Positions 1 to 64,000 of a DNA stretch of 64,000 nucleotides are shown here, in pieces (position 1 is the stretch's first letter; the number at the start of each line of letters is the position of its first letter). The DNA is from Sacculina carcini (lineage: Eukaryota; Arthropoda; Thecostraca; Sacculinidae). The stretch is taken from NCBI GenBank assembly GCA_916048095.2, contig OU696573.1, forward strand, positions 4,095,535-4,159,534. The letters are read 5' to 3'. A model generated the notes under the pieces. The model was given only the letters and a program-made list of their open reading frames with translations, was not told the origin of the DNA and searched no databases. A program made the position numbers and the translations under genes.

Positions 1-246
1 ATCCTACCGTGCGGAGTGACCAAAAATATTCCGACAGGCTCTAATAATCCGGCAGGCTCTTATAATCCGGCACCATACGCAGGGGGTCGAAAAATATTCC
101 GGCATGTCGGATAAAAAGAGCATTTACGGTATATATATATATATTACCAGTTGGTCGAAAAATAGAGTGGCAGCCTCTAATTGAACGCCACTACTGTTTA
201 AGGTATAAAAATAGAACGGTATACTGTTCAAATAGAAGTTTTACGG

Positions 247-252
<6 letters not shown>
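1..252. repeat. Tigger/pogo-like MITE fragments
   Basis: The segment carries repeated short units of the type TCTAATTGAACGCCAC and AATAATCCGGCA, and ends in AAATAGAAGTTTTACGGTAT. The same end is seen in MITE copies near 24.2, 37.6 and 38.5 kb. Two fragments seem to be joined near position 135. TTTTACGGT ends next to TA suggest a Tc1-mariner/pogo-type element with a TA target. No coding capacity is seen. The left end lies outside the window. Confidence 0.5.
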
Positions 253-305
<53 letters not shown>

Positions 306-310
306 ATGTA
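253..310. repeat. (TA)n/(TG)n microsatellite
   Basis: About 42 bp of alternating TA is followed by a short TG run. It directly follows the MITE end. Confidence 0.9.
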
Positions 311-726
311 GCTGGTTTCGTGTAAGCCAATCTCATTTGATTGCTTTGCAGCTGTGACGGATCTGGGTATTACGGCGTTGGCGCAGTAGAACTGTGTGAT
401 AATTCCCGCCGGTCACATGATCTCTAACTGTATCTCAACTCTCTGTGGATACTCACTGAGCTTTCCCACGACAATTTCGAACAAAATTCTTTGTGATGAT
501 GTTTTAAATCAATTCAACTATAAAACTGGTTTCTAGTGCAAACAAAAGTTGTGGTTGAGTAACTTTGTTTTGTCGTGTATAGTCGGAACCGCTAAATGTC
601 ATACCCTCGGGACCTGCAAAAAGTATAACATCAACCGAACTATGACATTAACGGAACTCAACCTTTTTGGTCATTTTACAAGCATCGGGAATGTAAAAAG
701 TAATGCACAGTACGCAAGTGATTGAT
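311..726. other. No gene seen; possible transposon end
   Basis: There is no credible coding region. The stretch at about 616-640 (AAAAAGTATAACATCAACCGA) recurs in the same orientation, slightly diverged, at about 1587-1610. The two copies bracket the Tigger-like remnant. Confidence 0.4.
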
Positions 727-1216
727 TTAGAAGAAAAAGTTAATAAAAGTTTGCTTGTGTTTGCGCAGCAAATTTTTAACCATTTTTTCCATGAATGTTG
801 CTGAACGACCAGTGCTCAAAATCCGCAAAATTATCCTACAAGTAGGTGCGAAAGACACCCATGGCCGCATGCGCCTCTTTCCCGTTGGAAAGTGGCACCT
901 CAGTCCCACTGGCAACATCAGTCGTCCCGTCATCATCATCGCTGTCATCGACTTCTTTGCGTCACTCAGCATCACTCAGCTCGCCGTTGCACTCCACTTC
1001 TGCATCCAATGCTACCAACTCTTCAAACTCCACCGTTTTCGCGAAGTCCGGCTCATCGTCATCATGTTCGTCACCGCAACTGGTACTGCCATCTGTGGGC
1101 GTAAACCCCGACTTGAAGAAGCAGCTATCCACTATGCTGGGATTCACTAAGAAGAGCGCGTGCTTCAGCAGGTGCATTGCCCGCACAATCTTGTGGCGCG
1201 CATCTGGTGAAACCAC
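727..1216 (-). pseudogene. Tigger/pogo-like transposase, C-terminal remnant
   Basis: Read on the minus strand, residues near the start give a segment with NPSIVDSCFFKSGF. This matches the conserved C-terminal pattern of Tigger/pogo DDE transposases (a hydrophobic helix, then an S/T-I-x-x-C-F-x-x-x-G-F motif). An acidic Asp/Glu-rich stretch follows, and then a segment in another frame ending around the Leu/Lys-rich tail, as in Tigger proteins. The acidic stretch is crossed by a stop (about 962), so the frame is broken. No DDE catalytic core lies upstream, so this is a 5'-truncated fossil. Plus-strand open frames over 755-1220 are antisense shadows. The family call rests on motif recognition only. 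Confidence 0.6.
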
Positions 1217-1996
1217 ATAAGCACGGCCTCATCCACCTCTGCAAGTTTGCTCGATCTCTTGCGCTCCGACTCAGATTGCTCCTGGTCACCGCAATATCTC
1301 GAATTTCTTTCTCTTTCTTACTGATTTTGTATTGTTCCTAATTGCATCCGAGGTCCTTTGCAATGGTCGTTTGTTTTTTGATAGCTTTGAGCTGGTCCCA
1401 GATTTGCAACTAATCCTGCAGCGTGAACTCAGTACGCTTCCCCATCACTGCTACCACAATCACTACGCGCAAAGAATGAATAGGATTTTGATTGAATGGG
1501 CAAACACACAAGAAACATGGACTGACAATGTCATGAAATATGACAATAACCGATGTCATTTGTATAGAAAAATGTCATACGGGAACACAAAAAGTATGAC
1601 ATTAACCGATATGATATTAAGGGGATCGAATAACCTCAGAATGACCAAAAATCGAAAAAAAATTCTTCATCATATTCATTCGCTTAAAATACACTTATAC
1701 ATGTGTAGAATACACAGTATGAAAATTGGAGCGATATATCTTATCAAACAGTGTGGAGGGGAAGGGAGGAGGATGGATGGGAGGAGGGTGTGCTGCTTAC
1801 AACGCAGTTTGAGCCCTCAACGATGGAGCAGGCCCCTACGCAACAGCCACTGTCATGAAGGTGGAATGTGTGAGCCATGTTTCTAAGCGGATGGGCACAC
1901 GACCTCGGCAGCTCAAGAAGGACGAGAGAACACCACAGGTGACAAAGGCAAGCAGGGAAGGAAGAAAAGCAGGCAAGGAAAAAGGGCAAGCAGGTC
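1217..1996. other. No gene seen
   Basis: It contains short open frames without recognisable domains. The 1587-1610 motif repeats 616-640. A purine-rich GGGAGGAGG tract lies at about 1757-1790. Confidence 0.4.
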
Positions 1997-2650
1997 ATGA
2001 GGAGCAGGCTGGCAGGGAAGGATGGCCTCACTGATGTGGACATTGACAACATCTTCCGGCACTATGGACAGACGATTCGGCGCTTCGATCCAAAGGGCTC
2101 TGTGGAGGAACTTCGACAACGTCTCCATGCGATCTATGCTCACGCGAGGAGTACGGATGCCGAACCTTGCCACATGAGTTGTCCCCCCGGAGCAGATTCC
2201 TTGTGTTGGATGAAGAATGCAGATGCTGCTGGTGAAGACCCAGAACCACACTCTTCGAAGAACCTCCACCTCTCAGGGTTGTCAAGCGACCTCCTTTGCA
2301 AGGTCTTTCAGGTCTTCCATTCCCTCACTGAGCCTGGTCTGCTTTCAAGATTTCTGAAGAAGGAGACGCAGAACAGGAACGAGTCCATGCACTCCTAGCT
2401 CTAGCGGATGTGTCTGAAGGTGAAGCTTGCGTACCTGCGACGTGCCGTCTTTGCTGCGAGGATCACCTCTCTTCAGCGTAACTGTGGAAAGGTAGAGGGA
2501 AACGTTCTTGAGGCACTGGGACTTATTCCTCGAACATCTGTTGCAACTAGGAAGAGGAAAGAAATAACACAAGTGAGGCCATCTCCAGCCAAGAAGACGC
2601 GCCGTTCCCACGAAGAGCCTTCCACCTCCTACGCCCCTGGAGAGTTCTAG
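1997..2650 (+). pseudogene. Mutator-like transposase fragment (frameshifted)
   Basis: Two overlapping open segments belong to one degraded protein. The first (1997-2398) contains the spaced motif H-x-x-C-P-P-G-x-D-S-x-C, seen as CHMSCPPGADSLC, and ends with a TQNRNES motif. The second (2408-2650) continues with a C-x-K-x-K pattern and a hydrophobic helix before a basic Arg/Lys tail. This order (CP-x-G-x-x-S-W-C, then TQN-x-NE, then W-x-x-CPK) is familiar from large invertebrate proteins annotated as Mutator-like transposase domain proteins. A frame change near 2395-2410 separates the parts, and the N-terminal catalytic half is absent. The family assignment is inference; no search was possible. 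Confidence 0.5.
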
Positions 2651-4195
2651 TCCTCTTTCTTCATTATTCTATTCCTGTCATAGCAATAGCACATATTTAG
2701 ACAAAAAATACTGAAAATAGCTCTCCTGAAAACTTACGTATTTGGGGCTTCAACGCATACTCATTTTTCAATTTTTAATGCAGTGAGACAAGATAGCGCT
2801 CATTTGAAAGAGGAACCTGTGCCCTACAAGCTAACAGAAAGCTTTTTTAAATATCTTGATTAGAAAAAAACTATAGCTGGAAAAATGTGAAAAAATGCAA
2901 AAAATAGCAATGTTTTCAATATTATCTTATTTTGTTCAATATAAGTTTACAACGAATCATTCAATCCCAAATATGCTTCTGTATGTATGCTGCAAATATG
3001 CTCTAACTAGAAGAACACAGGTTCCTCTTTCGAATGAGCGCTGCCTCGACTCTCTGCGTCAAAAATTGATTGAAGGGTATATCATAAAAGTTACCCCTTA
3101 ATTTTCCGTTTTCTTTGCAGTATCTCGTTTTCTATGCCCGTAGCGAAAATTTGTCACAAACAAAATCATTTTTTTGCGTGTTTTATATGCATGCAAAATT
3201 TCAGAAGTCTCTGATCATCAATAATAAAAAATTCTGAGGGTAGTCGATCCCCGGTTTAGACTGTACATATTAATTGGTTCTGTGATATTCCTGGTCGCGG
3301 CAACAAGTTTAGGAAGCAACCATTTTTTCATCACTCTAGTCTCAGTCATATCTGTTTGACTTATGCCATTTGACGATTATCACATTGCGACTTTGTAAAA
3401 ATGAACGATTTCCCACAAAAAGCAAGTCCTATTATTTCAAGCCCCATTATTTTATCTATACCTCAACTTGTGTCCTTACATGACAGATGAGACACATACA
3501 ACTGTAAAAATGCCAATCACATCGATTCAGTGACATCCAGCGATGCATCCAAGCAGTGGCGTAGAGAGGCTATCTGCCGCCCGGGGTGCTTAATTTTGTT
3601 GCCGCCCCCCACTATGCATGTTTGTGGGTCGCTGGAGACTGTGCGTTTCAACACGACTGTACGGCGATTAGCAAGTCCATATGTCGATATAGCTGAAAAA
3701 GCTAACCTCTGTTAATAGGACATACTATCACTCACTTCTCGGAGATAATAATTATTAATCGATATTGCCTTCATTCAGTTATTTGACATTTAAACAGGAA
3801 ACATTAAAATAGTGTATTCAGAAATTGGATTCACTTATAACGATAATTTAACGTTTTTAGCAACTATTGTGCCCCACCCCCCTATGAAGTGCCGCCCGTG
3901 TCAAACCGCCTCCCGCACCCTCCACAATACGCACCCTCCCGCACCCTCCCTTAACCCATTAATGCCGAAAATGTTTATGGTAGTATAAGTGTAATATTCA
4001 GATAGAACTCAGCTTGAGAAGCCATAGTCAACAAGTTTTATAAGCTCTAAACAAATATTAGCTTATTATATAATATTATATAATTTTTAGAGGAAATTCA
4101 GTGATGGCAAATAATGTTGCCACTCGGCACTTGCGTGCACAAAATGTCAACTTGTGGTGTAGTGCGAGCGTGTGTTAGCAATATGTGTGTGTGTT
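2651..4195. other. Intergenic, decayed repeats, no gene
   Basis: The DNA is AT-rich with no supported gene. CAGTGGCGTAGAGAGG at about 3552 looks like a hAT-type end without a detectable partner. TTAACCCATTAATGCC at about 3952 resembles a piggyBac-type end (TTAA then CCC). A related GGGTTAA end lies at about 12170. Confidence 0.4.
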
Positions 4196-4451
4196 TGTGT
4201 GTCACTTGTGTTCCTATTCAGTTAACTGGTATGTCTGTGTGCAGCCTCAAGCCAGGCTTGTCCTGTTGGGTCAACTTGTAATGTTAAGAAAGCTGGTATG
4301 TATGTCTGTGTGTGTGCTTGTTTATGTATGACCGAGGTTATTTAAGGTGGCACAATATCCGTGTTCATGTCATTCTGTTGGTATTGTGCGCTCGTTCTTC
4401 AATACATCTCTGCCGTGTCATTTCAGCAATTAAATGTGGCATAGGACACCA
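4196..4451 (+). repeat. 5' LTR of Gypsy element
   Basis: It starts TGTGTGTCACTTG and ends GGACACCA, and aligns end to end with 8987-9242. Exact placement of the first bases is blurred by the preceding TG-rich sequence. Confidence 0.85.
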
Positions 4452-4454
4452 CAT

Positions 4455-4472
4455 TGGTGACCCCGACGTGAT
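4455..4472 (+). promoter_or_regulatory. Primer binding site, tRNA-Trp type
   Basis: TGGTGACCCCGACGTGAT begins three bases after the LTR and is complementary to the 3' end of animal cytosolic tRNA-Trp including CCA. It marks the minus-strand DNA start for this element. Confidence 0.8.
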
Positions 4473-4698
4473 ATCAGTAAGTTCCTATCATTTTCTATTC
4501 ATTCACGTTCATTAACATCTTCTTATTTCAAAGTTTAGATTTTGGTGTTCCTTTTCAGTATTATCCTTGGAATATTATCCTTGCATTTAGTTGAAATTCC
4601 GTCATTTCTTGTCATTTTATATTATTTCACGTTTGTGGCAAGAATATTTATTTCAGTTAGTTGCTTGTTATTCTCAATTAGTGCAATTTCATTTTTAT

Positions 4699-5445
4699 AT
4701 GGAAACATCCGATCCTGAGCCGCGTGTAGAGATCCAGCGAGTTTCCGTAAAGCTCCCTCCTTTCATGGAGAATGCTGTGGAAGGATGGTTCACCGTGCTG
4801 GAAGCTCAATTTGAGCTGCAAGCAATCAGCGTCAGTCAAACCAAATTTTTCGACATCCTGGCCTCTCTCCCTCCAAATATCGTCTCTCAGCTCGCTCCTG
4901 GAGTCATCGCTTCACATAGCTACGACACGTTAAAAACAGAGGTTTTGAGTCTCTTCGAGCGCAAACGGCCGGAGCTGTTTGAGGCGCTCATCGCGAAGAC
5001 TACTCTCGTCGGTCGTCCTTCGCAATTCCTGTCTGAAATACAGGCCATTGTACGCAAGGCTGGTGTCAACGACGACTTGGTGCGCCACAAATTCACGCAA
5101 GCTCTACCGTCTACAATTGGGACTGTCTTGGCAGCTCAGAAAAAGCTACCGATAGCTGAATTGGCCAAATTAGCCGACGAGGTTCTGCCACTAGCGCACT
5201 CTCAATGTCTAGCAGCACCTGCAGCCATGTCGCATCAACACCCGCAGCACGTCGAATCTTCACGCAGTCACCGGTATTATCAGCCAGCTGGGCGTGAACA
5301 CCGATCGTCATCTCCTGCGCGGTCATGCACAACACTACAACCATTTCACAATGGTCAACGTCCGAAGCTGTGTCGATTTCACATATTTTACGGTGCTAGT
5401 GCTGTGAGCCTTGGTGCAAGTGGCCAAATATACCGCCCAGCCTGA
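4699..5445 (+). pseudogene. gag: Gag of Gypsy element
   Basis: About 248 residues from the ATG at 4699; an in-frame upstream extension to 4591 is probably untranslated. The protein opens with METSDPEP and has the hydrophobic capsid-like region typical of retrotransposon Gag (WFTVLEAQFELQ, then a helix-rich stretch). Near the C-terminus LCRFHIFYGASA corresponds to the Cys/His motif that replaces CCHC in CsRn1-type Gags. It then runs out of frame into a TGA at 5443, so the second half of that motif is lost by frameshift. Gag would form the particle that packages element RNA. Confidence 0.7.
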
Positions 5446-5559
5446 ACATACAGCCGTCATCAAGAAGTTGTTCGCCGTCTCCTCACCTCGCTCTCAGCCA
5501 CCAGCGCAGGAAAACTAGAACGGCAGGTCATTACAGCTGCAACATATGGCCTGCCGCTC

Positions 5560-8500
5560 TTGAAAGTCGCAGCACGTATCGGCACACAGTGGCTCAATTT
5601 CGTGGTCGACACCGGAGCTGGTGTGTCAATTGTTCCTGGCAGTGCAGTTTCTTCTCTCATGCTTCAGCCCACATCCGTGCGTCTCTCGACAGCCAACGGC
5701 CTGCCCATGTCGGTGTATGGTGAGGTCAGGCTAGATGTCGTCTTGCACAAGCTCAGGAGAAGATTTTCGTGGACTTTTGTTGTATGTGACGCCGTCTACC
5801 CTCTGTTAGGACACGACTTTTTGAGCGCATTCAAACTTATGGTCGACTGTCATGCGCAGTGTTTTCGTGACACCACCACAAAACTATGTGCACCCACCGA
5901 AATGAGTGCTAAGCGGTCTGTGGGGCTGGTGGTGAATGACGTCAGTCACTTGCCTGCATCTGTGCGATCTCTTCTGATTAGTCGTCCCAGCTTGCTAGCA
6001 CCACAATCTGAGTGTGTTTCCACACTGCCTGTGCAACATTCTATCGACACAGATAGTGCGGCGCCTGTGTTTGCGCGCCACGGCGTTTGGCGCCTGATAA
6101 AGAAAGAGCCGCCCGAGCCGCATTTGACAAATTATTGCAGGCTGGCATCGTTCGCCGATCGAATTCACCCTGGAGTTCGCCATTACAAATGGTTGCCAAG
6201 AAAGTACCCGGAAAATGGCGCATCACGGGTGACTACCGTGCTTTGAGCGCCAAAACGGTGCATGACAGATTCCCGTTACCGCTCATACAGTATCTGTCAG
6301 GACATCTACACGCAAAAGAGTTTTCTAAAACATTGACCTACTCCAGGCGTACCACCAGGTGCCTATGAACGAGGCCGACATTGCGAAAACCGCCATCACC
6401 AAACCATTTGGTTTATTTGAATATTTGTATCTGCCGATGGGTCTCAGGAACGCAGGGGCTACATTCCAGCGATTTATGAGCACTATACTTGCCGACAAGA
6501 CTTGCACGTTCGTCTACCTGGACGACATGCTAGTGTTCTCAACCGACGAGGAGGAGCATAAACGTGATCTCGCAGCCGCTTTTGACGTGGTCAAGAAATA
6601 TGGCCTTCGTTTGTCACTAGAGAAGTGCACGCTCTTCCACTCGGCTATGAACTTCCTCGGAAACAAGGTTTCGACTGAGGGTATTCAACCACCGGAGGAC
6701 AAACTCAGTGATATTTGCAGTTTCCCAGCACCTAGTGACTCAGCGTCTCTTCGTCGTTTTCTGGGTATGCGCAGTTTTTATCGACATCTTGTGCCCAAGT
6801 TTGCAGCCCTGGTGCATCCACTGAGTGAGCGCAGCCGACTTCAACCAAATGCCAAACAGTTAGAGTTGAACGATGACGAGAAAGCAGCATTTGAATCCGT
6901 GAAGCAAGCACTGGAAAACGCGTGTGTGCTGCCACATCGGTTCCCAACTGTGCCCAGCTGCAGTTGGTAACTGACTGGTCTTCAGCCGCTGCCGGCGCAG
7001 CATTGCATCAAATGGTTGATGGTGAACCAAAACCCGTCTCGTTTTTTCCAAAAAATGGTCCAGTGTACAATGCAAATACTCAGTTTATGACAGAGAATTG
7101 TTGGCCGCATATTACGCTGTGTTACATTTCAGATACTACCTCGAAGGACGAGTGGTAACATTATTGACTGATCACAAGCCTCTAGTGGCAGCTTTCAAAA
7201 GCCCGAATGTTGCCAAATCTGATCGTCAACAGAGGCATTGGTCGTTTATAACAGAATACGTCGTTGACGTACAACACATTAGAGGCGCGGACAATACAGT
7301 GGCCGACTGTCTGTCACTCAGTGTGAACGCTATTACAACAGATGTTTTTGACCTGCCGGCTATCGCACGCGCCCAAGCTGTAGATACAGAAACTCAGGCT
7401 GCTACCACTACATTGACGGCGTCTAAGACATCGGGCGACCACCAACTTTGGTGTGACACTTCAACGCCGCATCCAAGACCATACCTGCCTGCGAAATGCC
7501 GATTTCCGATATTTTCACAGCTGCATGGACTCAGCCATCCCGGCATTCACGGCAGTATTCGACTCATCAAGTCCCGGTACGTGTGGCCGCGCATCGAACG
7601 CGACATTAAATTGTGGGTGAATGAGTGTACTGCATGTCAGCGGGTCAAGATCACTCGACATACCAAGTCACCGCTGGCTGACTTTGCAGTACCCAGCGTC
7701 CGCTTTGAGCGTGCTCATCTAGACCTGGTCGGACCGTTACCGCCGGCTACTGCGCATTGTCATCCATTCGCCACGCCATACCGGTACATACTCACCTGCA
7801 TCGACCGAGCTACGCGCTGGCCTGAGGCGATTCCGCTGACAGATATAACAGCTTCGTCTGTCGCTGACGCTTTCTTCTGTCACTGGATCTCGCGTTTCGG
7901 TGTCCCTCTACACGTGGTGACCGACCGCGGGACGCAGTTTAAATCCGAGCTGTTCCACGAGCTGTCGCGGCTGGTCGGATTTTACCGGATGAGAAGAGCT
8001 GCATACCGACCGCAGTCAAACGGGCTTGTCGAACGGCTGCACAGTGTCATAAAGACCGCTATCATGGCAAGAAAACAATGCTGGCTTTCAGCTCTGCCTG
8101 TGGTTATGCTAATTATCAGACTGCTGCCCAGTGAATCCCGTGTCTCTCCATTCACATCCGTCACCGGAGGTCAGCTGTTGTGTTCCCGGGTACCAACTGG
8201 CGACACTGCGATCACTGTCAAGGAGCAGCACAAGTTTGTAGCTGAGCTGGCGCGACGAATGTCCGAGGTGGATTTTTGTAACATGTCGGCCGGTACAGCA
8301 CATGATAGACCGATGTCGTATGTACCACAACAATTGTCGACCTGTGAGAAGGTGTGGGTGCGCGTGGATAGAGTTTGCCGGCCACTCGAAGCACCATATC
8401 GCGGTCCTTTCCGTGTGATATCGAGATCTTCGAAAGTGTTCGTGGTTTAGCTGCCTACCGGTGCGTCAGACACTGTGTCTATTGACCGACTAAAACCGGC

Positions 8501-8687
8501 AGTCGTCACGCCTGCCACCAGATCATCCGTTGCAGCTGCACCACCAGCAACAAAACCAGCTGCACCACCAACACCGGCACCAGTACCTGATCTTGCTACA
8601 TCGTCGCAACAGCGTACTACTACTACTACTACCAGGTCAGGCCGTAATGTGCGCTTTAAAAAGAAACCTGAGTTCCACTATTTTTGA
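5560..8687 (+). pseudogene. pol: Pol of Gypsy element (PR-RT-RH-IN)
   Basis: The protease shows VDTGAGVS (about 5635). RT segments follow, with YLDD at about 6514 and a short LPMGL motif before it. RNase H is spread over 6960-7330 and includes TDHKP. The integrase has a HHCC zinc finger ending ECTACQ (about 7625) and a DDE core (HLDLVG, TDRGTQF, SNGLVERLH) that looks catalytically complete. The reading frame changes near 6085, 6325, 6945 and 7105, and a TAG interrupts at 8448. The tail then continues in frame to about 8687 with a Thr-rich and basic end. The integrase part is the best preserved. The element is not autonomous. Confidence 0.85.
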
Positions 8688-8986
8688 TATTGCATGTTTT
8701 TTGTATTTTGATATTGCGTAATGTATTTCTTATTGTTCACGTACACCACAGTGCGACACAATAGAGCGTATTGTTTATGTTTTGTGCGTTTGCTGAATTC
8801 GTGTACCTTGCTGTGTATTTGTATGTATTTTTGTTTGATACTCTCCAAAACTATTGCACGAGTTTATGAATGAATGTATGAATGAGTGTGATTATGTGTG
8901 AATGCTAGAATGCAAGTGTAAATGATTATCCACTCAGTGAATGAATACAACAAACTGTTTAACGTTCCACCGTTAGTGAATCGCGT

Positions 8987-9242
8987 TGTGTGTCACTTGT
9001 GTTTCTATTCAGTTAACTGGTATGTCTGTGTGCAGCCTCAAGCCAGGCTTGTCCTGTTGGGTCAACTTGTAATGTTAAGCAAGCTGGTATTTAGGTCTGT
9101 GTGTGTGCTTGTGTATGTATGACCGAGGTTATTCAAGGTGGCACAATATGCGTGTTCATGTCATTCTGTTGGTATTGAGCGCTCGTTCTTCAATACATCT
9201 CTGCCGTGTCATTTCAGCAATTTAATGTGGCATAGGACACCA
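8987..9242 (+). repeat. 3' LTR of Gypsy element
   Basis: 256 bp matching 4196-4451 with about nine substitutions and no length change. The sequence before it (8690-8986) is non-coding and has no polypurine tract. Confidence 0.85.
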
Positions 9243-10727
9243 AAAACTGATGGTTACTCTTTCCGTTTTTTGATAATAATTCGGCCATGAATCAGATTTT
9301 CAGCATAAATATTTGCAATTATGTACCTGTGTGATCCTCGTAACACAAAACTCAGACTATTTAATGAATAATCAATAGCAATAAATGAAAAACATGCTAG
9401 ATTCAACCCCTTCATTCAGCCAATACATGCACACAAAGCACGAAACACTAAGGGTGAATTAGAGCAAAACAATTAAACATAGGAGGTTGAACATAGGAAA
9501 TAAAACAATAATACAACTAAATTGAACAAAATTAACAAATCAAAATTAAGCAATTAAACATATATATGAACGAAATTTTTGTATTAATTCCGGATGCATA
9601 GTTAGTTTACACTCGGAAAATATTTGGAGATTTCCCCGGATATTTTCAATATCTGCTGCTTGTTACGTGCAATGTTGATGGATAGTGTACACTGGAATCA
9701 CGCTGCGTGTCTCATCCAGTTGAACATTCAGCAACAAGCAGTGGTTGAGGGCCGGGACCTGACTTCACTTCACCATGCCGTTGTATGGTGTCCAGAACAC
9801 ATTATCTTGTGAAATGCAGTAATGGCATATTACGGTCCTGTTTCTTGAATAAAATTCACGTATTCACCACCGCTGAGCTAATTTATCATGTGAAGAGAGG
9901 TCAACACAATTACTAAGAGCGAATTTGCATTCTGTAATTTGCGACAAATCGGTCATGGACATCCACCCCACCCATGATTCTATTGTACACGGCAACAAGA
10001 GCCGACATATCAGTGACCATATTTATTTTGTTTGTTTGATCTATCGGGAAGGTTTGTGGCTCGCATCAATCTCATGTTTTTTCATATGATTGATACCGCT
10101 CTGGTGTTCTTCTATCAGACAGAGCATAGCAAGTGGATGGGAAATCATCTCTCGTATTTGATTATTGCATATGATAATATCAGCGCTTCCTTTGGTACGC
10201 GATTTACTCTAATAGTACCGGTAATGGCAAAACCAGCAGAAGAGAGTTGTTCCGTGAGGGACAGTGAAGAGAAATAAATGTCGACTGTCAGATGGTGACC
10301 AGGACGCAGTGAGCATTTCTCAATAATGCTTTAAACAAGATCAGCTCATTGACCACAACGTACTCTTCAGACGTGTTGCTGCCCCACCGTATGACTCGTA
10401 ATGAATGAGGAATATATCCGCTTATCACATGCATACCAATTTTAGCCGACTATCATTGGATTTCTCCTAAAGTATTGCTTGAATGATAATGTTCGTAATA
10501 AGGTACCATGTACTCATCAACAGATTACTCTTCAGGTGTAATATTTGGATATTTTTGGCGAAGTCGAATATGGATCGCACATTGTGATATCGATCTGACT
10601 TGTTGATGTTAATATTGGAATTATCTGTCAGGTATCCCTGCTCATACTTTGAACAACCATTGCATTGCAGATGTCTTCATCCCGGAGCCAGTATAACCTG
10701 CTGTTTGAAACGGTAGAATATACCGAC
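9243..10727. other. Intergenic, no gene supported
   Basis: AT-rich sequence. Open frames at 9624-9812 and 10032-10277 have no recognisable domain and no splice context that I trust. Confidence 0.4.
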
Positions 10728-11295
10728 CAGTGGCGGCGCCAGGATTCTTCCGATGGGGGGGGGCTGAGGGAGGTCTAAGGAAAAACTTGTAGGGGCTAAG
10801 GAAAAAGTTGAGGGGGTGTAGGTGTGATATGTATTGGCGTCAACGCAGGTACAGGTACAGGCAGGTACAGGAAATTTTTGCAAAGATCAGCTGGTCTATT
10901 GTTAGATGATCTAAACCAATTCTTACTACAAGCATCAAATACCAATGAATTATTATATATGCTTAAATCTCACAAGCTGTGTGACAATGCAGAATACGTA
11001 GTGTCATCAAACTATGTCGGAATATAATGATATGCTCGGCCATTTTACACATATTTACATTTTGTTATATCTGCGCGCCACCTGGAGTTTAGATGCATTC
11101 GAGATACGAGTGAGCCGCTATGCCTGCGGGCCGGAACGTGCTACGCTCATGCGACATCTGGTAGTGAAGCGAGAAAGCTATTATCGGCCTTAAGGACACG
11201 CATAAGCCCCACAGGGGCTTATTGGCATTTTTTAGGGTCTCCAGCCACCGCAAGCCCCCCCCCCCCCCCCCCCCCCCCCCTTGGCGCCGCCACTG
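10728..11295. mobile_element. hAT MITE family 2, copy 1
   Basis: It begins CAGTGGCGGCGCCA and ends TGGCGCCGCCACTG, a perfect 14-bp terminal inverted repeat. Flanks ATACCGAC (10720-10727) and ATCCCGAC (11296-11303) match at 7 of 8 bases, the 8-bp duplication expected of hAT transposition. The 568-bp interior is non-coding, rich in GGGGG/CCCCC near the ends, and includes a long C run at about 11256-11281. Confidence 0.85.
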
Positions 11296-12640
11296 ATCCC
11301 GACATTATCATGATCGCTATCATAGTATTGATTTTAGAATGAGTGGTTGAAAATGCATACCAAGTGCTAAATAACCTCATCGGTGATGAACAATTTCAAG
11401 CATTTAGAGGAATTTATATTTTGTGCTTGAAAACATCTATTTACGCTAAATATAAATTTTTAATTGTTCTTATAGATTTCCAGGTTTTATTCAATAAAGA
11501 TGTATTTTAATTCAAATTCTTATCTTTTAGTGCTGATGGTGTCTGGTAGTGTCTGAGGGATTTATACCGTACTTAATACTAAATAATCACTCAATGAATC
11601 ATTGGAACATTCACATGGTGTGTATAAGTTTATCACACTTTAATTAATTTTATCCAAACAAATTATCTGGCTATATTTCATATTTAGATAATATATCTAC
11701 AAAGTATTTAGGAAAGACTCCATACTCTAAAAATCGTTTTTATTAAATAATCACCTACTAAAATGAAGAAAATGTAGATTGCAGCAAATTTTGTACACAC
11801 CAGTGCCGAATGACAACATTTGTTGCCACTCAACTTCCCACTTGAATAATTTTCAGCAGATGCGCGATACAATAAAAATTAATTTATTTTTAGAATGGCA
11901 TATCTTTTTTCTATAATATCATATAAACACTATCAGCAATATTATAATTAAATTTGAATTGCGTGCCTTTTTGTAACCATATTTTCAGCCACTTCTAACG
12001 GTGACCGTGTTTGTGAAGTCTGTACAGTTCGGAACGTCACATTTCCTAACTTGCTGTGTTCCCAACATTTTCATTGAGCAAACAAACACCTATTTGTAGC
12101 TTTCGCAAATAACATACGCCACCCAGGACGCATTTTCTCGCTGGCATTCGTTGCCACTCGACATCAATGGGTTAATGATATAACCAATGGAAAGGGCACT
12201 AGAAATGTACTCTTTTTCATTGTAATCAATTGGTGGTCAACCTCAACGAATACATGCTGTATATTGTAAAATAAACACTACATATATGTTTTATCTCAGA
12301 ATAGTGTACTTTATTTTGTATGTAGATTGTATCAACCAGCTTTGTGCTGAAAACGTAGTATTTGAACATGTTTGCGAGCAGCAACTCAAATCAAATCACG
12401 GTACAAAATATTGCTTCATTGTTTCATGCCTCGTAACTTTTCATTGCCCTTGCGCCGAACATCTTTGGCGCCACAGCGTCAATAAAGTTATTGGTGATGG
12501 TGTGTAATAAAAGCCAATAATGGACCTTGCTGTATTTTGCTCTATAATCAAGTATTGATCTAAATATATTATGTTACTTTCTATTAATTAAGAAGACGTG
12601 CAGCTTTGTCTGACCACAAACCAGATCCTAAGCTGCATAC
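11296..12640. other. Intergenic, no gene; possible piggyBac-type end
   Basis: AT-rich sequence. CATCAATGGGTTAA at about 12162-12175 mirrors TTAACCCATTAATG near 3952 and may be a piggyBac-type terminus. No left partner is visible nearby. Confidence 0.35.
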
Positions 12641-12644
12641 CCCC

Positions 12645-13415
12645 AATTCGGCCTTCATATCCTAAACCAACTACACATTATGGACAGATTTCATCCGCGG
12701 GATGAGGCCGAATTCGCGGGATGAGGCCGGCGGGGGAAGATGACTGTCTCTTTCTAATTTCTTTTGGTTCTTCCTTCTTCGAAGATTTATTTTGAAGATT
12801 GTTGTGAATGCGAGATGCGAGCTGCCGCCGACAAAACAAAAATCGACGGCGGCAGCGTTTGGCGGAAAACGGGAACGACGAAAAATCCATCGACAAACAA
12901 ACAAAAAAAGTCCACAGACACAAATGACATCAATGACTTTGAAAATGACCTCGGAGGTCAACAAAACCTAGCCTATGACCTTATTCATCCATTTAACCCC
13001 TAGGGACCAAGTTTCATCAAAATCGGTCCAGTGGTTTAGGAGGATATAGGGTAAACAGACACAAATGACCTCAATGACCTTGAAAATGACCTCAGATGTC
13101 AACAAAACCTAGCCTCTGCCTTTCTTGCATCCATTTTACCCCTAGGGACCAATTTTCATCAAAATCGGTCCAGGGGCTTAGGAGGAGATGAGGTAAACAG
13201 ACACAAATGACCTCAATGACCCTTAAAATATCCTCGGAGGTCAACAAAACCTAGCCTATGACCTTTTTGCATCCATTCTACCTCTATGGACCAAGTTTCA
13301 TCAAAATCGGTCCAGTGGTTTAGGAGGAGATAGGGTACAAACAGACATTTAGAAAATTTGCAATCAGTATAGGACAAAAAAATACCATCAATTCGGCCCT
13401 TCGGGCCGAATTGGA
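12645..13415. repeat. Repeat element with three 130-bp tandem units
   Basis: Three tandem copies, starting at about 12912, 13058 and 13198, share ACAGACACAAATGACCTCAA near the start and TTTCATCAAAATCGGTCCAG near the end. The left edge CCAATTCGGCC (12645) and the right palindrome around AATTCGGCCCTTCGGGCC (about 13390) look like related termini. Each unit carries several TGACCT/AGGTCA hexamers. Repeats with the AAAATCGGTCCAG phrase are common in invertebrate genomes; the mobile class is unknown to me. Confidence 0.65.
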
Positions 13416-13739
13416 TAAAGCTTCAATTTGAAAGAATTTATCCATTACAGAGCTCATAAAATCAAACAGCTGATCCTTCGGAAATGAATCTATAAAAAAT
13501 TTAGAGGCGAGAAATATTTCTGCATTGTTGATTGATTTGAATGATATACGGGATATTTAGTTGCAATTCGCTGAAATAGTTTGATTTGGAGCCAAAAAAT
13601 CATCAAAAGACGTGGACTTGAGACAGCATGGGGGTGTATTCCAGTACACTCAGTGCAAAAGCTCCAAATATTATCAATACGCTAAGATAATACAAAAGTT
13701 ACAAAAGTGTATCCTAAAACAAGTAAATCCTTAACGAAA
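13416..13739. other. Sequence 3' of mGluR exon 8
   Basis: No gene recognised. It may hold 3' UTR or further 3' exons of the receptor if the internal donor at 13876 is used. No exon can be identified. Confidence 0.35.
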
Positions 13740-14057
13740 TTAATCGTAAAACTTACCTAATTCAACGCTGCAAATATGCAGTTGATAGCAACTAGGGAAT
13801 ACACTTTTTGAGTTGGCGCAGTAGTTATCTGAGCAGATGCTAGCCTTCGACATGCAATGCATACTGTTTAACCTACCATGACTTGACGATGCCGCCGTTG
13901 AGTTGGGGGCACGATGATACGCCGCGCTGCTCATCGTCAGTTTGCGCACGTTCTTCTCCGGGTGCAGCACGATAATGTAGACTTTGGGCGCGTACAAACA
14001 GACCAGGGCAACCGAGGCCGACAGACTTATTGCGACACACAGCGTTGTTATCTGGAC
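13740..14057 (-). CDS. mGluR: mGluR exon 8: TM7 and C-terminal tail
   Basis: The acceptor CTGGCAG precedes GTCCAG. The exon encodes residues 849-953: the TM7 end with the conserved [17 protein letters not shown] signature of mGluRs, where Pro-Lys-x-Tyr is a family hallmark, then a Ser/Ala-rich tail ending at a stop at 13740. A strong donor (CATG then GTAGGT) lies at 13877/13876, after the residues SSSHG. A spliced form could therefore leave the exon there and use further 3' exons. The 45 residues past that donor are Cys/Ser-rich and not typical of mGluR tails, so the true C-terminus is uncertain. No PDZ-type ending is apparent on the unspliced form. Confidence 0.85.
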
Positions 14058-15589
14058 CTGCCAACACGGACGCACAACTGTTTGAGAATGGCTCGCTGTG
14101 CAGGTCGCTTCAATCGATTAGGCCAGGGGCTCTCAACCGGGGATGCTCGCATCTATAAGTGTGCTAGTCTGGTTCCTGAGGAGTGTAAGGTTATATATCA
14201 TAATTTAAGCAAAATATAAGTTTTACCAAGGTTTTATTTTGTTCTTCAAAACAAAACTGAGAGGAGACTTAAGGCAACTCTAAGCGTTACGAATGAATAT
14301 TGACTAATGTTTAAAAAAAATATCACGTCGTTTGTATTTTACTGATTCTCGTATAGAAATAAAAATCCAGGTGAGCGAAAACTGAATGCTGATTTGAAAA
14401 GTTTGCGAACATAGAAAATAGTATGTACTATTTCAGTATTATTTATTATATTTCAGTATTCTGTATTATTTCAGCGTAGATGGAAGTTGTCGCCAATAGG
14501 CGACAATTACACTTTTTCTTAATTACAAGGTATATTTATCACCGCATGTCCAATGAATAATATACTATATGTTTATCAGCTCCATTTATTTCACTTGTAA
14601 TTTGACAATACCAAATACATTTCGAGAAGAATGTCACTTTCACACCTTGCTGTTCGATCAATCGTCCAAGGAAAGCTCTGCCTCCGAATAAGTAATGCTC
14701 TCAATGACACGTGATGTTCAACTGTTCACGTGAAGCATTAAGATGCATTTCTAGTCTCCTGCTGTTGATATTTATCGGCACACAGTCAATATGTGCACAT
14801 CATCTGGATGCGAGTTGAGCCACTTTACCGCAATCACAAGATCCGTTACCGTATTATAAACGCTGTGACGGCCGGTTCTTTTCAAACATTACACCCAGCC
14901 AATGCAATCGGAGTATCTAGTCAAACCAATGGGAAACTCAATCTCCACTTGTCAATGCAACAGGCAGTAGCACTCAAGTTATCAATGCTGTTTGTATGCA
15001 TGTGTGTGTGCGTGTGTGCATGTACGTGTTTGTGTGTGTGCATGTGTGTGTGTGTGTGTGTGTTTAGAAGTGATAATTAGCCGATAACAAGGCTGTTTCT
15101 GACATCGCTGTCTACATCCGAACCTCACGTACAGACGCAAATCGCCAATGTTTGTGCCGTACTGCCACAACCAGGCCAATTATATGACGGCAAAGTGCGA
15201 GTTGTATTGACGTCAACTTCTAAATGAATCTAGCATTAGAGTGCGTTATTTTGCAACTGAACTCTGCACCAATCGCGCTAGTCTGCAATTCAGTAACGGT
15301 ATGCATTCAAATGCACTGAATTGTCATCAAATAAAAGAGACGACAAATAGACATATGGGGCAACTCTTCAACTCTTCAACCATGCAATTGAAAGACTTCC
15401 ACTTGGATAGAAAGACAGTTGGAAGATGTCTTTGTCTGGCAGACATTCAGAATGGCACAGGTCTGGTGGGTATCGGAGCTAAAACAAGTTCAATTTCCAG
15501 TTTTACCGCAAGGATTATAGTTTGGTGAGTTCTCTGCTACATAATGGAATCAAATGAGTTGAAGTTATTTGGTTTTTTGCTAATAACCT
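14058..15589. other. mGluR intron 7, 3' part; TG microsatellite
   Basis: No coding sequence. A TG-rich tract occupies about 15000-15062. Confidence 0.5.
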
Positions 15590-15889
15590 ATTAACCGGTG
15601 ACCATATAAGTAATGAAGTTGGCTAATTGAAATGTCATTTTTGTATATTTAGGTTCATTATACATGGTGAAATATGAAGAATAAATGTACTGAGTTATTT
15701 TCTAGGTTTTTCAGGGGTTTTTCAGGGTGATCTAAAAATAGATCACTGCCTGAGAGCTCCGTAGGGTACACCGCGTATAGTGGGTGTCTTTCAAATGACT
15801 TTTATTTTTCAATAGTATGTCTGTACACTGTGATCAAACTATAAATGAAATTGTGACCTTCCTGGACGACCATGGCCTCGATGTCGATG

Positions 15890-17135
15890 AGGCTGAGGCT
15901 GACATTCTTCTATGTTGTGGTTGACATTGGGGCGTTTTCCAAGACTTTCAATCGATGCGACGATCATAAAGTATTTCGGCCATCACGACCTGAAGCAGTT
16001 CATTCGATGAAAACCCATTCGATTCGGATACAAGTTATGGTCCTTGTGCGCCTCCGACGGAAATATCTACGCTTCATCTTTGTATCAGGACAAGGATCAG
16101 GGTCGCTCAGCACGGATGCCGATATGTTTTCGAGTAGTACTCAGCCCCATCATCTGGTCAATATCGCTGAAGGTAAAGGGTTCTCCTTCAACAAATTATT
16201 CACCTCTCCATCACTTCTCGTCTCGTTGACTAAAATGTGACTCAGTGCGTTAGGAAATACCCTCGCCACTTGAACCAAGAAAGATCCGTTCAAGTCGGTC
16301 AAGAAGATGACCGTTTGAAGTTCTTTGGAGCAGAATTTCAACCAAACTCAAACCAGATTACTTTTGTTAAGTGGAACGACAAAAGCTTCGTTCACATGGC
16401 GACGAACTACTCTAAAGTACCTACATTGAAGGTGCTGCGGTACAGCCGCGCTAAGAAGGTGGAGGTCGGCAAATATAGTGTTATGTACCAGGTACATTTG
16501 GTCCCACTTCAGTCCCGGGTCTCTTTTTTCTATGTTAGGTTATGTAAGGTCAGGCTAGTTAGGCTAGGTTAGCATGGAAAGAGAAAGTATACGGGACTGA
16601 AGCAGGGCCAAATGTACCTGTGGTGCATATATCCTTATCCAAACGTAGCTCATTGGAGATCGGCATTATCCGCGTCATGTCCAAGTAAACCAGTAATATA
16701 GGGTCGTGGACCACCGTGATTGGATGGTGGCGCACTTTGTGATTGGGATTGGAAAGAAAAAATGATGCTTTTCTCTTCTGATGGGCGCGATCCAGATGAG
16801 CTAGGTGAACGCCTGGTTCCTACACAAGAATCTTGGTTGACAAGCCGGAAGAGCTATCGGTCCTAGACTTCACGCGCGAGGTCGCGGTCTCGTATATGAA
16901 GATTTCCAATGGCAAGGACTCAATCATCTCACGAGCCCAGATTGCTTCTCGCATTCGACTGGCAGCGCAGCCTTTGCTGGACTCCAGCTTCAACGGAATC
17001 GGTCATACGCGCCTGATGTGTGAACAGTAACGGCGATGTCAGGGACCCCGTTGCAAGTCGAGCACGCTGTCCTATTACGGAAAGTATGCAAACACTACGC
17101 TGTGCAGGCAGTGCTTCTCAACCCTTATCTTACGA
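15890..17135 (+). pseudogene. piggyBac-like transposase relic in mGluR intron 7
   Basis: Conceptual reading shows a chain of piggyBac hallmarks in order: IDATIIKYFG (about 15950), then KPIRFGYKLW (about 16015), then KGFSFNKLFTS (about 16180), then FVKWNDKSFVHM (about 16362), and a Cys-rich zinc-binding tail with CKSS...LCRQC (about 17050-17120). These correspond to the first catalytic Asp region, the KPxxxGxK motif, the usual DNFFTS block, the V-x-W-x-D-x-K block and the cross-brace zinc finger. The aspartate of the DNFFTS block is replaced (NKLFTS), a TGA precedes the KPIRFG motif, and frames shift repeatedly, so it is inactive. The piece runs antisense to the receptor. GGGTTAA at 17934-17940 fits the right terminus; TTAACC at 15591 is only a weak left candidate. 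Confidence 0.7.
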
Positions 17136-17232
17136 CATAAATAATTACCGGCAGGCAGCTCGAGAAAGTTCATTTCGTGTTCCAATACGGACCATCTGAA
17201 CTTGGATTGAGACTATTGTATATACTCGAAGG

Positions 17233-17428
17233 CAGTGGCGGCGCCAGGGTTTTTCCGGTAGGAGAGGGAGGCGGCGGTAGAGGGCGCTAGGGAAAAATAT
17301 GCGGGGGCTTGGGGAAACATGAAGAACTACTCTCGAAATGTTCATGGTCAGGATTTTTCGTGTGCTCGGGGGGCTGGCATATTTTGGAAATTTAAGCTCC
17401 TCCAAGTACCCCCTTGGCACAGCCGCTG
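17233..17428. mobile_element. hAT MITE family 2, copy 2
   Basis: It starts CAGTGGCGGCGCCAGG. The right end CTTGGCACAGCCGCTG is a diverged inverted repeat. Flanks CTCGAAGG (17225-17232) and CTCGAAAG (17429-17436) agree at 7 of 8 bases. It is 196 bp and non-coding, and sits just downstream of the piggyBac relic. Confidence 0.8.
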
Positions 17429-17436
17429 CTCGAAAG

Positions 17437-18337
17437 TCTTGAACCGACAGGAACGCATGTTTCCATTATTTGACTAATTTTTTTTTTGTGTGTGATATAT
17501 ACCTATTTCCTCTAAAACATGGAGTTGGTGCCATTATGAGCGTAAACTGGCAGTGATCTATTTATAGATCACTGAATGTTAATCGCTCCTATATAGAAGT
17601 TATAATAATTAGAGCATTGCAGTATAATAATTAGAGCATTGTTGTGAAGCAGTATGAGGCAATACATAAATTCTTAACACCTTCTTTTTTCTGCTAGAGA
17701 TCATGTGTCTATGCTGTGGGTCAACATTGAGAACCACCGAAAAAATGGTAAAGATTGCCTACTTCAATGCTCTATTAGAACAAGTTAAATACGCTAAAGT
17801 AATGATTTAAAATATAATACCATAAGTACAATGTCCAAATATTATAACAAATGAATCATATTCATTATATAAAAAAATATTCTGAGAAAAAAGTTGTAAT
17901 TGGTGATCTATTTTTGGTTCACTGCCGGCTAATGGGTTAAGACTGTTCTCTATCGACCACCAGCATTCCCAAACTTGATTATTTTGCAATACTCCTTGAG
18001 GCTTGGGATCTGAGCCTTAAATGAAGCAAGTCTCAACATTACCTGCTTGTGTAACGCTCCATTAGAGTGATGCATTAATCGATAACATATATATAGTGTG
18101 TAAAGAATATCAACTGCATAAGAACGACATTATCATTTGACGAAGTATGCATATTGTTGGATGCATTATTGGATGCCGGGACAATTGGACAGCTGTAATA
18201 CTATGTGATACTCGAGAAGTTGGCTGCTAATAGCGTCTTGGGAATGTCAAAGAGCGTATAAGCCTCCCAAACACTCTCCATACAGACATCGACACCCACG
18301 CTATGACAATGTGGTATTGCATATTCTTCCAATGTAC

Positions 18338-18338
<1 letters not shown>
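17437..18338. other. mGluR intron 7, no gene
   Basis: It holds hairpin-prone GTGATCTATTTATAGATCAC (about 17555) and a related GGTGATCTATTTTTGG (about 17901) leading to the GGGTTAA end. No coding region. Confidence 0.4.

Positions 18339-18381
<43 letters not shown>
18339..18381. repeat. (CA)n microsatellite
   Basis: An uninterrupted run of about 42 bp in mGluR intron 7. Confidence 0.9.
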
Positions 18382-18386
<5 letters not shown>

Positions 18387-19315
18387 ACAACGTTCCTAGC
18401 ATGTATGGCCACGCGGCGTCTGCACAGGCAGACATTGCCGCCGAGCAAATGACAATGCCATCATTTGCCTGCATTCACAAGTCGTTGTTATTATGAGTGT
18501 CATCAGCGGTTCTGCAAGAAGCCGGCCAACATGAGTGCAAACAATATGCATAATTGAAGCCTCCCACAACCAACATAGCCCATACCCAAACACACACACA
18601 CACACACTATATATACATGCAAATATATACGTATGCAAACTATATACCCGCTAAAGTGTTAGCTTGCTTACTTCAATATATTACTCAAGATTACTCACAT
18701 ATCTATGATAATATTTCAATATTTGGTGCACCACGCTCTGGCGTCAGTTTGCCAGTAGTTTATTAAATAAATAATACGGTGTTTTGGTTTTCACATAACA
18801 AACGCTTGCATACATGCTTAAAACATCTATTCTTTTTTCGAATTTCTACCGTACAATTCATATTAAATAGCAAGTAAATTAAATAGGAGGAAAATTTGAA
18901 ATATAAGATAGGATACTTTTGTTAATGAGAAAATGTTTTCAAGTGTATTTCTGCCAGTCAAATATATAATTGCCAATAAATTGTGTTTCAATAGCAACGA
19001 ATTGATCATTTTGTAAGCAACGATTTCAACATAAGACAGAATTTGAATGGTTGCATCGGCGATGTAATTATGCGATATTTTGCAGATGTGTGTGTGCAAG
19101 CCCATTTGCAACCGCTTGCAGACCCATTTGATACAGCAGATATATCTGTGTACTGGCGCGAGGAAAAAACTATGTAAATTCGGCTGCGCTGCGTAAATAC
19201 GTGTATAAATGTATTAATTAAAGCATATATTTTCTTAAATTCTCATGAAGTATCAAATTAGATAAGCTCACGTAAATGCCTAGTACACTGAATGTTGCTT
19301 GCCATATATTTTCTT
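18382..19315. other. mGluR intron 7, no gene
   Basis: A short CA run lies at 18592-18606. The rest is AT-rich without coding features. Confidence 0.4.
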
Positions 19316-19651
19316 CAGTGGCGGCGCCAAGAAGAGGATTGGAGGGCCCCAAATAGAGCTACAGCCCCCCGAATATTCTAAGTCCCCCTAAGACCCCCAC
19401 ACCACCAAAATCATAATCATAGACAATACAATTTCTTACCACTGCAAATGAAGTCCTGTAATGTTGGTTCATACATGAGGACTCAATCAGTGTGACCCAG
19501 TCCCTAATTATTATATCATGTAGTCAGCGTTCGAGTGTAGCTCTTCATGCTTCGCCAAATCCATTAAATTTTTTCCTTAGCCCCCACAACTTTTTCCTTA
19601 ACAACCCCCCCCCTCGGCCCCCCCATCGAAAGAATCCTGGCGGCGCCACTG
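19316..19651. mobile_element. hAT MITE family 2, copy 3
   Basis: It begins CAGTGGCGGCGCCAAG and ends CTGGCGGCGCCACTG. A perfect 8-bp duplication ATTTTCTT flanks it (19308-19315 and 19652-19659). The interior is inverted relative to the copy at 52270, sharing a block around CATGTAGTCAGCGTTCGAG. It is 336 bp with no coding capacity. Confidence 0.9.
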
Positions 19652-19995
19652 ATTTTCTTCAATACAGTTAGCACAGAAACGTTTCGAACAAAGACAGTTA
19701 TATATAGAAATTATTGCAATTGCTATCGATAAAATCAGCCACCAAAATCATACATCAATAGCCTTGAAATCATTTTGCACCCAAATGAAAATGTGGCATT
19801 TAAATTTCCCATTTTTGTTGAAGCTTGAGTTATGTTATTTTTCTAAATTCAAGGTCACAAAAACACTTGAAAATTGATCATTGAATGGCTGAAAACTGCC
19901 CAATTTTCATGTTATATTTTAATTTCAATTTTTTCGCATTATTTCACCTATAAAGGTTACTATATTTGGGTGTCAATATTATAATTCGTGTGTAT

Positions 19996-20264
19996 CACTG
20001 GCGGATCAAGGGATAGGGGCTCAGGAGGCTGAATTCCCCCAAAATGTTTCCATCAACTCCTCATAACCAAGATATTCACTAAGAGTTCAGGGAAAATATA
20101 TTTATGTATAATTTGTTGATATAAGCATTATTGTAAAGACGTTGCATAATGATGCATATACATGTACTGATTGCCCCCAAGATTCAGCCCCCCCCCCCCA
20201 ATTAAGTCTGCTCCTCCAAAATAAATTGAGCAGCTCCCAAAATTGCACTCTGGATCTGCCACTG
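19996..20264. mobile_element. hAT-like MITE, third family
   Basis: The left end CACTGGCGGATCAAG and right end CTGGATCTGCCACTG form an imperfect inverted repeat. Flanks GTGTGTAT and GTCTGTTT agree at 6 of 8 bases. The interior has runs of C before the right end and no coding capacity. Confidence 0.55.
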
Positions 20265-21110
20265 GTCTGTTTTGACAAATGACTACAAAAAGTCGTGCAT
20301 ATATTGCCCGGAGCAATAATACAAGCTCGTCCTCTGGTGATTGCTTCTGGTCGCATTATGCAAATGGAACAATAACCAAGAAATCAGTGGGCTGCATAAG
20401 TGTAGCCGTCTCATGCATAACGAATGCGCATTGGAATCTCACCATTGCACTAATTCTAATTCTCAAAACGAGTTCGACGGTGATCTGGCAATAGGACTGT
20501 GATCGGTCATTTACGATCACCACCTGATATGATCAATACATTCTGCTGCGAATGGGCTGTGACAACCAGTGCCAGAGAGCGGTTGGATAGAGTATGCAGG
20601 CACACATGTATACGACATATATACGACATAGTCTTCCAAGCATTTCTGCGGGCGATTCAAACGAAAAAGCGACACGATAAGACACAAGACAAAATAATGT
20701 TTAATCATTGTGATTGTGCGTATTAAAATACACATTTCAAGTACTTGTCAATGCCAACTTTCAAACAAACAATTATTCCAACTCAGCATGAATGTGGATT
20801 AAGCAGAATGTGGTATAACTAGCATAAATCATGATCTGTTGGGATTTTTCAATTTTCATCAATATTTCTTAACTATTAGCTGGTTTCTATATTTACTAAT
20901 GCTGAAACGGTACATTGATGTCAAGTTGAAATTGGTTACATGTGGGCCTCAAAATATAAATAATCGTAGGAAGAAGATGCTCAACAAGTATTGAATTGAG
21001 CTAATAAATTATACTTTTTTCAGGTTTTATATTCAAATGTCATTTGAAAGTCAGCGAATTGGCCTTTAATTGAGCCATTGATTTATTCAATTTCGTCTTA
21101 TCCAAATGTG
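20265..21110. other. mGluR intron 7, no gene
   Basis: Small open frames only, with no domain recognised. The last 8 bases, CAAATGTG, are the target duplication of the next MITE. Confidence 0.4.
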
Positions 21111-21394
21111 CAGAGCCGTAGCATCCGCCCCCCGTACCCCCCGGCCGGGTGACCCCCGAGTGTTGAGGGGCCCCGTTGCTTCACGTATGACATTAAAATT
21201 TATCATATTATGTATAGCCTTTACCTTTTTGCTCAGATGTTTTCACCTGAGCTTGTATTATGTGATTATGTATACTAAATATATTCATTATATGATGATA
21301 TATTTATATTGGGGGCCCCAAGTGTTGCCTTCGAGGGGGCCCCAAGTGTTGTCTTCGGGGGGGGGGGGCCTCATAAGTCCTCGCAACGGCTCTG
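21111..21394. mobile_element. hAT MITE family 1, copy 1
   Basis: The terminal inverted repeat is CAGAGCCGTAGC at the left and GCAACGGCTCTG at the right. A perfect 8-bp duplication CAAATGTG lies at 21103-21110 and 21395-21402. The interior carries two diverged units of GGCCCCAAGTGTTG and an AT-rich middle shared with the 39824 copy. It lies 231 bp from mGluR exon 7, on its 3' side in the transcript. Confidence 0.9.
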
Positions 21395-21625
21395 CAAATG
21401 TGCATTGTGGGTGGGTGTGTTTTTTGCGTTTATGATCAGTTCAAGTTTTCTTATTTCAATTATCTTCGCTCTCTGTTTTTTGATGATCAGCATGTATGGG
21501 AATCGCAGTCATGTCACTCACAGGGCTCGCGCTCTTCCCAATTCACTTTGCCGATTGATTTTAATAGTAACACTAAGGGTAAACCCAGTCACAAAGTGAG
21601 TCTAGCGTACAGATCGAATGCGCAC

Positions 21626-21913
21626 CTCAAATGAGTTTCCCGTGCCGAAGTAGATGGGCACAAACGCCAGCCAGATGATGCATGTGGTGTACATAGTGAA
21701 GGCAATGAACTTGGACTCGTTGAAGTTCTCGGGCACTTTACGCGCCTTCACTGCGTAGATGGTGCAGACCACGATCAAAATCATATTGTAGACGAGCGAG
21801 ACGAAAAACGACGAGTCGTTGATGCGACACTTGAGAATCACCTCGTCACGGCTCGGGTAGAAGTACCGGTGTCCGGGCGGCTCCACGAGCAGCCATAACA
21901 GAGTGGCCACCAC
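21626..21913 (-). CDS. mGluR: mGluR exon 7: TM5, ICL3, TM6
   Basis: The acceptor GATCAG precedes GTGGTGGCC; the donor is TTTGAG then GTGCGC. It encodes residues 753-848. The exon has a hydrophobic TM5 segment (SLVYNMILIVVCTIYAVKAR), the short family-C third loop with VPENFNESKFIAFT, and TM6 with MYTTCIIWLAFVPIYFG. These intracellular-loop and TM6 stretches are among the most conserved in mGluRs and couple the receptor to G protein. Both edges are phase 0. No disabling changes are seen. Confidence 0.93.
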
Positions 21914-21957
21914 CTGATCCGCCAACATACAAATACGTATATTTTACTATAATTATC

Positions 21958-22100
21958 TCAACAACAACAACAACAACAACAACATGTATTTAATATAGCG
22001 CACTTTCGAGGACAAAGGCGCGAGCAGGAGCAGGGTAATAAAGTGTAGACACAGAGCGGTATGGGGACAAAATATGGAGCACAACTCCACAGAAAGTACA
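21958..22100 (-). repeat. (CAA)n-tailed LINE 3' fragment
   Basis: A run of CAA on the plus strand (21958-21984) is followed by TATTTAATATAGCGCACTTTC. The layout matches the (CAA)n plus TATTTATACCGCATAT sequence at 38580, at the 3' end of the LINE there. It is probably the 3' tip of the same LINE or a SINE sharing it. It starts only about 45 bp from exon 7's acceptor. Confidence 0.5.
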
Positions 22101-22177
22101 TGGGTGCTTGCAAAATTGAACACATACATACACACATACACATACACATACACACATCTCTTAAAATTATCATTATA

Positions 22178-22315
22178 TTTCGTATATATACTTGTTATAA
22201 GAATACTTATTACTATTAATCTTATTATTATTCGTATATATATACTTGTTATACGAATACTTATTACTATTAATCTTATTATTATTCGTATACTTATTAA
22301 TTATACTTATTTCGT
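22178..22315. repeat. AT-rich tandem duplication, about 65-bp unit
   Basis: Two adjacent copies share TTCGTATATATACTTGTTAT and CTTATTACTATTAATCTTAT with few differences. The function is unknown. Confidence 0.75.
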
Positions 22316-22646
22316 ATACTTTATTAAATATTTAATGTGACGATAATAATATTATAAACACTATTGACAATAACTAACGTATATATTATTCGTTGTTCTT
22401 GATGTTCTTGTAAGGCGGGTATGTTAGGCTTGAGCTAGACATCAGCAGCATTTGAGATACACTAGCAAAAGGCGAATATAACGAATGATTAAAAACTGCA
22501 ATAGAAAACATTGTTGACCTTCAAAGTTATAACAGTAGAAACAGCCAGCCTTTATTTACCCACCAGCTTAATTGGTGTTTGCTTCATTTTCTACAAGATC
22601 TATTTACTCGCTGCGTCCACACGGAGATCACAAAGCATGTCTTCAG

Positions 22647-22885
22647 CAGAGCCGTAGCAGCCGCTCCCCGCACCCCCCGACCGGGGGAGGCCCAAGTGTT
22701 GAGGGGCTCTGCTGACTCGCATAATATTGAAATATATAAAAAAGTAGCTCATAAAAGTATCGTAAGTCCCCAGGAGATCGAGTGGATGCTCGTAACTGCA
22801 TTTCCCAGGATGGACGTCTAATATAATGGTGCTACATTCATAATTGGGCCCCAATTATTGCTTTCGGGGGTTCTATAAGACCTCC
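22647..22885. mobile_element. hAT MITE family 1, copy 2 (3' truncated)
   Basis: It begins CAGAGCCGTAGCAGCC and is internally similar to the 30039 copy, sharing GTCCCCAGGAGA. It stops at ATAAGACCT where a SINE head begins, so the right inverted repeat and duplication are missing. Confidence 0.75.
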
Positions 22886-23132
22886 GCCTCGTATCCGAGT
22901 GGCTAAAACGCACGCTTTGTGCACGTGAGGTCCAGGGTTCGATTCCCTGGCGAGGTGAAACGGTTGGCTTCGTTTCTTTCGTTCGTTTCGTTTCGTTTCT
23001 CAGTTTTCTGTGCTGGACGTGACTGCGAAAACCCGTGTGGCGGCCGGACCTGCGGTGTGTCAGCCGGGGCCGTGAGGCTTTGCCCCGCAAAATTACACGC
23101 GAACACAGCCTTCTCTACTGCTGTGTTCAAAT
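22886..23132 (+). mobile_element. tRNA-derived SINE family A, copy 1
   Basis: The tRNA-like head (22886-22956) has an A box around CCGAGTGGCTAAAACGC, a B box GGTTCGATTCCC and a pairing acceptor stem (GCCTCGT with GCGAGGT). A body with GTGTGGCGGCCGGACCTGCG follows, ending GTTCAAATGCGTAATT before an AT microsatellite. Related copies lie at 35202 and 41638. The A and B boxes would serve RNA polymerase III. Confidence 0.8.
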
Positions 23133-23135
23133 GCG

Positions 23136-23182
<47 letters not shown>
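23133..23182. repeat. (AT)n microsatellite at SINE tail
   Basis: About 50 bp of alternating AT at the 3' end of the SINE. Confidence 0.9.
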
Positions 23183-23186
<4 letters not shown>

Positions 23187-23602
23187 TTTTCGGCAGCGAT
23201 CCCGCTCCTTCTACACGGTCTCACCGTACAAATACACGGCCTTGCCGTTTGAGCGTGTGATCGCTAGGACATATCCAACTATCCGGCCAGTAGGTGCTGG
23301 TTTACGCTGGTGTTTCCCACACCAATAGTATTGCACAGCGCGGAGCCCTCATGTTCCTCTCCTTGTGCTCTATTTCGTGCTCCCAGCCTCGGTCCACTCT
23401 TTCTGGACCGAAGGCAGCTTGGCCTCTCTGCTGAGCAAATCGGCTGCTCGGGAGCGCAACCAATAGCAGCGCTTCGCTGCTTACCGCGCGGCTTTCGTGG
23501 CCCTTTTGTCGCGTGCGGGAACAGCAGGAACCTCCGGGTGGAGACCCCGAATACTCGCGGCGTACACTGCCTCTCGCGCGCCCACTGTGGAGCTCTTGTT
23601 AC
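23183..23602. other. GC-rich intron segment, no gene
   Basis: It is unusually GC-rich for this intron, with open frames on both strands but no recognisable domain. It could belong to a repeat that ends in the following hairpin. Confidence 0.35.
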
Positions 23603-23662
23603 ATGTATTGCATAAAACCCCGTTGCGCGCAACGCCGCGCAACAGGGTATTATGCAATACAT
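23603..23662. repeat. 60-nt near-perfect hairpin
   Basis: The left arm begins ATGTATTGCATAA and the right arm ends TTATGCAATACAT. The arms pair over 27 bp with two mismatches around a short GC-rich loop. Confidence 0.85.
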
Positions 23663-23845
23663 GGAATGAATATTGCGAATATCTGTATATGGAATATTTA
23701 ATTAAATGTAATGCATGAATGAAAAGCCGGTGCTTTCACGCAATTTCATGTAATATATTGATTGATTGATTGATTGAATAAAACATAATTTGCTCTTTAA
23801 GGATAAATACACACAACACATAAACTGATAATATACATACCGTTA

Positions 23846-24200
23846 AAGCTCTATTTGAACGACACCTCTATTAGAACGGCACATTTGGGGAACAGTTGAA
23901 ATATATAATGGCGCTCACTAATTGAACGTTTCCCCTAATTAAACGTCATGGTTTTTATTAATGAATCTGTAATTACTCACCAATAATCACCCCGTATTTG
24001 TGTTTTATTAAATAACTATGCATACGTTACCTGTTTCTTTACACTTAACATTTACCGTATATTCACAGATTTCTGACCAGCTAGTCGAATAATATAGCGT
24101 ACCGCTCTAATTGAACGGATGCTCTAATTGAAAGGCACTACAGGGGAAAGCTTGAAAAATAGAACGGCATGCTCTTCAAATAGAGGTTTTACGTCATACT
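23846..24200. mobile_element. Tigger/pogo-like MITE copy
   Basis: The left end is ACCGTTAAAGCTCTATTTGAACG and the right end TTCAAATAGAGGTTTTACG, an inverted pair. Internal sequence repeats phrases of the type CTAATTGAACG. Ends lie next to TA, as expected of Tc1-mariner-like elements. Non-coding. Confidence 0.65.
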
Positions 24201-24463
24201 TGACGCAACACATAAAACAGCTAATTGTAGCATGTACAAGACTTGCTCACAACGACGCAAATATGCAGTGTTGTTCATTAGTGAATTAGACACTGACGGC
24301 GTGCAATTAGCTAGACAATACTCTCTTGACTACGAGACAATCTCTGGACGACTCGTATATAACTATATTGACTCGCATATCTCTAGACAATAATCTCTGG
24401 ACGACTCGTATAAAAATTTCTTCCTGATCAAGGGGACATTGGATGAGCGTTTTTTCCACCCAC

Positions 24464-24793
24464 CTGCACGCCAATGAGGAGGCCGGCGATGACAATCTGC
24501 GAGCGAGGACTGATGAAGCTCGGTCTCTTGGCAGAATGTGTGGCCGAATCGAAGATGCGTGAGATACGGTTGGTCTTGGTCAGCAGTGCGCCGTAGATAA
24601 AGGCAAAGCCGAGCCCGACGGCCACACGCTGCAAGGCGCAGGTCAGCGCGGCCGGGCGCGCCAACAGCAGGAAAGTGTTGAGGTAGCAGATGAGGATGCC
24701 AGCCAGCAAGATGTAGCTCAGCTCTCGACCGGATGCTTTCACCAGCGGCGTGCTCTCGTGACGTATGAACACGACAATCACCATTATAGTGAG
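24464..24793 (-). CDS. mGluR: mGluR exon 6: TM2-TM4
   Basis: The acceptor GTTGCAG precedes CTCACTATA; the donor is GTGCAG then GTGGGT. It encodes residues 643-752. The start completes the TM1 end (TIMVIVVFIRH). Then come the first intracellular loop (STPLVKASGRELSY, nearly invariant in mGluRs), TM2, TM3 with the conserved LQRVAVGLGFAFIYGALLTK block, intracellular loop 2 with TNRISRIF, and TM4 (QIVIAGLLIGVQ). Both boundaries are phase 0. The sequence looks fully functional. Confidence 0.94.
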
Positions 24794-25586
24794 CTGCAAC
24801 GTTAACACAATGACACCGTCGATGCAACCAACGACAACTGCGACCAACAGTTTATCAAATGCTGTCTGAATCACACTGGAATCAGACAGACTTAATTCAT
24901 TTGTGCAAGCTATAAACTTATGCGTACCTACTAATCAGCATTGCATGGAATGCAACATTTATTGAGGGGGGCGATATATCTGACATCGACCCACAAGCTA
25001 ATAATGCCTCAATATCCAGACATGCAGCGGTCACGTTTTTTGTGAATTTGCTGACCAAAGATTACTGAACCTACTCCCGTTTATTTGCAGCCGACATCTT
25101 CTCGACAGTGCTTATGTTCTTCAACGCTTGCTATCGAGTGGACCGAGAGAAAAAGTTGGCGCTGCTGCCTTCGATTGCCTAGACAGCGGTTCAAATTGCC
25201 TTCGCAAGTAAACCACAATCAGTTTTTACAGTGTTTCTCAATCTTATTAAGTGCTCGCAGCCCTTGGATTTTCAAATATTTTCAAATCAGCAGTTAGTTC
25301 TCGCACCCCATATCTTTTCGAGTTTTTTTGTCACCGGTTGTCTTCATTAGGAGAATATATTTAGAAATGTATATTCGCACACTCACTGCTTAAAAGGATT
25401 ATGCAAATAAATTCCAGAAAAAAATATAGAACAGATAAACATATATTTTATTAATTTTTACACAGGAACCCTCGCACCCCTAAGGAACCAATGTGCGAGC
25501 AAGAATGCGGGAGTGTTCGCACCCCCGGTTAGGAATCTCTGAGCTGGTGGCTGTGTGGTGCACGGGCCAAGCCACTCCACACTGAC
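24794..25586. other. mGluR intron 5
   Basis: A 793-bp intron with no repeat of a recognised family and no coding sequence. Confidence 0.7.
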
Positions 25587-25784
25587 CAGAATGCCGAGCA
25601 CCGAAATGCAGATTGGCGCAATGGCGAACGGCGAGGTCCAGCTCATGTACTGCACTTGCAGCCGGTAGCAAGAGACACGGTCCTCGTAGGGCCAGCGACC
25701 GGCACCGCAGTCTCTGCACGTGTACTCGTCCTGCATGTACTCGTACGGCTCGCACTTGTCGCAAATCCAACAACACTGGCTGCC
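25587..25784 (-). CDS. mGluR: mGluR exon 5: cysteine-rich domain end and TM1
   Basis: The acceptor GAACAG precedes GGCAGCCAG; the donor is ATTCTG then GTCAGT. It encodes residues 577-642. It holds the second half of the cysteine-rich domain (CCWICDKC, then YEYMQDEYTCRDC, then WPYEDRVSCY), with the cysteine spacing that links the ligand-binding and membrane domains in family C receptors, and TM1 (FAIAPICISVLGIL). Phase 0 at both ends. The acceptor pyrimidine tract is weak. A TG-rich tract lies 135-200 nt upstream on the transcript. Confidence 0.92.
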
Positions 25785-25918
25785 CTGTTCAGCCATGGCG
25801 CCATCACGCACACAAACACAGCGCACATCAATATAGCGAACACCGGAACGAAGAATGAGAATTTATACATGACAATGTGCCCACCAAGCACGGTCTGAAT
25901 ACATATTCTACAGTAAAA

Positions 25919-26012
25919 TACACACACACACACACACACACAGACAGACACACATACACACACACACACACATATACATACATACACACGCACCTCGTAC
26001 ACACACGCACAC
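25919..26012. repeat. Compound CA-rich microsatellite
   Basis: CA runs are interrupted by CAGACA and CATACA. It lies in mGluR intron 4, close upstream of exon 5. Confidence 0.85.
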
Positions 26013-26547
26013 ACATAGAGAGATAGACACTTGAAGATAAAATTTGAAATACAGTGAGAGACATAATATATATGTATTGGACAAGCAATGACAACGAGAA
26101 CATATGATTCTGTTCTGTTAAGTGAGTGAGCGAAAATTACATTTCAGAACTGCTCAAGTTTTTCAAATTTAAAAAAGTGCATAGAAAAATCTGCTAGACG
26201 CACAATTGATGACTTGTGCTTTGTGTATCATTCAAATAGGACCTGTTGGCATGAGCGTAGATCCTAGGGGTATGGAGGGTATCACGACAAATTGCCTGGG
26301 GGCAATTAATATGCAATTATACGCCCCTAGAATTCTTCTGAGTTCAGTTCACTGAGTATATTGTCATCAAAATCATCATAGGAAAAAATTAGCAATACAC
26401 GACAAATTTGTGTGTGTGTGTCTATGCAATTGTATACACTATACTTTTTATTGAGATATCTGTGCTGTAATTGACTAGGCATACAATGTTTGAGGACCCC
26501 ATACAATTGGCCAACTGAGCCAACTTTGAACACTAATACATGTTGAC

Positions 26548-27694
26548 TAGGGCTGTCAAAAAGTAACCTAAAATCAGAAAGAGAAACTTTATTTTCAAGA
26601 AAAAGTAACCTAAAAATAACACATGATACCTCAAAAACGTCAATTTCTTTTTGCAGTTATAAAGAAAAAACTACGCCAGTCCCTCTTTCCCACCATCTCT
26701 CCGTTCTGGTACCATTTTCTCACCCTTCCTCTGATTTGGTACCGTTTTCCCGCCCTCCGATTTGGTACCATTTTAACAACAAATCTCCAATAGTTACTTA
26801 GCATTATTTGGCTAGCATCGCAAAGAGGAGTATAACCATCAAAATGTAATTTAAAAGTGGAAAGCTAATACAAAGGTGAAATTACACTAATTGCTTGCTA
26901 CACTAATTGCTAATGTAAATATTTTTAGTAATGGTCGCAATAATTGTCTTTATATTGCTTCAGTTATACTTTTTTGATACGACCCCATCAAATAAGCACG
27001 TGCTACAGACTGTATATTTGTGTGAGCGTAAACACTGCATGTGTGAAGGCCTACGTCCTCATGTAAGCAACCTGTACTCACAGTCTTATGCTAAGGGATT
27101 CTGTGTTGTCGCTTGAGCTCAAATGTGGAAAAGTGGCACTATCTTATGTTCTGAAAGTAACGTGCTGCTCAAGTAAATACGTACTGTCAAATGCTACAGT
27201 GGAGTATCGGGTATAGATATCTCACACATCGTACTATCACACGCTCCAAACATCTCACGACAGCCTCCTGTTCGTTGTAATCTCCTATAATGGATTCACA
27301 ATATCCTGCGTACCCAAAAACGTATAAATATCGATGAGCAAAGGTATTAGGGTGAATATCAATTGTTGAATCTTAACAGCCACAATGTTGACATTTCTTG
27401 ATCTTTTTTCCTATTTTATTCTCATTTGTACCGTTTGTGTGCCTCTTATCTGCAAAAAGTTACTAAACTCGGTGGAAAAGTGACCTAAGAACAAGAAAAA
27501 TAACAAAAGTAACCTAAAGATGAAAAAGTAACATAAAAGCAAAAAAAGTAAACTAACGATGAAAAAGTAACTTTTGGTAACCTAACAAATTTGTTAATAA
27601 ATATCGTTCGCAACTTTTTCATGCAGTTTTAGGTAGCTTATGAAAAAGTGAGCTTTAGGTGAAAAACTAACTTTATTAACTTTTGACAGCCCTA
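26548..27694. mobile_element. Long non-autonomous hAT-like element, copy 1
   Basis: The left end TAGGGCTGTCAAAAAGT and right end ACTTTTGACAGCCCTA form an inverted repeat. Flanks ATGTTGAC and ATGAGGAC share 6 of 8 bases. The 1147-bp interior has many AAAAAGTAACCTAAA phrases near both ends and no transposase frame. A truncated, inverted relative lies at 57203. Confidence 0.75.
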
Positions 27695-28435
27695 ATGAGG
27701 ACTGCCATCCCTCCGAGCCACGACACAAATCTGACTGGTATTTGTGGTGTGTCATGTGAAATATCGTCTCGTGGCCCTACTAGACGCTGCGTGTGCGTGT
27801 GTCTGCTTGTGTGCAGTTCCATTTATCTGTGCCATTGTGTTTGTGTTGTTTGGCCCTGTGTGTGTGTGTGTTTGGTTTTTTGTTTAACATTTATTGCCAT
27901 AGACACATTTGAATATAACACTCATTTAACAAATTGTAGGCAAAGCCTGATTAAGCCATATACATAGCTTTTTATATATATTCTAAAAATATATATATGG
28001 CTTCTTTTCGGAAATTTAAATAGAATATACCTAAGTAATCAACTTAAACAAACTTGTTGAACATGAAGAGAAGAATACAATAGAATTTACATGGCATATA
28101 ACAAGACTAATCACATTTGCGACACATGGTATCAACATAAGATACATAATCTCACATAATCAACATACATATACACACATTTAAACATGCATTTATACAC
28201 AAATATCTATCTATATACCTGAGTTACTCATACATAACTTAAGACATTTTACAATTCAAATATTATTTTTGGTTTCTCTTTTAAATAATAATGTAGTATT
28301 CTATTTTAACAAAATTTTGGTATTATCAGTCAGATTATTGAATAGTTCAGGACCATAACTGATTACACTTTTCCTAAATAACGTCGTTCTAAATTTCGGC
28401 AGACACAAGTTCAGATTCCTATCTATCGTTCAAGC

Positions 28436-28438
<3 letters not shown>
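27695..28438. other. mGluR intron 4, no gene
   Basis: A TG-rich stretch at about 27790-27875 is followed by AT-rich sequence. No coding feature. Confidence 0.45.

Positions 28439-28519
<81 letters not shown>
28439..28519. repeat. (TG)n microsatellite, about 80 bp
   Basis: An uninterrupted TG run, the longest perfect dinucleotide tract in the window, in mGluR intron 4. Confidence 0.95.
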
Positions 28520-28522
<3 letters not shown>

Positions 28523-30038
28523 TGTTTGTGTACGCTTGTCAGTACGTGTACTGTTTGTCCCGTCGTGTGCGTGTACGGTTTGTCGAAAACACTCGCGCTG
28601 AAAACATGTGTTATTCTGTGGCAACCCAGACACCACATATTGTCAGAATACACTTTCATTGTGCTTTTGCATGTAATTTCACATTTTGTGTCTAGAGATG
28701 CATGCTGCTGGCTCCTTATTGTCACAAATTATCCTAGATATTGATCAGTTCTCCGGTTAAACGTGAAGACAATCCAAGCTTTAAATGTTTAACCAAGCTG
28801 TCAATGATGGATATTTGTTTTGCCTGCTGGAGCTGTATGACACGCCCCACTGTCAGCCAGTCTACAGCGATTTTCTCGGTTGAGTCCCATGAAGATGTTG
28901 ATGATCAAACCCGGGAAGCACATAATCCAAACCGCAAACCTCTGACAAGAAGCACAGCGCCTCAAGGGCTTCTCAAGAGATGCCATTCACCCGTAATGGA
29001 TCAATGGATGCGCATGCTTATGAGGTACACTCAAATAACACGTATATTTTTGTTGATGCAGTGACAATATTTTTAACATTTTCTGGTCTCGTCAGCCGTC
29101 CACAATAGCATATAGAGCAAATGAGAACAAAAGAGTAAATGTATGCTAGCCCCGAAGAATATAACAAATCATACGTGATTCATGCTCTGGTGCTAACATG
29201 AAGCTCATGAACACAGCTCAACACAGAATATTAGCGTGTGTGTGTGTTTGTGTGTGATAATATGTGTTGTGCAATTATTACGTGCTATAGCTGCACAAAA
29301 TATGCCGCTTATATACCTCTTATATATGTACGTCTTATGTTAAAACATGTATATTTATCATGTGAAATTCAATTTAAAATATAATCTAATATTGCGCTGC
29401 GGGAGTAGTATGTCTGTTTGTATCTGTGTGTGTGTTTGTGTGTGTGTATGTGTGTATGGCGTGTCTGTGTGTGTATGTGTGTGTGTATGTGTATATCCGT
29501 GTATGTCGTTGTTTTTTATTTCCACTAATGTACGTATGCCTATATGTCTGTCTGTATGTGTGTGTGTATGTATGTGTGCGTATTTTGTGTTTGTAAACAC
29601 AATGTAGACATCGAGACCAAGTTCACTCATGCAGCTGAGCAACAAACTCGCTGGCGACATTAGTATGCGGCTCGAAGCGGCGTGCTGACGTGCGACACCA
29701 ACACCGCCCGCCTGCCAAATATCTTCAGCCAGTCACACGGTGTCGACACGTCTCAAAGCTTTTTCACGTCGCGCGTCGCTGCCGACGACTTCAAACTGAG
29801 TGAATTTTACACGCGCACGCCATCACATCGGCCAGCTGTCTGTGTTTGCGCCGGTGTATTTCGACAATATCGGCTTGTCGTAGCCAGTCACCTCTTTGCT
29901 TGGCACGTGCGTTTCTCACACGTTGAGCGACTAAAAACCTCAAGCGGAACATTTCCACCTGCCCTGTAGGTGCGTGTGAAAATAACCACCCAGTATCCAT
30001 TGTGAGTGCGTGTGTGTGTGCGTGTGTGTGTGTGTGTT
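28520..30038. other. mGluR intron 4, no gene
   Basis: Degenerate TG tracts lie at 29236-29256 and 29420-29580. Open frames at 28741-29064 and 29682-29969 show no domain. Confidence 0.4.
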
Positions 30039-30289
30039 CAGAGTCGTAGCAACCGCTCCCTGTGCCCCCCGGCCGGGGGTACGAATGTTGAGGGGCCCCA
30101 TTGCCTCACGCATAATATTCAAATTTATCATAAAGTAGCGTATGAAAGTACCGTGAGTCCCCAGGAGACCAAGAAGCTGCTCGTAAATGCGGTTTCCCAA
30201 AGTCGTCCTTCTATTATATAGGTGCAATATTATCCATGGGAGCCTCGACTATTGACTTCGGGGTGACATAAGACCTTACAACGGCTCTG
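30039..30289. mobile_element. hAT MITE family 1, copy 3
   Basis: It begins CAGAGTCGTAGCAACC and ends ACAACGGCTCTG. A perfect 8-bp duplication TGTGTGTT is at 30031-30038 and 30290-30297. It inserted into a TG-rich tract less than 100 bp from exon 4. Confidence 0.9.
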
Positions 30290-30385
30290 TGTGTGTTTGT
30301 GTTTCATTTGTATGAGTGTGTGAGTGTGTATCGGCCGACGTTTGTGTATGGACTGTTTGCTTGCTCACGTACAGCATATTCCCAC

Positions 30386-30583
30386 CTTCATTTTTTTCAC
30401 TTCGCCTACACCGCACGGCAGAGCGCACACCGACACGGGCAGTGTCGACGATGCTCCGGCGGTTGCGGCGTGTTCCGGAAGCATTTCGTCGTTGTCGACG
30501 CCTGTCGTCAACGACGAAACTGCGCCCCAGTGAACGTCTTCGACCCGCATTGTCAGATTGCCGTCGATCCAACTGCCAATCAC
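30386..30583 (-). CDS. mGluR: mGluR exon 4: ligand-domain end and first cysteine-rich part
   Basis: The acceptor TGTACAG precedes GTGATTGGC; the donor is ATGAAG then GTGGGA. It encodes residues 511-576. It begins IGSWIDGNLTMRVEDVHW, the last strand region of the Venus-flytrap domain. A Ser/Thr/Ala-rich linker follows that is longer than in typical receptors, then PVSVCALPCGVGEVKKMK, the start of the cysteine-rich domain. Phase 0 at both edges. A CA tract on the plus strand (GU in RNA) sits 18 nt upstream of the acceptor. Confidence 0.9.
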
Positions 30584-30600
30584 CTGTACACAACAAATAG

Positions 30601-30601
<1 letters not shown>

Positions 30602-30631
<30 letters not shown>
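30602..30631. repeat. (CA)n near exon 4 acceptor
   Basis: About 30 bp, read as (GU)15 in the receptor pre-mRNA just upstream of exon 4. Confidence 0.9.
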
Positions 30632-30633
<2 letters not shown>

Positions 30634-31008
30634 ACACATATGCGCATTCGCTCAGGTTTGTATCTGCATAGTGACAATCGTTTGTTCGGTAGCAAATTCA
30701 GCTATATGAACAACGTTGCGACGATGCAACATCGACCGTCATGGACGAGTTATGTGCATTTCAACAGTGCGAATATTGACGTGGCTTACCCCGATATTTG
30801 CCTACTGCCTACTTTCCAATTTCACGGTGGATTTTTGTATTAAGCGTTAGTTGAATAGCGGTGTTATTCACGCCTACGGCATGCGCGTGAATATGACATT
30901 GACAAGGGATTTATTGAGCAAATAAAACGGTAATGATTTATTGTTGCATTGATTTCCGAACCACCTGCATTTCGGCTATGAGCGGCGGTGCAGTGTACCA
31001 TCAAGATA

Positions 31009-31048
31009 TGTGTGTGTGTGTGTGTGTATGTGTGTGTGTGTGTGTGTG
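31009..31048. repeat. (TG)n adjoining exon 3 donor
   Basis: About 40 bp with one interruption. It is read as (CA)20 in the pre-mRNA starting 8 nt inside intron 3. Confidence 0.95.
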
Positions 31049-31056
31049 CAATGAAC

Positions 31057-31160
31057 CTTGTAGAGAGGTCCCCCGGTCTCTCTAGGCTGATAGTTGAACA
31101 CTGTGTAGCGAGCCGGCCCATTCCCTCTTTGATCAAACATCACCTCGCTGCCCGACATAC
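31057..31160 (-). CDS. mGluR: mGluR exon 3: short ligand-domain exon
   Basis: The acceptor GGCGTAG precedes GTATGTCGG; the donor is CTACAAG then GTTCAT. At 104 nt it enters in phase 1 and leaves in phase 0. It encodes residues 477-510 and completes Gly476. The protein has SEVMFDQRGNGPARYTVFNY, which matches the conserved mGluR stretch near the end of the second lobe (V-x-F-x-x-x-G-x-x-x-x-RY). Because its length is not a multiple of three, skipping it would shift the frame. Its upstream acceptor has a (GU) tract in place of a pyrimidine tract, and complementary CA repeats follow the donor. Confidence 0.9.
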
Positions 31161-31167
31161 CTACGCC

Positions 31168-31168
<1 letters not shown>

Positions 31169-31229
<61 letters not shown>
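31169..31229. repeat. (CA)n adjoining exon 3 acceptor
   Basis: About 61 bp. In the pre-mRNA it is (GU)30 ending about 8 nt before the exon 3 acceptor. Confidence 0.95.
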
Positions 31230-31230
<1 letters not shown>

Positions 31231-31239
31231 CCGATTTCC

Positions 31240-33570
31240 GAACCACGCATATAATAAATTCACAAATATGATCTGCAGTGCCTTTTCAAGAAACTTTCCG
31301 TTGAAGATTGCTAGATCAGGAAGATTCGAAAATACATCTCCTTACCTGACCGCAGGTTTAATCCAAAGTATTAGAGAAAAGCACAGATTAGCAAGACTCG
31401 CTCACAAGTGGCCGCTCACATACAAGGATAGGTATAAGCAGTATAGAAATAAGTTGACTTCTATTCAAAAAGCCGCTAAGAACGAGTACTACAAGAGTCA
31501 GTTAAAAGATTGTGAAGGTAATCCTAAGAAAACATTGAAGGTGATTAACCAGGTCTTGGGACGTAAAAATGAAAGTAATATACCCATTAATTTAGATGGT
31601 ATTTCGGACAATCAAGCTGCTGATGCATTCAATAGACATTTTGTTAATCTGGTGGATAAAGGTCCCACCGCTAACATCACTTCAAAAAACTCCAATTTCA
31701 GTCAGTATTTAGATCCATCTCCTTTATTTTCCATGTATTTAGTCCCATGCACTGTGAGTGAAATAAAAGGCTACATATTGTCCCTAAAATATAATTCGGC
31801 GGGGTTTGATAAATTAAACGCAAATATCTTAAAATCGGTGGTAAGCTATATAGTACCTCCTTTGGTTCATATAATTAATCTCTCCTTCAGTTGTGGAATA
31901 TTCCCGGACTCTCTGAAAATTGCTAAATCTCTACCACTGCATAAATCGGGGTCAAAAACCTGTATCAATAATTATAGACTAATATCAATTCTCCCAGTGG
32001 TAAGCAAAATATTTGAAAAGGCCATTGCTTACAGATTGATTCATTTCCTTGAAAAAAACAACTTACTCGCGAATTGTCAATTCGGATTTAGAAAAAACAG
32101 GTCCACGCAGTCGGCTCTGCTGCACTTTGCGTCAAAAATTTATTCTGAATTAGACAAATAATCCCACGTGGCATCAGTTTTTATAGATATCTCTAAAGCC
32201 TTCGACTCGCTAGATCACGATATATTACTGTTTAAATTGCAAAAGTATGGATTGAGGGGCCCCCCTCTAGATTTAATGAAAAGTTATTTGGCCGATCGTA
32301 AACGAATGGTATTCTGTAATGATGTATGCTCTCAGTACAGTGTGATCAAGAGCGGAGTGCCACAGGGGTCCATTTTGGGCCCAATTTTGTTCCTAGTGTA
32401 TATAAATGATATACTAAATTCTAGCAATGCCTATTTCACCATGTATGCAGACGATACCAGTTATATTGTTTCCGATCACGACCTACAAAATCTTCACTTG
32501 AAATTGTCCCAAACGTTAGATGATATAAATCTTTGGACATAACATAATAAGCTGAAACTTAATGTTAAAAAAACACATGTCATGTTATTTCAAAACAGGT
32601 CTCTGACACATACTCTGCACACATTAAAACTGGGGAATAATGTTGTTCAGCGGGTTAAGAGCACACACTTTTTAGGTGTCATAATAGATGAATATTTCAA
32701 TTGGAACGAACACATTGCCAGTGTATGTAGGGCATTATCTAGGACAGCAGGTGTCATATACCGTACCAGACGAACTCTGACTACGGAAGCAATGCAAACC
32801 TTGTATTATGCCCTTTGCTATTCCAAATTGATGTACTGCATATCAGTCTGGGGCTGCACATGGCCATCATTTTTAAAATGTATCTTCACTGTTCAGAAAC
32901 GCATCCTGAAACTAATTTTTTTCAAGAAAAGCAGGTATTCCGCTGACGAGATATTCGCCAACCAGAAAATGTTAAAACTTGAGAATGTGCACAAGTATTT
33001 CTTGTATCTTACCATATACAGATCAATGAAAAATAATGATGCCATATTCCAAATTCAAGGACACTCATTAACAACACGTAGAAATAATGTTAATTTGGTA
33101 TGTCCATCCTTCCGAACCAGCCTCTTCAAAAATTCAATATTATACCTTGGTCCTAAACTTTAGAACTGTCTACCGGCTTGCATTAAATCAGCATATACCA
33201 TTATGTCTATAGATACGTTTAAAGCGAAAATTAAACACCACTTGTAAAACCTCCAGGCAAACACAAATTGTACAAATTGTACAATTTGTACAGGCAAACA
33301 AATTTGTACGTTCACAGTATGACTGTATTGTTTGTTTTGTATATATTTTGTTTTTGCATTGTTCTGTTGCATGTTTTGTTTTAGCATATGTTTTGTAGTA
33401 ATGTGTTGCACTGCACAAATCTTGATTAAAAATATTTATTGTCTGTCTAACGAGCCATGGCTTGACAGACTATATTGCCTCTGATGTTTTCGTTATTTTG
33501 TGTTACCTGTGTGATGTTGTTTTTTTGGCAATAAATGATACAATACAATACAATACAATACACACAAGCA
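31240..33570 (+). mobile_element. LINE 1: 5'-truncated Jockey/CR1-type copy
   Basis: A non-LTR retrotransposon missing its endonuclease. It starts after the (CA)n next to exon 3 and ends in a (CAATA)n tail at 33539-33563. It lies in mGluR intron 2 in antisense orientation. The 3' UTR runs from about 33247 to the tail. Confidence 0.85.
31268..33247 (+). pseudogene. LINE 1 reverse transcriptase (two stops)
   Basis: One reading frame with three open segments: 31268-32161, 32162-32542 and 32543-33163, then a further stop and a short tail. The first gives the linker before RT and RT motifs such as YRLISILPVVSKIFE and FGFRKNRST. The second has FIDISKAFDSLDHD, then SGVPQGSILGP and the catalytic YADD at about 32444-32455. 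The third gives the C-terminal region with W-x-C-x-W-type motifs. Only in-frame TAA codons (32159 and 32540, plus 33161 near the end) break it; no frameshift is needed. The motifs fit the Jockey/CR1 supergroup; the exact clade is unresolved. Confidence 0.85.
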
Positions 33571-35201
33571 CACACACACACACACAAACACACAAACACA
33601 CACAGATATAAGTGTGAGCAGCCCTTCACAACGATACATATATGCAAATGTTGTAAGTTGTCGTAGGTGAATTCAAAAATGTGAATCGGTGAAAAGGACA
33701 TTTTCATTTTCTTTTACAGAAACGGGCACCTGATGATTTGGATGAGACCGAAACGTTTCTCAGAGTATAAAACACTAATCTACGAATAAATTGTTATTCT
33801 TTTAAGCCGCCTTGTCCGCTAATCCACCCTACGTTCATCCATATAAACTAACTCAAGTATATTGCTTAGCTAGCTAAAAACTCATAGATGTAGTTTTTTG
33901 GAACGCCTACAAAAAACAAAGAAAATAAGTATCTTAATCAAATCAGAAAGTGTCAGAATAGCCACTAATGGTCAGATTAGCTATTGACACTCGATTATAG
34001 GATTAACTGATTGTATTTTGCATTACTTTATGCGAATCAAGGTGCTGAGTCGCTTCTGGTGCATAAATCGTTGACTTTTGTCTAGACCATCGTTTGCTAA
34101 ACATCAGTGCATTTTAGTTGCACGGACCCTACTGCATTATGATTCTCAGTTTGTTTCTTACATGTAACGTATTTCCCATGACACCTCAGGTGCACGTCCG
34201 TCACCATTCATCATGTAGATAAAGACTACAACTCTGATTGCACGCTTTGCATTCTGATTTGGATGCAACAGCGTACTGCAAGCACGCCAACGAATGCGAT
34301 CTTACAATCCTGGACTTCTATCGTTGTTAGGGTGCGGTTTATCGACTCTCCGATTACATTACAGTAGGATTATCCTAAATTTATATACATATAAGATGCA
34401 CAAAACTTATAAACAAGACATATTTCTATGTAAGCATATTAATTTAATGTTATTAGTATACATACATCGATTTTAACTTAGACAATCATCAGAGTTAGAC
34501 ATTTGCTTGGTCATGTTTGAAGCAAAATATTTCCCAGATATTCTATCGTATTGATTCCAGGTATCTGCAGCGCCTATATCTCTACACCTACAAGAAAAGT
34601 GTGAAATGTTGAAATCGAAGCTGGATTTAGCAAATCGAGCATAAATGACTGAGAGGCAGTTGAAAACCACCTTGATATAGCCAGTGCACTAAGCAGCATG
34701 CTAATGAAATCTTGACGTGAATGCCGGTGAATTGACGCAGTCATAAGTCAACTGAATGCAGTGAAATTACTGACTACTTGTGCTGAAAAACCCGAGCACT
34801 GCTCATTATGGCTCATCTGAGCATAAATGATAGAGCCCAGCGGAATACAAACAAAATATCAAAACAGCGTTTTTCCCGAAAAAGAGCATACGAAAGCAGC
34901 AAATGATGGGCTTGTTAGATGCTTGATGAGCACAGCAAATCAGTTATTTTTGCTCAAATTGTCCAGTTATTATTCATTAACAGAAGTTCCGTCTGGAGTG
35001 ATGTGGAAACATTGGTATCACAAAGCTGATGTTAATGATGACTTGCGAAGAACTGTCGCTCAAGAAGCAATTAATTGAAAATCCACTCTCAGATGTGCTG
35101 CCACAAAAATGTCTTCCAAATATTGCGCTTCATCCCAGGCTTATTTAGAGAGTTTGATCCCCTCACTCAATTTGATCTACTTAAATCGAAATAAGCCTAG
35201 T
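33571..35201. other. mGluR intron 2, no gene
   Basis: A short CA-rich stretch at 33563-33602 follows the LINE tail. Remaining open frames (for example 34827-35078) have no recognisable domain. Confidence 0.4.
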
Positions 35202-35465
35202 ATCTTCGTGGCCGAGTGGCTAGAGCACGCAGTTTGTGCACGAATGACTTGGGATCAAATTCCCTGATGATGTGAAATGGCTCGTCTCGTTTCTCAAAAG
35301 TATAGCTCAATTGCCGCATGGTGGGCTCCGTGTGTGTGCAGCCATACAGTTTCTGTGTTGGCCGTAACTGCAATTATCCGTGTGTGGCGGCCTGACCTGC
35401 GGTGTGCCAGCCGAGGTCGTGAGATTTTGCTCCAACAAAATTACTCGCGAATGGAACCCACAATT
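35202..35465 (+). mobile_element. SINE family A, copy 2
   Basis: The head has the A box TGGCCGAGTGGCTAGAGCAC and a degraded B box GGATCAAATTCCC. The body contains GTGTGGCGGCCTGACCTGCG and ATTACTCGCGAA, matching the 22886 copy with more divergence. Confidence 0.75.
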
Positions 35466-37630
35466 CCGGGCTCAAGTGCATTACAGTATTTCACTACATT
35501 ATATCAAAACACGTACTAAAATGAGAATTGCAATATGCATTGCAAAAATATAAAAACTGCTACAAGTGGGCGCGTAACAAATAACACGTATAACACAATA
35601 AATGGTGATACACATACAAAAATAGCAAAACAGATTCAGAAAGCGAGAGATCTATTAAGAGAGGTATTTGATACCAAACAATGAGATATACAAGCCCGAT
35701 TCATTTCCTATTGAAATTATTCAGAATGTCAACATGAAGTGTGGAAACATCAGACAATATAATATTATATGTGTTCAGATATCAGCGTGTTGATGAGTTT
35801 ATTTGATCCAGGTATGGTTGTGTGGCGTACAACAAGCGCATATAATGCATTAACGAGTTACAGAATCAATATCATTAACAAGGGTGAGATAAGAACATAT
35901 AATAATACCCAAGATTCTTACTGAAGAGTGTAAAAGGAATAGAAGAGTTAAAGTTAGCCGAGGAGGGTCAAAGCTTCTAGTTCAATTTTAGAAACTTGAT
36001 CAGAAAACGGCGACAATCAGTCCATGATTAAATATCAGATACAATATATGGCATAAGGAATGTGTAAGGAAAGCAAGTGGGCATGCATATTGTATGTCCT
36101 TGACATAAACTTGAAAAACTACAAAATAACGACTCAGGACGGAGCACAATTAGGACATACAAGTTATACATGTTTAGTAGGCTGGGACTATGAATTGAGC
36201 CTAAAAGAGTCCCTGAAGGTAACAGAATGTTATCAGAAACAACCAGATCAAATTAACGAAGTAATGTCTACGTGTGAGACAGGAGCGCATAAATGAGAAT
36301 GCCTAGGAAAAATCAAGTAGATCAAGAGCAGAATATGCGAAAAGACCATTGTTGAAGACAAAGAGCCCACTACTTTCTGCAAACTGGATCAATAGTCGTC
36401 ACTACCAAAACTCGTCACGAGACCATTGCAAAAATTTCAACGACAGAACGCATTGGATCAAGTGTGCATTCGTTAAACGTCTGCGTTATGAGAAGTTATC
36501 ATTTGCCTCCGGCGGTAGAGATACGAATACTGCCGCCGTACCCGCTGCGTGTCGTAAGAGCCGACTAAAAGCGGACTCCTATTGTTCTTCCCATCATCTC
36601 CGTGCCACATCCAAAAGAAAGAAATAATCCAGAAAGGTTGGCACCCCCTGGATAACAATCCCTTTCTCTTGTCCTTTCTCGGAATAAATAAACGAATACA
36701 TTATTTCAATGAAAGTGCGCCAGCAAATAGGGCAATAACTTCTAGGAAGCCAAAAATGAGATGCATGAAAAAGAGATGAAAAAGAGGTTAAAAAGAAGTG
36801 AAAAAGATGGAAAGTGCAAATCACTTGAGCGGCATTTTACTCGACTTGATATTGGTCTCACGGAGTTGCGCTTTGATGGCCCTCATGCTCAAGCTTGCCG
36901 TTTCTTACACGCGTATGTGATATTCAAACGACAATTTCACTTGAAAGCGCAAACAGCGTGCAGCAGCTGACATGCTTTGATACCGCTGAGCAGAAAGTAG
37001 TGATGTTGGCGTAATTGCATCGCTGCTTGACCGGCCATTACTCTGATGTTCCAGCCGTAATCACATGTCACGTCGCTTCCGGTCCGACAATTTCGCGCCC
37101 ACTCAAGCGAGGCCGATACATGGTCCGGTTGTCACAAACAGCACGTGTCCATTGTTTAATTTGCATAACATGCTCTATTGATTTGCTTTGTTGAAGCACA
37201 TTCAATTGAAGCCCAAGTGGCAGTCGCATAATGTACCGAATACACACATTCATCGTAATGGAAAAGTATACCTTCAATAATTCCAAATTAATTAACTGTA
37301 AATGCGAATCATTTAAAGTGCTGCCCAAGGCAATATTCCAGGCACATTATGCTGATGTTATGTATGTATGTATGATGTTAAGTGTCATGGACGAAATTTA
37401 TTGTGTACATCTGCCAAAAATGTGCACCAATTTTCTGGTGGCCGAATGTTTCTGTACAGTGGCATGCAACAATCCTTCAACAATGCGACAGACAAATGAT
37501 GGGATTCAGGCGCAAACTCCGCCACGAGATTATGGATAGACGCTCATAGACTTTTTAACCTTGATTATTATGAAATTAATGACCATTTGATCTAATGTTA
37601 TTATTTATATTTATTGTCTTGGATTTACAA
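35466..37630. other. mGluR intron 2, no gene
   Basis: Nothing recognised. Open frames of 60-100 codons lack domain signatures. Confidence 0.4.
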
Positions 37631-37631
37631 T

Positions 37632-38495
37632 ACACCGTAAAACCTTTATTTGAACGATACCTCTATTTAAACGGCACCCCTAATAGAACGGCGCCTTGGG
37701 GTAACAAGTGAAAAATAGAACGCCACCCTCTAATTGAATGGCACATCTAATAAAACGTCACTTCAATGAATTATTCTCTTTTGTCAATAGCTATGATTGA
37801 CTGGATTTTATTAGTGAATTTCTGGTTAGTTGGCAGAAATAACCTGTATTTGTGTTTTTGTTAAATAAAAATACTTACGTTACCTGGTTTTTATCCATAA
37901 AATTTACTGTATATTCTCAAAGTTCTCACCTCATATAATTTCAACTATAATATGAACTGCCATTTTGGAATAGTCGAAAAATAGACTAGAAACATCTAAT
38001 TGAACGCCACCTCTAATTGAACGCTACTACGGGGGAAGGTTTAAAATAGAGGTTTAGGGTATACACCGTAAAACCAATATTTGAACGGCATGTCGTTCTA
38101 ATGAAACCTTCCTTCGTATTGACGTTCAATCAGAAAGTACCGCTATATATTTCGACTAGCTGGTCAGCATCTTGATAAGATATGGTACATTTTATGGATG
38201 AAAACATAACCATGTTACGTATGCATATATATTTCACCAGACACCAATACAGCGTGATTATTGGTAATTAATCACAAGTAATTAACAGTAAGTAATTACT
38301 GGTAAGTAATCACAAATTGACTGATAATAATCAGCATGTCATACGAATTGCCCAAAGAAAAGAATCCAAGTGAAGGTTGATCAGAGGTGACGTTCAATTA
38401 AAGGGTGCCGTTCTAATTTTCAAATGTTCCCTCAAGATGCTGTTCTATTAGGGGTGCAGTTAACATAGATTCCATTCAAATAGAGGTTTTACTCT
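37632..38495. mobile_element. Two Tigger-like MITEs joined as an imperfect palindrome
   Basis: The first copy starts CACCGTAAAACCTTTATTTG and ends at about 38060 with GAGGTTTAGGGTATA. The second starts at once with CACCGTAAAACCAATATTTG and ends near 38490 with AAATAGAGGTTTTAC. Their interiors are inverted relative to each other: TTTTATCCATAAAATTTACTG in the first against ACATTTTATGGATG in the second. Both have TA at their edges. Non-coding. Confidence 0.65.
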
Positions 38496-38792
38496 TTGCG
38501 GTACATAGATAGAGCGTGTGGGTGCATGTGCAGAAAAATAGTAATTTGAAAGCCCAAACATACTTGAAATGAAAATAAAACAACAACAACAACAACAACG
38601 TATATTTATACCGCATATAAACAACACACGCGCGAGCCAAGCAAAAAAATGAGACACGTCGATGACGGGGGGCGTGGTCGCAGCATCTACACAAATATGC
38701 GACATGTATAATTACACAAGCTAAGCAAGTAAACGATGAAAGCGATGAGATAGTTTAAATAATATCACCAAAAGGGATGAGACAATAGAGAA

Positions 38793-41637
38793 TTATAGTT
38801 CGGCATAAGGCGTCAGAGAGTGGGTGACAGGTTCAAATGATAAGGAGAATATGTATTTGCGTAGGGAAGATGTGAATGAAGCGTAGGAAGAAGAAATATG
38901 GATGTGAGCGGAGAGCGAGTTGTAGAAGCGAGGTGCGAAGAAAGAGAAGGAATTTGCCGACCAGCAAGATTCATTTATAGCTCGAGGGCAGTTTAGAGGG
39001 CGAGTGATACGAGGAGACAAGTGTAAGGACTGAGAAAGAAGGCGAACTGGATTATGAGGCTGGCCTATACCATATAATAATTTGATAATAATGCAGGCAA
39101 TCATGTGGTGTACACGTGGAATGATGGGTAGCCAGCGGAATTGATAAAGATATTGAGAAGTGTGACGACAAGGAAGAGGAGACAACACACATCTACAGGA
39201 TTGATTAAGGACCGATTGGAGAACTTTTAAGAACCAGCGAGGAGTGTTGAAATGAAGAGAAATACAGTAGTCAATGCTGGGAAATATAAGAGATTTTATC
39301 AACTTGATCCCAGACGCCTGGTCCAGAAATGGGCGAATGGATTAGAGAGCAAGGAGGATTAGTCGACAGGAGCGAACAACTGAGTAAATATTATTTACAA
39401 AATTAGGAGATGAATAAAAAAATGACACCCAAATTGCGCATAGAAGAACGTAAAGGAAAAAGGAGGACAGGAGGAGTGAGCCGTGGTGGGTGGAATACCA
39501 TGAATTCTGTCTCGGGTGAATTTAGTAAAAGACGATGAGACGCGGCGCATGATGAAATGTCAGAAAATAATGAATAAATAAAAGAAATATCGGGTGACGA
39601 CAGTGGACAAATCAGCTGAATGTCGTCAGCGTAAATATGGAAAGTCACAGGATAGGGAGACAAAACAGAAAATATAGATTACATATAAAATTTGAAGAGA
39701 ATGTGTCCTAAGATGGAGCCCATCAGATACCTTAGAGTTGAATTTAACAGAATATGATCTGTCTGATAGAAGATAGCTCATAAGTGAAAGAGCCGTAGAA
39801 GTAAGACCAATATGGGATAAGTCCAGAGCCGTAGCAACCGCCCCCCGTACCCCCCGGCCGGGGGGGGCCGAGTGTTGAGGGGCCCCGCTTCCGCTCCGCT
39901 TGCTTAACGTATGACATTAAAATTTATCATATTATGTATAGCTTTTACCTTTTTGTTCAGATGTTTTCACCTGAGCTTGTATTATGTGATTATGTATAAT
40001 AACTAAATTCATTATTTGATGGTTTATTTATAATGGGGCCCCAAGTGTTGCCTTAGGGGGGCCCCAAGTGTTGCCTTCGGAGGCCCCAAGTGTTGCCTTC
40101 GGGGTGGCCTCATAAGTCCTCGCAACGGCTCTGGATAAGCCATCAAGTACGATATCATGAGGCGCCAGATCGAACGCTGAGGACATATCCATCATGGCTA
40201 TTAACAAGGAATTTCGATATGAGAACTGAGAAAACACGCTGTCGGTGACATAGTTAAGGACACTTTCTGTCGAATGAGAAGGTCCGAAACCGGACTGATG
40301 AGGACGCAAAGCAGTGTAGATGATTGGATAGATCTGTGAGAAGATTACAGATTCCAGTAGATTAAAAGTGAGGCTGATTATAGAAATAGGACGATAATTT
40401 TTTTGCACAAGGAAGGATCTATTGTAGGCTTTCTCAATATGGGATAAAATTTAGTGTGTTTATCAGGAACAAACTTTCCATGGAGTAATTATAGATTAAT
40501 TATTTGCAAAAAGTAAGGAGCAAACAGGTCTACGGAGTGAGCGATGGGTATATAGTTGATAGGATCTGCAGGGGAAAAGCAAGTTTTGACCGAGGAGAGA
40601 AGAGATAGAATATCAGAGAGGTCAACAAGATCGAAGGATGACATGTCAGATGAAAAAAAACAGATTGATTTACAATACAATTTGAAGGAGGAATGTTTGC
40701 GTGTGTAGATTTGACTTTGTCCACAAAAAACAAGCCCAGCTCAGAGGCAGTGATGCAGCAGCTTGTGGAAGGTGGATGACGACCCGAATCGAGTATCGAG
40801 TGTCGAGTATCGAGTGTGGACCATAGACATTTTTGAGATTTAGGTAAAGAAGCGAGTTTATAATTATAATAGGAGTGCTTAGCAGCAGAAAGTGCAGTTG
40901 GATAGGTTGTGCGGGCTGTACAAAAACGGACCATTCAGCAGCAGAGCGAGTGTGACGCCAAACTTTTTCAGATCGCCGCTGAGAACGTTTGAGTTGAGTC
41001 AGCTCAACATTGAGCCACGGAGCTTGCAAGTGTGCGCGGGGCCGAGTCACCAATGGGAAAAAAAAATTAATTTCCGAAAGGCCGTGATTAAAGTGTGAGT
41101 ATACTTGAGATGGACATAGTGAGTGAAACATATAAAGAAAAAGGCGAGATGTTAAACAGGAGAAAAGTAGGTCTAGGTTGAGGTTTTTGTAGGATCTGAA
41201 TGTGATCAGTGCGCGATCAGGAGGGTTGCACCGGAAAGAGAGGCTGAAAAGACATTGACTGTGGTCGGAAAATGTATTGTCAGGAGGGATAACTTCAATT
41301 TCCGGAATAGCAAGGTCGGTGGAAAGAACAGGGCTAGGAAATAGAATAAGATCATAAGTATGAGCTGAAAGATGGGTGGGAGAAGATATTGGCGAACAAA
41401 GAGCAAGAGAGTCAATAAGTGGTATAAAACGAGGGCAATACGGATCAGAAGAAAGGTTATCGACCCAAAATTGAAATCGCCAGCAATAAAGTATCTGTTT
41501 GAGAAAAATTGATTGACAGATTCTATAAGAGCGGGGAATTTATCGAAGAAGGAGGAAATAGAGCCAGGATGGTTATGACGGTAGATGACTATTATACAAA
41601 ATTTTGGTAAGGAAGGAAGATACAATGACATAGCGAT
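38793..41637 (-). pseudogene. LINE 2 endonuclease-reverse transcriptase remnants
   Basis: Fragments in several frames, in order: endonuclease end (FCIIVIYRHNHPG and FIAGDFNFGS, 41206-41637), a linker (40530-41131), RT start (YRPISIISLTFNLLESVIF, with an SGFGPSHSTES block and MDMSSAFDLAPHD, up to 40408), RT core (FHIYADDIQLI at about 39630), and a C-terminal part (38793-39302). Active-site YADD is kept, but frames are broken in at least four places. The YRPxHPG and SGFRxxHSTE motifs fit CR1/L2-like elements. Not functional. Confidence 0.8.
39824..40133. mobile_element. hAT MITE family 1, copy 4, nested in LINE 2
   Basis: It begins CAGAGCCGTAGCAACC and ends CGCAACGGCTCTG. Flanks GATAAGTC (39816-39823) and GATAAGCC (40134-40141) match at 7 of 8. 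It is very close in sequence to the 21111 copy, with three tandem GGCCCCAAGTGTTGCC units near the right end. The LINE reading resumes on the other side, so the MITE came later. Confidence 0.9.
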
Positions 41638-41930
41638 GAGCTCGAAGCTCAAGCAAGCTCTGTGCACGAAATGTCCAGGGTTCGATTCCCTGGCGAGGTG
41701 AAACGGATAGGTTCGTTTCTTAAAGTGATAGCCCAATTGCACCAAGGCGGGTTTCGTGTGCGCGCAGCCGTACAGTTTTCTGTGCTAGCCGTGACTGCGA
41801 TAAGCTGTGTGTGGCGGCCGGACCTGCGGTGTGCCAGCCGGGGCTGTGAGGCTTTGCCCCGCAAAATTACACGCGAACACAGCCTTCTCTACTGCTGTGT
41901 TCAAATGCGTAATTATAATTATATATACTC
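41638..41930 (+). mobile_element. SINE family A, copy 3
   Basis: The B box GGTTCGATTCCC and the following GGCGAGGTGAAACGG are intact; the A box region is degraded. The body ends ACACGCGAACACAGCC then GTTCAAATGCGTAATTAT. It sits between LINE 2 and the Gypsy fragment and seems to have truncated one or both. Confidence 0.75.
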
Positions 41931-41949
41931 ACTGTTCCTGACTGGTACT

Positions 41950-44231
41950 CAGTTCCTGATATTCAGTCGTTTGCTGATCAACTCTGTGGAGCCAAAATGG
42001 TCAGCACGGTGGACCTACCACGTGCGTTTGCTCAAGTACCGCTCCACAAGGACACCCAGGAGAAAACTGCGATAACCACACCCTTCGGACTAAATCAGTA
42101 CAAGCGGATGCCATTTGGTCTGTGTAACGCGGAGCAGACATTCCAGCGCCTCATGGGCACGGTACTGAGGGGCAAGCCGCGTGTTTTTGCCACCTGGACG
42201 ATGTCCTGGCTTATTCGCCAGATGTTGAGACTCACCGCCAGGACCTCAAGGAGCTGTTCCGCCGTCTCACAGCAGCTGGGTTGGTCATCAAGCCTGAGAA
42301 GTGTGTTTTTGGTGTACCAAGAGTGCGTTAAGTTGGCTTCCGGGTCTCGGAACACGGCATCGAACCTCTTCTCGACAAAATTGCAGACATGAGCAACATG
42401 TCTGCACCCGCCAATTCCAAGGACTGCAAGAGATTTCTGTGCATGGTGAACTTTTCCACCGATTAATTCCTGGACTGGCCCGACTCCTCAAGCCGTTTCA
42501 TAACGTGGCGAACCTCAAACGAGATTTCGTATGGGGTTCTCAACAGGCGGCCGCTTGGCAGTGGGAGCAGTGGTTCTGCAGTTACAAGACGGTCACTGGG
42601 TGCCTCTGGCATTTCACTCAAAAAGGCCACTGATGCTGAGCTCCAGTGGTCCACTGGTGACAAAGAGTTGTACGCCCTCTTCAGTGCCGCGAAGAGGTTC
42701 CGCCACCTCCTCGAAGGTCGCGCCGATCTACAGCTGTGGACCGACCACAAACCACTGGTATACTCGTTCACCAGCACCACTAAACGTTCATCCCGTGTGC
42801 AGAGACAACTTGCCTACCTGAGCGAGCTCTCGACAGATGTTCGGCAAATAAATGGGTCAGAGAACGCTGTGTCAGACGGCCTGAGCAGACCACCGACTAG
42901 AACACTTCACGTCTCGCAACTTACCGCAGACTCACAGAGCTCACTGGACGTCAAACGCTTGGCCCAGGCACAGCAAAGTGCACCAGATGTGGTTGAGCTG
43001 GCTTCCTGTCCGTCATTACGCGTCCTTAGACGCCCGGTTGATGGAGTTCCGTCTGGTCTGCTGGTAGATGCGTCCATCGGTATCGATCGCCCGCAACTTC
43101 CGGAGTGCCTGCAGCACGAGGTTTATCTGATGATACGCCACTTAAATCACCCGAGTACTAGGGTCACCAGGCGTTTGATATCGGAGCGTTATGTCTTCAA
43201 GCGCATTTGGGCGAAAGTGTCGTCGTGGGCGAAATCTTGCGTCCGCTGCCAGCAGTGTAAAGTATCCCGGCATCAACACACCGCTCTGCGCAGACCTCCG
43301 ACGCCCAGTGGACGCTTCGAGGCCCTTCATGTCAATATCGTCAGTCCTCTTCCTCCTATAAATGGCTACCAGTACCTTTTTACGATCTTAGATTGGTTCA
43401 CAAGATGCCCCGAAGCGGTACCTATGCCAGACGCCACCGCTGCATCGTGTGTACGAGCCCTGCTCGACTGGGTTTCCCGGCTTGGTTTGTGTCTGTGTAT
43501 GACATCAGATCGTGGGAGGCAGTTCGTATCGGATGTCTGGAAAGAGCTTTGGTCGGTGCTGGGTGTCAAGCTGGCGAACACTTGTGCGTTCATGCCGCAG
43601 CAAAAACGGTCTGGTTGAACTACTTCATCGGTAGCTGAAGTTGTCTCTTTATGCTGCTCTGATGGACAACACCACCTGGCTCACCGCGTTGCCTGTTGTA
43701 TTGATGGGCCTTTGCTCTGCTTTCAAGCCCGACATTGGCTCCTCGTCAGCAGAGTTGGTTTTTGGGGAGAAGATGCGGTTGCCCGGTCAGTTCATTTCGC
43801 AAACTGTTTCCGATCGTCCGGTATGTGAATTCGCCACTCAACTGGCCACTGCCTTCAAGCGACTTCAACCGACTCCGACTGCGTGGCATCGTCGCTACGA
43901 CACTACATCTCCGTTCGTGTTACAGTTACTGGCCACTGCCACACACGTTTTCGTCCGCATTGATGCTCACCGGCCGCCATTGACTCCGCCATATCGCGGA
44001 CCATTTGCTGTACTGGAGCTCGGTGATAAATCGTTTGTTCTGGATTTCGGAGGCACTACCTATAGTGTAGCCATTGATTGTCTCAAGCCGGCGTTTCTGA
44101 TGCGAGAGGATCAGTCTGACCCGAACAACAACCTGTCTCCATCAGAAGATCGCCCTTTCAGTCAACCAGCTCACCAGACTGAGTCAGTTCCTTCCACTAT
44201 CAGATCAAGTCAGCCACCGCGAATCGTGTAG
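41950..44231 (+). pseudogene. pol: Gypsy Pol fragment (RT-RH-IN)
   Basis: RT motifs STVDLPRAF, MPFGLCNAEQTFQR and, after a frameshift near 42190, the LDD active site are present. RNase H ends with WTDHKPLVY (about 42738). The integrase zinc finger (HLNHPS... CVRCQQC, 43140-43255) and core follow. The first catalytic aspartate is changed: the family's D is N in LHVNIVSPLP, at about 43330. Several stops and frame changes, including a TGA at 43616, confirm it is dead. The tail from 43641 to 44231 is in another frame and carries the PYRGPF motif typical of the C-terminal integrase domain. Confidence 0.85.
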
Positions 44232-44306
44232 TCTCGCCGCGCTAGAACTGTTAGTCCTCCCGGTCGTTTTTCATAAATCGGTACTGTGAAGTACCTGGAG
44301 GGGAGC

Positions 44307-44579
44307 TGTAGTCGGCGGGTCACTTTTGACCCACCTAAACTAATTATGTATATTCTATATAACTATGATCTTGTACTTGTATTTCATCAATTCCCTAAAT
44401 TGTATCATTTTATGTTAATTGTGCTTGTTATATTGTATTATGATGTGTAATTGTATAATGTGGTTGTTAAATTGGATTGTTAGTGACACAACACACATCC
44501 GTTCTGCCCGTTGCCCGTAGCTTGCTTTCTGAGGCCGTTTGCCTGTGGTTTTTACTGTTGTGGGCGTTCCTACACTACA
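44307..44579 (+). repeat. 3' LTR of Gypsy fragment
   Basis: It starts TGTAGTCGGCGGG directly after the purine tract and is taken to end at CACTACA, giving TGTAGT/ACTACA short inverted termini. The end is inferred because no second LTR exists for comparison. Confidence 0.6.
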
Positions 44580-44703
44580 AAAGATATAGTTGATAATTTT
44601 TTGACTACGTACGGCGCATCAAAACATTTATTCTGTGTTTGTATAGATATTATCAGCATTTTTTCATATCTATTCAGAGATAATCCAGAAAATTGGCTAC
44701 AAT
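44580..44703. other. mGluR intron 2 between LTR elements
   Basis: No feature seen. CAATC at 44704-44708 is the left target duplication of the next element. Confidence 0.6.
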
Positions 44704-44708
44704 CAATC

Positions 44709-45016
44709 TGTAATAAACGCACAGACGCTCAACTCGCACAGCACAGTATCTCCTCCAACCGTCAAACCACAAACACGACTCTCCGCTCACACCGTGACAC
44801 ACACACACACGCACACACACAAAGCCTCACCCGCCGCAGCAACCAATCAGCAGCGAGCCGGTCACTCGCCGCCGCCGCGGGCATGAACAATTCACGGCGT
44901 GTCAGTCATACTAGTACATACATACATACATACAAACATAGTACACAACAGGAGCACAAACGCGAATCACACACACACACACACACACACTAACACTCCA
45001 TGCACATAACACTACA
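44709..45016 (-). repeat. 3' LTR of young element
   Basis: 308 bp. I find no difference from 49004-49311. It contains CA-rich stretches and a CATA tetranucleotide run. On the element strand it starts TGTAGTG and ends TTATTACA. Confidence 0.93.
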
Positions 45017-45212
45017 TGCACACCTGGCTTCAAGAGCCAACTAAACGTATAAATCTACAAGATGCGGTAAAGTGGAAACGCTGCACAGAAAAACATGCGG
45101 TAAAGTGGAAACGCCATTGTATGACGAATGACAATAACAATGACGAATGCGTATCGACTGAACACGCACTCACACATGCATACTCACACGCACTCACACA
45201 ATAGCATGAACA
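45017..45212 (-). other. 3' untranslated region of young element
   Basis: About 196 bp between the Pol stop and the 3' LTR. A 20-nt direct repeat (ATGCGGTAAAGTGGAAACGC) occurs twice at about 45060 and 45099. No purine run adjoins the LTR. Confidence 0.75.
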
Positions 45213-48200
45213 TCAATATTGAAATAATTGACGCGGCGCAGGATTGGCCCGTAATAAACGCACAGCAGAGCGACTAGGCAAGTCATTCGGTTGTTCATTC
45301 ATCCGCACCGGTTCAACAACTCTTTCAGGCTGAACTGCAGCAGGCGGAACTGTCACGAGAGCCGGACGACGTTCTTCTTCCTGCTGCTGCTGCTGCTGCA
45401 CACCAGGCGGCACACTGACAGCCACGCGTCGATTGCACGGCCTCAGACTTCTCACGTGACGAGGCACTCCGTCGACTTCGACGCTGAGCTGAGAGGTCAC
45501 ACCAGTCACAGTGCCGATGTGTGACCTGGTGTGACAACTTGCACCTCGCTGCCGAACCCACACAACATCTCCAAGCTTGAACTTGCAGCGCACAGAAGCG
45601 TTGTTAACTTGAGCGTTGCCAGAATGTGGCGGCGTCGGGATTGGCCGCGACCGCACGCGATATTTATATATCTGCATGGCAGGCGCGGAACTGTCTGTGC
45701 GGCTGTCCTTTGGAGTCATTTTGTACCAATGTACAGCTTCCGATACAGAGCAGTTCGACCTAGCAGCGATTGTTTTGATGGTGCGATGGCTGCGCTCAGC
45801 GATGGCATTTCCAGTGGGCTCATATGCGCACCGAAAAATCAAATTGACACCCCATTTTTCGAGCATGCTTCTGAAAGCAGCGCTGCGAAACACAGTTGCG
45901 TTATCGGCCAGAACTTCCGCTGGTGGACCGCGCTCATAAAAAATGTTCTCCAATTGCATGATGACATTCACACTGTCTTGCTGTCTCAGGTGACGCCACA
46001 GTGAGAATCGCGACGGGCCACAGTCGATCACAGTGAGGTAATGGTGAAGCCCTGCGTGCGTCACGTCGATGGCCAGACGATGCCAGTTGCGCTTTACGTG
46101 CAACTTGCCTGCTGCCCACCGCACAGGAGCAGGATCAACTGACTGGCATGCATCACAATTTCTCACCACCGTTTGGGCCATCCTTCTGCTCACACACGGG
46201 TCTTTCTTCTTCGAGAAATACAGTGTTCGCCTCACACCAGGGTGACCAGAGGCCTCATGCACGGCTCGCACGACAGCGAGAGGATCATGCGGTGAAGTAC
46301 ACGGTGCTGTCGCTGCTGCTGCCACTGACACGGCTGCATTAGGTTGCTTTCTCAGCCAGGCGGTGGGCACACGAGTCAGCTGGTCCGCCAGATTGCAACT
46401 TGAGCTGACGAATGCGACGTTAACGTCCAACTGGTACTCTGCCACCAGAGACGTGAGAACAGACAACCTCCTGCGAATAAGCATTTCACTGCCGGCTTTT
46501 GTTTGAAGCCTCGATTGCCCACTCAATGCGTTGCTAATCCAGTGGAAGACTGTGCGGGAATCAGTAACTAGACGGAATTTTTTCAGCTTCCAAATAAGCG
46601 CCAGGTTCACACCTTTGACAGCAGCATCGAGTTCCGCCATATTAATATGAGCCGCATCCTCAGTGCGCAACCAGCATCCGTCTTCGATCACTGACCCGCC
46701 GATCTCCAATACCGCACCCATGGCCAATGAACTAGCATCGGTCCAAACAGTGGCGTCTCCATCAACTACATCCCAGCGTCCAGTTGCAGGATCAGCATCT
46801 TTCACACGGGCCAATATTTCCTCCAGCATTTTGCGGACTTCTCCACCATCACGCAGCTTGTCATCCCAGCTTGCAGTTGCAGCATTTGCTCGACGCTTGA
46901 TGTATGCTGCCGCCACACGCAACCAGCCACACACTGGCATGTGCCCTGTCAGTTTGCCACAAACTGAAAACACGTTCCGCCGTGTGAGAACATCCGGTAT
47001 GTCACCAACACAGTTGTCACGGCGCCAACGCAGATGACGACCATGGCTGTCCACTCTGACACCAAGGACACCAGCGCCGTCTCGCAGTCGCTCGGGAGCT
47101 TTGCACACGAGGCCGTATTTTTCCAGGTGTGCAACCACCTTGTCCACACCAACGACATTCGCGTTCACAAGCACATCGTCGATGTAGGAAGACGTACCCT
47201 GAAACACGGTCGGGTCCTGTTTCAACACAGTCTCCAGTACGGCTTGCATCACCAATGGGGCGACATTGAGACCGAATCCGAGTCTAGTGAGACAAAAACG
47301 GCGGCCCTCGAAATTGACGGTTTGAAAAGGCCACAAGTCGGAGCTCACGGCGATTTGCAAGTAAGCCTTCCTCAAATCGATCAACACCGCACTGCCTCCA
47401 ACACGTCTCCACAGGCGAATTTTGTCGGCACAAACGTCACTGTTGGCAGTGAATGGATTTATGAAGTCATTGAGCTCTCTGAAGTCAAGGACTGGCCTGG
47501 TTTTTTGCTTATTATTTTGAACGACAGCCATTAGGGGAATTAACGCTTTCGCAGGTCCGTGCTCTCGTTCATCATATCGTTGCAGCCAGCCACGCTTGAT
47601 CCAGTCCAATACTTCTCTACGGTATTCCATTCGAACACTGGGCTTCATGGCGTATTCACGAACTTTGTTTTTTAGAGCACCTGGTGGCCGTCCGTCCGCC
47701 CATTTCCACGCAGCTGTCCACTGTTTCTTGTCAGCACTGAACTTTGCTGTAAAGTCTTGTCGTTCAATGACAAGGTCGGTCAGTTTACCCGGCATTCCAC
47801 CAGAAGCATCAGCCGCTCCAGCCGTGTACTGAGTTCCTGCTGTAGCGTCACAATGCACACCAAGTCTCACATTACCCTCGCCACTGATGCACACACCACC
47901 GTAGGACGATACGCCATTCATACCCAACACAAATTCAAAATTCAACGGTTTGAAGCTGACAACCATGGCTTCAACAAATTTTGGTGAATGAGCAGCACTT
48001 TGTAAGCATACCATTGTCCTGCCAAGACTCCTATGCTTGGTGCCGTCTACAGTTACAATAGTGCAAACATATGGTTCCCATGAACCACAACACGATTGAT
48101 GAATTATGCACTTGGAACAGCCTGAGTCGACGAGTACAGATTTCTCACAATCATTTACTCGCATGAGTGTCGTGGGTAACGCGTCATTGGCAAACGAGAA

Positions 48201-48245
48201 GACGCCGACGCTCACGCGTCTTCTCGCTGTCCGTTTCCCGAACAT
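45213..48245 (-). CDS. pol: Pol polyprotein of young element
   Basis: 1010 codons open from the frameshift region. Aspartic protease VDSGCS is at residues 39-44. RT follows, with a catalytic Asp in LIDLRKAY (about 290) and YIDD at 354-357. RNase H has TDASS (Asp503), MAELD (Glu539), TDSR (Asp562) and NLADQL (Asp621). Integrase has a HEASGHPG...CDAC zinc finger (663-700) and the DDE triad at about Asp727, Asp781 and Glu817. A short Gln run lies near the C-terminus (CTG repeat near 45380). All catalytic residues are in place and there is no stop. It is probably made only by -1 frameshifting from Gag; the ATG at its start is incidental. It would copy and integrate element RNA. Confidence 0.93.
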   Translation of the reverse strand: MFGKRTARRRVSVGVFSFANDALPTTLMRVNDCEKSVLVDSGCSKCIIHQSCCGSWEPYVCTIVTVDGTKHRSLGRTMVCLQSAAHSPKFVEAMVVSFKPLNFEFVLGMNGVSSYGGVCISGEGNVRLGVHCDATAGTQYTAGAADASGGMPGKLTDLVIERQDFTAKFSADKKQWTAAWKWADGRPPGALKNKVREYAMKPSVRMEYRREVLDWIKRGWLQRYDEREHGPAKALIPLMAVVQNNKQKTRPVLDFRELNDFINPFTANSDVCADKIRLWRRVGGSAVLIDLRKAYLQIAVSSDLWPFQTVNFEGRRFCLTRLGFGLNVAPLVMQAVLETVLKQDPTVFQGTSSYIDDVLVNANVVGVDKVVAHLEKYGLVCKAPERLRDGAGVLGVRVDSHGRHLRWRRDNCVGDIPDVLTRRNVFSVCGKLTGHMPVCGWLRVAAAYIKRRANAATASWDDKLRDGGEVRKMLEEILARVKDADPATGRWDVVDGDATVWTDASSLAMGAVLEIGGSVIEDGCWLRTEDAAHINMAELDAAVKGVNLALIWKLKKFRLVTDSRTVFHWISNALSGQSRLQTKAGSEMLIRRRLSVLTSLVAEYQLDVNVAFVSSSCNLADQLTRVPTAWLRKQPNAAVSVAAAATAPCTSPHDPLAVVRAVHEASGHPGVRRTLYFSKKKDPCVSRRMAQTVVRNCDACQSVDPAPVRWAAGKLHVKRNWHRLAIDVTHAGLHHYLTVIDCGPSRFSLWRHLRQQDSVNVIMQLENIFYERGPPAEVLADNATVFRSAAFRSMLEKWGVNLIFRCAYEPTGNAIAERSHRTIKTIAARSNCSVSEAVHWYKMTPKDSRTDSSAPAMQIYKYRVRSRPIPTPPHSGNAQVNNASVRCKFKLGDVVWVRQRGASCHTRSHIGTVTGVTSQLSVEVDGVPRHVRSLRPCNRRVAVSVPPGVQQQQQQEEERRPALVTVPPAAVQPERVVEPVRMNEQPNDLPSRSAVRLLRANPAPRQLFQY
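48181..48239 (-). promoter_or_regulatory. -1 ribosomal frameshift signal
   Basis: The heptamer GGGAAAC (48239-48233) lies in the gag frame as G GGA AAC. After a 6-nt spacer an 11-bp perfect stem forms between 48226-48216 and 48205-48195, with a 10-nt loop that contains the gag stop codon. Loop bases GCGTC can pair with GACGC at 48185-48181, giving a possible H-type pseudoknot. Pol is in the -1 frame. Confidence 0.9.
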
Positions 48246-48988
48246 TGTGCAGCAAAATGTCCTTTAACGCCACATTTAAAGCAGTAAACATTTCTCGGCT
48301 TATGACGGCTATTATAACGCGTATTTGACTTGTGGCTTTTCTCACTCAACTGATTGCACGTTTGTGCGCATTTGAATGACTGTTCTTTGGTGGCATTGAC
48401 ACAGGAACAACTGCCACAATGGCGGTCACTCGTCACTGAGGTGGAACAAGACATACCTGCAATGGCGGCCTCTTCGTCAGCCAATATTCCGCGAGCGCTC
48501 TCCACCAGCTGAGACACGGTCATTTCTGATATTCGAGCGTTGGCACGGAGTGTTCGACGCACGTAGTCGGGCAGACCGTGGACGAAAGCGCTGTTTATCG
48601 CTGCTTCCTGCAGTCCACCAGCGAGCTGAGCGAGTCGTTTTATATCCGCAAGATACGCGTCAACCGGTTCTCTAGACTGTAGCCGACGCGTCACCAGCTG
48701 ATCATAAGCAGAAAAAGAATCGACCTCGAACGCCTTCACCAACGCTCGCTGAACTTGATCCACATCAAGTTTGCTTTGATCCGAAAGCTGGTCATACACT
48801 CGGTATGCATTTCCTGTGAGTCGAAGTGGGATGACGGCAGCAACAAACGAAACGTTGTACAATCTGCATATCCAATGCAACTTGCTGAACCATTCAGACA
48901 CGGAGCAATCATCATTGCCTCTGAACTCCGGAATAAGTTTGATGTCAAACGCCATCGCACCAGGAGCAACACTCTCAGACTTGGACAT
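48212..48988 (-). CDS. gag: Gag of young element
   Basis: 258 residues from the ATG at 48988, which begins MSKSESVAPG only 15 nt after the 5' LTR. The frame stays open back into the LTR (ATG at 49060), so initiation inside the LTR cannot be excluded. A helix-rich capsid-like region with WFSKLHWICRLY and a run around LADIKRLAQLAGG is followed by one CCHC zinc knuckle, CFKCGVKGHFAAQC, close to the C-terminus. Gag would assemble the particle and bind element RNA. The stop overlaps the frameshift stem-loop, and Pol continues in the -1 frame. Confidence 0.9.
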   Translation of the reverse strand: MSKSESVAPGAMAFDIKLIPEFRGNDDCSVSEWFSKLHWICRLYNVSFVAAVIPLRLTGNAYRVYDQLSDQSKLDVDQVQRALVKAFEVDSFSAYDQLVTRRLQSREPVDAYLADIKRLAQLAGGLQEAAINSAFVHGLPDYVRRTLRANARISEMTVSQLVESARGILADEEAAIAGMSCSTSVTSDRHCGSCSCVNATKEQSFKCAQTCNQLSEKSHKSNTRYNSRHKPRNVYCFKCGVKGHFAAQCSGNGQREDA

Positions 48989-49003
48989 TATGCCGAAATA
49001 GCT

Positions 49004-49311
49004 TGTAATAAACGCACAGACGCTCAACTCGCACAGCACAGTATCTCCTCCAACCGTCAAACCACAAACACGACTCTCCGCTCACACCGTGACACACACA
49101 CACACGCACACACACAAAGCCTCACCCGCCGCAGCAACCAATCAGCAGCGAGCCGGTCACTCGCCGCCGCCGCGGGCATGAACAATTCACGGCGTGTCAG
49201 TCATACTAGTACATACATACATACATACAAACATAGTACACAACAGGAGCACAAACGCGAATCACACACACACACACACACACACTAACACTCCATGCAC
49301 ATAACACTACA
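49004..49311 (-). repeat. 5' LTR of young element
   Basis: 308 bp, apparently identical to 44709-45016. It should carry the element promoter; no clear TATA box was picked out. Confidence 0.93.
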
Positions 49312-49316
49312 CAATC

Positions 49317-50223
49317 TACATCATAACACACTATATATCGGAGTTATTTTTCATTGATCACCGTTTTTCTATTTTTTTACGAAATTTTCATGCAAGCTGC
49401 TATGACTGATATTACTGCTGGAACTATCCAACGAATTCGAAGGTAGCGTGTGGAAAATACCATCCTGACATATTATGAATTCCGACGAGACAAATATCAC
49501 TGATGATTAAATTAAAAAAGATGATTCATAGAGCAGGATTTACTGGCACTTATTGAGAAATTTTAAGCGCTCTATTTTATCGCAATTTATGCGAGTTTTA
49601 GCGTGTATTTTCTTATTTTCGGCGCCGCAAACGATCATTCTGTTTATGATTTATTTTGTCTTTGCACTTCATTTAATATAATTACAGAACTTATCATTGT
49701 CGATCAGGTCAAGCTGAGAGGCGGGCACAATAGAACAAAAACCAAAATTGAATGTTTTCCCAATGAAACTCAATAATTTCAATTGCAAATAAGAGAAAAA
49801 CAATTATGTAGCCATGTGCAAAATTAGCTCCAATATTTTGGGCAATGTAGGTGTTTTGTTGACAATTTCAATTGCAGGTACGTAATGCACACTCACGGAT
49901 TGCAAATTTTCTATTGCAGTTTCCATGAAGTGGAAAATCTAGATCACCTCTGTGTTTATAAGGAAATAAGACTGACTCTGTTAAAATATGTCTGTGACTG
50001 CTAGAAATGATATTTCTCCACAAAATAACCAGATATTGTGTGTGTAGGAAAGCAGCAGTGATCTGTTTCAGATCATCACCAGGCAATTCCCATTGAATAT
50101 ACGTAAAACTGGAACAGCGATATTGTTTCACAATGCTGAAATCGTCTTCCTAGAAATTGTTTGTTAGTGCATTTGCAATAGTCAATTATCAACACACACC
50201 CTGTCGGCAAGCCACTGTGTTAC
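49317..50223. other. mGluR intron 2, 5' part
   Basis: AT-rich, with no gene or recognised repeat. Confidence 0.5.
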
Positions 50224-50810
50224 CTGTGAAAGACACGTTGAGCAGGTACTTGGAGTAGAATTCTCCTCCGTCGAAGTGCCGCATCTCGCGACACACTTGC
50301 TCGTGCCATGGACACACGTTCTGCTGTAACGTCTGCAGTGCATGCGCAAACGCGTACACCGCGTCAACAACAAACTGCACCTTGGACTCTTGAGCGAAGC
50401 CATTTTGAGGCAGTAGGCGCAGATCACGAGAACATCTATTCTTGCCGATTCTCTGGCGCCATCCACCAGAGGCCGTAACATTTGCACCCACGGCGCCCGG
50501 ACCCGAGACAAATGCACGCGTGATGTTGCCGAAAAGACCGCGCTCCCGTCCAACATCGGGTGTGCAATTGAAAAACGAACTCCAGTACTGACCGAACCAG
50601 GGATTGCGCGAGTTGGTTGCCGGTGTCAGCCTGCTGATATAGTCGTCGAACGCCGTCAGCCGGCGAGACGTCAGTTCAACAGTGATTGCGCCAGCAGCAA
50701 CGTCCTCAACGCCTGTCAACAGGCCCTCCTGCTTTCCCCAGCCGTCGCTAGCAATCCAGTAGAACTGATGATGCTGCAGTGACTGCCGCTTGGCGGCCAA
50801 CAGAATGCCC
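50224..50810 (-). CDS. mGluR: mGluR exon 2: second half of ligand-binding domain
   Basis: The acceptor CCACCAG precedes GGGCATTC; the donor is TTCACAG then GTAACA. Incoming phase is 2 and outgoing phase 1. It encodes residues 281-475 plus part of 476. It holds WIASDGWG with Asp302 (a glutamate-site aspartate in the family), NPWFGQYWSSFFNC (conserved in all mGluRs), an insert-like Gly/Ala-rich stretch (residues 380-400), and SKVQFVVDAVYAFAHAL, where Lys423 aligns with the distal carboxylate-binding lysine. Cysteines at 446 and 453 fit the lobe disulfides. Intact. Confidence 0.93.
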
Positions 50811-51059
50811 CTGGTGGTCCACACATATACACGCCGCATACAACAACTGCATCAATAGCATCCTACATTTCTATCCTGCATGTAGCATTGCAGCATTTAC
50901 ACTTAATGCTAAGAAAAACAACAAAAGATACAAAATAGACCAGGTACAGAGCAAAGGAAAATATGTGAAGTCATCCGAAGGACGTTGGCTATTCGATTAG
51001 GCCATTCGCTCAAATAAAGATCTGATTCTCGGTCCTGCTGAGTTAAATAAGGTTAAAAG

Positions 51060-51381
51060 CTAAATGCCCAAGTGACAGCTGCTAGACGTGGAGAAGCCGA
51101 AGTTTATGAACACACAGGTGTGCCCCGTGCAGCTCGCTGCCACAGCAGAACCGACCCTCTCCACGCTATGGCGCCACATGGGCGTAAGACGTATTAGAGA
51201 GGGCCACGTCCCCATAATGCATGACACAACACATGACTGATATCTGGTACCATCATTTACTTCTGGGTGGACAGGGGCTGTTGGATTATAGAATTCGCCC
51301 AATGAAATTCTGCTCCGCCGGGGTTCGAACCACGGTCCTCCCGCTTTTGAGGCGGGTGTGCTACCACTACACCACGGAGTC
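51060..51381 (-). mobile_element. tRNA-derived SINE family B in mGluR intron 1
   Basis: The minus-strand head (51381-51311) has the A box TGGTGTAGTGGTAGC, an anticodon stem CCCGC/GCGGG around a CAA-type loop, and the B box GGTTCGAAC. The T stem has two mismatches and the acceptor stem is imperfect, so it is tRNA-like rather than a tRNA gene. An unrelated body of about 250 bp with CCTGTCCACCCAGAAGTAAA follows. It differs from family A. Confidence 0.65.
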
Positions 51382-52269
51382 AAAGTGTGTCTAGCAACAT
51401 TCCTCACTGTTAGCTCATTCTCTCTTAGCGTGGCCGCATGACAACACAACACCTGAAATCTTCCAATGATCCTGATATCCGACCTAAAAATTACAGCAAA
51501 CAATTTTGCAATCGAATATGTTCTGTTCCATGCTGCAGACATGCTGATATGCATTATCGCTTATTAGCATCCTTCAATACTCCGATTTGGCACCAAATGC
51601 GTTATCTTCTCCTCAAAAACGACGTGAATAATAAAATATGCTAATACCGATACTATTGACTGCACATTTGTCTCGCCTATGACATTTGAAAGCATGATTG
51701 AGTGGATCTATTCTGCGCTAAGCGTATACTTTCTAATAGTTTTCTAGATATAATTAAGAAATATAATATAAATGTAGGCATATGGACATGCTAGGGCGAT
51801 TCGTGTACAATTACTCATTTTGAAGGATCTAGTACAATATTGCCCTATGAACATATTAGGGGAGTACTACAATATTACCCTATGAACAAATTAGCCACAA
51901 GCACCCGCATACTCCCATACTCTGCAATAGGGCAATATGTTCACCTCGGTCATCGCAGTGTCAGACAGACAATAAATGGTGGTGGCGTTTATTCACGTTC
52001 ATTTCAGGCGAGATACTCCATGGTGCACGTTAATTATGAAAAACACAATATGCGCTAAAACAACAGCGGCTTGTCGAGATATTACAGTTTACTACCTACA
52101 TCAGGCTGAAATGTCACTGAAAGCTAAACAAGAAAATCAGCCACTATTCCAGCACATCATTTTATGAGATATGTCAGCTTATAGGATTTTGTTGAGCCTG
52201 CCCTGGATATTAAGAAACGAAAGCGTATTAATGCTTGATATATTTCAATCGACTGAGCGCTGTGTTCAC
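51382..52269. other. mGluR intron 1, no gene
   Basis: An inverted pair around ATTGCCCTATGAACATATT (51839) and CAATAGGGCAATATGTTCA (51926) frames about 90 bp. It is otherwise featureless. Confidence 0.4.
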
Positions 52270-52566
52270 CAGTGGCGGCGCCAAAATTCTTCCGATAGGG
52301 GGGGGAGGGTAACTGAGGAAAAATTTGAGGGGGCTTGGCAAAGCATGAAGAACTACACTCGAACGCTGACTACATGATATAATAATAAGGGACTGGGGAA
52401 CACTGATTCAGTCCTCGAACTTTAGCCATAATTACAGGACTTCATTTACAGTGGTAAGAAATTGTATTGTCCAAGATTATTATTTTTGGGGGGCTTAGCG
52501 GGGCTTGACATACTTTTGGAGGGGCTCCAGTCCTCCCCCCCAAGCTTTCCCTTGGCGCCGCCACTG
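52270..52566. mobile_element. hAT MITE family 2, copy 4
   Basis: It begins CAGTGGCGGCGCCAAA and ends TTGGCGCCGCCACTG. Flanks GTGTTCAC (52262-52269) and GTGTTCAA (52567-52574) match at 7 of 8. It is 297 bp, non-coding, and shares an interior block with the 19316 copy in inverse orientation. Confidence 0.9.
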
Positions 52567-53094
52567 GTGTTCAAGGCGCAGTGCTGGACTGCGTGAAAAT
52601 GTCGCAGAGTTTACCAGACATAGTGCGGAAATATGCATTTAAATATAATAACAATAATGCCGTAAAAATTAAAAGAACATCCTAAAATGAATAATAAAAA
52701 AATAATTATGTCAATTTTAAAAACATATTGCATTAATTGCGCTAAAAGCCAGCATTTGCGAAAAATTATACATATAATTTTTTCACCACTGACCACAAGT
52801 CAAAAACACATGTTTAAGCTTGTCAATATAGTCAGTCCAATATCAAAAATTTGTACTTGCACAAACGTTTATCCCACTATTCAGACTAGAATTACCAGTT
52901 ATCGTCCCAGAGAGAGTGTTGTGTGCATGCAGTGACAAGTGTCGATTATATCGCAAGTCGCCATCTGAATGACTTATCCCTGGCTGGCTTCAATTGGCAG
53001 TCATTAGCGCACCAGTTTGGGTGACCCAAAGCAATCTGTTTCTGTGCTGCACATGTGTTCTCGACAGCTCAACCATTTCAATGACAGTCTTCCA

Positions 53095-53098
<4 letters not shown>
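52567..53098. other. mGluR intron 1, no gene
   Basis: AT-rich sequence without recognised features. Confidence 0.4.

Positions 53099-53166
<68 letters not shown>
53099..53166. repeat. (CA)n microsatellite
   Basis: A continuous run of about 68 bp in mGluR intron 1. Confidence 0.95.
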
Positions 53167-53168
<2 letters not shown>

Positions 53169-53261
53169 CCACACACTCACTCACACAGGGCGAGAGAAAG
53201 AGATAGTGAGAGACACAAATCCATTGACACTCACGGACACACTTATAAACACACACTCCTC

Positions 53262-53355
53262 AAACCTCTATATGAACGGCACCTCCACTTGAACGACACC
53301 ACAAATAGAACGGCACATTGGGGAGGCAATTGAAAAATAAAATAACACCCTCTGC
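53262..53355. repeat. Tigger-like MITE, left-end fragment
   Basis: AAACCTCTATATGAACGGCAC followed by AATAGAACGGCACATTGGGG matches the left part of the copies at 23846 and 37632. No right end is seen. Confidence 0.6.
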
Positions 53356-55110
53356 AATTACACATTACACAATCACCCAGTGCAATTACGTTATGCCAAG
53401 CTAAACTGTTTCTCAGGCAATTCAATTCTGCGAACGAGAGTTTTATTTGCCCACATTACAATTCATTCTAAACGGACAAATCTCTTGGCAAACTTGAATT
53501 AGCGTCAACAGCGTATATTGCTGCTTGTATAATAATTCCAGCAAACTTTGAAGGAAATTTAATGCAAGAAAATGATCTGCCAAATTAAGAATGTGTCTAG
53601 GAGACGGGCGAAACAGATGACAGTCAAAGAATTCGGGCTTGAAATGAAAGCTGGAAATTTGAAATGGAAACAGAGAAATCGCATAATCACACAAGCTTTA
53701 GCAGCACTGTTCAAATTGAGAATCATAGACTGATATCAAATTTGCATTGAGATCATATACTTCAGAATTTACAACTGGCATATCATGTATCTGACATCGA
53801 ATCAGATATGTGCTGATATCGACACCAGATTAACTGACTCAACTGACACACATGCGTGAAGACACAATGTTTCGAGCCGTGCGCGAATCTCAGTCAACAC
53901 TACTGTCAACTGTTCACTCTCTTATGAATCCAACCAGAGCCGCATGGCTGATCAGTAGCAGCTAGCAGCTCTTCTGACTGCTAGGGGAATTGTCGATGCA
54001 AAACGGCACGCACGCGGATCGCAATTTACAACACACTGTCGGATAATAAAAAGGGATACTTTTTTCGAAGCCTGCGGAATTCGGCTGGAGCTGCTGCGCC
54101 AGCGTGAAATTGCAGTCCGGCAAATAGTCTAATTTGAGCCCACTGGAATGCAATTAAGATATTGCAGCCATAAAGTAGCATCGCTTCAGCCACAGCATAA
54201 TTCAAAAGCAGCAAAGGCCAATATGTGTGTTTAAAGTTATGTTAATTTCTTATCAATATGTTTCATCCTAAGAATAGACGAATTTGCCACGTTTGTTCAT
54301 GTTTTATTAATTATTCACCGCTGTCGTCATACTGCTTAAAAGAGGAAATTTTGCATGAAGTTGATTATTCGAGTAGATATTACTTTGTCATTAGGTGAAA
54401 TAGTATGTAATTAGACCAACACATTAGAAAAAATATCTATCTAGTGATATTTTGGGATGGCTTAGATGTATTGCTATACAAATACTGAATTCAAGATGCA
54501 GCATTAACAGTGGACATTGACATCGGAGAAAGTAAGCTTTAATGCAGAATTTACGATGCAAAGTTTATGCTGACCAACACTTCTAGTGGAAGCACAATTT
54601 TACAAACAATATTAAGCATCATACCAGAAATACATTCCCATGCAGACCGGAATATTATGAAATGGGCTCTAATTAACTCATATTTATAATTTATATAATA
54701 AACTCATTCAAATAAACACCAAGGTGGTTAAACATCCCCAATCGTATAACCCCTTTGCTTCTTATCTTCTTATACGCCCATTAATATTTTCATTTTTTTG
54801 TCCTCAGTATGAATTTGAGAGATGCGGAAGATTTCAATAAACAAATTAAATTTATAACAACAAAAATGCATTTGCTGTTTGTATTATGTAAAAAATGTAT
54901 CTAATACGAATTTACTGTGGCATTGATTTTATGATTCTTTTTTTAACAAACTATTCAACCGAAAAGGTATGATAGCATATTTAAATAAACAATTGGGGTA
55001 ATGTATCTACCGGGTAAGAACACTTGAATTACTGCGGAGTATATCTTCGTCTCTGGTATATCTCACATTACTTCATGCACTGCTACACCAATTCATCTGT
55101 GGTGACGTAC
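53356..55110. other. mGluR intron 1, 5' part
   Basis: No gene or recognised repeat. Confidence 0.45.
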
Positions 55111-55949
55111 CTGGCATCTTCGGCACGGACAAACAACACGATACCACGTGCCATCGGTCGCTTGAGCAGCGCCTGCACGATGACATCAAACGTCACAGCA
55201 CTGGCATCTTGCGGCACCTTCTCCTGAACGGCAATGCATATATTGCGTCGTTCGGCCTCTTTGTGGAACGCATCAATCCCGCTCTGACCGTAGCTGCCGA
55301 CCGAAGCCACCGTGCTGACGTACGACCAGTTGAACAGTTGGATAATATCGACCATAACGGCCGCCTGGAACGTGTCGGCCGGCACTGTGCGCGCGAAGAA
55401 CTCGTAGCGCGACTTGTCGCTCAGTGCATCAGCCGTCGATGCCGGAGACACTTGTGGAATGCGGAACAGCCGAAACAAGTTGGCCACGCTGATTGATACG
55501 CTGCTGTAGGAGCCTCCGATCACACCGACCACTGGCTTGCGGTGGTAGCGCAGCTGCGGTGAAGACCGGTCTTCACAGAAAAACGATTCTGTGTCCATGA
55601 CGTCTAGCGATGCTTTGATAAACGTCAGTGACTGGTTGAGAGCATGCGTGTCCAAAGAACACGTGTCCAGAATGTGCACGCCAATCGTGATATTGGGAAG
55701 TAGTAGCTGGTTTCTGTTGATCTGGTCAACAGCAAACAGCATAGCTTCTAGACGCTGAATGCCTCTATTGTACAGACGCTCTCCACACCATGGTCCCTCA
55801 CCTTTCACGTGAACTGGAAACAGACCTCCTAGTATGATGTCGCCGTCAACTTGAATCGAGCTTTGGCAGTGTGCCTGCTTAGTGTTGACAATCACCAAGC
55901 CTATCATTGTATAAAAACGTATTCTGCTCAGGAAGCCCAAATCATCCAT
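55111..55949 (-). CDS. mGluR: mGluR exon 1: signal peptide and first ligand-binding half
   Basis: It starts at the ATG at 55949; the donor is GATGCCAG then GTACGT, phase 2. Residues 1-28 look like a signal peptide (hydrophobic FYTMIGLVIV then AHC). The Venus-flytrap domain begins with DGDIILGGLFPVH and has GIQRLEAMLFAVDQIN, DTCSLDTHALNQSL, the loop GGSYSSVSISVANLF (Ser149/150), ASTADALSD (Thr172), VPADTFQA (Asp192) and GSYGQSG (Tyr220). These positions correspond to glutamate contacts in mGluRs. The start is supported by the signal-like N-terminus, but a further 5' exon cannot be excluded. Intact. Confidence 0.92.
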
Positions 55950-57202
55950 TGTTTATATCCTTCACTTAAACGGCTCAGCTGTCTGCAGTTAGGTACCCGT
56001 TAGTTCAGTCAGCAATTATTCGTAGACGTCAATAGCAAAACTTGCACTCATAATACTTGCACTCTCTTCCATTTCACATATATCCTGTACATGTATCAAG
56101 TATTTCACGCAGTATAAGTCGCTAGTATTTACTGTGCGATGTAAACTTGACGACTGGAAGTCCATATCAAGGTGACTTAATATGAGTGTGTCCTCATAAG
56201 CCGCTCATTATGCTGAAAATGCGATCAGTTGTCCATCCGGCTTAAATCTAAGAACAAACACAATACAAGAATGTGATATATACAATGACTCACACATATG
56301 CACACGAGGACCAAATATTGACACAGACCAGCTCTCAGTCGTACTGCTCATATAGGCCAAATACGCCATACGACGCAAACAGTCTGAACATTAGGTGTGA
56401 GGCGTTATTAAAATGCGATGTATTTTCCTGGCGTTGCATTGGCATGTTCAAGATTACTGCCGAGAATCAAAGCGAGTAACTGCAGAGCTGATATTCATCA
56501 ATTGGCCCGTACAAATCGATGCCCTGGCCAAACATGATGTATATTGAGATTTATAGTTATACGATTATTTTAATAATATATGAAAATATAATATTTTAGG
56601 GTCAACATAACCGTCAATCATTTAAGGGTTACTTCCTTATTTTCGAGTATCGATTTACAACATCAATATTTTTCCGTAGGCTGTGTCATAGAGATAGACA
56701 CTCATGGTCAACATATTGATTGACCGTACGGAATTTGAAACATTTCTACTAGCAGACATATTCTAATGAAGCTAGACAAGTGGAGCTCAATGAACCGTGA
56801 TTTCAACATCGCTAAACACAGCCGATATGAACCAGTCATCTGGAATGACATGATAAATTACAGTGTTCCGTACTTGTGTGTGCTGACGCCAATTAGTGTG
56901 TACACAGCAAAGCAATTATGCAAAAACAGATCTCATGCTACTCAACTTTACTTAATGATCCCAATTGGACTTTATGTTCATATACTTTTTACGTATAGCG
57001 CAAAAGAAGGATATAACATGGCGTAATTCAGCAGACCGTTTAATAAATAAATGTATTTATTGAGTAATGTAATAATCATGCGTCTATCACTAGGTGCACA
57101 AATGTACGATCTGTAAGCGATTCATGTTCAATTCGCAACCGAATAAAGAAAAATGAGTTAACGATAATTATTCGGATATTTCACTAATAGATGCATTATA
57201 AC
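55950..57202. other. Upstream of mGluR coding start
   Basis: It should include the 5' UTR and maybe the promoter if exon 1 is first. No TATA or other core element is convincing. The open frame at 56766-57026 has no known domain. Confidence 0.4.
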
Positions 57203-58082
57203 TAGGGCTGCCAAAAGTTGATAAAGTTAATTTTTCACCTAAAGGTTGCTTTTTCATAAGCTACCTAAAACTGCATGAAAAAGTTGTGTACGATAATTAG
57301 TAAAAAAAATTATTAGGTTACCAAAAATGAATTTTTCATCGTTAGGTTACTTTTTTTGCTTTTAGGATACTTTTTATCGTCAGGTTACTTTTTTTATTTT
57401 TCTTGTTATTATGTCACTTTACCACGGAGTGTGGTGACTTTCTGCAGATAAGAGGCACAACAACGGTATATATGAGGATAAAATAGGAAAAGAGATGGAA
57501 TATTAGTTCTGAAGATCAAGAAATGTCAAAATGTCTGCTGTTAGGACTTAGCAATTGAAACTCACCTTAATATCTGCGCTACTTGATATGTATACGTTTT
57601 TGGGTACGCAGGATAGCGTCATTCCATTTTAGGAAATGTTCACGAACCGGAGGGTGTCGTGAGATGTTTGGAGCGTGGTATAGTACTATGTGTGAGCTCT
57701 CGATACCAGATACTGCACTGTAGCACTTGGCAGTACGCATTTACTTAAACATGAATTAGCACGTGATTTTCAGGGCGTGAGATATCGCTTTTTTCCCACG
57801 TTTGACATATATAAGACTGTGAGCTCAGGGTGCTGCATATGGAAGGACGGGGGGCATTCACTCTTGCAGTGTTTACGCTCACACAAATATACAAGCTGTA
57901 GTACGTGCTATTTGATAAAAAGTTCCATTGAGACAATATAAAGAACATTATTGCGACCATTACTGAACAATATTTACATTGGCAAGTAGTGTATTTCACT
58001 TTTGTATTAGCTTTCCACTTGAGATTGCATTTTGATGTTTATGCTCCTTTTTGCGATGTTAACCAAATAATATTAAGTCACT
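57203..58082. mobile_element. Long hAT-like element, copy 2 (truncated)
   Basis: It begins TAGGGCTGCCAAAAGTTG and follows the inverted order of the 26548 copy: AAGCTACCTAAAACTGC, then GCAGATAAGAGGCAC, then GCTTTCCACTTGAGATTGC, then CCAAATAATATTAAG. It breaks off near 58082 where LINE 3 starts. No transposase frame is present. Confidence 0.7.
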
Positions 58083-60210
58083 TTTGGTGGTTTTCTTCCT
58101 TTCACCTCCTCGCCATCGACCGTCCTCCCTCGTTATCCCTCGCCAATGCTAAATGGACTATCGCCTTTTAGCGATTCTTCCCTTCCTCTTTCTATTTCAA
58201 CGCAATTTCCCTGTCGCTCTTCCATCTCTTTCCTCTCCTGTTCCTCACTTCCCTCCCTTCCACCTAGTCCACATTTTAACTCTGAGTATCTTACAATTTG
58301 ATTTCTCAACATCAGATCGGCTCGAAATATGACGACTCACATATCCCACCTCTTTGCCTCACATAATCTGTATATTCTCTGTCTTGCCGAAACCTGGCTC
58401 CTTAATTCTGACATTTCCTCATTACCTGCTCACTTACCTTCCTGTTCTTTATTCCTACACAAATCGCGCGACAGTTCTAAGTTTTCGGGTGGTGGGGTAG
58501 GTTGTCTATTCTCCAAAGATCTCTCCATTTCGTCTTTTTCCAATCTGGTTTCTTCTCCCACCTCATTCGATTTCCTAGCTCTCACCCTTTGGGTCGCCTC
58601 TTCTAACAAGTTTTGCATCCTTATCATTTACCGTCCCAATCATCCCGGCACTTCCGCGATTTTTTTCAAGAGTTTCCTCCTCTCATTAAAGCGGTCTCGT
58701 CTATTTTCTCCAGCCATTTTATCATACTCGGCGACTTTAACTTCTGGCTTGACTCACCCTCGGCCAATTCTTACTGCTTGAATTTTATCTCATTACTTAC
58801 TTCCCATGGTCTCTCTTAGTCTTCTCTCTCTCCTACACATATATCTGGCCATACACTTGATCTAGTCCTGTTTCCCTCCCCATTTCTCTCGTCTGATCCT
58901 GTCCCTTCCGATGTCTTTGTATTTCCTCCTGATTCCTCTGTCTCTGACCATAGCCTACTTTTTTCTACTCTGCCGCTGACTTGTCCCCCTTCTCATACTC
59001 CGTCCTGCTATCGTAACTACAAATGTTTCAATTCCATTCAATTTCACTCAATATTATCCCCTGTCTCCCTATCACTGCTCTGTATTTTCTTCCTCCCCAT
59101 GATATCTATCCATACTTTTCTTCCGCACTCTCCCATATAAATAATCGTATGTTCCCCATCATCACTCGCTCATCTTCCTCTCGCTCTCCTCCTTGGTCAT
59201 CTCCTCAGCTTCGTGTACTCAAATCTCTTCAACGATATCTTGAGCGTACCTGGAGGCGTTCACGATCTTCTTCCGATTGGCTTTTGCTTTGCTCCCCTTG
59301 CTCATCTTTCACTTCTACTCTTTCTGCTGCTAAAAGTAGCTACTATAGCTCCAAACTCTCGTCCATTTCTCGTTCCACCAGATCATTGTGGTCCACTCTG
59401 AGCTCTCTCTGCGGTCTTCACTCTCTTGCTTTCTCCTCTCCTCTAACGGCTCTCGAGCTCTCAACATTTTTATCTGAAAAAGTAAACCTCACACAATCGA
59501 GTATTCCCACCAATTGTGCTGCTTTCACTCACAATTTCACTCATCACCGGCTTACGTCCTTATCTCACATTGATCTTCATGATACCCTTTCCCTCGTTTC
59601 CTCTTTCAAGCTATTCTTCTCAGCAGCTGATCCCATCAACATCCTTGCTATCTCAAATCTCTTCCTTCCCTGGTTCCGTATCTTTTCCATCTTATCAACT
59701 CCTCTTTTCTTCACTGCCAGCTTTTCGCTGACAAAAATGCGATTGCCCGTCCGATTCTTAAGAAGCAGAACCTTGACCCTTCTATACTTAGTAACTATCA
59801 TCCTATATCTCTTCTGAGCTTTGCAACTGAACTTCTCGAGTTCGCTAACTCCGCACAACTTTCCTCTTTCATCTGTCAGTTTATTGATCCCTTCCAATCC
59901 GGGTTTCGCGCTTCTCATTCTACTGAATCAGTTCTTCTTTCAATCTCCAACGGCATCCTTTCACACTTATCGTACCGTCGCTCTGTTCCTCTCGTTCTTC
60001 TCGATATTTCCTCCGCCTTCGACCTTGTTAATCACTCTATCCTAATTCACGACTTCTCTCATCTTGGTATCTCCTCTTCTGCTCTCTTTCTCCTTAAATC
60101 GTACCTTTCGGGAAGGACCTACTCTGTCAACTTCAATTCCTCTGTATCTGATCCTATCCATCTTTCATCAGGTGTCCCTCAGTGATCTATTCTTGGTCCG
60201 ATCTAAACTG
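58083..60210 (+). mobile_element. LINE 3: CR1/L2-type copy, 3' truncated
   Basis: Pyrimidine-rich sequence (58083-58280) may be 5' UTR or ORF1 remnant. It is followed by endonuclease and RT. The element stops soon after the GVPQ block, with no C-terminal part or tail. It is related to LINE 2. The 5' edge cuts the hAT copy. Confidence 0.75.
58281..60210 (+). pseudogene. LINE 3 endonuclease-reverse transcriptase remnants
   Basis: The endonuclease start has LNIRSARN before ATG 58329, then LCLAETWLLNSD (about 58380) and ILIIYRPNHPG (about 58610), with GDFNFW in a shifted frame (58730). The linker and early RT occupy 59023-59817. The RT block has QSGFRASHSTESVLL (about 59897), LLDISSAFDLVNHSIL (about 59998) and LSSGVPQ ending at a TGA (about 60183). 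YADD is missing because of the truncation. At least three frameshifts. The AETW and YRPNHPG motifs support an APE-type CR1/L2-like LINE. Not functional. Confidence 0.78.
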
Positions 60211-60515
60211 TTTTAAATGCAACCTTTTGCAATTTCTTGCTTTTAGCACAGCTTTTTCAACTTTTTCATTTTTAAGAGCAACTACTTGGATTCAGGATTT
60301 TTTTTAATTTAGTACAATCTTTTTACACTATCAGTATCAATTATCAGTTGTAAAGTTGTACAATGCAGCATATGTCCATATATTGTCATCATAAACTCGA
60401 TATACATGTATTTGGAATACGTGTGAACATTGTGTCCGTGCGTTGTACGAGACACTTTGCGTTAGTACGTTCTCATAGACATAATGTAGAGCACCTTTAC
60501 CTTTTACAATTTCAT

Positions 60516-60703
60516 TTGTCCCAACTGAAATCAAAATTGTCCCAACTGAAAACAAAATTGTCTCAACTGATATCAAAATTGTCCCAACTAAAACAAAATT
60601 GTCCCAACTGAAATCAAAATTGTCCCAACTGAAATCAAAAATGAGCCAAATAAAATCAAAGTTATCCCAACTGAAATCAAAATTGTTCCAGCTAGAACCA
60701 CAA
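60516..60703. repeat. 21-bp minisatellite, nine copies
   Basis: Head-to-tail units of the type TTGTCCCAACTGAAATCAAAA with scattered changes. The same unit forms the terminal repeat of the surrounding element, so the array grew from its left end. Confidence 0.9.
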
Positions 60704-61124
60704 TGTATGTTATACACAGTTTGCAATTTGATTTGAGAAAAGTGAAAATGGATTAAATTCATTATATTTCACAAATTATGAGTATTTATTTGAAATGTTT
60801 AGAAGTGTTGAATGAGATTAAGTGATATAGGAATTATTTCAGCTATAAACCCACTATAGTGATATCGAGTACATTTATATATGTATGACAAATTTATTAA
60901 TTATATTCAATTCAATTACAATACAGATATGTACTACTTACTATGTACTATACAATTATGTGTTATGGTATGTACTAAAATTACAATGCATATATGTACT
61001 GCATGTGCTTACTTTATGAGGAACATTATCAGCCAGTATACCAGTGTTAGAGATTTTGCAGAGTCACTGCTCTGTGTCAGTGTATAGATCCACTGCTCTC
61101 GGAGAGCACTCGCAATCAAATCGT

Positions 61125-61128
<4 letters not shown>

Positions 61129-61191
<63 letters not shown>
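61129..61191. repeat. (CA)n microsatellite
   Basis: About 62 bp inside the TIR element. Confidence 0.9.
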
Positions 61192-61197
<6 letters not shown>

Positions 61198-61961
61198 CAC
61201 ACACACACACAGATCTACAGAAACATCACACTTTCAGAGACGGTACACTCCATCTTATGGCAAGTGTTGAGGCATCACGTGCGAATAACGCTTGTCGATG
61301 CTAGCCATCTGTACTATGTTCAATATAGTATGGTATATATTTTTGTATATGGTGTCTATTTGTGTGTGCGAGGTAGTGTGAGTGTATGTATGTTGTATGC
61401 ACGTGCTATGAGCGAGCGCAGTATTACCAAGGAGTGAACTGTTGCCGGTGTGGGAGTGCAGGGGGTTGGGCAGTGCGCGCCATAGGGCAGTTGTTTGCTC
61501 AGAACGTTCGTGCGTTTGTTTGTTAGTGAAGGTGTTTTAGTGGGCCATGTTACGTTGTGATTTTGTTGAGTTGTGATATCTTGCATTTTTGCTTGAATTT
61601 AAGTGCACGCGCTGATGGTATTCATTCAAATGGTTTCTTGTTGGCGGGCGTGAGATTGCAATGCCATCGTGCGCTTGTCTTCTAATACGTCTTTCGTCTT
61701 ATATGTTGGATGGTTTTACAAGCTAACCATCCTTTAACAGTGAGTGACCATATAACAGCTTACAGTTGAACAGGACCTCCTATAATTATCGAAATAAAAA
61801 TATTGAGAACAAATAATGTAAAAATAACAATATATAAATATTGAGAACAAAGTCATTAAATACTGGTCATTTCAGTTTGAAAATATTAAATTCCAATTAT
61901 GAGAGTGTTAAATTCAGTTGTGACAATTTTGATTTCAGTTGGGACAAATGAAATTGTGAAA

Positions 61962-63780
61962 AATATAGTTAGATCAACACCACTGGAATGATCAGATAAT
62001 GTTTTCTCTGCAAAATCGATTAAGACCATGGAACATTCAACAAATTAACATCGAGTGAGTCCAATCAAATTATATCGAGGATTTATATATCACTACCAGG
62101 CATCAGTGCGACAGACTCAATAGACTAGACAAGCATGTGAAACACACAATCTTAACGCAACCGCGAATATATAAAATACATTAAGTAGAAACAAAAACGT
62201 GAAACTCTCAAAGTGTAATGTTAAGGAGTGATTTCAGTGTTTAAATTTGATTACCCTGTTATTTTGGTGATATTTTAGCGAAACATTGAGCTCAACTTAT
62301 TATTGCAACTATTAGCGATTTTTAACGCATCCAAATGTGACCCTTTTCGCCAGTGAGGTGACGGTTGAAGCTCATGAAGCATGCAATCCTAGCACAACCG
62401 CGACTGCTTAAAAAGTATTGTGGTAATAGTTATGGAATGTAAAAAGTACAAATTTTTCTCACAACAAGTACGTTTTTCATAAATAAATATATTTCACTAC
62501 TCTTTTACGGGTTTTAGTGAAGTTTCTGAAAATTTAATGTGCAACGTTTTAGCGCAATTTTTATGTTTTTTTAGCGCAAGTTTTCTTTATTTTTAGCGCA
62601 CCAAAAGGTCAACCTAATTATAACATATGTATGTTTGGTGCTAGTTCATGTATATAGGCATGCATGTGCTTATATGCATGCACTTTCATGCAGTATTAGT
62701 CATGTGATGACGAATATCTCAATATCTTGACGTGTTAGTCTCAGTGAGCTGGCAATTCCTCCCGCACAACTAGAGACCATTGTGGAATAGTATGTTAGCA
62801 TATCTAGCCAGGCATACTGTACCGTCGTGCACAAGTGTATTGCGGAGCTCCCTTGCACAATCTTTTTAATGCCTACAATAAACCTACCATGTTGGCTGAC
62901 TCATACTGCGAAAAATACACTTTTTCATGGGTAGTGTAATGATATTTTGCGCCTAATTTGGTTTACGCCAAGGGTGGCAACTAAGCCATACCTGGCAATA
63001 TTGTCATTTTGTATCTCTGTGTTTATTGTGTCTCGTCAAAGGCTCTACGGTGATGTGGTGTTGTTGCTTATCAAGTAACTGTATTTTTGTATATGTCATC
63101 TGATAATGTGAATATTTGTAACATATTATTTTGGTGTTGTTTTCAGATGTACTTAGTTGTTTTAGTTGAATAAAACCTTAAGTAGAAGGTCGAGGGTTTT
63201 CGGAACGCGACAGGTAGCAATGCGACCACGATAGCAATTGCGAGCAATTGATATTTTAAATTTTATAATATATCACTCATATCTAATATTATTATTATCA
63301 GCATTATGATTAATATTACTATTATTATTACAATTCAATAAACACAACAAAATGCTTAATGCCTGAGCGCTATAATTTGTGCGGCCACAATTATCATGTT
63401 TTTTGGATTTGTAGAGAGAGCCAGAGAGACCAGTAATATCATTAATTAAGAAAACTACACTGGAAATGGAATAAGGTGAGACGAAATCAGATCTGTTCAT
63501 TGCAGTCTGGATATTTAGTCGTGAAAAGTTTCAAATTCTTACGAACTTGGATGTTTCTCTACGCTAAATCGATTAGACCAAATGTAGATGCATCGAAAAA
63601 ACAAACGTTCGTATTTGCGTGAGCTACTCAAATCCAATAATAAAAGGTGATTTCAACCAAACATTTACAGCCTGGCATATTTATCACACAAATTACTTTA
63701 TCTGGCTTCAATGGCTTAAGGTATTTTTTCCTTAATTCCATATATTTCTGCCAATAGTTTCCAAGATCGAAAAGTACACA
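61962..63780. other. Intergenic, no gene
   Basis: AT-rich. TTTAGCGCA phrases recur at about 62275-62600 without a clear repeat structure. Confidence 0.4.
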
Positions 63781-63785
63781 TGCCA

Positions 63786-63885
63786 CTCAACATACAGTAA
63801 CAAAAGTAACAACAGTAACAACAGTACATACAGTACATACAGTACATACAGTACATACAGTACATACAGTACATACAGTAACAAC
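63786..63885. repeat. Minisatellite of ACAGTACAT and ACAGTAACA units
   Basis: About ten 9-bp units: ACAGTAACA units at each edge and ACAGTACAT in the middle. Confidence 0.85.
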
Positions 63886-64000
63886 AATCACGCACGAGAC
63901 TCACAGAACCTAAGCACCTTTATCAAGTGAGCACTAAAAATCACCTATTTACTAATACAATACATGATATTTACAGCCATTTCACCATATTCACTCACAC
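63886..64000. other. Window edge, nothing seen
   Basis: No feature. Confidence 0.5.

Follow-up and report, generated by a model that had tools for sequence, protein, structure and literature searches.

Fish introns of the (AC)m-(GT)n type have no polypyrimidine tract, and in CFTR a T tract lies between the UG repeat and the AG. The source study on the structured (AC)m-(GT)n introns of fish and lamprey is said to be that of Lin et al. 2016 (Genome Res 26:12-23); the action of hnRNP L on CA-repeat intronic splicing enhancers was reportedly described by Hui et al. (2003, 2005), and the relation between the CFTR (TG)m tract and exon 9 skipping reportedly by Buratti (2004) and Hefferon (2004). The literature describes (AC)m-(GT)n structured introns in fish and lamprey (PMC9198270, PMC7404189), intronic splicing enhancers made of CA repeats and bound by hnRNP L (PMC3940906, PMC7708053), a (TG)m tract in CFTR intron 8 with TDP-43-driven skipping of exon 9 (PMC12276007), and exons flanked by inverted repeats that give rise to circular RNA (PMC7324948).

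The locus considered here lies in a stretch of 64,000 nucleotides of Sacculina carcini DNA, analysed as a whole and called the window below, and belongs to a gene on the minus strand coding for a metabotropic glutamate receptor (mGluR), whose closest relative among solved structures is mGluR3; the ligand-binding and NCD3G domains are present, as is a 7tm_3 domain. Seven coding exons were placed, the 3' exons being traced to exon 7; exons 1-7, when joined, are open over 848 codons, and joined exons 5-7 match the Pfam family 7tm_3 in one stretch (profile positions 1-220 of 251). The exons, the two introns of interest and the repeat tracts at their ends are the following.

55111..55949, minus strand: mGluR coding exon 1, 839 nt, placed by frame and splice continuity and by homology
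50224..50810, minus strand: mGluR coding exon 2, 587 nt, placed by frame and splice continuity and by homology
31161..50223, minus strand: mGluR intron 2, 19,063 nt, holding reading frames that look retroelement-like by eye
31169..31229, minus strand: (GU)30 tract at the 3' end of intron 2, separated from exon 3 by 8 nt
31057..31160, minus strand: mGluR coding exon 3, 104 nt, peptide ...GMSGSEVMFDQRGNGPARYTVFNYQPRETGGPLYK, placed by splice-site and frame continuity and by mGluR3 homology across both junctions
30584..31056, minus strand: mGluR intron 3, 473 nt, starting with (CA) and ending with (GU)
31009..31048, minus strand: (CA)20 tract with one interruption, beginning 8 nt past exon 3
30602..30631, minus strand: (GU)15 tract at the 3' end of intron 3, separated from exon 4 by 18 nt
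30386..30583, minus strand: mGluR coding exon 4, 198 nt, placed by frame and splice continuity and by homology
25587..25784, minus strand: mGluR coding exon 5, 198 nt, placed by frame and splice continuity and by homology
24464..24793, minus strand: mGluR coding exon 6, transmembrane part, 330 nt, placed by the open joined frame and by Pfam 7tm_3
21626..21913, minus strand: mGluR coding exon 7, 288 nt, placed by the open joined frame and by Pfam 7tm_3

Exon 3, which is entered in phase 1 and left in phase 0, codes in frame for a receptor segment that can be aligned with the mGluR3 of solved structures. An earlier note on this DNA had described a (GU)30 and a (CA)20 tract, each at 8 nt from a 104-nt exon, and had held that skipping of this exon would shift the frame and that the two tracts are complementary; reading of the minus strand together with homology bears out the layout, the joined-exon reading confirms the frame shift (with exon 3 left out the first stop falls in exon 7), and the complementarity is found again on folding, as given further below. 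The TG/GU run (31229-31169) consists of 30.5 units at 100% purity, the CA run (31048-31009) of 20 units with 94% matches (TRF), and the inverted arms 31009-31048 and 31170-31209 are 98% complementary. The exon 3 donor, AAG/GTTCAT, is weak. The same note had passed over the (GU)15 tract with which intron 3 ends; in this intron CA starts from +9 of the donor and GU stops 18 nt short of exon 4. The CA tract therefore has two candidate partners, as it could reach over the exon to GU30 or over its own intron to GU15. On the transcript strand of intron 2, which has GU before its acceptor but no CA at its donor, there is no AC array of at least 20 nt, so that by this measure (GU)30 is without a partner in its own intron.

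Some other elements were observed in the vicinity of the gene. A 14-nt perfect direct repeat (GATTTCCGAACCAC), with copies at 30951-30964 and 31233-31246 (282 bp apart), flanks exon 3 together with both tracts; a reverse-transcriptase frame of the non-LTR (LINE) type, interrupted by stops and recognised by eye, adjoins (GU)30 at 31250-33163 on the plus strand, i.e. antisense in intron 2; and a tRNA gene (Rfam match) is found at 51311-51381 on the minus strand inside intron 1.

GT and AC arrays are extremely abundant in this genome. Searching its 264 Mb (43 contigs) with a GT pattern of 38 nt yields 270,587 matches in forward and 265,461 in reverse orientation, overlapping positions counted, and 17 random stretches of 10 kb hold 85 GT/AC arrays of at least 20 nt, that is 0.5 per kb or a mean of 5 per 10 kb. 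The arrays are strongly clumped, with 14, 12 and 27 per 10 kb in the stretches L012, L018 and L023 and zero in six of the 17; array neighbours at most 300 bp apart in the 17 stretches stand in the GT-AC order in five cases and in the AC-GT order in eight, and share one direction in 32. Given this abundance, a complementary pair at exon spacing is not rare in itself. Within the window, two pairs of short AC arrays of the same length and spacing (44797-44990 and 49092-49285) surround an LTR-retrotransposon-like frame (45213-49081, minus strand) and resemble parts of two LTRs, so that a mobile element may spread AC arrays; a 142-bp tandem repeat in three copies is present at 12914-13347.

Further genes were sought by a coding-score search of the 17 random stretches, the printed peptides being judged by eye; many of the strong matches looked retroelement-like. 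Three genes whose identities were confirmed by comparison could be used beside mGluR: PMCA in L023, PLOD (lysyl hydroxylase) in L025, and an Ig-domain gene; with Pfam, the PLOD peptide gave just a sub-threshold match to Anp1. Homology across the junctions supports the joined PMCA exons e1-e4, PLOD exons p1-p3 and the mGluR exons, and the PMCA e4 donor and the Ig splice sites were placed by frame and consensus and not by a homologous junction. A TatD-like first exon (no Pfam match for its peptide), a Fem-1-like last exon and a histone H3 were recognised by eye only and were left out of the counts, the TatD-like donor having an unmatched search probe, the Fem-1-like exon reaching the end of its stretch and H3 showing no intron; the TatD-like donor flank shows no tract, and its inclusion would bring the donors with CA to 5/17.

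The earlier note had suggested that the layout could be a length-dependent switch for expression of the receptor. The layout recurs: PMCA exon e3 is separated by 3 nt from an upstream GT tract, and an AC tract begins within ~10 nt past it, and PLOD p1 has GT at its acceptor and AC after its donor, for which reason the reading as a unique switch was set aside. AC also follows the donors of PMCA e4 and PLOD p3, the acceptors of PMCA e1 and e2 are GT-rich, the middle PLOD exon p2 has GT after its donor, and the Ig-domain gene has a GT run ~14 nt upstream of one of its three exons and no AC run at either of the two donors placed. What stands of the earlier proposal is the sequence, the spacing, the complementarity and the frame shift, whereas a receptor-specific switch is not supported: with GU at the acceptor and CA at the donor, three of 15 exons (mGluR exon 3, PMCA e3 and PLOD p1) are framed, against 2.05 expected if the two sides are independent.

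The counts cover 16 acceptors and 16 donors assigned from genomic sequence in the four genes. A site was counted when a run of at least 8 nt lay inside its 60-nt flank, and expected values were taken from non-exonic 60-mers of the same loci, so that local richness in arrays is allowed for; the p values are uncorrected. GT runs occur at 7 of the 16 acceptors (1.42 expected, p about 1e-4) and AC runs at 5 of the 16 donors (1.30 expected, p 0.004), compared with AC runs at a single acceptor (1.31 expected) and GT runs at three donors, those of mGluR exon 2, PMCA e2 and PLOD p2 (1.32 expected, p 0.13). Exclusion of mGluR exon 3 leaves GT at 6/15 acceptors (p 0.0007) and AC at 4/15 donors (p 0.027), and with run cut-offs of 12 and 16 nt the acceptor p is at most 0.0007 and the donor p 0.001-0.05. 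The genes are not a random set, L023 (27 arrays) having been examined first because it is array-rich, L025 having 8 arrays and three of the four genes sitting in stretches above the mean density of 5 per 10 kb; the null is density-matched. The tight placement of tracts at splice sites exceeds the local background. Pairs, on the other hand, are no commoner than independent placement predicts, either around exons or within introns, where 1/11 (mGluR intron 3) has AC and GT within 60 nt of its ends and about 1.5 would be obtained by the same product; the intron between Ig exons x2 and x3 lies outside the 11 counted. Nothing in this sample of 16 + 16 sites calls for pairing, and each splice site seems to get its own tract.

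A polypyrimidine tract is absent from the last 40 nt of all 16 acceptors. The longest pyrimidine run there is of 2-6 nt, with a mean of 3.1 against 4.0 at 2,400 random AG sites (p 0.017); it measures 2 nt before mGluR exon 3 and 4 nt before exon 4. The nine acceptors without a repeat tract have T 0.34, G 0.27 and C 0.16, i.e. both T and G above C. As for the donors, scored with a donor matrix and compared in strength post hoc, after the data had been seen, the four lowest-scoring of the 16 (GTTCAT, GTGCTT, GTAGCT and GTGCTC) are all followed by a CA tract; a G at +5 is present in 1/5 CA donors versus 9/11 others (Fisher p 0.036), and the strongest of all 16 is itself a CA donor, PLOD p3 (CAG/GTGAGG). 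A scan of the edges of 101 arrays, which takes no account of gene annotation and misses weak donors, gave donor scores of at least 3 beside AC in 2/101 and beside GT in 4/101, hence no excess of good donors beside AC arrays. Donors differ greatly in this genome (GTTCAT, GTGCTT, GTAGCT), as was noticed on L023 and L025, and the 16 acceptors placed are without runs of pyrimidines; this lineage may have an unusual consensus at its splice sites.

In this small sample the layout itself, its recurrence, the enrichment over local background, the lack of polypyrimidine tracts and the association of CA with weak donors are what is observed. The explanation we favour, tentatively and at somewhat less than an even chance, is that the two tracts act locally and separately, one per splice site, as part of a habit that this genome shows more widely. 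The GU tract would replace the missing polypyrimidine tract before the acceptor, where it would be recognised by U2AF or else by a UG-binding protein such as those of the CELF and TDP-43 types; just past the donor, the CA tract would be an intronic enhancer of a weak 5' splice site, in the manner of hnRNP L on mammalian CA repeats; exon 3 would be mostly included, repeat length tuning the efficiency. The binding proteins, the direction of the effect and any dependence on length are what we infer here, and the proteins of the CELF/TDP-43 and hnRNP L types put forward in the earlier note are reasonable candidates.

Given 32 splice sites, the main rival to local action is neutral slippage with a strand-dependent tolerance. 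The tracts would be ordinary microsatellites of a repeat-rich genome for which no function is required: GT would grow by slippage from TG-rich acceptors and be tolerated there, AC would be tolerated after donors, and the reverse orientations would be weeded out, since GT beside a donor creates decoy donors and AC beside an acceptor takes away U. The great number and the clumping of the arrays agree with it, as do the nine tract-free acceptors, in which T and G already exceed C, and the tally of orientations, which taken alone (12 GT-acceptor or AC-donor cases to 4 of the opposite kind, binomial p 0.077) is not significant. It has nonetheless to face an excess over the locus-matched background that is about five-fold at acceptors and four-fold at donors, opposite orientations that are near background (1 against 1.31 and 3 against 1.32) and not depleted, and an association of CA with weak donors that it does not predict; we regard it as somewhat unlikely, and still as a serious contender.

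Two other explanations rest on pairing and depend on how the transcript folds. In a folded RNA of 820 nt, GU30:CA20 reaches 39.99 expected pairs with a duplex of -78.1 kcal/mol, and CA20:GU15 only about 8e-11; intron 3 folded by itself closes on CA20:GU15, with a duplex of -57.9 kcal/mol. The model favours, as equilibrium fold, a duplex of ~40 bp enclosing exon 3, which wins over the pair within intron 3. This predicted exon-enclosing duplex, containing the CA tract, is not needed by local action and counts against it.

The first of these explanations takes up the mechanism of fish: CA20 would pair with GU15, join the ends of the 473-nt intron 3 and replace U2AF2. Both tracts are in place in that intron, which closes on them when folded alone, a polypyrimidine tract is missing, and the mechanism is described for fish (PMC9198270, PMC7404189). 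The calculated preference of the CA tract for GU30 in the longer RNA argues against it, as do the scarcity of introns with both tracts within 60 nt of their ends (1/11), on account of which bridging was dropped as a general rule over introns, and mGluR intron 2, which has GU without CA at its donor. For intron 3 we consider it distinctly improbable.

According to the second, proposed in the earlier note, pairing of GU30 with CA20 would hide the splice sites of exon 3 and lead to skipping in a length-dependent manner, or to a circular RNA of 104 nt. On energy grounds looping of exon 3 or a circular RNA is possible: the exon-enclosing duplex is the predicted equilibrium fold (~40 pairs), its arms are transcribed close together, and skipping would lead to a premature stop. 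Exon 3 encodes, however, an in-frame part of the receptor, PMCA e3 and PLOD p1 are framed in the same way, about as often as chance combination would give, and 104 nt is short for a circular RNA made of a single exon. Back-splicing is favoured by flanking inverted repeats (PMC7324948); in U2AF1, exon inclusion was unaltered on deleting or swapping long inverted repeats (PMC5224494). Altogether this proposal appears very unlikely.

Local action at single sites could be extended to a lineage in which the polypyrimidine tract has largely been lost and a splice code of microsatellites is used instead, so that in many genes acceptors would be marked by UG arrays and weak donors rescued by CA arrays; we think this unlikely in so general a form, and it is of interest for what it would entail. 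Dinucleotide repeats are among the fastest-changing DNA, and if they carry splice information the efficiency of splicing would be tied to microsatellite length; mutation of repeat length would then tune splicing across much of the transcriptome, complementary arrays would supply default RNA duplexes around exons and introns, and natural length variants could serve as a test. A narrow literature search gave, among the matches listed, no report of this layout in an invertebrate.

When compared with the known systems, mGluR exon 3 is similar to the exons of circular RNAs in having complementary flanks of ~40 bp around a single exon, but the flanks are dinucleotide repeats and not Alu-like elements, and the exon is short. 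With CFTR it shares a long UG tract just upstream of an acceptor, whose length could alter exon inclusion; unlike in CFTR, UG here reaches to 8 nt from the exon, there is CA past the donor and other genes show the pattern too. The likeness to the hnRNP L enhancers consists in an intronic CA repeat, placed here directly past the donor and beside a weak donor in 4/5 cases. The closest described layout known to us is that of the fish AC/GT introns, which mGluR intron 3 resembles in having AC at its 5' end, GT at its 3' end and no polypyrimidine tract; it fits this intron and not the other ten of the 11 sampled, none of which carries both tracts, and in intron 3 itself, unlike in fish, a stronger exon-enclosing pair is predicted to compete. 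Splice information carried by such repeats in many genes, if real, would extend the story of the fish AC/GT introns to another genome, separating the local help given to each splice site from pairing.
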